Assembly: GCF_041381155.1 (NCBI RefSeq)
Contig: NC_091146.1
Span: 496,001 to 560,000 of the forward strand
Direction: 5' to 3'
Source of the DNA: Argopecten irradians
Lineage: Eukaryota > Mollusca > Bivalvia > Pectinida > Pectinidae
DNA: 64,000 nt
In this document: piece by piece, positions 1 to 64,000 of the stretch
Position numbering within the stretch: the stretch's first letter is position 1
Layout of the letters: every line of letters begins with the position of its first letter
Notes under the pieces: generated by a model
The model's input: only the letters and a program-made list of their open reading frames with translations
Databases searched by the model: none
What the model was told of the DNA's origin: nothing
Position numbers and translations under genes: made by a program

Positions 1-649
1 TCCTAGGGGAACCTACATATGAAATTTGAGAAAGATCCCTTCAGTACTTTCTGAGAATTAGCGGTAACAAACTTTAACTATCAAAATCCAAGATGGCGGC
101 TTGTTCGGCCATCTTGTTGACCGATCAGTCCCAAAATGCAATATGCACAACTAGGGTCCTACGGGAACCTACATATGAAATTTGAGAAAGATCCCTTCAA
201 TACTTTATGAGAAATAGCGGTAACAAACTTTAACTATCAAAATCCAAGATGGCTGCCTGGCGGCCATCTTGTTGACCGATCAGTCCCAAAATACAATATG
301 CACAACTAGGGTCCTAGGGGAACCTACATATGAAATTTGAGAAAGATCCCTTCAGTGCTTTCTGAGAAATAGCGGTAACAAACTTTAACTATCAAAATCC
401 AAGATGGCTGCCTGGCGGCCATCTTGTTGACCGATCAGTCCCAAAATACAATATGCACAACTAGGGTCCTAGGGGAACCTACATATGAAATTTGAGAAAG
501 ATCCCTTCAGTACTTTTAGAGAAATAGCGGTAACAAGAATTGTTAACGGACGGACGGACGGACGGACGGACGGAAGGACGGACGGACGACGGACCACGGA
601 CGAAAGGCGATTTGAATAGCCCACCATCTGATGATGGTGGGCTAAAAAT
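1..649 (+). mobile_element. Helitron-like non-autonomous element, 3' part, ~155-bp tandem units
   Basis: About four units of roughly 155 bp follow one another from the window edge, each with AACCTACATATGAAATTTGA and, in the first three, a CAAGATGG...CCATCTTG inverted pair around a GGCGGC or GGCTGC core. The array ends in a GGAC-repeat tract (about 545-590) and then a perfect 12-bp hairpin at 617-644 (TAGCCCACCATC, loop TGAT, then its complement) followed by CTAAAAAT. The same terminal hairpin ends the element at 21749-23323. The 5' end lies outside the window. No protein is encoded; short open frames here are by-products of the repeat. Assignment to a Helitron/Helentron-type group is inference from architecture. 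Confidence 0.7.
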
Positions 650-1645
650 ATGATTGTCCTTCCCCAATGATGTTTCACAACAAATATGGATGAAATCCAT
701 CCAAGGATGAAGGAGGAGAAGGATTTTAAAGCTAAAATTAAGAAAATTTCCCCATTTGGGGCCCCACCTCTCAGCCCCTAGGGGTTGGACCAGGCTCATT
801 TATATCAAATATGATTGTCCGTCCCCAATGATGTTTCACATCAAATATGGATGAAATCCATCCAAGGATGAAGGAGGAGTAGGATTTTAAAGCTAAAATT
901 AAGAAAATTTGCCCATTTGGGGCCCCACCCCTCAGCCCCTAGGGGTTGGACCATGCTCATTTACATCAAATATGATTGTCCTTCCCCAATGATGTTTCAC
1001 ACCAAATATGGATGAAATCCATCCAAGGATGAAGGAGGAGTAGGATTTTAAAGCTAAAATTAAGAAAATTTGCCCTTTTGGGGCCCCACCATTCAGCCCC
1101 TAGGGGTCGGACCAAGCTCATTTATATAAAATATGATTGTCCTTCATCAATAATGTTTCACACCAAATATGGATGAAATCCATCCAAGGATGAAGGAGGA
1201 GTAGGATTTTAAAGCTAAAATTAAGAAAATTTGCCCTTTTGAGGCCCTGCCCCTCTGACCCTAGGGGTCGGACCAAGCTCATTTATATAAAATATGATTG
1301 TCCTTCCCCAATGAAGTTTCACACCAAATATGGATGAAATCCATCCAAGGATGAAGGAGGAGTAGGATTTTAAAGCTTAAAATAAGAAAATTTGCCCTTT
1401 TGGTGCCCCACCCCTCAGCCCCTAGGGGTCGGACCAGGCTCATTTATATAAAATATGATTGTCCTTCCCTAATGATGCTTCAAACCAAATATGGATGAAA
1501 TCCATCAAAGGATGAAGGAGGAGTAGGCTTTTGTATAAATAGTCTTACGCACGACGCACGGCGGACGGCACGGCGCACGGCGCACGACGACGGACGAAAC
1601 ACGATGACAATAGGTCATCCTGACCTTCGGTCAGATGACCTAAAA
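650..1645 (+). mobile_element. Helitron-like element, ~161-bp units, 3' hairpin end
   Basis: Five to six units of about 161 bp, each with ATATGATTGTCC, a GGATGAAATCCATCC partial palindrome and a GGGGCCCCACC tract, directly follow the CTAAAAA end of the previous element. The array ends in a CGCACGG/CGGACGG-rich tract (1545-1600) and a hairpin at 1611-1642: arms TAGGTCATC/GATGACCTA and TGACC/GGTCA, loop TTC, then AAAAAT. The hairpin is of the same class as the one at 5650-5683, but the core unit is unrelated. No 5' terminus is visible, so this copy is either 5'-deleted or was cut by the upstream element. Confidence 0.65.
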
Positions 1646-2297
1646 ATGAAAGCAATTTTTCAATGATATATTGATTACATATATACATATATATATAATA
1701 AGAGTATATATGCAAAATAGTTTATATATATGGATGTGTGTAAATTTATATGAGAACTCTTTGACTTAAAAAGATGTTAAGCAGCATACACAAAGTGTAT
1801 TGTGTCTTTCAAAGCTAGGTTATATTAATTGTATACATGCACATGAATACAAATAGACGTTATAGATAAACAAATACCAGATTAACATTTATGTAATCTT
1901 CATGTAGTCATGATTAGGATAAAAAATTCTCTGAATTAAGTCATCTTCAAAATACATGTATGCAAGATTTCAGTGTAATTCTTGAAATCTGATCTGTTCA
2001 CAAATACTTTATGCATGGAGTTCATTAAGATTAAACAAAAGGTGCATTTATGATTAATTTCTAAAAAAATTTAGAGTAATTTTCTTGATAAAAAAATTAA
2101 GGGATTAATCAAGTGTATTATGTCTTGATGTCAATTGTGTTTGCCCTATGGGCCTCATTGCTATGTATTAGATAGCTGTAAATTTAAATCACAATTGTCA
2201 TAAATCTTATGCCACTGAATTGAATCTGAATGCACCTTTTATTTCATCTGTAGTTTTAGATGTTCTCAAGTTTATGTTTGATATGTTCTTGTTGCAG
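1646..2297. other. AT-rich non-coding stretch with AT microsatellite
   Basis: Contains an (AT)n-rich run near 1675-1735. I see no exon or repeat family member here. It probably lies in an intron or upstream flank of the DUF6589-like gene, because the exon at 2298 is preceded by a plausible acceptor (TTCTTGTTGCAG). Confidence 0.5.
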
Positions 2298-2507
2298 AGA
2301 TTAAGCATGTTTACATTCGTTCTACCACAGAAAATTACATCACAATGCAGCTATACCATATGGTAAGATAAACATATAATGTAATTATTACCGGGTATGT
2401 AAGATACCTGCAATATCAATGTAATGTGATGTATAAAAGTATTACAAGTTGAATTGTGTTATATATCGAAAGAAGCTTGGAATCAGTCATTTTTATACAT
2501 AATTTAA

Positions 2508-3947
2508 ACAAGAGGCCCAGAGGGTCTGTATCGCTCACCTGGTTTGTAATGCCAAGTTATGTTTTGAATACAGGTTCATTGTTTCTTTTCTAAAGGAATT
2601 CAAATATTTACCTCTATTTCCGCTATCAGTCCCCGCTCCTCCTGCCCTCGGGGGGTCAGAGTCAAAATTTATACAATCTCTATTCCCCTTCCCCCAACGA
2701 TGTTTCTGGCCAAATTTGGTTATATTCCATGCAGAACTCTAGGACAAGTAGCGATTTATAGGATTTACCTCTATTTCCCATATTGGGCCCCACCCCTCCT
2801 GCCCCCGGGGGGTCAGAGCCAAAATTTATACAAGTTCTGTTCCCCTTCCCCCAATGATGTTTGTGGCCAAATTTGGTTACAATCCATGCAGAACTCTAGG
2901 ACAAGTAGCGATTTATAGGATTTACCTCTATTTCCCATATTGGGCCCCACCCCTCCTGCCCCCGGGGGGGTCAGAGCCAAAATTTATACAAGTTCTGTTC
3001 CCCTTCCCCCAAGGATGTTTGTGGCCAAATTTGGTTGCATTCCATGCAGAATTCTAGGACTAGTAGCGATTTATAGGATTTACCTCTATTTCCCCTATTG
3101 GGCCCCGCCCCTCCTGCCCCAGGGGGGTCAGAGCCAAAATTTATACAAGTTCTGTTCCCCTACCCCCAATGATGTTTGTGTCCAAATTTGGTTACATTCC
3201 ATGCAGAACTCTAAGACAAGTAGCGATTTATAGGATTTACCTCTATTTCCCCTATTGGGCCCCGCCCCTCCTGCCCCCGGGGGGTCAGAGCCAAAATTTA
3301 TACAAGTTCTGTTCCCCTTCCCCCAAGGATGTTTGTGGCCAAATTTGGTTACAATCCATGCAGAACTCTAGGACAAGTAGCGATTTATAGGATTTACCTC
3401 TATTTCCCCTATTGGGCCCCGCCCCTCCTGCCCCAGGGGGGTCAGAGCCAAAATTTATACAAGTTCTGTTCCCCTACCCCCAATGATGTTTGTGTCCAAA
3501 TTTGGTTACATTCCATGCAGAACTCTAAGACAAGTAGCGATTTATAGGATTTACCTCTATTTCCCCTATTGGGCCCCGCCCCTCCTGCCCCCGGGGGTTC
3601 AGAGCCAAAATTTATACAAGTTCTGTTCCCCTTCCCCCAAGGATGTTTGTGGCCAAATTTGGTTACATTCCATGCAGAATTCTAGGACAAGTAGCGATTT
3701 ATAGGATTTACCTCTATTTCCCCTATTGGGCCCCGCCCCTCCTGCCCCAGGGGGGTCAGAGCCAAAATTTATACAAGTTCTGTTCCCCTTCACCCAAGGA
3801 TATTTGTGGCCAAATTTGGTTACAATCCATGCAGAACTCTATGACTAGTAGCGATTTAAAGGAAATGTTGACGGACGGGACGGACGGACGACGGACGCCG
3901 CGCCACGACATAAGCTCACCGGCCCTTCAGGCCAGGTGAGCTAAAAA
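2508..3947 (+). mobile_element. Helitron-like element, complete, ~157-bp units
   Basis: The 5' end ACAAGAGGCCC at 2508 is followed by a hairpin (GGCCC-AGA-GGGTC, one G-T wobble) and GCTCACCTGG. The core has about eight units of roughly 157 bp, recognisable by TGGCCAAATTTGGTT and a GGGCCCC...CCTGCCCC tract. The tail is GGAC-rich (3870-3905), then a hairpin at 3913-3942 with arms AGCTCACC/GGTGAGCT, then AAAAAT. The 5' subterminal GCTCACCTGG is the exact complement of CCAGGTGAGC in the 3' hairpin. It sits in the intron between the exons at 2298 and 4171 of the DUF6589-like gene, so it need not affect the coding sequence. The 63-98 codon open frames inside are repeats of one another and not genes. 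Confidence 0.75.
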
Positions 3948-4403
3948 TATATCAAGTGCTCCATAACAGCTACTTTGAAATATTGTGACTTATTGTTTTG
4001 TCTTTCTTTAATCTTAGTGTAAATGTTTCTTATCGTTAAATGAACACTTATTGATTATTTTTTAATTTTAAAAGCATAGCTAAGATGTTCAAATGAAATG
4101 AAGAATTAGGTGAAAAATAAAGTAAACAATACTTGTATATATGTTATATGTAACTCTTTCTTTTAAATAGATCTCCATTCATTATGCCAGTGGGAAGAGG
4201 ACAGAGTTGGTCATCGATGAAATGCAAACAAAAATTTGTAAGGCAATCTTCAGAGGGAAATATGTTGCAAGATGCATTACTGATATCTTAATTAAGACAG
4301 ATGCTGAGACAGTAGTCAAAGCAAGCACACGTTTAATTTCAGAAGAAAGCAAGGCATTGTGTAAACGTGGCTCAGGTTCCATTTTACAAGATAAATCATA
4401 TGA

Positions 4404-5684
4404 CAAGAGGCCCAAAGGGCCTTAACGGTCATCTGACTACCTTGACAATAGTAAAATTAATTATATATGGTGTCACTTTGTCAGGATCATGTCAGGATCG
4501 TTTTCAATATCTTTCAACAAATTTTATTTCAAACAAGAGGCCCAAGGGCCTTAACATATAGGAAATTAATTAGATATAGTGTCATGGTAGTCATCTTCGA
4601 TTTGGGATCAACCACAGATGTAACAATACTTTGTCGAGACCATGTCAGGATCATTTCATGCAAGTTTCAGCCAAATCCCTTCGGTAGAACTTGAGAAGAA
4701 GTTCAAAATGTGTTTTCAAGATGGCGGCTGTGGCGGCCATCTTGGATTTCGGATCGACCCGAAAAATAACAACACTTTGTCGGGACCATGTCAGGGTCAT
4801 TTCATGCAAGTTTCAGTCAAATCGCACTGGTAGAACTTGAGAAGAAGTTCAAAATGTGTTTTCAAGATGGCGGCTATGGCGGCCATCTTGGATTTCGGAT
4901 CGACCCGAAAAATAACAACACTTTGTCGGGACCATGTCAGGATCATTTCATGCAAGTTTCAGCCAAATCGCACCGGTAGAACTTGAGAAGAAGTTCAAAA
5001 TGTGTTTTCAAGATGGCGGCTGTGGCGGCCATCTTGGATTTCGGATCGACCCGAAAAATAACAACACTTTGTCGGGACCATGTCAGGATCATTTCATGCA
5101 AGTTTCAGCCAAATCGCACCGGTAGAACTTGAGAAGAAGTTCAAAATGTGTTTTCAAGATGGCGGATGTGACGGCCATCTTGGATTTCGGATCGACCCGA
5201 AAAATAACAACACTTTGTCGGGACCATGTCAGGATCATTTCATGCAAGTTTCAGCCAAATCCCACTGGTAGAACTTGAGAAGAAGTTCAAAATGTGTTTT
5301 CAAGATGGCCGCTGTGGAGGCCATCTTGGATTTCGGATCGACCCGAAAAATAACAAACACTTTGTCGGGACCATGTCAGGATCATTTCATGCAAGTTTCA
5401 ACCAAATTGCACCGGTAGAACTTGAGAAGAAGTTCAAAATGTGTTTTCAAGATGGCGGCTGTGGCGTCCATCTTGGATTTCGGATCAACCCGAAAAATAA
5501 CAACACTTTGTCGGGACCATCTCAGGATCATTTCAGGTAAGTTTCAGCTCAATCCCACTGGTCAAACTTGAGAAGAAGTTCAAAATGTGAAAAGTTAACG
5601 CACGGCGGACGGCGCACGGCGCACGACGACGGACGAAACATGACGACTATAGGTCATCCTGACCCTTCGGGTCAGATGACCTAA
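4404..5684 (+). mobile_element. Helitron-like element inserted in an exon, 146-bp units
   Basis: The 5' end is (A)CAAGAGGCCC with hairpin GGCCC-AAA-GGGCC, then GGTCATCTGAC. The core has about six units of exactly 146 bp spacing (4642, 4788, 4934, 5080, 5226), each with CAAGATGGCGGC and GGCCATCTTG back to back. The tail is CGCACGG/CGGACGG-rich, with a hairpin at 5650-5683 and terminal CTAA. The 5' GGTCATCTGAC is the exact complement of GTCAGATGACC in the 3' hairpin. Removing 4404-5684 joins TATGA to TAACCTT and restores an open frame, so the element lies inside coding sequence between host A and T with no target duplication, as Helitrons do. A second 5'-type terminus (ACAAGAGGCCCAAGGGCC) sits inside at about 4533. 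No Rep or helicase is encoded. Confidence 0.8.
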
Positions 5685-5917
5685 TAACCTTATGACATTT
5701 TCTTGGACCCAATTCCATGATGAGATCCAGATTAGAGCTCCCAACCTTCTTCCGACAATTTCAGCTGTTGTTAGTGATGTGTCAGTTCCCATATCAGGAA
5801 AGAAATTTACACATATTCTGCACACCATCGCCTCTGGACTCCATGGAAGGAGCCCAGAAATGCCCACTACACTACCAGATGGCTTTTCTCGTCATGCATG
5901 GAGGATGTACCCAACAT
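5685..5917 (+). pseudogene. Distal half of the interrupted DUF6589-like exon
   Basis: The reading frame resumes right after the element as NLMTFSWTQFHDEI and runs to RSPE near 5858. It then has to shift by one base at CCC (5863-5865) to continue as HYQMAFLVMHGGCTQH. The exon ends at 5917 before GTAAGG in phase 0, which fits the next exon (DITRLAKIGLC) at 6201. The shifted frame, not the unshifted one, gives the phase match, so the extra C is very probably a real lesion or a homopolymer assembly error rather than a misread gene model. Confidence 0.6.
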
Positions 5918-6693
5918 GTAAGGTTTTAATTACCGGGTTTATTAGTACTATCATGGAAATATAACAGCTATGCCGAGGATATCCTTTAAGTCAAAAACTT
6001 AGTTAGAAACAAAACTACCATGTACTACTAAGATTTAATGCTATATGTCCATTACAGAAAATGAAAAATGATCTAAATATTGTGTTTGTGTAACAAAGAA
6101 TTTGTGTAATTCAGAGATGAACATGAACAAAAATTTTACCAAACTCTTTAATGTTTTCAAAACTGTATCTTATTACAATACCATATTTATGTATTTTTAG
6201 GATATAACAAGACTTGCAAAAATCGGATTGTGTGTGACACCACAGTCAGCCAGAGCTAAGTTAGCAGCATGGCAGGAGAACCTAAGTAAAGACATCATTC
6301 AGTTAAGAAAGGACTGGTCAGAAGGAGGAAGGAAGAAATACCAACTTGTTGGAGATAATTGGGACAAGAATATCCTTCCATCATTTAGGTTTGTGCAATA
6401 TTTTATTCTCAATAAAATAGTCATTCCTATCTTCTTCTGTTTCCCCCTTTCATTTCCTACAGACATTTATCAGTCATTCATATATAGGTATGCTAGGTAT
6501 ACTATTCATATACAGGTATGCATTTCTTTTTTATTTCATTATTATTTTTATTCTATAATTAACTTCTTAAGAATATTACCACTGTACCAAACCAAATAGT
6601 GTGAATGACTCCTTTTCATTAGCATTGTGCAATACTTTGTATCCCTAATATCTAGACATAGTGTCCTTATAGGAATAGATACTATAGATATAG

Positions 6694-6919
6694 TGTGGCC
6701 GCGGTGGTCCAGTGGTTAAGATGTCTCGACATGTTGCCACAAGCCCCCCCCCCCCCCACCTCAGGGTTGCGAGTGTGAATCCCACGTGGGGCAGTTGCCA
6801 GGCACTGGCCACTGGTAGGTGTTTTTTCTCCGGATACTCCGGCTTTTCTCCACTAACAAATCTGGCACGTCCTTACATGACCTTGGCTGTTTAGGACATT
6901 GAACTAATGAAACCAAACA
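6694..6919 (+). mobile_element. tRNA-derived SINE
   Basis: The head carries an A-box-like GGTGGTCCAGTGGTTAAG and, after a C homopolymer (about 6746-6759), a B-box-like GGGTTGCGAGTGTGAATCC. Then follow GTGGGGCAGTTGCCAGGCAC and a 3' part CCTTACATGACCTTGGCTGT ending in AAACCAAAC. The body and 3' part match the SINE at 17709-17913. It lies in the intron between the exons ending at 6388 and starting at 7102, so it does not break the gene. The anticodon region is degenerate, so this is not a functional tRNA gene. Confidence 0.7.
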
Positions 6920-8833
6920 GATGTATTGTCAGCAATGCAAGCAAGGATAGTGTGACCTGAATGAATTGTCATCTTTGCTGTTGTTGTTACATCCTGCTAC
7001 TATTACCATGTAATGATAATGATAACATTGTAAATTATTCAAATTTTGGCTATGTAGCAAACTTATTAGATATCACTTTTGTTTATTTTTATGTTTTGCA
7101 GAACATCACAGCAGAAGACACTTTCACTTCATTTGTTCAATGTGGTAGCAGTGGTTGACAGGGTTGACACTTCAATAGATTTCCCTGAAGAGACTCCAGA
7201 TCCTAGATCCTATGAAGACATTAGCCTTGACCATTTCCTACCATCAGAGGAGGAGCAAAGAAAACTGAAAGCAGAACTCGCATTCATCATGGCAACATCT
7301 CTAATAGATAACATTCCACAGTTGAATGAAATATTCAAAAATATCTATCCTAAACATCTTGAACACAAATACAGTGATTTCTCTGGATTGAAAACTACTC
7401 AGGTGATTATTTTTGAATTGATAACAGGCAGGATTTTAATTTAATTTCCTTCAAAAAGGAGCACTGATAATACTAATACAAATTATTTGAATTTATTGAC
7501 CGTTTTTGAAGATCTGAAGTTTTTTTGCTTTTCTCTAAAGAACTGTTTAAGTACATGATTTCTTTGTGAAACTTTAGGAATGTTAATTTCAGCTTCACTT
7601 AAGCATTGATGTAACTATTTTGTAACTTCATAGGGGTATGAAAGAAATTTTGTTTGCAAACTGTGAATCAGCGTAGACATCTCTATTGACACATCATGAT
7701 AACGTAAGGTTTTCGCACCATTCTTGGATTTTTTCTTCATAGTATATGAAGGAAAAGAATCTGCGAATCAGAAAGTTGGATTTAGTATGAAAACAAATGA
7801 AAATAAATTATAATGTAAATATATATGTTTAATTAAGAAATTATTTATCTTCAGTACCCTCTTGGTCTTCATGACTGCAATGAAACAAAGACAACTGATG
7901 TTATAAAGCTGCTGAAAGACCTGCAGGATGAATTTGTCCCTTTCAATGAAAATAGCATGGTAGAACCTGGTTTTCTTTGGTGGTATGTACTCATTTATGA
8001 ACCTGGAATTGTGTATATTTTTATCATTTCTACAAAAGAAACTTGTATGTTGTATGTTCATATGACTTAGTGTATGATGCAGTTCTTAGTGCTTGTTTTA
8101 AGTTGAAAATCAATAATCACTTGTTGGTATGTATCAAAATTATTTTCATTTTGTATTTTTTTTATCAAAAGTTCTTGTAAAATTTATGCTTGAAAACTAT
8201 ACCTTCAATACTAATTATATAAAATTAATGAAATTAATACCATTAATATTAATTCTTTTATGAGGTATAACTTTTCTTTATATTCTCAGGTGATCGTCTT
8301 ACCGATGAGAGGATTCAGGGTGCTCAAGAGGCCTTGCGAAATGGTGGAGACACTCCTAAAGACAGACTGGAAGGATTCATTTCCAAAATAGAAGATTTTC
8401 ATAGATTGATGAACTTTTTGGAGGTATACCAATACATTATTTTTTATGATAAGATGCGGATGGTATAAGATGTTACTTATAAACAAACTAACGAAATTTA
8501 TGGAAGATAGAAAGTTTCTGAATTTTCACTCTTTAATAACAAATGAAAAGTAATTGCATAATTTCTAAAACTTCAATCTGACAAAAAAAATATTTTCTGG
8601 TTTATTTCCACTGTGTCAAATTAAATGATATATTGAAGTGACTTCTCATTAAAAACAGAGAGAGACATAACTGTATAGCATGCTACAATAAATTAATTTG
8701 ATGTACCTGGATCATACTCTTCAAAATTCTATTGTGAATGATAAGTCCTCTAGTTATCTATGAATAGTTACACTGCAACTGTATGCACACCATAGCTTTA
8801 TGTTTATAATTAATACATGTCTTTCAATTTCAG

Positions 8834-9526
8834 GGAATTTGTCGACTTGCATACAGTTCAGACTCTGGGAAAGACCGAGGTACTTTGTATTACTTCCGCA
8901 ATTTACTGGATGCCCGTGATGTAAAGGGAGAAGTAAAGAACGCGTATAGGGCTTACAAACATTTATGCTACACGGTTCTGGATGCTATGTGCTGTGCATT
9001 GTACCTGAGGGAAAATGGTGTCTTGGACTCAGAGACAGAAATTGATTTGCCTATCAGTGGAGAACCAGATGATGAAAAAATCTCATGGCTGAACAAAATA
9101 TGTGAATCAATTATTGAGAAATATTTTTTCCATCAGAAAACTGATGTTTTCACAGAATTGAGAGATATTGTTAGTAACATGGATCATCCAGAAAACTACT
9201 GGATTTCAACTATGGAAAATGGCTGGCTGAAATGTCACTTCTGTGAGAAACTTTACAAATACATTGGCTCTTTGAAAGTTCATGAAAAGAGATTTCACAA
9301 CTTTGATGGTCCAGAGGTCAGCCCAAATAAAGGTACAAAACAGGAAGATGAGTTAAACAATTATGTCTTGATGTTGTTTGCTCTCTTACTTTTACACAAG
9401 AATTTGGACACACAGCGGTTGACATGGGAGACGGAGAACGGTCTGTGCGCTCGGCAAAATACGAGTTGGAAGTTTTCATATATCAATAATTATTTGCTTC
9501 ACCATTTTACGCTTGAGTATGTATAA
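8834..9526 (+). pseudogene. Last recognised exon of the DUF6589-like gene (C2H2 finger, GDGER)
   Basis: Begins after TTTCAATTTCAG in phase 0 and is the longest exon. It encodes about 190 residues in one frame including the C2H2 finger (Cys at 9233 and 9242, His at 9281 and 9296). The uncorrected frame ends at 9526 with no further family similarity. Moving by two bases at the CACACA run (9408-9413) opens AVDMGDGERS and KYELEVF, which fit the conserved DUF6589 C-terminal region, then a stop at 9487-9489. The dinucleotide expansion therefore looks like the lesion. Family members usually continue well beyond GDGER, so the rest is missing or in an exon I cannot identify. Confidence 0.55.
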
Positions 9527-10981
9527 GTTTCTTATCATGCATAATTCCAGGTCATCATCAACAAGTACACATGTATGACACATCTCATGAATTTGACATT
9601 TTGTTTTTTGTTTTTCAAAAACCATTTCCTGTGAGTGTGTTTATGTATAGCGATACGTGTAGTACCATTATTCTTGTGAGTGATAATATATATATGCTGT
9701 ACCAGATTTTTATGTCTTTTTACTTACATTAGTTTAAGTATAGTTATATAAAAAAAATTACTTGGTATGTGAAACCAAATAGTTAATATGCATTATTATA
9801 TATACATTTTCAATTTCACTGCAGTCCCAAGATTATATATAGTTGGCATTCACCAGACTAATGAACTGCATTTTCAACAGAAACAAATTAAATTAATATT
9901 AAATCATGGTTATATATTAGATATAATATATATATATATTTTTATATAAAATTTGACTATCAGATATATATACTGTAAACGTACATATTTCAGTGGCAAA
10001 TTTATTTCAGCACTTCCTCATCTGATTTGCATATGCTAAAATATGATTGGATTTATTGTAGTTTTGTATATTGTATAGCCATCATATCATTGACAATGAC
10101 ATTATAACCTGTACATGTTCATGATCACTATTTTGTTAAAATTTGACATCCCCAAAATAAATATGTTATACAATGTGTCAAATTAGTATTCATGAATGCA
10201 AATCAAGTTCAGGTCAATATATATTTTATTATGGAGTTCACATGTACAGTCATATATCACAGATCAATTGGTTCTGGTTCTCTATAATTATAACTTATAA
10301 AGAGATCTCAATTTACCAATAAATACAAAATATATGAATTTAAGTGTTATTTCTTTGTTTTTAATTAATTATCTATTTCAAGATAATTTGCATCTTGTAA
10401 ACAGAAATAATTGAACATTAATCAAAATACAATGAAGATCAAATTCATATGCTAAATGTCAACACTTCGTATTGAAACAGAGGTGGCCAGAATATACTGT
10501 TGCATATATTCTGTTGTCTGGAAAGTGTACCAATATGTAATTAACATATAATATAGCCCATTTTATAATGTAGTTAATGAATTAACTTTGACTTTTTCCA
10601 ATCTCATGATCACATTCAAATCTAGATCTGTAAAAAATTCCTTTAAGCCATCAGTAACTAGTAAGAACATATTTTGTCTGAGTAGATAACCTTGACCTGT
10701 TGTCAAGATAAAAAGTCCAGTGACAAATCTGTAACTGATATTGTAAAATCTTAAATAATTTTAAACTTGTATTGAAACTGCATTCATGTAGCAATATTTG
10801 TTTAATTTCACCCATTAAAACCATCTAATTTTCATTATCATATATACAACGAATTACATCATGGCTATATATATGTAGTTAGAGAATGTCTTCTTAAACC
10901 AAAATACTGAATCTATACTAAAGAGTGACAATGACTTAGTAAAAATAAGCAGAAGAATGTGCACGCGGTGGTAATGTAGGT
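9527..10981. other. AT-rich intergenic region between convergent genes
   Basis: Very AT-rich with ATATAT runs near 9900-9970. I see no exon, repeat family or RNA gene. It separates the 3' ends of the DUF6589-like (+) and RecQ-like (-) genes and should hold their 3' UTRs and poly(A) signals, none of which can be assigned with confidence. Confidence 0.5.
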
Positions 10982-13276
10982 TTAGTCCAGTTCCTGGTAC
11001 TCATAGTCATATAACTCAGTGGCATCACTGTCATCCTCGACCTCTGAATCAACATCCTCAATACCTGTTATATTGTCACTAGTTGACTCGAATATCTGTT
11101 CTAGTGGTAGAGACTCACTATCGCATGCTTTACATGGACAAGATATTTCACAGATATCACAGCAAAAGTGAATAGGTTTGTCTTTAGCTCTAGATTCTGC
11201 CTGTTGTTCCTGTACTGTCAGAAATGGTTTCAATAGAGCCTTCCTTCTACAGAACTTTGTCGTGTATACAGTCTTGACTTCTTCTTCCACATTTCTTAAA
11301 CTATAGGAATTGTAGAGGAGCAAAGCAACCGATTGTGATCCATCACGTCCAGCACGTCCAGTTTGCTGCACAATATCTACAACATCTTGGTGCACCATAT
11401 AATATTACGCCATTTACATTGGCAATACCCATACCTAATGCACTGGTTGAGATTACTATTCTAAGCATGCCACAAGGATTGCACAGATCGTCCACAATTT
11501 TCTTCTTGATGGCATCAGGAGTCTCTGAATGAAACATCTCACAATACGATGAACAAAGGGGAACTTCTGATGTGAGATATGTGTAGATTTTAGATACATC
11601 CTTAATAGTGTTACAGTAAATGATGGTTCTAGGGAATGAATCCAGGAAATCTACCATCCATGCCATAGCCATATCCACTGAAGTTGGAATATGTTTCACC
11701 ACAATTTTGACATTATCCTTATCAGGAGATGCTCTAATTTCGATTGTGTCCTCTTTCAAATCCAAAACCTTCCGCACTCGTTTTGAAATTTTCTTTGTGC
11801 ATGTTGCACTAAGTGCCATTATGGATGCAGTTGGGAATACCGACCTAAGCTCGCCTAAATAGCTGAACCACTTCCTAAAAGCTGCATGGTCATCATGATC
11901 TAGTTCACCCCTATATGAATGAAAAATACCACAAATAAATATCATATAACATATTTATTTTCAATATTGCTAACAATGAGACTAATAATGCTTCTTTCTC
12001 ACATTTTACCCAAAGTCATTCCAAGCAGATCTTTACAGATAATTTTGAGCTATATATGTTGTTGCATTTAAATATACATAACATTCATACCACAGGTACT
12101 GTAATGATCATGATGTTTCATGCCTGTTATAAACCCTAGGTTGATTTTTAATCCATCAAAAATATTTGTTTTACTGTGAAAGACTAATTGAAAGTAACTG
12201 AAATACCTAAATTGGCTAAAAGCTTAAATAAGAATTCTACAGGTATATGAACTAATTATAATTATGATTGTGCTGCCCATGCATGTATATGAAGCTTTTA
12301 AATCATCTAGTTTACTCACCAGCATGCAATGGTATGGAATTCATCTACAACAATTGTTGCAACATCAAACTTCCCTAAAAGTTCTCGGAATGACTCGTCA
12401 CCAACAAGTAATTCTGGCGGAGCAAACAGGTAGTCAAAGCATCCATGTTGTATTGCTGCATCTGTTTCCGGACTTCCATCTGTATCATATATAGGAAAAC
12501 CAATTACATGTAAATTAATTCTGGTTTTTATCTCAGTTACCAAGTTATCAGAAACAGAGAAATACAGTTTTTATAGGATATCAAACAAGTCATAATTAGT
12601 GTTTGAAATAAAATAAAGTACTGTAATTCTGCTTCTGTCAATCTGTTTTAATCAGGTTAGGTGTAAATTTATTGCTATTAGTAATAGCTATACAGAACTG
12701 GGGAAAATAATATTTCTGTTAAAAATGCTTGCGCTCAAAACCGACTCCTGAATCTTGCAGTGGTTGTTTATAACGATCATTTAAGCATATTGAAAACAGT
12801 TATGATCAGGTATAATTAAGTAGTTGCATAGTCTTCAAAGTTCAAATGATCCTTACAAACATATTCTGTAAGTTTCAGGCATCGGTAATCTCCAAATCAT
12901 AAACACGAGACTCGAGAAGTGAACATGACTGGTTTATTCTGTGTGGTCTAGAAATATAAACAATATAAATCCTACCTTGATATACAGCACGTATCCCTGG
13001 GATGTTACGAAGTCTTTCCACTTGGTCTTTCATCAAGGCAATCAATGGGCAACAAACTATTATTTTCTTAGCAAACACCGACCCGCTAGCGATCGCCACT
13101 TCCCTCAGTACAGATACAGCCATCTGATACGGCAATGACTTCCCAAACCCCGTTGGTAATATAGCCAAACAGTCCAGTCCTTCAATAATACAGCTAAGGA
13201 GCTCTTTCTGTTCCTTCTTTAACGTATCTACTTCGAACAACCGTAACACACTTTCAATCGCCTCGTCAGTCGCCAT
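10982..13276 (-). pseudogene. RecQ-like ATP-dependent DNA helicase, one frameshift
   Basis: Three exons with matching phases: 13276-12976, 12479-12320, 11910-10982, about 463 residues, starting at an ATG in good context (AAAATGGCG). Helicase motifs in order: LPTGFGKS (Walker A, residues 40-47), PLIALMKDQ (Ia), VVDEFH (II, residues 144-149; DEFH where RecQ usually has DEAH or DEVH), ALSAT (III), TIIYCNTIKDV (IV), STSALGMGIA (V), QQTGRAGRDG (VI). A Cys-rich tail (HFCCDICEISCPCKAC) suggests the RecQ zinc subdomain; an acidic tail follows. Between LYGAP and DVVDIVQQ the frame shifts by one or two bases near 11386-11392. It could be a recent pseudogene or an assembly error. Expected role by family: 3'-5' DNA unwinding. 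It is head to head with a PIF1-like helicase gene. Confidence 0.8.
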
Positions 13277-13758
13277 TTTGAAACTAATCCCGACGTCTCG
13301 TTTGTTAGCTGCAATTTGATTGGCTAATACTACTTTTGAATATTCCGTTGCAAAAGGTCACCTGGACGTGACCTCCTATCGGGTTTTCTCAGATCTTCAT
13401 AGCGTAAGCGTATTGAAGAGCTGGTTTTAATCAGATTGACTTTGGGCAGGACGATTTTTACCACAATTTTTCAGTTATTTTTTAAGTACTTACTGTGGTC
13501 AGATTTTCACAACACATACGCCGATATTTCCATTATGAATCGTAGTTTAAGTATTCATATAGTTACAATGATTAATCCGTTACAGTTTGAGGTTATTAAA
13601 CACTTTTGTCACCAGCTTTGAAATTTTCCGCCATCAGGACGGTTCGTAGGACCGCAAGTAGGTGAGTGTTCCGCAGTGAATGACTGTTCGGAACTCACAT
13701 TGACACCGATTATACCGTGTTCCGAGTAGAAAAAGTTCGAGAAAACTGTAAGCAAAAC
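13277..13758. promoter_or_regulatory. Divergent intergenic region between RecQ-like and PIF1-like genes
   Basis: About 480 bp separates the two start codons, so the genes probably share a bidirectional promoter. An inverted CCAAT-type box (ATTGGCTAAT) lies at about 13319. No TATA box is obvious. A short open frame at 13436-13621 has no recognisable content. Promoter function is inference from the head-to-head arrangement. Confidence 0.4.
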
Positions 13759-14490
13759 ATGGATACAAGACTAAATGAGTTAAATGACCATAATGTCATC
13801 CTTACCGGGTATCCTGGGACGGGGAAATCATATACTGTAGCCAAGTTTATAGATTTGTCTGTTCAAGGGTAAGAAAGTAGTTGCCACTGCAAGTACGGGT
13901 AAAGCTGCAGTAGTTTTGACGGAGGCACTGGAAAAGCTTAATGTTCACAAGACTTGTGTAACAATTCACAAATTCTTTGGAATTTTAGATGGACGGTTTA
14001 GTAATGATGAGATGAATGAGCTGATGTTCAATGATGAAAGGTATGAAAAAAGGAAAAGAGAACTGCTGGAAACATGCATTTATCATCGACGAAGTAAGCA
14101 TGATCAGTAAAAAAAACATTTGAGCAGGTTGAACATATATCTAGAGCAGTGAAAAACAATGATAGACCATTCGGTGGTATGCAGGTTGTGTTATGTGGAG
14201 ACTTTTATCAGCTTCCGCCCGTACCTTCCCCACATTATGGTGATGATGGCAGTTATGTTTTTTCATCTGACCTCATAGATTGTTTTCACCATGTAGACCT
14301 GACTACGGTGCATCGCCAAAGAGACGAGGACTTATCTCGTGCAATAAGTGAGGTTGCAAGGTAAAGTTTGCAGTAGCAGTTACAGTATAGATAAACGTTG
14401 AAATCAATGTTTATAGTTCAAGTTTATGTACAAATTATGGTTATCAATTTATTAACTAAAAAGATTAGATGTATTGTCATGGATTACAAT

Positions 14491-15008
14491 GTTTGTTTGT
14501 TTGTTTGTTTGATTTATTAACGTCCTATTAACAGCTATGGTCATGTAAGGACGGCCTCCCATGTATGCGGTGCGAGGTGAGTGTACTGGGAGACTGCGGT
14601 ATGTTCGTGTTGTGTCTTCCTGTATAGTGGAACTGTTGCCCTTTTTATAGTGCTATATCACTGAAGCATGCCGCCGAAGACACCAAGCAACACACCCCAC
14701 CCGGTCACATTATACTGACAACGGGCGAACCAGTCGTCCCACTCCCTGTATGCTGAGCGCTAAGCAGGAGCAGAAACTACCACTTTTATAGACTTTGGTG
14801 CGTCTCGGCCAGGGGACAGAACCCAGAGCCTTCCTCACAGGGGCGAACGCTCAACTCAAGGCCAAAAGTGAGGCGGTGCCAAGGGAGGCATTAGGAAAGA
14901 TAAAGTCAGTTAGGAAGAAGAGAAAAGATAAGATCCTAAATATAGTCGCCTTTTACGATCATGCAATAGGGGCAGCAGGTACAATTCTAACGCCCTACCT
15001 GCAGGGCC
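14491..15008 (-). repeat. Interspersed repeat with (CAAA)n tail, longer copy
   Basis: Starts on the plus strand with (GTTT)n, then GATTTATTAACGTCCTATTA; read on the minus strand this is a 3' tail ending in CAAACAAAC, as in non-LTR-type repeats. The segment 14645-14849 is present in reverse complement at 24473-24676. The region near the tail (CGTCCTTACATGACC on the minus strand) matches the 3' part of the SINE at 6694. It lies in the PIF1-like intron. The open frame at 14795-15064 is not recognisable and is treated as repeat sequence. Confidence 0.6.
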
Positions 15009-15158
15009 AAGACAATGGATTTAATACTAATTTACTTCTACATAATGAAATTTGGATATCATAAACAAATCACATTGAATAAATCCTGGTGAAAATGTGG
15101 CACTCAATATTTCTCCTTGGTGAAGACCAATATATGCCCTAGTATGCCCCATCTTGTG

Positions 15159-15385
15159 ACTACACATAGCTCCTGAGCAATAACCTTTTCAAAATTATCA
15201 GTCTGTTTTAACATAAAGATGTATACATACATGTACATGTATACACCATTTATAATACCAAAATCAAGTAAATTTGTTATGAAATAATTTACATTTTATA
15301 AATGATATATAATGTACATTTGTTTGCTCATTTCGAAATGCATGGGGTCATGTTGGCCGAGTGGTTAAGCGTGTCACCGCCAATA
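15159..15385. repeat. Left copy of a 227-bp target-site duplication
   Basis: From ACTACACATAGCTCCTGAGC to GTCACCGCCAATA this stretch is nearly identical (a few differences, for example ACACC/ACAAC, TTTACA/TTTCA, GTTGG/GTGGG) to 17525-17750. The two copies exactly flank the LINE fragment at 15386-17524. It includes the first part of the tRNA-derived head of the SINE that is intact only on the right. Confidence 0.8.
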
Positions 15386-17524
15386 TTTTTTGTTTGTTTG
15401 TTTGTTTGAGTTTTACGGCCCATCGACAACTAAGGTCATTTAGGGCCAAACTACAGGTCATGCATTAATATCAGGATAAAAGTTCAGGGTAAGAAAAAGC
15501 AAGTAAGGACTAAAACACAGATTGTAAACGTTAATTTGATAAAAAAAAGAAGGTTTGCATGGGATAAAATAAATTTTGGCTAAAACACATAAGAAAACTC
15601 ATGCACAATGTTGATGAAACGATGAAATGTTGAGTTGATACGATGTATGATGAGAAAACGTTCATATTTTGCTTAAAATACCGATCTCTTTGAGTAATTA
15701 AAAATACGATTATGTCTCACGGCATGAAACAAAGTGTACATGTCGGAGACATCGTAGTATTTATCTCGTATGTGTTTAAAATCAATACAATGCAATAAAA
15801 TATGCTCCACTGTGAGAGGAGAATCACATGCATGGCATGTAGGAGGATCCTCCCCTCTCAATAGATAGGAATGTGTAAAATATGTGTGTCCAGTTCGGAG
15901 CCGAGAGAGAACAACTTCCTCTCTGCGGTCTCTCCGACTGGACAGTTTAGGATTAAGTGTAGGTTGAATTTTAAACAGTTTATTGTTTGTTTCGGTAGAC
16001 CACCTTTGTTGCCAATGGTGTTTGATGGCTGACTGAATTGAAGGTTTGATGTCGGTGTATGGTAGTTTCAAATCTGTTTGTGCTAGGCGAAGAGCAGTCT
16101 TAGCTGCTTTATCAGCCTGTTCATTCCCCTTTATACCCACATGACTGGGAATCCAGAGATAAGTAATTTGAGTTTTAGAAGATAATCAAAATGTTCGGAT
16201 TAAAAGATTTTGGATTAGAGTATTTCTAGGGCTTCTTGATTTCAAAGCCTGAAGAACCGAAAGAGAGTCTGAACAGATGATTGCCTTTTCAATGCGGTGT
16301 TCTTCGATATGGTCAAGCGCCAGACCGATAGCACATGCTTCCGCAGAGAAAATGGAGGCAATATCCGGGAGTCGGATAGAGGAGCAGTGATTAGATGTAC
16401 AGCATGCTGCCGCAACTTTATCACCATCTTTTGATCCGTCAGTGTAGATCTGAACATGGTCAGGGAAAGCCCTAATGCACTCCCGAAAGGAGGATTTGCG
16501 TTCTTCGGGTAATGCACTGGATTTTGCCCTCTCATGTAGAGATAAATTGATATCAGGTGTTTGAATGAGCCATGGTGGTACATCCGATACGGTGTACTCG
16601 TCAATGGTATCGAGAGTTATATTAAGTTCCAGCAAAAATTTTGAAATTCTGATGCCATATGTAGGTATGAGCTTTTGATTTTGTGTAAATATTTCTTGGT
16701 GTTGTGGATTGAATACAAGGTTAAATGCAGGATTTTTGGGGTTGGATTTCAGTTGAGCAGCATACTGTAAGGATAATTTCTTTCGTCGATCGTCTAGAGA
16801 TGGCTCATTAGCTTCCACATGGAGACTCTTCACAGGTGTTGTTCGAAAAGCTCCAAGTGCCAGACGCAGTCCCTGATTCTGTATAGGGTCAAGCATCTGT
16901 AGATAGGAGCTGCGAGCCGATCCATAGACAATAGAGCCGTAGTCAAGTTTTGATCTAATAAGTGCCCGATAGATACGTAGAAGCATTTCACGGTCTGCAC
17001 CCCAATCAGAATGGGAAAGAACTCGTAGAATGTTCAGCGCCTTCGAGCACTTATCCTTCAGATGTTTGATATGTGGAACAAAGGACAGTTTCGAATCAAA
17101 TATTAATCCAAGAAATTTAGTTTGTTCAACTACTGGAATTTTAATTCCATTGAGTGTGAGGTCAGGATCATTGTGTGGTTTTCGTTTTTGACAGAAGTGC
17201 ATACAGACAGTTTTTGATCTTGAAAATCTGAAGCCATTTTCGTCAGCCCAATTTTGTAATTTGCCTAAACATTGTTGTAGTTGTCGTTCTATAGTGTGCA
17301 TGTTTTTTGATCTGTAACAGATCAAGAAATCATCCACAAATAGAGACCCTTCCGTAGATTGGCCAAGACATTTGGTTATGCTGTTAATTTTTAGTCCAAA
17401 AAGTGTGACGGACAAGATACCACCCTGAGGGACGCCCATCTCCTGTGTTTCTGTTTCTGAATAAGTTGAACCCGTTCGAACTTTGAAATGCCTGTCAGAT
17501 ATAAAATTTGATATAAACTTTGGC
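15386..17524 (-). mobile_element. 5'-truncated LINE (reverse transcriptase and RNase H), minus strand
   Basis: Read on the minus strand, coding starts within the reverse transcriptase (PKFISNFISDRHFKVRTG), passes GVPQGGILS and the catalytic FVDD motif, then an RNase H domain (IYTDGSKDG, SAEACAIGLA, ICSDSLSVL, WIPSHVGIKGNEQADKAAK) and a CxxC...H...H...C end (CHACDSPLTVEHILLHC). The 3' tail is (CAAA)n at 15386-15410. A stop at 16186-16188 replaces the CGA present in the 26-kb copy, and a 1-base change alters the C-terminus (stop at 15673). APE-type LINE with RNase H, so an I/Nimb-like or related clade is likely. The 227-bp flanking repeats mark its insertion in a SINE within the PIF1-like intron. 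Confidence 0.85.
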
Positions 17525-17750
17525 ACTACACATAGCTCCTGAGCAATAACCTTTTCAAAATTATCAGTCTGTTTTAACATAAAGATGTATACATACATGT
17601 ACATGTATACAACATTTATAATACCAAAATCAAGTAAATTTGTTATGAAATAATTTCATTTTATAAATGATATATAATGTACATTTGTTTGCTCATTTCG
17701 AAATGCATGGGGTCATGGTGGCCGAGTGGTTAAGCGTGTCACCGCCAATA
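17525..17750. repeat. Right copy of the 227-bp target-site duplication
   Basis: Matches 15159-15385. The boundary with the LINE is at GGC/ACTACAC (17524/17525). On the right the identity stops at CCGCCAATA, inside the intact SINE, showing that the LINE landed within the SINE's tRNA-like head. Confidence 0.8.
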
Positions 17751-17913
17751 ATCACTAGCCCTCCATCTCTTGGTTCAGAGTTCAAATCCCATGTGGGGCA
17801 GTTGCCAGGTACCGACCGCTGGTCGATGGTTTTCTACGGGTACTCTGGCTTCCTCCAAAACGTCCTTGAATGACCTTGGCTGTTTTTAGGAAGTAAAACT
17901 TAAACAAACAAAA
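17709..17913 (+). mobile_element. tRNA-derived SINE
   Basis: A-box TGGCCGAGTGGTTAAGC and B-box-like GGTTCAGAGTTCAAATCC in a tRNA-Leu/Ser-like head, then GTGGGGCAGTTGCCAGGTAC and a 3' part CCTTGAATGACCTTGGCTGT ending in AAACAAACAAA. The 3' part resembles the 3' end of the LINE family in this window (CCTAAATGACCTTAGTTGTC ... AAACAAAC), which suggests LINE-dependent mobilisation. The head is split by the LINE target duplication at 17750. Confidence 0.7.
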
Positions 17914-18694
17914 TGAAATACATCTTGTTACGCTTGTTGTAAGGTGGTAGTTTACATGGTATACACTTTCCTTATAGATCTTTTGCATTAATTTATGTTC
18001 AATTTCAGAGGTCAGTTAAAGGAAGACGGCACTTTCCTTCTCCGTCGACTTGCGCGACCTCTACCTCCTGGTGATCCACCTATCCACTTATATGGCAATA
18101 ACCTTGATGTTGATATTCACAATGCTCGGTGTCTAATGGATTTGGAAGGTACACAATTTTATCATATTTCATGCATACAATGAAGTTTATTCAAGCACAA
18201 GGGTTTGTTATGTACGGAAGCCCAGAAATGCCATTGGAGGGGGGGAGTTAATTTTATCTGGCGGCCGCCACTTAATTGGCTGCTTGTGTTATAGAAACAA
18301 ATAATTGGAAATGAATTTTTCTACATTTTTTATTTTCAAATCCCCATACCTCTGATGAGTATAATAAAACTGTCATTACAAGTGAATCAAATATTTTCAG
18401 TTTAAGATGAACAGGAAGAGATACATTCCTTTATTTCTTATACAGTGTTCCAGCTAGGTCGGTTTAGCAGGGCGCGGCGCCCTGCCCTTAATTCCCAGCG
18501 CCCTGCCCTTTTTCCTAACGCCCTGCCCTTTTCCCCCATCGCCCTGCCCCTTTTTCGATTTCCCCATACTGTCCCGATATCGTCGGCCCAAATTCCGGAC
18601 TTAGCAAGTCTAGCTAACACAACTTCCTGCTTCCTGTTTGCTCGCGCATATCATTGATGTCTTCAACTTCCGACTCACAATAAACAAATTTACA

Positions 18695-20360
18695 ATGTTT
18701 TTATCTCGCCAAGAACTCAACAAATCGGCAAAGAAATGTCACGATCTTTTGTGGATGTTCAGGTATGTAGTTATATGCAATTTTCGTCATATATTTTGAT
18801 ACATTTTTGCCTCGATCGCTTCAAAATCGGCGTGGCATTTTCGCGTGTCGGCTTTTCTTTGATGTGCAAAAAGTAAATAAATTCACAAAATAAGAAGCTT
18901 TATCGATCAAGAAGCGAGATTCTGAATTGGCAATTATTATTCTATGCCACCGATAACACTTTGGAATTGATATCTTGCGTAATTTGTCGTTTAATTATAG
19001 ATTTTATGGTAGTGTGAGCCGTGAGGCATGGCTTCGTTAAGGTTCATGTAATGGCTTTAAACAGTGTTTTTTTGCAAGCCTAAAACTCATTACTGTGCTT
19101 CAATTGAATAGAACTAATTTCATTAATTGTTGGTATATACCCTGGCTAACTGTCAGTCTTGCTGTTGATATGTAATTTGTGAAGCTGCGTGTAAAATACA
19201 GTAAAATATGAGAAAAATGTATATTTCTGGAGAAGACATAGAACTCGTGTGAATTGCATTGATGGAACCAAATAATCATGCCATCGTGTTCAGTTGTGAA
19301 TATGCCAGGTACTCCAACAGTTTGTTTGGCAAAATCGGACCAGCAAATAGCGCAGGAGCCTAGTGTAGTAAATGCAAATGGCTGCTATAAATGGCGGATC
19401 GAAAATATCGCATATAAGAAGCCATCTCAATTGATACAAATGTTTTTAAAGACACCATAAGGTACTCTGAACATAACAAGAAGACTCTTCACGAAAAAAA
19501 TAGTTCAAACAATCTGTTTGGGGCGAAAAATGCAAATTTCCGGAAAGAGCCTCAAAGTCCACATTTTAACTATTTTTTTTCGTAAATATTCTTCTTGTCA
19601 TGTTCAGAGTACCTTATAGTGTATATAAGAGCACTTGTATCAATTAAAATGTCTTCTTATATGCTATATTTGTGATCCGCCATTTAAAGCAGCCATTTGC
19701 ATTTACAACAATAGGCTCCTGCGCTATTCGCTGGTCCTATTTTGCCAAACAAACTGTTGGAGTACCTGGCATAGTCACTACTGAACACGATAGCATGTTT
19801 ATTTGGTGCCATCAATGCAATTCACACGAGTTCTATGTCTTCTCCAGAAATATACATTTTTCTCTTATTTTACTGAAATTTACAAGCAGCTTCACAAATT
19901 ACTTATGAACAGTAAGACTGACAGTTAGCCAGGGTATATACCAACAATTAATGAAATTAGTTCTGTTCAATTGCAGCACAGTAATGCGTTTTAGGCTTGC
20001 AAAATATCACTGGTTAAAGCCATTACATGAACCTTAAGTCCAGGCACAAATTACTCCAAATACAATGAGTTATTTCAGTCATCGAATTCCTCATTTAATT
20101 CTGATACATTTATTTAAACTTAATTTGAACAAAAAGTATTACTATAAGCCGTATTTTTCGTTCACTGCGTATAAAATACTTATTTATTTCATGACCAGTA
20201 GGCCTATCTTAAACGTTAATTCAGAGACATGCAATTTCAAATAATTAACATTGAGAATAAAATTTGAAGAATGGTCCAATTGTTTAATATTTTGGTTTTC
20301 TTTTTAATTTGTAGAGCTTCCTTCTACTCCATAGATGACAAATCTGATGCTGAGGACTAG
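18695..20360 (+). CDS. Putative 37-residue two-exon ORF inside the transposon
   Basis: An ATG at 18695 opens 22 codons (MFLSRQELNKSAKKC...) up to a good donor, CAG followed by GTATGT at 18763. A pyrimidine-rich acceptor (TTTTTAATTTGTAG) at 20314 joins in phase to 20315-20360 (ASFYSIDDKSDAED, then TAG). The product is small, charged, with no signal peptide or known motif; I do not recognise it. It may be a fragment of a captured host gene, a remnant first exon of a transposase, or chance. The 1.55-kb intron contains the TTAA hairpin. Confidence 0.3.
19037..20037. mobile_element. TTAA-flanked 1-kb palindromic MITE
   Basis: Two arms of about 470 bp are inverted copies of each other around a centre near 19507-19566. 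The outer ends are TTAAGGTTCATGTAATGG on the left and the complement ending CATTACATGAACCTTAA on the right. The TTAA at both ends fits a 4-bp target duplication as used by piggyBac or Kolobok transposons. Arm identity is high with scattered substitutions and small indels. No protein is encoded. It is nested in the 2.9-kb transposon. Confidence 0.75.
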
Positions 20361-21371
20361 TACTCCTGATGTCCAGCGCTAGCTTCACATTTGAACACCT
20401 CACAACCAGCCTTATTTTATTGTGTGTCAGTGATTTAGTGTATGAGTGACAAATTTCCTAGGTTATATATACACATACTTTTATCAAAGAACTCTTTTTG
20501 AAGTCAATTACAATTGTTGTTAACTACTTAATTTGGACATGCAACTTTGTTACAATTTGTATATATTTTTTAATTTCAATTTATTAACTTCTTGATATCA
20601 TGGATGGAAGTGTGTTTGTTTTAATATTGATAACTTGTAATGTCTGAGAGATGTGTAGGTATGTCTACTGAGTGCATGGTGAGATTACAGGGAGCTGTGG
20701 ATACATTGTTTTCAACATTTACTAGCTATATAGTTGTTAAATAAATTTAATTTAATTGAAAGAATTTTGTTTCTTCTCTTTTCATTCTGTAAATCCATTC
20801 AAGCTCATGGATAGAACTAAATTCTGAAACAAAATGGTAAACACATGATCACTTAAAGACAAATTGTGGCAATTTATAATACATGTACTTATTTGGTAAA
20901 TGTTACTTGATGCAAGACTGAATGGACTTTGTAAAGACAACACACATTGCAAAAACAAATATATGGAAGATGTTCTTGAAGCAAGACTTAAGGAATCAAC
21001 AGAGAGTACAGAGACAACTACAGAACTGAAACAAAGCAGATTTTGTGGCATTCTGTTAATCCAAATAGAAAATAAACAAATTATTATCAAAACAGTCAAC
21101 ATTTTCTTTCTATGTCTCAGACATTTTGGAGAATTCACAAAACACTCCCAAAGTCTACTTGATGCCATAATATATAGGTATTGATATTACAATCATTGAT
21201 GATTATGATGCAATGATATACATATTATACAGTTGTTTCTGATATTAGCTGTATGTCGTATATAAAATGCCCTAAAAGTTTTATGTCGCGGAAAAAAATG
21301 CCCTTTTTTTGCCCAGCACCCTGCCCTTTTCAAATCCTAGCTGGAACACTGATATAAATAAAACCATAAAA

Positions 21372-21735
21372 CCGATTTAATTGTTTGTTCAGCATTTTTT
21401 CCCTTTCTTTAAAAACGCTATCATTAACATTAATTTCTGTACCTAGATATGTAAACAATTCTTATAAATCTAATTCTGTATTCCATAACATCAACTGGTG
21501 TTGTTGTAGCGATTTACGTCTTGAGAATATCACAATTTTTCTCTTTCTGATATTAAGTTCTTATTTCCATGTTATGCAATATTGTTTAAATTCATGTAAC
21601 ATTTGTTGTAGACCATCAGATATTTCTGATATCATAACAGTGTTATTGGCAAATAATATGATAAAAAGTTTGGGATACATTCCAATATCATATACCGTAA
21701 AAACTGGTATTATTTGCGCAGGTACTTTTTATGGC
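21372..21735 (-). pseudogene. Degenerate LINE reverse-transcriptase fragment
   Basis: On the minus strand the translation gives MYPKLFIILFANNTVMISE, LQQMLHEFKQYCITWK, IVIFSRRK and TYLGTEINVND, matching the palm region of LINE reverse transcriptases. In-frame stops interrupt it. At the catalytic site the usual FADD reads FANN, with both Asp codons changed to Asn, so the fragment is dead. It is not part of either LINE family described elsewhere in this window. Confidence 0.6.
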
Positions 21736-21748
21736 TGAAAATGCTTAA

Positions 21749-23323
21749 ACAAGAGATCCCAGAGGGATCTTGGCGCCCACCAAAGAATGATCTATATCTG
21801 ACAAAGGAAAGATGGGTCGTTTCTCTACTTTTTAAACTTTTTCAAACATACTACATGTAAAATTTGAGACAGATCGCTTCAGTACCTTTTGAGAAATAGT
21901 GGTAACAAACTTCAACTATCAAAATCCAAGATGACTCCTTGGCGGCCATCTTGTTGATCGATCGGTCCCAAATCACAATATGCACAACTAGGGCCCTAGG
22001 GGAACCTAAATGTGAAATTTGAGAAAGATCCATTCAATACTTTCTGAGAAATAGCGATAACAAACTTTGAATATAAAAATCCAAGATGGCTGCCTGGCAG
22101 TAATTTTGTTGACCGATCGGTCCCAAATCACAATATGCACAACAAGGGCCCTAGGGGAACCTACATATGAATTTTGAGACAGATCCCTTCAGTACTTTCT
22201 GAGAAATAGCGATAACAAACTTTGAATAACAAAATCCAAGATGGCTGCCTGGCGGCCATCTTGTTGATCAATCGGTCCCAAAATGCCATATGCACAACAA
22301 GGTCCCTAGGGGAACCTACATATGAAATTTGAGATAGATCCCTTCAGTACTATCTGAGAAAAAGCCATAACAAACTTTAACTATCGAAATCCAAGATGGC
22401 GGCCATCTTGTTCACCGATTGGTCCAAAAATGCAATAAGCACAACAAGGGCGCTAGGGGAACCTACATATTAAATTTGAGAAAGATCCCTTCAGTACTTT
22501 TTGAGAAATGGGGATATACAACCTTAACTATCAAAATCCAAGATGGCCTCCATGTGAAGTTTGAACAAAATCCCTTCAATAGTTCTCAAGAAATATCGAT
22601 AACAAACTTCAACTGCCAAAATCAAAGATGGCTGCCTGGCGGCCATCTTGTTTTTCCGATCAGCCTCAAAATCTGTATGGCACAAATAGGGACCAAGGGT
22701 AACCTCCATGTGAAGTTTGAACAAAATTCCTTCAGTAGTTCAAGAAATATCGATAACAAACTTCAACTGCCAAAATCAAAGATGGCTGCCTGGCGGCCAT
22801 CTTGTTTTTCCGATCAGCCTCAAAATCTGTATGGCACAAATAGGGACCAAGGGTAACCTCCATGTGAAGTTTGAACAAAATCCCTTCAGTAGTTCTCAAG
22901 AAATAGTAGTTCTCAAGAAATATCGATAACAAACTTCAACTGCCAAAATCAAAGATGGCTGCCTGGCGGCCATCTTGTTTTTCCGATCAGCCTCAAAATC
23001 TGTATGGCACAACTAGGGACCAAGGGTAACCTTCATGTGAAGTTTGAACAACACCCCTTCAGTAGTTCTCAAGAAATATCGATAACAAACTTCAACTGCC
23101 AAAATCAAAGATGGGTGCCTGGCGGCCATCTTGTTTTTCCGATCAGCCTCAAAATCTGTATGGCACAAATATGGACCAAGGGAACCCTCCATGTGAAGTT
23201 TGAACAAATTCTTGCAGCAGTTTTTATGAAATAGTGATAACAAGCATTGTTTACGGACGGACGACGGACCACCGACGCAGGGCGATTTGAATAGCCCACC
23301 ATCTGATGATGGTGGGCTAAAAA
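21749..23323 (+). mobile_element. Helitron-like element, complete, ~150-155-bp units
   Basis: The 5' end ACAAGAG is followed by hairpin GATCCC-AGA-GGGATC and GCCCACCA. The core has two unit types: 155-bp units like those at 1-540 (AACCTACATATGAA...) and then about 150-bp units (AACCTCCATGTGAAGTTTGA). Most carry AAGATGGCTGCC...GGCCATCTTG. The tail is GGAC-rich, with a perfect 12-bp hairpin at 23292-23319 and CTAAAAA/T. The 5' GCCCACCA is complementary to TGGTGGGC of the 3' hairpin. It shares its 3' end with the element at 1-649. No protein is encoded; open frames inside are repeat translations on both strands. Confidence 0.75.
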
Positions 23324-24012
23324 TTTATTATCAGTACATTTTGCGCATCAAAAAAATGGGGAAAACAATGTCCAGGGAGTCCCAAAACCGATATATGAAA
23401 GTGACAATTTCAATGCAAAATATTCCCCATAAATGCTTGACAACTTGCACAAAAAAAGTTGTATTTAAAAGAAATAACACATGAAAACCGCATTGTGTTG
23501 TTTTCTTTTATTGGCAACCGTAACCTTAACTGAAATATCTAGCAGATGTCCAAAACATCGGCGGTCTGGTCTGCCGTACTGCATGCACATGTCAATGTTT
23601 TGAGATATTACACATGAATAGTAATCAGTAATATTTGAAAAGAGTAGAATATATTTACTTAAATTGGCACAATAAGTAATTAGTGTGTTTGAGATCATTA
23701 ACAATCAACAGCAATCAGCTAGCGGATACGTAGTTTAGCTTGCAACAATCACAGTGTGCATAATTTGTCAAGATTTGTAAGACAAAATATTCTTTTCCAT
23801 CGGGTAAGATTCTAAGTCATAAAGGTAGATTGAAAATAGGAAGGGAGATAAAATAACCATATAAATATTTGTAGCGGTATCAGACTGGGTTGATTATCGG
23901 TGATCAGGTAGCTCAGTCGGAAGAGCTACATTTTCTTCTCTCCTGTTACAGAATTGGCACCCAACTAAATAACCAACGGTTGTGGTGTTTGAAAGGGTCT
24001 CGTATGTATTCA
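23324..24012. other. Non-coding stretch with a tRNA-like half-site
   Basis: No exon or known repeat recognised. At about 23906-23930 GGTAGCTCAGTCGGAAGAGC resembles a tRNA A-box arm, but no B-box or cloverleaf follows, so it is probably a SINE remnant or chance. Confidence 0.35.
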
Positions 24013-24472
24013 ACAAGAGGCCCATGGGCCTTAACGGTCACCTGAGTTAGAATATATAATGAAACAAATTAAAGACATATAAACACCATAAGCTGGGCCT
24101 TGAAGTTGGTCAGTGATTTATAAATTTGACTTTTTAGACTACGAAGAGTATTTGCTTCCATCAAACCTGTGAACTTAGAGGTATTTTTGAAATTTTAATC
24201 ATTTTTACCCTTTTTTTTAGCCCCGCCCCTCTGCCCCCAGGGGGTCGGCCAGGACCAATGTGGATATATTAAAATGCTATCTCAGGCTAATAATTCTAAC
24301 CAAGTTTGACTCATTTCCTATGGAAAATTGAGCAAAAAATGTTCAATTATGTGTTTTTCCTATATAAACTATAGTAAACTTGACCCCCTCCCCAAGGGGA
24401 AACAGGAGACCCCAGGGTCATATAATTTACAATTTTTATAAACAGATTTTAAGACCTTTTCAATCTATAAAG
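24013..24472 (+). mobile_element. 5' fragment of a Helitron-like element
   Basis: Starts ACAAGAG, with a perfect GGCCCATGGGCC palindrome at 24019-24030 and GGTCACCTGAG. A core piece with CCCGCCCCTCTGCCCCC is related in style to the units at 2508-3947. There is no array, no GGAC tract and no 3' hairpin; the sequence stops at about 24472 against another repeat. A matching 3' hairpin would be expected to contain CTCAGGTGACC, which is absent here. Confidence 0.6.
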
Positions 24473-24676
24473 TGTTCGCCCCTGTGAGGAAGGCTCTGGG
24501 TTCTGTCCCCTGGCCGAGACACACCAAAGTCTATAAAAGTGGTAGTTTCTGCTCCTGCTTAGCGCTCAGCATACATGGAGTGGGACGACTGGTTCGCCCG
24601 TTGTCAGTATAATGTGACCGGGTGGGGTGTGTTGCTTTGTGTCTTCGGCGGCATGCTTCAGTGATATAGCACTATA
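24473..24676 (+). repeat. Second, truncated copy of the repeat at 14491-15008
   Basis: Reverse complement of 14645-14849 with few differences (for example GTTCGCCCCTGTGAGGAAGG and GACCGGGTGGGGTGTGTTGC). Both ends are truncated, and the (CAAA)n tail is missing. Confidence 0.65.
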
Positions 24677-25960
24677 ATCAAAGTACTGAAAGTACTGCTG
24701 CGGTAAAACTTCTGGATGATAGGAGTTGATTCGAGTGTTAAAGATTGATAAGTCAATGGTTATATTATCAGTATAACTGCAAATTGGAAAACGATCCAAA
24801 GGAAACAGGACTCAAACTAAGGCTGAAAAACTAATACAAATAATTGTTTTTTTTTTATTTGGTCGTAATAATTTATCACATTGATTTATTTTCTCACATT
24901 TTGTACAGGTCAAGTTATTCTAAATACACATAATGCATTTCAGTGCAGAACCTTCAATCAAAGAGGAAGTATTTATGTTGTCAAGTTTATATAAAGAAAA
25001 GTTTCAGCATTATGGTGACTTGTAATGTCAAATTAAATTGATTTTTTTTTTGTTAAAAACTAAACAGGCATTCTTCAGATATCAAGAAAAAACTTACTGG
25101 TTATATTATATAAAATCTCATATAATGTTTAGCAATACCATACACGTATTTGACCTTTAATGACTAATATGAATGACATCAAGGATTTCCTGTTTAACAA
25201 AAATGTATCTAGCAAGTTTAAGAACACCATACTATCTATAACTACAAAAATTAATGGTTGTCAGACCGTGTAACATATATAACTAACGTATATTGTCATA
25301 AAGGATGACTTTCATGCTTCATAACTTCACTAATACTACTTTGGCAACATATCAGGGAGAAAGAGGGGAAAGAGAGAAAAAATTCTCTGTCAGCTATCAG
25401 CTGTTTACCGGTATATGCTTTATCAAGTTTCAAGTACATCAATGTATATGTATTAACTATAAAACTAAATAACCTGAGTTAACTAAACGACATGTAAATG
25501 GCAGGAAGGATGTTTTTTGTCAAAACATGTTAATATTTTTTCTCTATGTCTATCAAGTTTGTAGTACATTACAACATATATTCTAACAAACGGTAACGGC
25601 ACGAGTTACCTAAATGACAGATATTGTCATCAGTGTCCTTTTCTAACTACAATTTGTAAATATCTTCTTATTAAACATTATGGAAAGTTGTTCAGCAAAA
25701 TTTGGAGCAAGGATAGGTCCAACATTCGGATCGCAAATTCACTCAGAAATTTTACTTTGACATGATAATTTACTTTGAAATTTGACTATTGGTTCCAAAA
25801 CTGTTTTCATAAGGCTTGAACATGATAATTTACTTTGAAATATGAATATTGGTAGAAAAAACAGTTCTTATAAGGCTTGGTTCAAGAAAAACATAATTGT
25901 AGTATATGATTTAATGAAGGATAGTGACACGCTTACTTTTTACTGTTTTGATGAATTGAT
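24677..25960. other. AT-rich non-coding stretch with a short tandem duplication
   Basis: No exon recognised. Two copies of a roughly 55-60-bp unit (ACATGATAATTTACTTTGAA ... TAAGGCTTG) lie at about 25757-25880. The rest shows nothing I can support. Confidence 0.45.
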
Positions 25961-26954
25961 TGTTTGTTTGTTTGTTTGTTTGAGTTTTACGGCCCATCGA
26001 CAACTAAGGTCATTTAGGGCCAAACTACAAGTCATGCATTAATATCAGGATAAAAGTTCAGGGTAAGAAAAAGCAAGTAAGGACTAAAACACAGATTGTA
26101 AACGTTAATTTGATAAAAAGAAGAAGGTTTGCATGGGATAAAATAAATTTGGCTAAAACACATGAGAAAACTCATGCACAATGTTGATGAAACGATGAAA
26201 TGTTGAGTTGTAACGATGTATGATGAGAAAACGTTCATATTTTGCTTAAAATACCGATGTCTTTGAGATAATTAAAAATACGATTATGTCTCACGGCATG
26301 AAACAAAGTGTACATGTCGGAGACATCGTAGTATTTATCTCGAATGTGTTTAAAATCAATACAATGCAATAAAATATGCTCCACTGTGAGAGGAGAATCA
26401 CATGCATGGCATGTAGGAGGATCCTCCCCTCTCAATAGATAGGAATGTGTAAAATATGTGTGTCCAGTTCGGAGCCGAGAGAGAACAACTTCCTCTCTGC
26501 GGTCTCTCCGACTGGACAGTTTAGGATTAAGTGTAGGTTGAATTTTAAACAGTTTATTGTTTGTTTCGGTAGACCACCTTTGTTGCCAATGGTGTTTGAT
26601 GGCTGACTGAATTGAAGGTTTGATGTCGGTGTATGGTAGTTTCAAATCTGTTTGTGCTAGGCGAAGAGCAGTCTTAGCTGCTTTATCAGCCTGTTCATTC
26701 CCCTTTATACCCACATGACTGGGAATCCAGAGATAAGTAATTTGAGTTTTAGAAGATAATCGAAATGTTCGGATTAAAAGATTTTGGATTAGAGTATTTC
26801 TAGGGCTTCTTGATTTCAAAGCCTGAAGAACTGAAAGAGAGTCTGAACAGATGATTGCCTTTTCAATGCGGTGTTCTTCGATGTGGTCAAGCGCCAGACC
26901 GATAGCACATGCTTCCGCAGAGAAAATGGAGGCAACATCTGGAAGTCGGATAGA
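25961..26954 (-). mobile_element. 5'-truncated LINE (RNase H end), minus strand
   Basis: Same family as 15386-17524. It retains only the RNase H domain from about LPDVASIFSAEACAIG onward and the C-terminal Cys/His motif, with a stop near 26235 (GILSKI) and the 3' (CAAA)n tail at 25961-25983. The coding frame is intact over this span; at the equivalent of the 16186 stop it has CGA (Arg). At 26951-26955 the LINE passes without a gap into the 67-bp satellite, with shared bases TAGAG at the junction. Confidence 0.85.
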
Positions 26955-29900
26955 GTTAATAATCCTATTGTTGTCACTGACCCACCACTCTCTGTTGTTA
27001 AACCAATAAAAGACAGCTAGGGTTAATAATCCTATTGTTGTCACTGACCCACCACTCTCTGTTGTTAAACCAATAAAAGACAGCTAGGTTAATAATCCTA
27101 TTGTTGTCACTGACCCACCACTCTCTGTTGTTAAACCAATAAAAGACAGCTAGAGTTAATAATCCTATTGTTGTCACTGACCCACCCACTCTCTTTTGTT
27201 AAACCAATAAAAGACAGCTAGGGTTAATAATCCTATTGTTGTCACTGACCCACCACTCTCTGTTGTTAAACCAATAAAAGACAGCTAGAGTTAATAATCC
27301 TATTGTTGTCACTGACCCACCACTCTCTGTTGTTAAACCAATAAAAGACAGCTAGGGTTAATAATCCTATTGTTGTCACTGACCCACCACTCTCTGTTGT
27401 TAAACCAATAAAAGACAGCTAGGGTTAATACTCCAATTGTTGTCACTGACCCACCACTCTCTGTTGTTAAACCAATAAAAGACAGCTAGGGTTAATAATC
27501 CTATTATTGTTGTCACTGACCCACCACTCTCTGTTGTTAAACCAATAAAAGACAGCTAGGGTTAATAATCCTATTGTTGTCACTGACCCACCACTCTCTG
27601 TTGTTAAACCAATAAAAGACAGCTAGGGTTAATAATCCCTATTGTTGTCACTGACCCACCACTCTCTGTTGTTAAACCAATAAAAGACAGCTAGGGATAA
27701 TAATCCTATTGTTGTCACTGACCCACCACTCTCTGTTGTTAAACCAATAAAAGACAGCTAGGGTTAATAATCCTATTGTTATCACTGACCCACCACTCTC
27801 TGTTGTTAAACCAATAAAAGACAGCTAGGGTTAATAATCCTATTGTTGTCACTGACCCACCACTCTCTGTTGTTAAACCAATAAAAGACAGCTAGAGTTA
27901 ATAATCCTATTGTTGTCACTGACCCACCACTCTCTGTTGTTAAACCAATAAAAGACAGCTAGGGTTAATAATCCTATTGTTGTCACTGACCCACCACTCT
28001 CTGTTGTTAAACCAATAAAAGACAGCTAGGGTTAATAATCCTATTGTTGTCACTGACCCACCACTCTCTGTTGTTAAACCAATAAAAGACAGCTAGGGTT
28101 AATAATCCTATTGTTGTCACTGACCCACCACTCTCTGTTGTTAAACCAATAAAAGACAGCTAGAGTTAATAATCCTATTGTTGTCACTGACCCACCACTC
28201 TCTGTTGTTAAACCAATAAAAGACAGCTAGGGTTAATAATCCTATTGTTGTCACTGACCCACCACTCTCTGTTGTTAAACCAATAAAAGACAGCTAGAGT
28301 TAATAATCCTATTGTTGTCACTGACCCACCACTCTCTTGTTGTTAAACCAATAAAAGACAGCTAGGTTAATAATCCTATTGTTGTCACTGACCCACCACT
28401 CTCTGTTGTTAAACCAATAAAAGACAGCTAGAGTTAATAATCCTATTGTTGTCACTGACCCACCACTCTCTGTTGTTAAACCAATAAAAGACAGCTAGGG
28501 TTAATAATCCTATTGTTGTCACTGACCCACCACTCTCTGTTGTTAAACCAATAAAAGACAGCTAGAGTTAATAATCCTATTGTTGTCACTGACCCACCAC
28601 TCTCTGTTGTTAAACCAATAAAAGACAGCTAGAGTTAATAATCCTATTGTTGTCACTGACCCACCACCTCTCTGTTGTTAAACCAATAAAAGACAGCTAG
28701 AGTTAATAATCCTATTGTTGTCACTGACCCACCACTCTCTGTTGTTAAACCAATAAAAGACAGCTAGAGTTAATAATCCTATTGTTGTCACTGACCCACC
28801 ACTCTCTGTTGTTAAACCAATAAAAGACAGCTAGAGTTAATAATCCTATTGTTGTCACTGACCCACCACTCTCTGTTGTTAAACCAATAAAAGACAGCTA
28901 GGTTAATAATCCTATTGTTGTCACTGACCCACCACTCTCTGTTGTTAAACCAATAAAAGACAGCTAGGTTAATAATCCTATTGTTGTCACTGACCCACCA
29001 CTCTCTGTTGTTAAACCAATAAAAGACAGCTAGGGTTAATAATCCTATTGTTGTCACTGACCCACCACTCTCTGTTGTTAAACCAATAAAAGACAGCTAG
29101 GGTTAATAATCCTATTGTTGTCACTGACCCACCACTCTCTGTTGTTAAACCAATAAAAGACAGCTAGGGTTAATAATCCTATTGTTGTCACTGACCCACC
29201 ACTCTCTGTTGTTAAACCAATAAAAGACAGCTAGAGTTAATAATCCTATTGTTGTCACTGACCCACCACTCTCTGTTGTTAAACCAATAAAAGACAGCTA
29301 GGTTAATAATCCTATTGTTGTCACTGACCCACCACTCTCTGTTGTTAAACCAATAAAAGACAGCTAGGGTTAATAATCCTATTGTTGTCACTGACCCACC
29401 ACTCTCTGTTGTTAAACCAATAAAAGACAGCTAGGGTTAATAATCCTATTGTTGTCACTGACCCACCACTCTCTGTTGTTAAACCAATAAAAGACAGCTA
29501 GGGTTAATAATCCTATTGTTGTCACTGACCCACCACTCTCTGTTGTTAAACCAATAAAAGACAGCTAGGGTTAATAATCCTATTGTTGTCACTGACCCAC
29601 CACTCTCTGTTGTTAAACCAATAAAAGACAGCTAGGTTAATAATCCTATTGTTGTCACTGACCCACCACTCTCTGTTGTTAAACCAATAAAAGACAGCTA
29701 GGGTTAATAATCCTATTGTTGTCACTGACCCACCACTCTCTGTTGTTAAACCAATAAAAGACAGCTAGAGTTAATAATCCTATTGTTGTCACTGACCCAC
29801 CACTCTCTGTTGTTAAACCAATAAAAGACAGCTAGGGTTAATAATCCTATTGTTGTCACTGACCCACCACTCTCTGTTGTTAAACCAATAAAAGACAGCT

Positions 29901-32900
29901 AGGGTTAATAATCCTATTGTTGTCACTGACCCACCACTCTCTGTTGTTAAACCAATAAAAGACAGCTAGGGTTAATAATCCTATTGTTGTCACTGACCCA
30001 CCACTCTCTGTTGTTAAACCAATAAAAGACAGCTAGAGTTAATAATCCTATTGTTGTCACTGACCCACCACTCTCTGTTGTTAAACCAATAAAAGACAGC
30101 TAGGGTTAATAATCCTATTGTTGTCACTGACCCACCACTCTCTGTTGTTAAACCAATAAAAGACAGCTAGGTTAATAATCCTATTGTTGTCACTGACCCA
30201 CCACTCTCTGTTGTTAAACCAATAAAAGACAGCTAGGTTAATAATCCTATTGTTGTCACTGACCCACCACTCTCTGTTGTTAAACCAATAAAAGACAGCT
30301 AGAGTTAATAATCCTATTGTTGTCACTGACCCACCACTCTCTGTTGTTAAACCAATAAAAGACAGCTAGAGTTAATAATCCTATTGTTGTCACTGACCCA
30401 CCACTCTCTGTTGTTAAACCAATAAAAGACAGCTAGAGTTAATAATCCTATTATTGTCACTGACCCACCACTCTCTGTTGTTAAACCAATAAAAGACAGC
30501 TAGAGATAATAACTCTATTGTTGTCACTGACCCACCACTCTCTGTTGTTAAACCAATAAAAGACAGCTAGAGTTAATAATCCTATTGTTGTCACTGACCC
30601 ACCACTCTCTGTTGTTAAACCAATAAAAGACAGCTAGAGTTAATAATCCTATTGTTGTCACTGACCCACCACTCTCTGTTGTTAAACCAATAAAAGACAG
30701 CTAGAGTTAATAATCCTATTGTTGTCACTGACCCACCACTCTCTGTTGTTAAACCAATAAAAAGACAGCTAGAGTTAATAATCCTATTGTTGTCACTGAC
30801 CCACCACTCTCTGTTGTTAAACCAATAAAAGACAGCTAGAGTTAATAATCCTATTGTTGTCACTGACCCACCACTCTCTGTTGTTAAACCAATAAAAGAC
30901 AGCTAGGGTTAATAATCCTATTGTTGTCACTGACCCACCACTCTCTGTTGTTAAACCAATAAAAGACAGCTAGGGTTAATAATCCTATTGTTGTCACTGA
31001 CCCACCACTCTCTGTTGTTAAACCAATAAAAGACAGCTAGGTTAATAATCCTATTGTTGTCACTGACCCACCACTCTCTGTTGTTAAACCAATAAAAGAC
31101 AGCTAGAGTTAATAATCCTATTGTTGTCACTGACCCACCACTCTCTGTTGTTAAACCAATAAAAGACAGCTAGGGTTAATAATCCTATTGTTGTCACTGA
31201 CCCACCACTCTCTGTTGTTAAACCAATAAAAGACAGCTAGGGTTAATAATCCTATTGTTGTCACTGACCCACCACTCTCTTTGTTAAACCAATAAAAGAC
31301 AGCTAGGGTTAATAATCCTATTGTTGTCACTGACCCACCACTCTCTGTTGTTAAACCAATAAAAGACAGCTAGGGTTAATAATCCTATTGTTGTCACTGA
31401 CCCACCACTCTCTGTTGTTAAACCAATAAAAGACAGCTAGGGTTAATAATCCTATTGTTGTCACTGACCCACCACTCTCTGTTGTTAAACCAATAAAAGA
31501 CAGCTAGAGTTAATAATCCTATTGTTGTCACTGACCCACCACTCTCTGTTGTTAAACCAATAAAAGACAGCTAGAGTTAATAATCCTATTGTTGTCACTG
31601 ACCCACCACTCTCTTTTGTTAAACCAATAAAAGACAGCTAGGGTTAATAATCCTATTGTTGTCACTGACCCACCACTCTCTGTTGTTAAACCAATAAAAG
31701 ACAGCTAGGTTAATAATCCTATTGTTGTCACTGACCCACCACTCTCTGTTGTTAAACCAATAAAAGACAGCTAGGGTTAATAATCCTATTGTTGTCACTG
31801 ACCCACCACTCTCTGTTGTTAAACCAATAAAAGACAGCTAGGTTAATAATCCTATTGTTGTCACTGACCCACCACTCTCTGTTGTTAAACCAATAAAAGA
31901 CAGCTAGGGTTAATAATCCTATTGTTGTCACTGACCCACCACTCTCTGTTGTTAAACCAATAAAAGACAGCTAGGGTTAATAATCCTATTGTTGTCACTG
32001 ACCCACCACTCTCTGTTGTTAAACCAATAAAAGACAGCTAGGGTTAATAATCCTATTGTTGTCACTGACCCACCACTCTCTGTTGTTAAACCAATAAAAG
32101 ACAGCTAGGGTTAATAATCCTATTGTTGTCACTGACCCACCACTCTCTGTTGTTAAACCAATAAAAGACAGCTAGGGTTAATAATCCTATTGTTGTCACT
32201 GACCCACCACTCTCTGTTGTTAAACCAATAAAAGACAGCTAGGGTTAATAATCCTATTGTTGTCACTGACCCACCACTCTCTGTTGTTAAACCAATAAAA
32301 GACAGCTAGAGTTAATAATCCTATTGTTGTCACTGACCCACCACTCTCTGTTGTTAAACCAATAAAAGACAGCTAGGGTTAATAATCCTATTGTTGTCAC
32401 TGACCCACCACTCTCTGTTGTTAAACCAATAAAAGACAGCTAGGGTTAATAATCCTATTGTTGTCACTGACCCACCACTCTCTGTTGTTAAACCAATAAA
32501 AGACAGCTAGGGTTAATAATCCTATTGTTGTCACTGACCCACCACTCTCTGTTGTTAAACCAATAAAAGACAGCTAGGGTTAATAATCCTATTGTTGTCA
32601 CTGACCCACCACTCTCTGTTGTTAAACCAATAAAAGACAGCTAGGGTTAATAATCCTATTGTTGTCACTGACCCACCACTCTCTGTTGTTAAACCAATAA
32701 AAGACAGCTAGAGTTAATAATCCTATTGTTGTCACTGACCCACCACTCTCTGTTGTTAAACCAATAAAAGACAGCTAGAGTTAATAATCCTATTGTTGTC
32801 ACTGACCCACCACTCTCTGTTGTTAAACCAATAAAAGACAGCTAGAGTTAATAATCCTATTGTTGTCACTGACCCACCACTCTCTGTTGTTAAACCAATA

Positions 32901-35900
32901 AAAGACAGCTAGAGTTAATAATCCTATTGTTGTCACTGACCCACCACTCTCTGTTGTTAAACCAATAAAAGACAGCTAGGGTTAATAATCCTATTGTTGT
33001 CACTGACCCACCACTCTCTGTTGTTAAACCAATAAAAGACAGCTAGGGTTAATAATCCTATTGTTGTCACTGACCCACCACTCTCTGTTGTTAAACCAAT
33101 AAAAGACAGCTAGGTTTAATAATCCTATTGTTGTCACTCGCCCACCACTCTCTGTTGTTAACCAATAAAAGACAGCTAGAGTTAATAATCCTATTGTTGT
33201 CACTGACCCACCACTCTCTGTTGTTAAACCAATAAAAGACAGCTAGGGTTAATAATCCTATTGTTGTCACTGACCCACCACTCTCTGTTGTTAAACCAAT
33301 AAAAGACAGCTAGAGTTAATAATCCTATTGTTGTCACTGACCCACCACTCTCTGTTGTTAAACCAATAAAAGACAGCTAGGGTTAATAATCCTATTGTTG
33401 TCACTGACCCACCACTCTCTGTTGTTAAACCAATAAAAGACAGCTAGAGTTAATAATCCTATTGTTGTCACTGACCCACCACTCTCTGTTGTTAAACCAA
33501 TAAAAGACAGCTAGGTTAATAATCCTATTGTTGTCACTGACCCACCACTCTCTGTTGTTAAACCAATAAAAGACAGCTAGAGTTAATAATCCTATTGTTG
33601 TCACTGACCCACCACTCTCTGTTGTTAAACCAATAAAAGACAGCTAGGGTTAATAATCCTATTGTTGTCACTGACCCACCACTCTCTGTTGTTAAACCAA
33701 TAAAAGACAGCTAGGGTTAATAATCCTATTGTTGTCACTGACCCACCACTCTCTGTTGTTAAACCAATAAAAGACAGCTAGAGTTAATAATCCTATTGTT
33801 GTCACTGACCCACCACTCTCTGTTGTTAAACCAATAAAAGACAGCTAGGGTTAATAATCCTATTGTTGTCACTGACCCACCACTCTCTGTTGTTAAACCA
33901 ATAAAAGACAGCTAGGGTTAATAATCCTATTGTTGTCACTGACCCACCACTCTCTGTTGTTAAACCAATAAAAGACAGCTAGGGTTAATAATCCTATTGT
34001 TGTCACTGACCCACCACTCTCTGTTGTTAAACCAATAAAAGACAGCTAGGGTTAATAATCCTATTGTTGTCACTGACCCACCACTCTCTGTTGTTAAACC
34101 AATAAAAGACAGCTAGAGTTAATAATCCTATTGTTGTCACTGACCCACCACTCTCTGTTGTTAAACCAATAAAAGACAGCTAGGGTTAATAATCCTATTG
34201 TTGTCACTGACCCACCACTCTCTGTTGTTAAACCAATAAAAGACAGCTAGGGTTAATAATCCTATTGTTGTCACTGACCCACCACTCTCTGTTGTTAAAC
34301 CAATAAAAGACAGCTAGAGTATAATAATCCTATTGTTGTCACTGACCCACCACTCTCTGTTGTTAAACCAATAAAAGACAGCTAGGTTAATAATCCTATT
34401 GTTGTCACTGACCCACCACTCTCTGTTGTTAAACCAATAAAAGACAGCTAGAGTTAATAATCCTATTGTTGTCACTGACCCACCACTCTCTGTTGTTAAA
34501 CCAATAAAAGACAGCTAGGGTTAATAATCCTATTGTTGTCACTGACCCACCACTCTCTGTTGTTAAACCAATAAAAGACAGCTAGGGTTAATAATCCTAT
34601 TGTTGTCACTGACCCACCACTCTCTGTTGTTAAACCAATAAAAGACAGCTAGGAGTTAATAATCCTATTGTTGTCACTGACCCACCACTCTCTGTTGTTA
34701 AACCAATAAAAGACAGCTAGGTATAATCCTATTTGTCATGCCACACTCTGTTGTTAAACCAATAAAAACAGCTAGGTTAATAATCCTATTGTTGTCACTG
34801 ACCCACCACTCTCTGTTGTTAAACCAATAAAAGACAGCTAGGGTTAATAATCCTATTGTTGTCACTGACCCACCACTCTCTGTTGTTAAACCAATAAAAG
34901 ACAGCTAGAGTTAATAATCCTATTGTTGTCACTGACCCACCACTCTCTGTTGTTAAACCAATAAAAGACAGCTAGGGTTAATAATCCTATTGTTGTCACT
35001 GACCCACCACTCTCTGTTGTTAAACCAATAAAAGACAGCTAGAGTTAATAATCCTATTGTTGTCACTGACCCACCACTCTCTGTTGTTAAACCAATAAAA
35101 GACAGCTAGGTTAATAATCCTATATTATCACTGACCCACCACTCTCTGTTGTTAAACCAATAAAAGACAGCTAGAGTTAATAATCCTATTGTTGTCACTG
35201 ACCCACCACTCTCTGTTGTTAAACCAATAAAAGACAGCTAGGGTTAATAATCCTATTGTTGTCACTGACCCACCACTCTCTGTTGTTAAACCAATAAAAG
35301 ACAGCTAGGTTAATAATCCTATTGTTGTCACTGACCCACCACTCTCTGTTGTTAAACCAATAAAAGACAGCTAGAGTTAATAATCCTATTGTTGTCACTG
35401 ACCCACCACTCTCTGTTGTTAAACCAATAAAAGACAGCTAGAGTTAATAATCCTATTGTTGTCACTGACCCACCACTCTCTGTTGTTAAACCAATAAAAG
35501 ACAGCTAGAGTTAATAATCCTATTGTTGTCACTGACCCACCACTCTCTGTTGTTAAACCAATAAAAGACAGCTAGAGTTAATAATCCTATTGTTGTCACT
35601 GACCCACCACTCTCTGTTGTTAAACCAATAAAAGACAGCTAGAGTTAATAATCCTATTGTTGTCACTGACCCACCACTCTCTGTTGTTAAACCAATAAAA
35701 GACAGCTAGAGTTAATAATCCTATTGTTGTCACTGGCCCACCACTCTCTGTTGTTAAACCAATAAAAGACAGCTAGAGTTAATAATCCTATTGTTGTCAC
35801 TGACCCACCACTCTCTGTTGTTAAACCAATAAAAGACAGCTAGAGTTAATAATCCTATTGTTGTCACTGACCCACCACTCTCTGTTGTTAAACCAATAAA

Positions 35901-38900
35901 AGACAGCTAGGGTTAATAATCCTATTGTTGTCACTGACCCACCACTCTCTGTTGTTAAACCAATAAAAGACAGCTAGGGTTAATAATCCTATTGTTGTCA
36001 CTGACCCACCACTCTCTGTTGTTAAACCAATAAAAGACAGCTAGAGTTAATAATCCTATTGTTGTCACTGACCCACCACTCTCTGTTGTTAAACCAATAA
36101 AAGACAGCTAGGTTAATAATCCTATTGTTGTCACTGACCCACCACTCTCTGTTGTTAAACCAATAAAAGACAGCTAGGTTAATAATCCTATTGTTGTCAC
36201 TGACCCACCACTCTCTGTTGTTAAACCAATAAAAGACAGCTAGGGTTAATAATCCTATTGTTGTCACTGACCCACCACTCTCTGTTGTTAAACCAATAAA
36301 AGACAGCTAGGGTTAATAATCCTATTGTTGTCACTGACCCACCACTCTCTGTTGTTAAACCAATAAAAGACAGCTAGGGTTAATAATCCTATTGTTGTCA
36401 CTGACCCACCACTCTCTGTTGTTAAACCAATAAAAGACAGCTAGGTTAATAATCCTATTGTTGTCACTGACCCACCACTCTCTGTTGTTAAACCAATAAA
36501 AGACAGCTAGGGTTAATAATCCTATTGTTGTCACTGACCCACCACTCTCTGTTGTTAAACCAATAAAAGACAGCTAGGGTTAATAATCCTATTGTTGTCA
36601 CTGACCCACCACTCTCTGTTGTTAAACCAATAAAAGACAGCTAGGGTTAATAATCCTATTGTTGTCACTGACCCACCACTCTCTGTTGTTAAACCAATAA
36701 AAGACAGCTAGGGTTAATAATCCTATTGTTGTCACTGACCCACCACTCTCTGTTGTTAAACCAATAAAAGACAGCTAGAGTTAATAATCCTATTGTTGTC
36801 ACTGACCCACCACTCTCTGTTGTTAAACCAATAAAAGACAGCTAGGGTTAATAATCCTATTGTTGTCACTGACCCACCACTCTCTGTTGTTAAACCAATA
36901 AAAGACAGCTAGGTTAATAATCCTATTGTTGTCACTGACCCACCACTCTCTGTTGTTAAACCAATAAAAGACAGCTAGGGTTAATAATCCTATTGTTGTC
37001 ACTGACCCACCACTCTCTGTTGTTAAACCAATAAAAGACAGCTAGAGTTAATAATCCTATTGTTGTCACTGACCCACCACTCTCTGTTGTTAAACCAATA
37101 AAAGACAGCTAGGGTTAATAATCCTATTGTTGTCACTGACCCACCACTCTCTGTTGTTAAACCAATAAAAGACAGCTAGAGTTAATAATCCTATTGTTGT
37201 CACTGACCCACCACTCTCTGTTGTTAAACCAATAAAAGACAGCTAGAGTTAATAATCCTATTGTTGTCACTGACCCACCACTCTCTGTTGTTAAACCAAT
37301 AAAAGACAGCTAGGGTTAATAATCCTATTGTTGTCACTGACCCACCACTCTCTGTTGTTAAACCAATAAAAGACAGCTAGAGTTAATAATCCTATTGTTG
37401 TCACTGACCCACCACTCTCTGTTGTTAAACCAATAAAAGACAGCTAGAGTTAATAATCCTATTGTTGTCACTGACCCACCACTCTCTGTTGTTAAACCAA
37501 TAAAAGACAGCTAGAGTTAATAATCCTATTGTTGTCACTGACCCACCACTCTCTGTTGTTAAACCAATAAAAGACAGCTAGAGTTAATAATCCTATTGTT
37601 GTCACTGACCCACCACTCTCTGTTGTTAAACCAATAAAAGACAGCTAGGGTTAATAATCCTATTGTTGTCACTGACCCACCACTCTCTGTTGTTAAACCA
37701 ATAAAAGACAGCTAGAGTTAATAATCCTATTGTTGTCACTGACCCACCACTCTCTGTTGTTAAACCAATAAAAGACAGCTAGAGTTAATAATCCTATTGT
37801 TGTCACTGACCCACCACTCTCTGTTGTTAAACCAATAAAAGACAGCTAGAGTTAATAATCCTATTGTTGTCACTGACCCACCACTCTCTGTTGTTAAACC
37901 AATAAAAGACAGCTAGAGTTAATAATCCTATTGTTGTCACTGACCCACCACTCTCTGTTGTTAAACCAATAAAAGACAGCTAGAGTTAATAATCCTATTG
38001 TTGTCACTGACCCACCACTCTCTGTTGTTAAACCAATAAAAGACAGCTAGAGTTAATAATCCTATTGTTGTCACTGACCCACCACTCTCTGTTGTTAAAC
38101 CAATAAAAGACAGCTAGGGTTAATAATCCTATTGTTGTCACTGACCCACCACTCTCTGTTGTTAAACCAATAAAAGACAGCTAGAGTTAATAATCCTATT
38201 GTTGTCACTGACCCACCACTCTCTGTTGTTAAACCAATAAAAGACAGCTAGGGTTAATAATCCTATTGTTGTCACTGACCCACCACTCTCTGTTGTTAAA
38301 CCAATAAAAGACAGCTAGGGTTAATAATCCTATTGTTGTCACTGACCCACCACTCTCTGTTGTTAAACCAATAAAAGACAGCTAGGGTTAATAATCCTAT
38401 TGTTGTCACTGACCCACCACTCTCTGTTGTTAAACCAATAAAAGACAGCTAGGGTTAATAATCCTATTGTTGTCACTGACCCACCACTCTCTGTTGTTAA
38501 ACCAATAAAAGACAGCTAGGGTTAATAATCCTATTGTTGTCACTGACCCACCACTCTCTGTTGTTAAACCAATAAAAGACAGCTAGGGTTAATAATCCTA
38601 TTGTTGTCACTGACCCACCACTCTCTGTTGTTAAACCAATAAAAGACAGCTAGTATGATTAACATAAAAGACAGCTAGTTAATAATCCTATTGTTGTCAC
38701 TGACCCACCACTCTCTGTTGTTAAACCAATAAAAGACAGCTAGGGTTAATAATCCTATTGTTGTCACTGACCCACCACTCTCTGTTGTTAAACCAATAAA
38801 AGACAGCTAGGGTTAATAATCCTATTGTTGTCACTGACCCACCACTCTCTGTTGTTAAACCAATAAAAGACAGCTAGGGTTAATAATCCTATTGTTGTCA

Positions 38901-41900
38901 CTGACCCACCACTCTCTGTTGTTAAACCAATAAAAGACAGCTAGGGTTAATAATCCTATTGTTGTCACTGACCCACCACTCTCTGTTGTTAAACCAATAA
39001 AAGACAGCTAGGGTTAATAATCCTATTGTTGTCACTGACCCCACCACTCTCTGTTGTTAAACCAATAAAAACAGCTAGGGTTAATAATCCTATTGTTGTC
39101 ACTGACCCACCACTCTCTGTTGTTAAACCAATAAAAGACAGCTAGAGTTAATAATCCTATTGTTGTCACTGACCCACCACTCTCTGTTGTTAAACCAATA
39201 AAAGACAGCTAGAGTTAATAATCCTATTGTTGTCACTGACCCACCACTCTCTGTTGTTAAACCAATAAAAGACAGCTAGAGTTAATAATCCTATTGTCGT
39301 CACTGACCCACATTCTCTGTTGTTAAACCAATAAAAGACAGCTAGAGTTAATAATCCTATTGTTGTCACTGACCCACCACTCTCTGTTGTTAAACCAATA
39401 AAAGACAGCTAGGGTTAATAATCCTATTGTTGTCACTGACCCACCACTCTCTGTTGTTAAACCAATAAAAGACAGCTAGAGTTAATAATCCTATTGTTGT
39501 CACTGACCCACCACTCTCTGTTGTTAAACCAATAAAAGACAGCTAGAGTTAATAATCCTATTGTTGTCACTGACCCACCACTCTCTGTTGTTAAACCAAT
39601 AAAAGACAGCTAGGGTTAATAATCCTATTGTTGTCACTGACCCACCACTCTCTGTTGTTAAACCAATAAAAGACAGCTAGGGTTAATAATCCTATTGTTG
39701 TCACTGACCCACCACTCTCTGTTGTTAAACCAATAAAAGACAGCTAGAGTTAATAATCCTATTGTTGTCACTGACCCACCATCTCTCTGTTGTTAAACCA
39801 ATAAAAGACAGCTAGAGTTAATAATCCTATTGTTGTCACTGACCCACCACTCTCTGTTGTTAAACCAATAAAAAACAGCTAGGGTTAATAATCCTATTGT
39901 TGTCACTGACCCACCACTCTCTGTTGTTAAACCAATAAAAGACAGCTAGAGTTAATAATCCTATTGTTGTCACTGACCCACCACTCTCTGTTGTTAAACC
40001 AATAAAAGACAGCTAGAGTTAATAATCCTATTGTTGTCACTGACCCACCACTCTCTGTTGTTAAACCAATAAAAGACAGCTAGGGTTAATAATCCTATTG
40101 TTGTCACTGACCCACCACTCTCTGTTGTTAAACCAATAAAAGACAGCTAGAGTTAATAATCCTATTGTTGTCACTGACCCACCACTCTCTGTTGTTAAAC
40201 CAATAAAAGACAGCTAGAGATAATAATCCTATTGTTGTCACTGACCCACCACTCTCTGTTGTTAAACCAATAAAAGACAGCTAGAGTTAATAATCCTATT
40301 GTTGTCACTGACCCACCACTCTCTGTTGTTAAACCAATAAAAGACAGCTAGAGTTAATAATCCTATTGTTGTCACTGACCCACCACTCTCTGTTGTTAAA
40401 CCAATAAAAGACAGCTAGAGTTAATAATCCTATTGTTGTCACTGACCCACCACTCTCTGTTGTTAAACCAATAAAAGACAGCTAGAGTTAATAATCCTAT
40501 TGTTGTCACTGACCCACCACTCTCTGTTGTTAAACCAATAAAAGACAGCTAGAGTTAATAATCCTATTGTTGTCACTGACCCACCACTCTCTGTTGTTAA
40601 ACCAATAAAAGACAGCTAGAGTTAATAATCCTATTGTTGTCACTGACCCACCACTCTCTGTTGTTAAACCAATAAAAGACAGCTAGAGTTAATAATCCTA
40701 TTGTTGTCACTGACCCACCACTCTCTGTTGTTAAACCAATAAAAGACAGCTAGAGTTAATAATCCTATTGTTGTCACTGACCCCACCACTCTCTGTTGTT
40801 AAACCAATAAAAGACAGCTAGAGTTAATAATCCTATTGTTGTCACTGACCCACCACTCTCTGTTGTTAAACCAATAAAAGACAGCTAGAGTTAATAATCC
40901 TATTGTTGTCACTGACCCACCACTCTCTGTTGTTAAACCAATAAAAGACAGCTAGAGTTAATAATCCTATTGTTGTCACTGACCCACCACTCTCTGTTGT
41001 TAAACCAATAAAAGACAGCTAGAGTTAATAATCCTATTGTTGTCACTGACCCACCACTCTCTGTTGTTAAACCAATAAAACACAGCTAGAGTTAATAATC
41101 CTATTGTTGTCACTGACCCACCACTCTCTGTTGTTAAACCAATAAAAGACAGCTAGGGTTAATAATCCTATTGTTGTCACTGACCCACCACTCTCTGTTG
41201 TTAAACCAATAAAAGACAGCTAGGGTTAATAATCCTATTGTTGTCACTGACCCACCACTCTCTGTTGTTAAACCAATAAAAGACAGCTAGGGTTAATAAT
41301 CCTATTGTTGTCACTGACCCACCACTCTCTGTTGTTAAACCAATAAAAGACAGCTAGGGTTAATAATCCTATTGTTGTCACTGACCCACCACTCTCTGTT
41401 GTTAAACCAATAAAAGACAGCTAGGGTTAATAATCCTATTGTTGTCACTGACCCACCACTCTCTGTTGTTAAACCAATAAAAGACAGCTAGGGTTAATAA
41501 TCCTATTGTTGTCACTGACCCACCACTCTCTGTTGTTAAACCAATAAAAGACAGCTAGGGTTAATAATCCTATTGTTGTCACTGACCCACCACTCTCTGT
41601 TGTTAAACCAATAAAAGACAGCTAGAGTTAATAATCCTATTGTTGTCACTGACCCACCACTCTCTGTTGTTAAACCAATAAAAGACAGCTAGGGTTAATA
41701 ATCCTATTGTTGTCACTGACCCACCACTCTCTGTTGTTAAACCAATAAAAGACAGCTAGAGTTAATAATCCTATTGTTGTCACTGACCCACCACTCTCTG
41801 TTGTTAAACCAATAAAAGACAGCTAGGGTTAATAATCCTATTGTTGTCACTGACCCACCACTCTCTGTTGTTAAACCAATAAAAGACAGCTAGAGTTAAT

Positions 41901-44900
41901 AATCCTATTGTTGTCACTGACCCACCACTCTCTGTTGTTAAACCAATAAAAGACAGCTAGAGTTAATAATCCTATTGTTGTCACTGACCCACCACTCTCT
42001 GTTGTTAAACCAATAAAAGACAGCTAGAGTTAATAATCCTATTGTTGTCACTGACCCACCACTCTCTGTTGTTAAACCAATAAAAGACAGCTAGGTTAAT
42101 AATCCTATTGTTGTCACTGACCCACCACTCTCTGTTGTTAAACCAATAAAAGACAGCTAGGTTAATAATCCTATTGTTGTCACTGACCCACCACTCTCTG
42201 TTGTTAAACCAATAAAAGACAGCTAGGGTTAATAATCCTATTGTTGTCACTGACCCACCACTCTCTGTTGTTAAACCAATAAAAGACAGCTAGAGTTAAT
42301 AATCCTATTGTTGTCACTGGCCCACCACTCTCTGTTGTTAAACCAATAAAAGACAGCTAGAGTTAATAATCCTATTGTTGTCACTGACCCACCACTCTCT
42401 GTTGTTAAACCAATAAAAGACAGCTAGAGTTAATAATCCTATTGTTGTCACTGACCCACCACTCTCTGTTGTTAAACCAATAAAAGACAGCTAGAGTTAA
42501 TAATCCTATTGTTGTCACTGACCCACCACTCTCTGTTGTTAAACCAATAAAAGACAGCTAGAGTTAATAATCCTATATTGTCACTGACCCACCACTCTCT
42601 GTTGTTAAACCAATAAAAGACAGCTAGAGTTAATAATCCTATTGTTGTCACTGACCCACCACTCTCTGTTGTTAAACCAATAAAAGACAGCTAGAGTTAA
42701 TAATCCTATTGTTGTCACTGACCCACCACTCTCTGTTGTTATACCAATAAAAGACAGCTAGAGTTAATAATCCTATTGTTGTCACTGACCCACCACTCTC
42801 TGTTGTTAAACCAATAAAAGACAGCTAGAGTTAATAATCCTATTGTTGTCACTGACCCACCACTCTCTGTTGTTAAACCAATAAAAGACAGCTAGGGTTA
42901 ATAATCCTATTGTAGTCACTGACCCACCACTCTCTGTTGTTATACCAATAAAAGACAGCTAGAGTTAATACTCCTATTGTAGTCACTGACCCACCACTCT
43001 CTGTTGTTAAACCAATAAAAGACAGCTAGAGTTAATAATCCTATTGTTGTCACTGACCCACCACTCTCTGTTGTTAAACCAATAAAAGACAGCTAGAGTT
43101 AATAATCCTATTGTTGTCACTGACCCACCACTCTCTGTTGTTAAACCAATAAAAGACAGCTAGGGTTAATAATCCTATTGTAGTCACTGACCCACCACTC
43201 TCTGTTGTTAAACCAATAAAAGACAGCTAGAGTTAATAATCCTATTGTTGTCACTGACCCACCACTCTCTGTTGTTAAACCAATAAAAGACAGCTAGGGT
43301 TAATAATCCTATTGTTGTCACTGACCCACCACTCTCTGTTGTTAAACCAATAAAAGACAGCTAGAGTTAATAATCCTATTGTTGTCACTGACCCACCACT
43401 CTCTGTTGTTAAACCAATAAAAGACAGCTAGAGTTAATAATCCTATTGTTGTCACTGACCCACCACTCTCTGTTGTTAAACCAATAAAAGACAGCTAGGG
43501 TTAATAATCCTATTGTTGTCACTGACCCACCACTCTCTGTTGTTAAACCAATAAAAGACAGCTAGAGTTAATAATCCTATTGTTGTCACTGGCCCACCAC
43601 TCTCTGTTGTTAAACCAATAAAAGACAGCTAGGGTTAATAATCCTATTGTTATCACTGACCCACCACTCTCTGTTGTTAAACCAATAAAAGACAGCTAGA
43701 GTTAATAATCCTATTGTTGTCACTGACCCACCACTCTCTGTTGTTAAACCAATAAAAGACAGCTAGGGTTAATAATCCTATTGTTGTCACTGACCCACCA
43801 CTCTCTCTGTTGTTAAACCAATAAAAGACAGCTAGAGTTAATAATCCTATATTGTCACTGACCCACCACTCTCTGTTGTTAAACCAATAAAAGACAGCTA
43901 GAGTTAATAATCCTATTGTTGTCACTGACCCACCACTCTCTGTTGTTAAACCAATAAAAGACAGCTAGGGTTAATAATCCTATTGTTGTCACTGACCCAC
44001 CACTCTCTGTTGTTAAACCAATAAAAGACAGCTAGAGTTAATAATCCTATTGTTGTCACTGACCCACCACTCTCTGTTGTTAAACCAATAAAAGACAGCT
44101 AGAGTTAATAATCCTATTGTTGTCACTGACCCACCACTCTCTGTTGTTAAACCAATAAAAGACAGCTAGAGTTAATAATCCTATTGTTGTCACTGACCCA
44201 CCACTCTCTGTTGTTAAACCAATAAAAGACAGCTAGAGTTAATACTCCAATTGTTGTCACTGACCCACCACTCTCTGTTGTTAAACCAATAAAAGACAGC
44301 TAGAGTTAATAATCCTATTGTTGTCACTGACCCACCACTCTCTGTTGTTAAACCAATAAAAGACAGCTAGAGTTAATAATCCTATTGTTGTCACTGACCC
44401 ACCACTCTCTGTTGTTAAACCAATAAAAGACAGCTAGGGTTAATAATCCTATTGTTGTCACTGACCCACCACTCTCTGTTGTTAAACCAATAAAAGACAG
44501 CTAGGGTTAATAATCCTATTGTTGTCACTGACCCACCACTCTCTGTTGTTAAACCAATAAAAGACAGCTAGGGTTAATAATCCTATTGTTGTCACTGACC
44601 CACCACTCTCTGTTGTTAAACCAATAAAAGACACAGCTAGGGTTAATAATCCTATTGTTGTCACTGACCCACCACTCTCTGTTGTTAAACCAATAAAAGA
44701 CAGCTAGAGTTAATAATCCTATTGTTGTCACTGACCCACCACTCTCTGTTGTTAAACCAATAAAAGACAGCTAGAGTTAATAATCCTATTGTTGTCACTG
44801 ACCCACCACTCTCTGTTGTTAAACCAATAAAAGACAGCTAGGGTTAATAATCCTATTGTTGTCACTGACCCACCACTCTCTGTTGTTAAACCAATAAAAG

Positions 44901-45491
44901 ACAGCTAGAGTTAATAATCCTATTGTTGTCACTGACCCACCACTCTCTGTTGTTAAACCAATAAAAGACAGCTAGAGTTAATAATCCTATTGTTGTCACT
45001 GACCCACCACTCTCTGTTGTTAAACCAATAAAAGACAGCTAGGGTTAATAATCCTATTGTTGTCACTGACCCACCACTCTCTGTTGTTAAACCAATAAAA
45101 GACAGCTAGAGTTAATAATCCTATTGTTGTCACTGACCCACCACTCTCTGTTGTTAAACCAATAAAAGACAGCTAGAGTTAATAATCCTATTGTTGTCAC
45201 TGACCCACCACTCTCTGTTGTTAAACCAATAAAAGACAGCTAGAGTTAATAATCCTATTGTTGTCACTGACCCACCACTCTCTGTTGTTAAACCAATAAA
45301 AGACAGCTAGGGTTAATAATCCTATTGTTGTCACTGACCCACCACTCTCTGTTGTTATACCAATAAAAGACAGCTAGAGTTAATAATCCTATTGTTGTCA
45401 CTGACCCACCACTCTCTGTTGTTAAACCAATAAAAGACAGCTAGGGTTAATAATCCTATTGTTGTCACTCGCCCACCACTCACCGTTGTTA
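26955..45491. repeat. 67-bp satellite array, about 277 monomers
   Basis: The monomer begins GTTAATAATCCTATTGTTG and ends ACCAATAAAAGACAGCTAG plus one variable base. Monomers are almost identical. The main variation is the base before GTTAATAA: G, A, or deleted (66-bp form). Rare variants include TGTAGTCACTG (only 42.9-43.2 kb), CACTGGCCC (35.7, 42.3, 43.6 kb), CACTCGCCC (33.1 kb and the right edge) and damaged monomers at 34.72-34.78 and 38.65-38.69 kb. On the minus strand a 66-bp monomer is open and gives short open frames with REWWVSDNNRIIN, but 67-bp monomers shift frame, so it is not a gene. The left edge abuts a truncated LINE; on the right it decays into unique sequence. Confidence 0.97.
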
Positions 45492-46019
45492 GGATCATAA
45501 TTGAGGTACGGAAGAACAGTTAACATATCATAGTTTGATAAACATTACCTTTATCAAATTTTCAATTTTCTGTTAATGGCCTACTACCTTTCCAAAACGA
45601 TTTTTTTTTTTTTTAATTAAAATGTAAAACGAAATTGATAATTTTGTAGAGTCGCAAAAGTTATTAGCCTATCGTTAATAATATACTTATCATCGCCTTA
45701 TGAACAATTTAATTAAAATAAATTAAATGTTAATTTTCATAACGGGATCGACTGATTTTCACGTCATCGTCATTATTACCACGCGTTAGTTGACTTTCAC
45801 AGCGCTAGACGGTGAAACAGCGAAATGAATCCTCATTGTTAACGTAGATTATGGAGGGAATCATTTATTTGGTGTTGTAACCTCATCATAGGCCATCAAT
45901 ATATACTTCCGTCTGTTATTGTTGTTTTCAAGAAACTTCATATTTTGGCTTAGGAAAGGTAGTGGGCCTTTAAAATTAGCCTTATTTTCAGGAAAGGATT
46001 AACGAATTGTAATACTTAC
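45492..46019. other. Unique AT-rich flank of the satellite
   Basis: Contains a T-run near 45600-45615. I see no exon before 46020. It is probably intronic to the fibrinogen-like gene if that gene extends leftward. Confidence 0.4.
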
Positions 46020-46141
46020 AGTCCAGGGTCCTTCGTCTGTGTCCATGTCACAATAAACATCGTCACTCCGGCCAGAGGTCAAGGTCACTCTGTATATACC
46101 GGATGGACTGCCGGGTAAGAATGCACTACAACCTCTGAGAC
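46020..46141 (-). CDS. Single exon of a fibrinogen-related (FReD) protein
   Basis: On the minus strand a 122-bp exon runs from an acceptor (CCTGTATAG) at 46142 to a donor (GTAAGTATT) at 46019. It encodes RGCSAFLPGSPSGIY and VYCDMDTDEGPWT. The C...G..SGxY......VYCDM.T..GxWT pattern is the N-terminal part of the fibrinogen C-terminal domain, found in invertebrate FReD/ficolin/tenascin-like secreted lectins. Here GGW reads GPW. No neighbouring exons were identified; downstream ones would lie toward the satellite and upstream ones above 46.2 kb. It could be a live gene extending beyond recognisable exons or an isolated remnant. Confidence 0.65.
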
Positions 46142-46229
46142 CTATACAGGAAATATTGATGAGATAATATTAATATTTTATACACAGTCTGCACATATAA
46201 GTCTAATATCTCATACCACGTAATTATAA

Positions 46230-46346
46230 ACAGCTCTGTGTTGCAGTTACCCTGATCACGACAAAATAGACATTTTAAGTTAACCTAATCATTATGTTGC
46301 AGTTACCCTGATCACGACAAAATAGACATTTTAAGTTACCCTAATC
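46230..46346. repeat. Two-copy ~60-bp tandem duplication
   Basis: TGTTGCAGTTACCCTGATCA...TTTTAAGTTA(A)CC(C)TAATCAT occurs twice in a row with one or two differences. It is non-coding as far as can be seen. Confidence 0.7.
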
Positions 46347-46639
46347 ATATGCAATTTTACATGCTTGATTTTAACGTCTATGGATCTTTATGCATATGAC
46401 TTACTCTTAAAATATTGCTGATATCGTACGAAGACGCGATCTACTGCGGTTATACAAGAAAAACATCCGTCTATGCTGTAAACAGACTGTCGCCATTTTG
46501 GATATGGGTAACTGCTGTTACCCAAATCCGGTTCCCCCATGTGAGGCTATTACTGTGACGAATCCTATCAGACGTTAAAAGAACCGAGTGAATATACATA
46601 ATATGTAAGTTGTCTTGGTTATTTGTTTATTTAGACATT

Positions 46640-47222
46640 TTTGCCCACCATGATCAGATAGTGGGCTTTCGTCCGTGGTGCGGTGTCCGTCGTCCGCCGT
46701 CCGATCGTCGTCCATCCGTAAACAATGCTTGTTACTGCTATATCTTGAGACGTACGCCACGAATATTTCTCAAATTGAAAATACATGGTCCTCTTGGTCC
46801 CTAGGAGTGTCATGCTGATTTTCAGACTGATCCGAAAATAAAGATTATCTTGAATTTTGATAATTGAAGTTTGTTACAGATATTTCTCAGAAAGTACCAA
46901 AGGTATTTGTCTCAAATTTGATGTGCAGGTTTCCCTAGGGCCCTCGCTGTGCATGATTCATTTTGGTTCAGATCGGTGAACAAGAGGGATGAAAGGCTGC
47001 GATCTGTGATATTGATAATTTGAAGTTTGTTACCACTATTTCTCAGAAAGTACTTAATGTATTTGTCTCAAATTTGATGTGCAGGTTTTCCTAGGGCCCT
47101 CGCTGTGCATGATGTATTTTGGAACAGATCGGTGATCAAGGCGGCCGATCGGCTGCCATCTGTGATTTTGATAATTTGAAATTTGTTACCGCTATTTCTC
47201 AGAAAGTACTAAAGGTATTTGT
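46640..47222 (-). mobile_element. Helitron-like element, inverted and truncated
   Basis: Reading on the minus strand, the 3' end is at the left: an imperfect hairpin GCCCACCATGATCAGATAGTGGGC (46643-46666), a tract complementary to GGACGG/CGGACG (46675-46715), then about three units of roughly 150 bp with AAATTTGA...TTTCTGAGAAATA-type sequence. It is related to the elements at 1-649 and 21749-23323 but more diverged. The 5' terminus is missing; similarity ends near AAAGGTATTTGTTAAAC. Confidence 0.6.
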
Positions 47223-47739
47223 TAAACATAGATAACTTCACACATTGTTTTCGATTTGTTAAGTAGCTTCAATTATTTCTTTTAATTTCGGGTAAGTCAT
47301 TAGGTAATTAATTACATACATTTGTAATTATAATCAAGAATGTCACAAGGTCACTATTGTTTCACAGGCTTTCGACTCTGTAGATATACGGACACCTCTA
47401 TATGCGTAATATTGGGTACACATATAAAGGTTGTTCGTATATCATAGTCAAACGCCTATGAAGCAAATGAAAACTATAGTATACCGGTCTGGGTATGCAC
47501 TCAAGCATTACACAGGTAGGACAGTTTTTTTCATTTCAACCAATTTTATTGAATCAATCAAAATGATTGGGCAACAAGCTATATATGCCTATATAAAAGC
47601 CCTTTCCTAGCCAGAAACTATAATCAAACTAAAGTATATACATACATTTGTATATTAAGTTGATTAATCAACATCTTAATTAAACAAATTTGGTATGTAA
47701 CAAAAAATATTATAATTACTATTAATATGCCAATTATTT
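47223..47739. other. Non-coding stretch with a 65-bp repeat shared with 63.6 kb
   Basis: At about 47430-47495 the sequence GGTTGTTCGTATATCATAGT...ACCGGTCTGG matches 63594-63658 with few differences. It is otherwise AT-rich with nothing recognisable. Confidence 0.5.
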
Positions 47740-48354
47740 AAGGTCTCCATGAAAGCTGGGTCTACGTCCCGAGACTGGGTGAACTGGTCTCTTGCGGATG
47801 CACACCACTTTCGGGGGTGCGATGTGCGTCCGCGTGATATCGGTGTATCTGAAGGCTTTCATAGTAGCTCCAATTTGAGCCAACCTGTTTGCCGTGGGTT
47901 GCATCTCGTATCCGGGGGAAGAAGGTCCTGGTGGTTGAATAGGTTTTCCTCTTTTTTCCTTCCTTCTTTTACTGCTACACACTACTTTGGCTTCAGACTC
48001 CGGTTAGACGAGAGGTAGTATGGGCCCTGTATTATCAATCGGCTGGTCATGCCGAGCCCTTGGTTTCCAAGAAGGCGGTGGCTTAGGGTCAATCGTGAGT
48101 GTTTAATTTGGATTGTCTTGATTCTGATCGATCTTGCGGGTGTACTTACACCGGACTAATATTTATTATTAATCTCGCGAGCGTGCTGTCGCAAGCTTGA
48201 TTTGAATTACGTTCGTTCGAAATATTCTTCCGAGTATACTATCTGTGTATCCCTGGCACTCTGACACTGGATATCCGCGTCGTTGATAGTGTCCCCATGT
48301 TGGGCTCCGTGGCAGGTGGGGGCACAGGTAGCGAACGATATTTAACTCTCAAAG

Positions 48355-49719
48355 ATGGCTTCCAATAACAAAACAAAAGAAACCAAATCAAGTTCACAAA
48401 ACAAACCCAAAACACTAACTACAACTTTCCCACAGATTCTGATCATGTCCTCTACACAGAGCGCCAAGCCCACTGCAGGCTTATCGCCTTTATTATTGCG
48501 AAAGGGCATCAAAGGCATTGCCGGCGATGTCAAATCTGTTAAGCCTTTGGGATCGGGTGATCTCCTAATAGAGGTTTTCCGCAAGCAACAAGCGGATAAC
48601 CTCCTTGGAACCACCAGTTTTGCCGGCCTCACTGTGTGTGTTAAACCACACTCATCATTGAATTGAGCAAGGGGGTGATCAGGTGCCCAGCCTTGCGCAA
48701 TGCCAATGAGGCCGACATACTGTCATACTTCCAAGTGGAGTGCATTCCGGTCACGTACGTGAAAAGAATCATGACCAGAAAGAGTGGGAACTTGGTCCAA
48801 ACACACACGTTTATATTGACGTTTGCAACACCAACTTTACCACAGAGCGTAACTGTTGGTTACCAGCGTTATGCTGTTACCGTCTACATACCAAATCCAT
48901 TGAGGTGACGTAACTGCCAGAGGTACGGCCATCGTGAGGAGAGCAAATGAAGACGGAAGATGGTATGTCAGTACTGTGGCCGTGAAGGTCACTACGAAAA
49001 AGATGAATGTGGCATTGTCGACCGTCACTGCGTCAATTGCGGGGATGACCATGCTGCGTCTGCTCGCACCTGTCCTGCCTGGACTCGGGAGAGGGAGATA
49101 TTACGGGTCAAATATACCCGAGGTGTCTCCTTCCCTGAAGCTAGGAGGATAGTCGAGTGTTCAGATCTGACTGTTGTCACCGTCAAACATGCGTCAGTCC
49201 AGGCCTTGGTCGATGCGCCTAACTGGGGCAGACCCTGACATGGCTGATGCTAAGGCCTGTAAAGTCAGTATGGGGGACCCGAATCGGTTCAAGTCGGGTC
49301 AAGTGAAACAACGTCCAAAACCACAGACACAGCCACAGTACAAACCACAGACAAAACCACCTGCTGGGCAACCTGGAGCTAAAACGGCAATGCCACCGGC
49401 GTCTCCAGGAAGTACACAACATAAAATTCATACAACACCAAGCATACGAACAAAAATTACCGCCTCCCGTCATAGACGCACTCTATCTCAACCGTCTATT
49501 GACGTTAAAAAGCTTGCTGGTAACGCCAAGCGACCAGCAAATACACCACCGCAGGAGCAACGGCAGACCAAAACCACCAAGGTTAGGCTGTCGAGGCTCC
49601 CAGAAATTAACAACAAGCCCAGTAAGGGATCAGATGACCCTGTCCATAGTCGAAACATCTATGATGTTCTCTCGGACGACAGCGAGTCATATCGTCACCA
49701 AACAATCTACTTCAAGTAG
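48355..49719 (+). pseudogene. LINE ORF1, gag-like protein with CCHC zinc knuckles
   Basis: Starts MASNNKTKE at 48355. The first frame ends at 48666, and one base is missing near 48661 before the frame continues as SKGVIRCPALRNANEADIL. The first zinc knuckle is damaged: its first Cys codon is TGA (48906-48908), followed by RNCQRYGHREES and a second stop. Two further knuckles are intact: CQYCGREGHYEKDEC and CVNCGDDHAASARTC. A frameshift near 49235 leads into a Pro/Gln/Lys-rich basic tail ending at 49719. By family, ORF1 binds LINE RNA as a nucleic-acid chaperone. Not functional here. Confidence 0.75.
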
Positions 49720-49755
49720 TCCTGTCGGTCCGACAAGCTATCCTCAGGGAGCACC

Positions 49756-52700
49756 ATGACAACCACAATCATACAATGGAACATACGCGGATTTAAAGCG
49801 AACATAGAAGAACTGAAACATCTCTTACAAGCAAAGAACCCATCCATATTCTGCCTCCAAGAAATCATGCTGAAAGACACCATCAGTCTCAGACAATTTA
49901 CATTATACACCAATACTCCAACAACAGGCGGCCGGGCATCAGGTGGTGTGGCGGAGGCGGTGCATAAAAACGTCCCCCACAGACACATCCAGCTAAATAC
50001 CACCCTACAAGCTGTTGCCGTAAGTGCAACTCTTCACAGAAAAATAACAATCTGTTCTATATATTTACCTCCAAATAATCCATTTAGTTGTGATGAACTA
50101 AGTAACCTCGTACCTCAACTACCAGTGCCATATATTATCATGGATGACTTTAACGGTCATAATAGCCTCTGGGGCTCCCCAGGTATTGATGATAGAGGTA
50201 GACGTATCGAAGAGTTTATTGATAAAAACAGCTTATGTCTTTATAACACCAATGCCCCAACATATTTACACCCTGCCTCTGACTCGCTTACCCACATTGA
50301 TCTATTGTTATGCCACATATCAATTCTTCGGGATTATGATTGGAGGGTCAACGATGATCTTTGTGGAAGCGATCACTTTCCAGTTATATTAAAAACATAG
50401 AGTCACCAAAACTTGAGGAGCCGATTCCTCGTTGGAATTTACATAAGGCGGAATGGGTTCAGTTTAAAACCTTATGCGCCGAGGAGCTCATCGCGGATAA
50501 TTTTTTGAACCTCGATGACCCTATTAAAATTTTCACAGAAGCGCTCACTTCTATCGCTACAAAAACCATACCAAAATCCGTGCCAAAAGCTACAAAGTTC
50601 CTTCTGTCAAATGATTCATTTATCAATAGATCTGGTAGAAATGCAGCTCTGAGGCGATACTTCGCTTCGCCAACCGTCTCAAATAATAACAATTTTAAAA
50701 TATGGAGAGCTAAAGCTCGAAGGTCTATTAAGTCCGACAAGAAAAGTACTTGGAAAGAGTACGTTTCAAAAATTAACTCCAATACATCTTGGGAAATGAT
50801 TGGCAAAATTAGTGGGAAAAGAAAACCAACTCCATCATCCCACCTCATTAACAAAAATAAAATCTTTTCTACTAAATCCGAAATACCCGACGCCTTTGCT
50901 AAAAATTTCGCTGAACATTCATCGGTCAAAAATAATTCCAAAAAATTCCAAAAATTTAAAAAAGAGAAGGAAAAGAGACGTCTAAATTTTAAATCCTCAA
51001 ATACTGAAAGTTACAATAGGCCTTTCGAGCTACCAGAACTGCTCGAGTCCCTCGAGAAATCAAAGGACTCGGCAGTTGGACCAGACGAAATTCCATATAT
51101 AAACGTTTTTAAAACAATTACCAGACGCTTCACTAAACTGTCTTTTAACTATATTTAACCAAGTCTATTCTTCTGGCAAAATTCCCGAGTCTTGGAAGGA
51201 ATCCACTATTATACCCCTTCCGAAGCCCGGGAAGGATGCTACTGATGCCAATAACTATCGTCCTATCTCACTGACGAGCTGCATTTGTAAAACTCTTGAA
51301 CGAATGATAAATACTAGATTAGTTTGGTTCTTGGAATCAAACAATATTTTACGTCCTTTGCAAAGCGGCTTTAGAAGCCGCAGGGGAACGGTCGACCATT
51401 TAGTTAGACTAGAAAAATTGATACGAGAAGCCTTTGCCAAGAAAGAATACCTTGTGACCGTATTCTTTGACCTTGAAAAGGCATACGACACAACTTGGCA
51501 ATATGGAATCATGAACGATCTCCATGATATCGGTATACGTGGTAATTTGCCAAAGTTTATTTCAAATTTTATATCTGACAGGCATTTCAAAGTTCGAACG
51601 GGTTCAACTTATTCAGAAAATGGCTTTAGATTTTCAAGATAAAAAAACTGTCTGCATGCATTTCTGTCAAAAACGAAAACCACATAATGATCCAGACCTC
51701 ACACTCAATGGAATTAAAATTCCAGTAGTTGAACAAACTAAATTTCTTGGATTAATATTTGATTCGAAACTGTCCTTTGTACCACACATAAAACATCTGA
51801 AGGATAAGTGCTCGAAGGCGCTGAACATTCTACGTGTTCTGTCCCATTCTGATTAGGGTGCAGACCGTGAAATGTTTCTGTGTATCTACCGGACACTTAT
51901 TAGATCAAAACTTGACTACGGCTCGATTGTCTATGGATCGGCTTGCAGCTCCTATCTACAGATGCTTGACCCTATCCAGAATCAGGGACTGCGTCTGGCA
52001 CATGGAGCTTTTCGACCAACACCTGTGAAGAGTCTCCTTGTGGAAGCTAATGAGCCATCTCTAGACGATCGACGAAAGAAATTTTCCTTACAGTATGCTG
52101 CTCAACTGAAATCCAATCCAAAAAAACCCGCATTCGATCTTGTATTTAATCCACAACACCAGGACATATTCAGACAAAAGCAAAAGCTCATACCAACATT
52201 TGGCATCAGAATTTCGAAGTTTTTGCAGGAACTAAATATAAATTTCGACACCATTGACGAGTACACCATATCGGATGTACCACAATGGCTCATTCAAACA
52301 CCTGATATCAATTTATCTTTTTGCATGAAAGGGCAATGTCCAGTGCATTACCCGAAGAACATAAATCCTCCTTTCGGGAGTGCATCAGGACTTTCCCTGA
52401 TCATGTTAAGATCTACACTGACGGCTCAAAAGATGGCAATAAAGTTGCGGCAGCATGCTGTACATCTAATCTGTTGCCTCCATTTTCTCTGCGGAAGCTT
52501 GTGCTATCGGTCTTGCTCTTGACCACATCGAAGAACACCGCATTGAAAAGGCAATCATCTGTTCAGACTCTCTTTCGGTTCTTCAGGCTTTGAAATCAAG
52601 AAACCCTAGAAATACTCTAATCCAAAATCTTTTAATCCAAACATTTCGATTATCTTCTAAAACTCAAATTACTTATCTCTGGATTCCCAGTCATGTGGGT

Positions 52701-53174
52701 ATAAAGGGGAATGAACAGGCTGATAAAGCAGCTAAGACTGCTCTTCGCCTAGCACAAACAGATTTGAAACTACCATACACCGATATCAAACCTTCAATTC
52801 AGTCAGCCATCAAACACCATTGGCAACAAAGGTGGTCTACCGAAACAAACAGTAAACTGTTTAAAATTCAACCTACACTTACTCCTAAACTGCCCAGTCG
52901 GAGATACCGCAGAGAGAAAGTTGTTCTCTCTCGGCTCCGAACTGGACACACATATTTTATACATTCCTATCTATTGAGAGGGGAGGATCCTCCCACATGC
53001 AATGCATGTGATTCTCCTCTCACAGTGGAGCATATTTTAGTGCACTGTATTGATTTTAAGCACATACGAGATAAGTACTACGATGTCTCCGACATGTACA
53101 CTTTGTTCAATGTCGTGAGACATAATCGTATTTTTAATTATCTCAAAGAAATCGGTATTTTAGATAAAATATGA
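49756..53174 (+). pseudogene. LINE ORF2: endonuclease, reverse transcriptase, RNase H (dead)
   Basis: The endonuclease occupies 49756-50398 (QWNIRG, CLQEIM, YLPPNN, MDDFNGHNSLWG, GSDHFPV). One base is missing in the A run near 50392. A linker and RT start (SAVGPDEIPY) follow, with another frameshift near 51105, then NYRPISLTSC, RSRRGTVDHL and FFDLEKAYDTTWQ. At about 51617 roughly 190 bp are deleted relative to the 15.4-17.5 kb copy, removing PQGG and the catalytic FVDD. A TAG at 51854-51856 replaces Trp. About 29 bp are missing in RNase H near 52468. The C-terminal WIPSHVGIKGNEQADKAAK and CNACDSPLTVEHILVHC are intact. Confidence 0.85.
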
Positions 53175-53450
53175 ACGTTTTCTCATCATATCATCGTATC
53201 AACTCAATATTTCATTGTTTCATCAACATTGTGCATGAGTTTTCTTGTGTGTTTTAGCCAAAACTATTTTATCCCATGCAAACCTCTTTTTTATCAAATA
53301 AACGTTAACAATATGTGTTTTTTTAGTCCTTACTTGCCTTTTCTTACCCTGATCTTTTATCCTGATATTAATGCCTGACTTGAGTTTGGCCCTAAATGAC
53401 CTTAGTTGTCGATGGGCCGTAAAACTCAAACAAACAAACAAACAAACAAA

Positions 53451-53685
53451 GCCAAGTATTATACTCTTATGTATATAGAAGTTCTGATCGCCATCACTAC
53501 CCACCATCACCATACAGGAAGTTTATAAACAATAATAAGAATATTTGGTCATAATTTGGATATTTGGATATTTGGAAGACCCAAACAATATCAAAAATGG
53601 TGTACATGGGTGTACAGACACACACGCATACACACACATATATGTTTGGATATATAAATAAATCAGATAATTCGTTTGGTATTGA
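53451..53685. other. Spacer between two LINE 3' ends, with AC microsatellite
   Basis: Holds a CACACA/ACACAT run near 53618-53642 and a short GGATATTTGGATATTTGG repeat. It probably includes the 3' UTR of the minus-strand LINE ending at 53686. Confidence 0.45.
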
Positions 53686-56600
53686 TTAAAAGAATTGAAA
53701 TACATTTGAATATATTTGCATTAACTCATCTGGGCATTGTAAACATCCATTAAGTGCTACAGTAAGGGAATTATGTAAGTGGTTATGTAAGTGGTAATTT
53801 TCATATAGTTTCAGGGTATCAATTAATATTTGTCTTTCATTAATAAAGAGTGCACATTCGAATAAATAATGGAAAACGGTTTCTTGTGGGTATCCGCACT
53901 CGCAATTTGGAAAATCTAATAAGTGATCATTGAATAAGTCATACTTAAGATTACTAGCATTATTTCTAAGTTGGCAGAGAATGATGTTTAATTTTCTAGG
54001 TTCATAATTTTGAAAAGTGACAGTTACTTTAATACCTTTTTGTTCTATTTATTCATTAGGTTTATGAATTGTGAAAGAGTTGGTGCATCAATACGTGAAG
54101 TGTCTTATGTATTGTAATCATTTAATGTAGATGGAAAATAACTGGTAGAATAGGTGGATTAAATATTCTGTTTTCCCCCAATTGATATCTATTATTTATA
54201 TTGTCATTTATGTATGGATTTATAATTTCTTTTAAGTATGGTGGTGAATCAGAGTTTAAAATTTTATACATAAGAGATAACTTCTTTTTTGTCGCCTTTC
54301 GGCAAAGGTTTCCCACTGTAATTCATTATAAATTTTTGAATGTGAAGTACCCTACGTAGGCCAGTAATTATTCAAGCTGCATCTAACTGTATTGATTCTA
54401 AAAATGATTTTTTAAATTCTGAACAATTATCCAAGACTTCACTAACATATTCTAGAATTGGCCTAATATAAGTTGTATACATAATAATTAGAGATTTTCT
54501 ATCAAATGAGTTTTAAAGATTTCGCATGATGTTGATTCTTTTGTATGTTTTATTATAAGTATGCTGTATATGTTCTGACCACTTTCCTCCATCTTCACTG
54601 AAGGTTAGACCAAGGTGATTGTGACATCTTTTATTCGCTAATGGTTCATTTAGAAAGTCAATTGGTGGATGGTTAATTTTTTTTTACGACTAAAAGTTAC
54701 AGTTTCAGATACATTAGATTTCAAATCCCACTTTTTAGCCCAATTACTAACGTTTTGTAAATCACGTGAAAGTTTTTTCTGCTGCTTGAATTGGATTATT
54801 ATCTATAATTACATATATTGATGTGTCAGCAAAGAGTTTGATGTTGTTATCAACTTGGTCTGTTATGTCATTTATATATAAGAGAAACAAGAATGGTCCG
54901 AAAATAGATCCCTGAGGGATTCCAACATTTACAATGTTACAGTTTGAAAAATGACCTTCAGTGGGGACTCTTTGTTTTCTCGCACATAAATAGTCTTTAA
55001 ACCAAGAACATTTTTTACCTTTGATACCATATGATTCTAATTTATGCAGGAGGTCTGTGTGCCATACCCTATCAAAAGCCTTGCTTACATCACAGAATAC
55101 AAATCTTAATTCATTTCCCTTATCTAAATTACTGATGATTAAATGGCATATAGATAATAATTGATTACATGTAGTTGTAGAGTCACCAGGTAAGAAGCCG
55201 GATTGGTGTTTAGATATGATTTCATATTCAACTAGATAATTGTAAAAAAATTTAAAACTATTTTCTCTATGATTTTACTAAAGCAGGAAGTGATTGAAAT
55301 TGGTCTGTAATTAGTTGCATCATTGATTGAGCCTTTACCTTATAAATGGCATGAAGATTGGCCATTTTCCAAGACAAAGGATTTTTTCAGTTTGTATTGT
55401 TTTGTTAAATAGTAATGTTAGTGGTGTAGCGATAGAGGTTTGAAGTCTTTTGATTACTTTTGGAATCATTTCATCAGGACCAGGAGGTTTTTGATTAGCT
55501 GAGCAATCACATCTTGCTCTGTTATAATCATGTTATTTAACATAGAAGGAAATGGATCAGGAGGGAGGGGGGCTGTTCTAGATCAGGAGGGGGAGGCTGT
55601 TCTAGATCAGGAGGGGGAGGCTGTTCTAGATCAGGAGGGGGAGGCTGTTCTAGATCAGGAGGGGGAGGCTGTTCTAGATCAGGAGGGGGAGGCTGTTCTA
55701 GATCAGGAGGGGGAGGCTTTTTTAGATCAGGAGGGGGAGGCTGTTCTAGATCAGGAGGGGGAGGCTGTTCTAGATCAGGAGGGGGAGGTCTAGATCAGGA
55801 GGGGGACTGTTCTAGATCAGGAGGGGGAGGCTGTTCTAGATCAGGAGGGGGAGGCTGTTCTAGATCAGGAGGGGGAGTATGTTCTAGATCAGGAGGGGGA
55901 GGCTGTTCTAGATCAGGAGCGGGAGGCTGTTCTAGATCAGAGGGGGAGTGTTCTAGATCAGGAGGGGGAGGCTGTTCTAGATCAGGAGGGGGAGGCTGTT
56001 CTAGATCAGGAGGGGGAGGCTGTTCTAGATCAGGAGGGGGAGGCTGTTCTAGATCAGGAGGGGGAGGCTGTTCTAGATCAGGAGGGGGAGGCTGTTCTAG
56101 ATCAGGAGGGGGAGGCTGTTCTAGATCAGGAGGGGGAGGCTGTTCTAGATCAGGAGGGGGAGGCTGTTCTAGATCAGGAGGGGGAGGCTGTTCTAGATCA
56201 GGAGGGAGAGGCTGTTCTAGATCAGGAGGGGGAGGCTGTTCTAGATCAGGAGGGGGAGGCTGTTCTAGATCAGGAGGGGGAGGCTGTTCTAGATCAGGAG
56301 GGGGAGGCTGTTCTAGATCAGGAGGGGGAGGCTGTTCTAGATCAGGAGGGGGAGGCTGTTCTAGATCAGGAGGGGGAGGCTGTTCTAGATCAGGAGGGGG
56401 AGGCTGTTCTAGATCAGGAGGGGGAGGCTGTTCTAGATCAGGAGGGGGAGGCTGTTCTAGATCAGGAGGGGGAGGCTGTTCTAGATCAGGAGGGGGAGGC
56501 TGTTCTAGATCAGGAGGGGGAGGCTGTTCTAGATCAGGAGGGGGAGGCTGTTCTAGATCAGGAGGGGGAGGCTGTTCTAGATCAGGAGGGGGAGGCTGTT

Positions 56601-59600
56601 CTAGATCAGGAGGGGGAGGCTGTTCTAGATCAGGAGGGGGAGGCTGTTCTAGATCAGGAGGGGGAGGCTGTTCTAGATCAGGAGGGGGGAGGCTGTTCTA
56701 GATCAGGAGGGGGGAGGCTGTTCTAGATCAGGAGGGGGAGGCTGTTCTAGATCAGGAGGGGGAGGCTGTTCTAGATCAGGAGGGGGAGGCTGTTCTAGAT
56801 CAGGAGGGGGAGGCTGTTCTAGATCAGGAGGGGGAGGCTGTTCTAGATCAGGAGGGGGAGGTGTTCTAGATCAGGAGGGGGAGGCTGTTCTAGATCAGGA
56901 GGGGGAGGCTGTTCTAGATCAGGAGGGGGAGGCTGTTCTAGATCAGGGGAGGGGGAGGGAGTGTTCTAGATCAGGAGGGGGAGGCTGTTCTAGATCAGGA
57001 GGGGGAGGCTGTTCTAGATCAGGAGGGGGAGGCTGTTCTAGATCAGGAGGGGGAGGCTGTTCTAGATCAGGAGGGGGAGGCTGTTCTAGATCAGGAGGGG
57101 GAGGCTGTTCTAGATCAGGAGGGGGAGGCTGTTCTAGATCAGGAGGGGGAGGCTGTTCTAGATCAGGAGGGGGAGGCTGTTCTAGATCAGGAGGGGGAGG
57201 TGTTCTGTCAGGGGGGGGGCTGTTCTAGATCAGGAGGGGGAGGCTGTTCTAGATCAGGAGGGGGAGGCTGTTCTAGATGGAGGGGGAGGCTGTTCTAGAT
57301 CAGGAGGGGGAGGCTGTTCTAGATCAGGAGGGGGGGCTGTTCTAGATCAGGAGGGGGAGGCTGTTCTAGATCAGGAGGGGGAGGCTGTTCTAGATCAGGA
57401 GGGGGAGGCTGTTCTAGATCAGGAGGGGGGAGGCTGTTCTAGATCAGGAGGGGGGGCTGTTCTAGATCAGGAGGGGGAGGCTGTTTAGTTCTAGATCAGG
57501 AGGGGGAGGCTGTTCTAGATCAGGAGGGGGAGGCTGTTCTAGATCAGGAGGGGGAGGCTGTTCTAGATCAGGAGGGGGAGGCTGTTCTAGATCAGGAGGG
57601 GGAGTATGTTCTAGATCAGGAGGGGGAGGCTGTTCTAGATCAGGAGGGGGAGGCTGTTCTAGATCATCAGGAGGGGGAGTATGTTCTAGATCAGGAGGGG
57701 GAGGCTGTTCTAGATCAGGAGGGGGAGGCTGTTCTAGATCAGGAGGGGGAGGCTGTTCTAGATCAGGAGGGGGAGGCTGTTCTAGATCAGGAGGGGGAGG
57801 CTGTTCTAGATCAGGAGGGGGAGGCTGTTCTAGATCAGGAGGGGGAGGCTGTTCTAGATCAGGAGGGGGAGGCTGTTCTAGATCAGGAGGGGGAGGCTGT
57901 TCTAGATCAGGACTGTTAGATCGGAGGGGGAGGCTGTTCTAGATCAGGAGGGGGAGGCTGTTCTAGATCAGGAGGGGGGAGGCTGTTCTAGATCAGGAGG
58001 GGGAGGCTGTTCTAGATCAGGAGGGGGAGGCTGTTCTAGATCAGGAGGGGGAGGCTGTTCTAGATCAGGAGGGGGGAGGGTGTTCTAGATCAGGAGGGGG
58101 AGGGCTGTTCTAGATCAGGAGGGGGAGGCTGTTCTAGATCAGGAGGGGGAGGCTGTTCTAGATCAGGAGGGGGAGGCTGTTCTAGATCAGGAGGGGGAGG
58201 CTGTTCTAGATCAGGAGGGGGAGGCTGTTCTAGATCAGGGGGGGAGGCTGTTCTAGATCAGGAGGGGGAGGCTGTTCTAGATCAGGAGGGGGAGGCTGTT
58301 CTAGATCAGGAGGGGGAGGCTGTTCTAGATCAGGAGGGGGAGGCTGTTCTAGATCAGGAGGGGGGAGGCTGTTCTAGATCAGGAGGGGGAGGCTGTTCTA
58401 GATCAGGAGGGGGAGGCTGTTCTAGATCAGGAGGGGGAGGCTGTTCTAGATCAGGAGGGGGAGGCTGTTCTAGATCAGGAGGGGGAGGCTGTTCTAGATC
58501 AGGAGGGGGGGGGCTGTTCTAGATCAGGAGGGGGAGGCTGTTCTAGATCAGGAGGGGGAGGCTGTTCTAGATCAGGAGGGGGAGGCTGTTCTAGATCAGG
58601 AGGGGGAGGCTGTTCTAGATCAGGAGGGGGAGGCTGTTCTAGATCAGGAGGGGGAGGCTGTTCTAGATCAGGAGGGGGAGGCTGTTCTAGATCAGGAGGG
58701 GGAGGCTGTTCTAGATCAGGAGGGGGAGGCTGTTCTAGATCAGGAGGGGGAGGCTGTTCTAGATCAGGAGGGGGAGGCTGTTCTAGATCAGGAGGGGGAG
58801 GCTGTTCTAGATCAGGAGGGGGAGGCTGTTCTAGATCAGGAGGGGGAGGCTGTTCTAGATCAGGAGGGGGAGGCTGTTCTAGATCGGGGGGGGGAGGCTG
58901 TTCTAGATCAGGAGGGGGAGGCTTTCTAGATCAGGAGGGGGAGGCTGTTCTAGATCAGGAGGGGGAGGCTGTTCTAGATCAGGAGGGGGAGGCTGTTCTA
59001 GATCAGGAGGGGGATCAGGTCAGGAGGGGAGGCTGGGGAGGGGGAGGCTGTTCTAGATCAGGAGGGGGAGGCTGTTCTAGATCAGGAGGGGGGAGGCTGT
59101 TCTAGATCAGGAGGGGGAGGCTGTTCTAGATCAGGAGGGGGAGGCTGTTCTAGATCAGGAGGGGGAGGCTGTTCTAGATCAGGAGGGGGAGGCTGTTCTA
59201 GATCAGGAGGGGGAGGCTGTTCTAGATCAGGAGGGGAGGGGGGAGGCTGTTCTAGATCAGGAGGGGGAGGCTGTTCTAGATCAGGAGGGGGAGGCTGTTC
59301 TAGATCAGGAGGGGGAGGCTGTTCTAGATCAGGAGGGGGAGGCTGTTCTAGATCAGGAGGGGGAGGCTGTTCTAGATCAGGAGGGGGAGGCTGTTCTAGA
59401 TCAGGAGGGGGGAGGCTGTTCTAGATCAGGAGGGGGAGGCTGTTCTAGATCAGAGGGGAGGCTGTTCTAGATCAGGAGGGGGAGGCTGTTCTAGATCAGG
59501 AGGGGGAGGTGTTCTAGATCAGGAGGGGGAGGCTGTTCTAGATCAGGAGGGGGAGGCTGTTCTAGATCAGGAGGGGGGAGGCTGTTCTAGATCAGGAGGG

Positions 59601-62600
59601 GGAGGCTGTTCTAGATCAGGAGGGGGAGGCTGTTCTAGATCAGGAGGGGGAGGCTGTTCTAGATCAGGAGGGGGAGGCTGTTCTAGATCAGGAGGGGGAG
59701 GCTGTTCTAGATCAGGAGGGGGAGGCTGTTCTAGATCAGGAGGGGGAGGCTGTTCTAGATCAGGAGGGGGAGGCTGTTCTAGATCAGGAGGGGGAGGCTG
59801 TTCTAGATCAGGAGGGGGAGGCTGTTCTAGATCAGGAGGGGGAGGCTGTTCTAGATCAGGAGGGGGAGGCTGTTCTAGATCAGGAGGGGGAGGCTGTTCT
59901 AGATCAGGAGGGGAGTGTTCTAGGGGGAGGGGGAGGCTGTTCTAGATCAGGAGGGGGAGGCTGTTCTAGATCAGGAGGGGGGAGGCTGTTCTAGATCAGG
60001 AGGGGGAGGCTGTTCTAGATCAGGAGGGGGAGGCTGTTCTAGATCAGGAGGGGGAGGCTGTTCTAGATCAGGAGGGGGGAGGCTGTTCTAGATCAGGAGG
60101 GGGAGGCTGTTCTAGATCAGGAGGGGGAGGCTGTTCTAGATCAGGAGGGGGAGGCTGTTCTAGATCAGGAGGGGGAGGCTGTTCTAGATCAGGAGGGGGA
60201 GGCTGTTCTAGATCAGGAGGGGGAGGCTGTTCTAGATCAGGAGGGGGAGGCTGTTCTAGATCAGGAGGGGAGGCTGTTCTAGATCAGGAGGGGGAGGCTG
60301 TTCTAGATCAGGAGGGGGGAGGCTGTTCTAGATCAGGAGGGGGAGGCTGTTCTAGATCAGGAGGGGGAGGCTGTTCTAGATCAGGAGGGGGAGGCTGTTC
60401 TAGATCAGGAGGGGGAGGCTGTTCTAGATCAGGAGGGGGAGGCTGTTCTAGATCAGGAGGGGGAGGCTGTTCTAGATCAGGAGGGGGAGGCTGTTCTAGA
60501 TCAGGAGGGGGAGGCTGTTCTAGATCAGGAGGGGGAGGCTGTTCTAGATCAGGAGGGGGAGGCTGTTCTAGATCAGGAGGGGGAGGCTGTTCTAGATCAG
60601 GAGGGGGAGGCTGTTCTAGATCAGGAGGGGGAGGCTGTTCTAGATCAGGAGGGGGAGGCTGTTCTAGATCAGGAGGGGGAGGCTGTTCTAGATCAGGAGG
60701 GGGAGGCTGTTCTAGATCAGGAGGGGGGGGCTGTTCTAGATCAGGAGGGGGAGGCTGTTCTAGATCAGGAGGGGGAGGCTGTTCTAGATCAGGAGGGGGA
60801 GGCTGTTCTAGATCAGGAGGGGGAGGCTGTTCTAGATCAGGAGGGGGAGGCTGTTCTAGATCAGGAGGGGGAGGCTGTTCTAGATCAGGAGGGGGAGGCT
60901 GTTCTAGATCAGGAGGGGGAGGCTGTTCTAGATCAGGAGGGGGAGGCTGTTCTAGATCAGGAGGGGGAGGCTGTTCTAGATCAGGAGGGGGAGGCTGTTC
61001 TAGATCAGGAGGGGGAGGCTGTTCTAGATCAGGAGGGGGAGGCTGTTCTAGATCAGGAGGGGGAGGCTGTTCTAGATCAGGAGGGGGAGGCTGTTCTAGA
61101 TCAGGAGGGGGAGGCTGTTCTAGATCAGGAGGGGGAGGCTGTTCTAGATCAGGAGGGGGAGGCTGTTCTAGATCAGGAGGGGGAGGCTGTTCTAGATCAG
61201 GAGGGGGAGGCTGTTCTAGATCAGGAGGGGGAGGCTGTTCTAGATCAGGAGGGGGAGGCTGTTCTAGATCAGGAGGGGGAGGCTGTTCTAGATCAGGAGG
61301 GGGAGTGTTCTAGATCAGGAGGGGGAGGCTGTTCTAGATCAGGAGGGGGAGGCTGTTCTAGATCAGGAGGGGGAGGCTGTTCTAGATCAGGAGGGGGAGG
61401 CTGTTCTAGATCAGGAGGGGGAGGCTGTTCTAGATCAGGAGGGGGAGGCTGTTCTAGATCAGGAGGGGGAGGCTGTTCTAGATCAGGAGGGGGAGGCTGT
61501 TCTAGATCAGGAGGGGGAGGCTGTTCTAGATCAGGAGGGGGAGGCTGTTCTAGATCAGGAGGGGGAGTGTTCTAGATCAGGAGGGGGAGGCTGTTCTAGA
61601 TCAGGAGGGGGAGCTGTTCTAGATCAGGAGGGGGAGGCTGTTCTAGATCAGGAGGGGGAGGCTGTTCTAGATCAGGAGGGGGGAGGCTGTTCTAGATCAG
61701 GAGGGGGAGGCTGTTCTAGATCAGGAGGGGGAGCTGTTCTAGATCAGGAGGGGGGCTGTTCTAGATCAGGAGGGGGGCTGTTCTAGATCAGGAGGGGGAG
61801 GCTGTTCTAGATCAGGAGGGGGAGGCTGTTCTAGATCAGGAGGGGGAGGCTGTTCTAGATCAGGAGGGGGAGGCTGTTCTAGATCAGGAGGGGGAGGCTG
61901 TTCTAGATCAGGAGGGGGAGGCTGTTCTAGATCAGGAGGGGGAGGCTGTTCTAGATCAGGAGGGGGAGGCTGTTCTAGCTGTTCTAGATCAGGAGGGGGA
62001 GGCTGTTCTAGATCAGGAGGGGGAGGCTGTTCTAGATCAGGAGGGGGAGGCTTGTTCTAGATCAGGAGGGGGAGGCTGTTCTAGATCAGGAGGGGGAGGC
62101 TGTTCTAGATCAGGAGGGGGAGTATGTTCTAGATCAGGAGGGGGAGGCTGTTCTAGATCAGGAGGGGGAGGCTGTTCTAGATCAGGAGGGGGAGGCTGTT
62201 CTAGATCAGGAGGGGGAGGCTGTTCTAGATCAGGAGGGGGAGGCTGTTCTAGATCAGGAGGGGGAGGCTGTTCTAGATCAGGAGGGGGAGGCTGTTCTAG
62301 ATCAGGAGGGGGAGGCTGTTCTATGTTTCTAGATCAGGAGGGGAGGCTGTTCTAGATCAGGAGGGGAGCTGAGGGGGGAGGCTGTTCTAGATCAGGAGGG
62401 GGAGGCTGTTCTAGATCAGGAGGGGGGAGGCTGTTCTAGATCAGGAGGGGGAGGCTGTTCTAGATCAGGAGGGGGAGCTGTTCTAGATCAGGAGGGGGAG
62501 GCTGTTCTAGATCAGGAGGGGAGGCTGTTCTAGATCAGGAGGGGGAGGCTGTTCAGTTCGATCAGAGGGGGAGGCTGTTCTAGATCAGGAGGGGGAGGCT

Positions 62601-63592
62601 GTTCTAGATCAGGAGGGGGAGGCTGTTCTAGATCAGGAGGGGGAGGCTGTTCTAGATCAGGAGGGGGAGGCTGTTCTAGATCAGGAGGGGGGAGGCTGTT
62701 CTAGATCAGGAGGGGAGGCTGTTCTAGATCAGGGGGGGGAGGCTGTTCTAGATCAGGAGGGGGAGGCTGTTCTAGATCAGGAGGGGGAGGCTGTTCTAGA
62801 TAGGAGGGGGAGGCTGTTCTAGATCAGGAGGGGGAGGCTGTTCTAGATCAGGAGGGGGAGGCTGTTCTAGATCAGGAGGGGGAGGCTGTTCTAGATCAGG
62901 AGGGGGAGGTGTTTAGATCAGGAGGGGGAGGCTGTTCTAGATCAGGAGGGGGAGGCTGTTCTAGATCAGGAGGGGGAGGCTGTTCTAGATCAGGAGGGGG
63001 AGTTCTTAGATCAGGAGGGGGAGGCTGTTCTAGATCAGGAGGGGGAGGCTGTTCTAGATCAGGAGGGGGAGGCTGTTCTAGATCAGGAGGGGGAGTATGT
63101 TCTAGATCAGGAGGGGGAGGCTGTTCTAGATCAGGAGGGGGAGGCTGTTCTAGATCAGGAGGGGGGGGAGGCTGTTCTAGATCAGGAGGGGGAGGCTGTT
63201 CTAGATCAGGAGGGGGAGGCTGTTCTAGATCAGGAGGGGGAGGCTGTTCTAGATCAGGAGGGGGAGGCTGTTCTAGATCAGGAGGGGGAGGCTGTTCTAG
63301 ATCAGGAGGGGGAGGCTGTTCTAGATCAGGAGGGGGAGGCAATTGTTCTAGATCAGGAGGGGGAGGCTGTTCTAGATCAGGAGGGGGAGGCTGTTCTAGA
63401 TCAGGAGGGGGAGGCTGTTCTAGATCAGGAGGGGGAGGCTGTTCTAGATCAGGAGGGGGAGGCTGTTCTAGATCAGGAGGGGGAGGCTGTTCTAGATCAG
63501 GAAAAGAAGTTTCAATAGATGTAAAATAATCATTTAAAATTACAGCTTTATTAATTGGATGTTGTATACTGACTCCATCATGGATAATATAG
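53686..63592 (-). mobile_element. Second LINE type (CR1/L2-like), ORF split by a 24-bp minisatellite
   Basis: Minus-strand coding begins near 63590 (IHDGVSIQHPINKAVILNDYFTSIETSFPDLEQ), is interrupted by the minisatellite (63502-55553), and resumes as DPFPSMLNNMIITEQDV, PPGPDEMIPKVIK, the YRPISITSC-type motif (about 55300), FCDVSKAFDRVWH, GIPQGSIFGP (about 54910) and a catalytic site reading LFADTSIYV (about 54830), where one Asp of FADD is missing. A long C-terminal part contains NNRYQLGEN, CQLRNNASNLKYDLF and a C-x-C...ET..H...C motif, ending at TAA 53686-53688. Several frameshifts and stops interrupt it. The 5' end is truncated near 63592. The clade is uncertain; it differs from the RNase H LINE family. 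Confidence 0.7.
55553..63502. repeat. 24-bp minisatellite, about 330 units, inside LINE coding sequence
   Basis: The unit is GCTGTTCTAGATCAGGAGGG plus GGAG. Because 24 is a multiple of three, local runs stay open in several frames: PPPPDLEQ on the minus strand (for example 62896-63342), SRSGGGGC or DQEGEAVL on the plus strand. At both edges the minus-strand octapeptide continues in frame into the flanking LINE ORF (TSFPDLEQP at 63.50 kb, PPDPFPSM at 55.55 kb). Units are very uniform, with G-run length variants, 2-4-base losses (GGTGTT, GAGTATG) and a few scrambled spots (about 57200, 59010-59040, 59920, 62325-62370, 62555). It is not a real protein-coding gene. Confidence 0.95.
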
Positions 63593-64000
63593 AGGTTGTC
63601 CGTATATCATAGTCAAACGCCTATGAAACAACTGAAAACTACACGATACCGGTCTGGATATACTAGCACAAGGACATTTTGTGATAAAAAGCGTAGTGCT
63701 AAAATTGACTTTGAACTGTTCAAAATAAGTTTACTCATAAGGCTCTTTGTTAAATATATTTCTAAGACTTCACAATAGCTAGTATTCCTATTGTTAATAT
63801 TAACAATGTATATAATTACAGTCCGGAAGTCCAGCTTTACTGTAAATGTCAACATTGATCAATTCTTTGTCGTATAGGTATAACAACTCAGCTAACCTGT
63901 CCATTATATTACGTAATATGATTATCATATTAGTCAACTGGTCATCTTCAGATTGCCTCAGTCTAATTTACCACCTATAGATAAGCGACATCTGTCAATC
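63593..64000. other. Unique flank with 65-bp repeat copy
   Basis: 63594-63658 is the second copy of the repeat at about 47430-47495 and directly adjoins the truncated LINE. The remainder is AT-rich; I see no exon. Short open frames on both strands overlap each other and look like chance. Confidence 0.45.

Follow-up and report, generated by a model that had tools for sequence, protein, structure and literature searches.

Probable in situ birth of a 24-bp minisatellite from a single linker stretch in a LINE open reading frame

Introduction

Minisatellites are tandem arrays of units of ~10-100 bp and can extend to tens of kb. Haber and Louis (1998) reportedly proposed that minisatellites are born between short direct repeats, Jurka and Gentles (2006) are said to have described minisatellites derived from Alu elements, and a study of plant retrotransposons reportedly dealt with LTR elements carrying subrepeats in their non-coding parts. 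The origin of a minisatellite or satellite is usually inferred after its single-copy ancestor has been lost. According to the available text of two papers, birth by slippage or unequal exchange between short direct repeats, including repeats within transposons, is a published model (PMC3389668, PMC6947457). Satellites related to LINE ORF2, namely PROsat of Phodopus, Pvc 20 of seal and chicken HinfI/CR1, are listed in the part of PMC9659126 at hand, and the accessible portion of PMC5491262 describes CEB1, a quadruplex-forming minisatellite, as unstable in yeast. Here we analysed a 64,000-nt window of the Argopecten irradians genome (C13:496001-560000 of an 845.8-Mb assembly of 1508 contigs), which holds a 24-bp array inside a LINE copy, and compared it with other copies of the same LINE in the assembly.

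Results

TRF reported a period of 24, 330.3 copies and 94% matches for the array (Table 1), in agreement with the initial annotation, which had recorded an array of ~8 kb with ~330 units of 24 bp. The exact anchor GATCTAGAACA occurred 316 times, and 250 of the 315 intervals between anchors were perfect units; by wraparound alignment the array contained 332 units, with 31 substitutions and 154 indel bases. The translated frames also bore out the peptide PPPPDLEQ, which had been given as the minus-strand reading of the unit GATCTAGAACAGCCTCCCCCTCCT. On the endonuclease side the edge of the array continued in frame into LNDYFTSIETSFPDLEQP (63537-63484), while the edge on the reverse transcriptase (RT) side ran on into the LINE sequence PPDPFPSMLNNMIITEQDV (55564-55508), followed by the match to Pfam RVT_1. 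LINE sequence was therefore recovered at both edges as claimed, but the single frame that the edges were said to share was not, since the edge peptides sit in different frames of the window. The final interval on the RT side was 26 nt, not 24.

Table 1. Positions of the arrays and of the parts of the LINE copy (window coordinates unless a contig is given)
Feature	Position	Strand	Basis or remark
24-bp minisatellite, ~330 units	55555..63502	-	TRF, unit counts and wraparound alignment; sense unit GATCTAGAACAGCCTCCCCCTCCT
Endonuclease-side LINE remnant, linker ...KAVILNDYFTSIETS	63503..63587	-	blastn of flank to fetched copies
RT side of the window LINE copy, with frameshifts and stops, 3' end incomplete	53451..55552	-	blastn pieces, frames
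Reverse transcriptase stretch scanned (Pfam RVT_1)	54768..55220	-	RVT_1 E 2.8e-16, 151-residue piece
67-bp array, ~277 units	26951-45491		adjoins 5'-truncated RNase H LINE
34-bp minisatellite, 43 copies	L010 (C16:31355000-31364900), ~31361.2-31362.7 kb of C16		copy also bears 68-unit array

The window LINE copy ends ~85 bp upstream of the array, at 63587; when this flank was compared by blastn with 12 fetched copies, 11 alignments started at 63587 and the remaining one at 63580. On the RT side, blastn pieces longer than 100 bp showed about 74-91% identity to the fetched copies, and of the two LINE domains the window copy itself retains the RT side alone (RVT_1). Endonuclease and RT were found together in one ORF of a sister family (Exo_endo_phos, 1e-12; RVT_1, 6.4e-32), and in the open sister ORF the linker lies at residue 415, with Exo_endo_phos at residues 20-216 and RVT_1 at residues 509-717. 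The array occupies the Pro-rich linker between the endonuclease and the reverse transcriptase of the LINE. The element, which may be CR1/L2-like, had 3' ends terminating in ...TTGGTTGAAATGAAA in three of four copies inspected, and a by-eye look for target-site duplications of the window copy gave none that was firm.

The genome was searched with the unit peptide (best 150 of 206 candidates scored) and with the joined flanks (best 150 of 318 candidates scored, most matches being to more distant sister families). In the peptide search, arrays appeared in the window and at two further sites, C9:43.22 Mb and C16:31.36 Mb. The C9 array lies between sequence from the endonuclease side of the LINE and RT sequence, and the RT side and upstream linker of the C16 array match those of the other array copies, indicating that each of the three arrays occupies the same point in the linker of a LINE copy. 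At least 13 places belong to the close family: eight hold one unit, one holds none, one holds two, and three hold arrays, which with 24-bp units repeated about 330 (window), ~168 (C9) and ~68 (C16) times are of minisatellite form. The clear one-unit copies number seven (C11:8.15, C11:8.25, C328, C844, C16:27.1, C8:20.28 and C7:10.57). The C7:10.57 copy stops just past its unit, the copies on C328 and C844 have a common breakpoint and may represent one insertion, and the C3:45.4 copy carries a single degenerate unit. The copy at C9:24.3 (L049) has lost the unit by an exact deletion between the TCCTGATC repeats, the copy at C16:23.9 Mb (L050) has two units, and L042, the most diverged copy measured, has one. 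Counting units in other copies was the check that the initial annotation had proposed, and the stretch proved to be present at the same position, mostly once; the suggested origin from a linker with one or two units is upheld by copies that hold zero, one, two or many units at a single homologous position. A whole-genome scan for the RT-side junction (<=3 mismatches) returned 10 places, including one in the C16 array, and a scan for the endonuclease-side junction at the same threshold returned 18, comprising 10 LINE copies, seven places in the window array and one on C14; such mismatch scans miss indels, including the window's own RT-side junction, and more family copies are possible. The C14 place (C14:23928731-23928756) is a stray match with three mismatches.

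In the sister family, at ~50% amino acid identity to the query, all 20 fetched loci contained a single copy of the homologous Pro-rich linker DLDPLPPPP. No direct repeat flanked DLDPLPPPP in the one sister linker checked. The median pairwise difference among sister copies was 2.8%, compared with about 4-11% within the array family (1.1% for the C328/C844 pair), so the sister copies are younger, and little weight attaches to the absence of arrays from them.

The one-unit copies read TCTCCTGATC-TAGAACAGCCTCCCCC-TCCTGATC-CATTTCC, with identical 8-9 bp spaced 24 bp apart. In L046 (C8:20280000-20289900), CTCCTGATC forms a 9-bp direct repeat at an offset of 24, and TCCTGATC also stands on each side of the unit in L043, L044 and L045. 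The 24-bp seed thus has the arrangement of the Haber-Louis model, a single unit with direct repeats of 5-10 bp at the spacing of the unit, and the reciprocal loss of a unit that the model entails is seen as the exact zero-unit state of L049. One LINE copy contained 40 direct repeats of at least 7 bp at offsets of 15-79, some of them inside an already doubled 34-bp stretch, yet just two sites in the LINE were seen expanded, indicating that direct repeats are insufficient alone. A quadruplex was predicted on the G-rich strand of every unit (ViennaRNA, RNA parameters); a quadruplex was likewise predicted for the sister linker, yet that linker is unexpanded.

The second expanded site, a 34-bp stretch, lies in the endonuclease part of this LINE. 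It is single in C11:8.15 and C9:24.3, doubled in C328, C844, C3 and C8, present in three to four copies in C9:43.2, and forms an array in the C16 copy (Table 1). In C8 the doubled stretch lies within a 1195-bp tandem of 3.6 copies; this tandem, at locus positions 1-4341 of L046, repeats the endonuclease half at 98%. A junction scan for the 34-bp unit (<=3 mismatches) found 45 junctions, all within these LINE copies. Since 34 is not divisible by three, the reading frame plays no part in this growth. By eye, the edges of the 34-bp seed share only ~2 bp, which is outside the 5-10-bp model, so that the direct-repeat model fails to explain this seed.

Relative to the perfect unit, substitutions per site amounted to 0.39% in the window array, 0.60% in C9 and 0.80% in C16, compared with 3.31%, 3.27% and 3.01%, respectively, for the RT-side flanks against a majority consensus of the aligned copies. 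The units are therefore ~4-8 times less substituted than their flanks, indicating that growth or homogenisation postdates insertion. Block duplications within the arrays were almost absent (one shared variant pair in the window, none in C16 and one pattern in C9). One alternative, which we regard as unlikely, is that an active LINE lineage with a pre-expanded linker existed and that the three array copies inherited it via retrotransposition. In the star-like copy tree, a single clade of array copies is not rejected (p-AU 0.138, lnL difference 2.31), in a test of low power in which the C9 row fills 18% of the columns; however, the array copies grouped together in none of 200 bootstrap trees, and recurrent unit variants differ between the arrays, with CATACTCC occurring four times in the window array and missing from the listed units of C9 and C16, and CCTCTCCC occurring seven times in C9 and once in C16. 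The low substitution of the units relative to the flanks also argues against inheritance, although homogenisation after insertion would give the same picture. Independence of the three expansions is favoured by these data, not proven.

It is likewise rather improbable that the length of the array and much of its unit variation reflect errors of assembly or consensus. Long reads often miscount C-runs, the units contain C-runs, and indels dominate the variation in all three arrays, with substitutions and indel bases numbering 31 and 154 in the window, 24 and 102 in C9, and 13 and 63 in C16. Against such an origin, three loci carry arrays in the same linker, differences in C-tract length alone account for just 18 of the 65 variant units in the window, and the 34-bp array in the C16 copy, with 28 substitutions and 6 indel bases, indicates that this locus is not generally indel-prone. 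The contrast between indel-rich 24-bp variation and substitution-rich 34-bp variation suggests that either a property of the unit or base-calling in C-runs is responsible.

An exact search of the whole 845.8-Mb assembly for head-to-tail unit junctions, in which mismatched junctions are uncounted, gave 98 forward and 295 reverse matches. The fetched loci contained 253 (window), 98 (C9), 41 (C16) and 1 (L050) of these junctions, so that 393 of 393 lie in LINE copies and no exact junction in the assembly fell outside this LINE family. Neither of the two outcomes that the initial annotation had named as contrary to its reading, other LINE copies generally lacking the sequence at this position or an array found mostly at unrelated loci, was encountered. 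Its view that a LINE ORF seeded an array in situ therefore stands, but not the designation as a satellite, a term for repeats that have spread to many loci irrespective of the source element: the junctions reside in four LINE copies, and the array is a minisatellite confined to copies of the LINE. Insertion of an independent satellite into the LINE, or the reverse, is thus very improbable. The window does contain further tandem arrays, one of which, the 67-bp array, adjoins a truncated LINE and served as a control for the same test. Its run into the RNase H reading frame suggested a second LINE-born array, a candidate that the genome search refuted. Among the 150 matches listed of 1696 candidates for a query of the 67-bp array plus LINE, only the window itself covers the unit part, and the other matches listed begin at residue 10 or 11 with 97-98%; the unit is therefore not LINE sequence, and this array is a satellite beside a LINE. 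The 67-bp case came out opposite to the 24-bp case, in which unexpanded copies hold the unit once at the homologous position, and its negative result demonstrates that the test supporting the 24-bp array can fail. Tandem arrays with periods of 146-161 bp were also seen at window positions 1-5600, 21851-23207 and 46857-47222, some with a common motif like CAAGATGGCTGCCTGGCGGCCATCTTG.

The array had further been described as grown in frame, which does not hold, as 47 of the 315 intervals in the window array are not divisible by three and PPPPDLEQ is spread over three frames (98, 92 and 69 occurrences), with more than 200 stops in every frame. The in-frame state is limited to the one-unit ancestor. 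That the repeats form a selected Pro-rich domain in a working LINE protein is scarcely credible, for although 24 is divisible by three and the longest open stretch listed reaches 333 residues, it is contradicted by these frame breaks and the use of all three frames, by the stops and frameshifts on the RT side of the window copy, by the 34-bp expansion, which breaks frame, and by the single occurrence of the stretch in the open sister ORFs shown.

The chromosomal positions of the copies were compared for the 11 that lie on large contigs, leaving out two on small contigs. For the three array copies the distance to a contig end is 0.56, 0.88 and 3.17 Mb, and for the eight other placed copies it is 7.4-26 Mb, bearing in mind that contig ends need not be telomeres. 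The chance that the arrays are the three copies nearest to the ends is 1/165, for an idea that arose post hoc and with two C11 copies that are perhaps non-independent.

Discussion

Overall, these results make it very likely that the array arose in situ, as a minisatellite within a dead LINE copy, from a 24-bp stretch between short direct repeats. The prevalence of one-unit copies, the single unit of L042 and the sister family suggest that the ancestral state was probably one unit. As a first step, slippage or unequal exchange between the 8-9 bp TCCTGATC repeats would duplicate or delete the 24-bp stretch. Doubled units would then supply long homology, on which slippage, break repair or unequal crossing-over could build an array of ~330 units. 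A short-loop quadruplex on the G-rich strand of each unit probably increases instability, and from the predicted folds a quadruplex may have had a role in the growth of this array.

The LINE family may hold two latent seeds, of 24 bp and 34 bp, with chromosome position deciding which copies expand, a possibility that we put forward tentatively and consider somewhat doubtful. If it is true, transposable elements would act as scattered primers that are made into arrays by subtelomeric recombination.

One genome displays the one-unit state, a loss product, a first duplication and arrays of ~68, 168 and 330 units at one position in a transposable element ORF. With these co-existing states and a sister family in which the stretch is single, it becomes possible to test directly how an array is born and what part chromosome position plays.

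Several described systems resemble this locus in part. In the Haber-Louis model, as related in the available text of Ahmed and Liang 2012 (PMC3389668), repeats of 5-10 bp flank a single stretch of a transposable element, and the gain or loss of one unit is followed by growth in situ, as appears to have happened here. Compared with the cases in that part of the paper, the present locus lies in a LINE ORF, offers 0, 1, 2, ~68, 168 and 330 units within one family, and reaches 8 kb. Alu minisatellites, as far as the same text covers them, are likewise seeded by short direct repeats within a transposable element, but they arise in a non-coding SINE and mostly have few units (Alu means 2.30-2.42; PMC3389668). 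PROsat, Pvc 20 and HinfI/CR1, in the portion of PMC9659126 at hand, also place LINE coding sequence in tandem repeats; there the satellite resembles part of ORF2, whereas the present array has remained in the element and can be compared with unexpanded copies. Tandem subrepeats are a source of satellites in plant retrotransposons as well, by the accessible part of PMC7004042, and in contrast to those LTR subrepeats the unit here belongs to a LINE ORF and has one ancestral copy. CEB1 shares a G-rich, quadruplex-forming unit with short loops, and its instability is a measured one in the text available to us, whereas the fold is a prediction here (PMC5491262). To judge from the parts of these papers at hand, LINE ORF2 pieces in satellites and minisatellites seeded by transposable elements are already in print (PMC3389668, PMC6947457, PMC9659126), and neither this LINE nor its unit was described in the titles and abstract starts returned by our literature searches, which were by topic and not unit-specific. 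Set beside these systems, the locus adds an unusually complete new example of a process that is already known.
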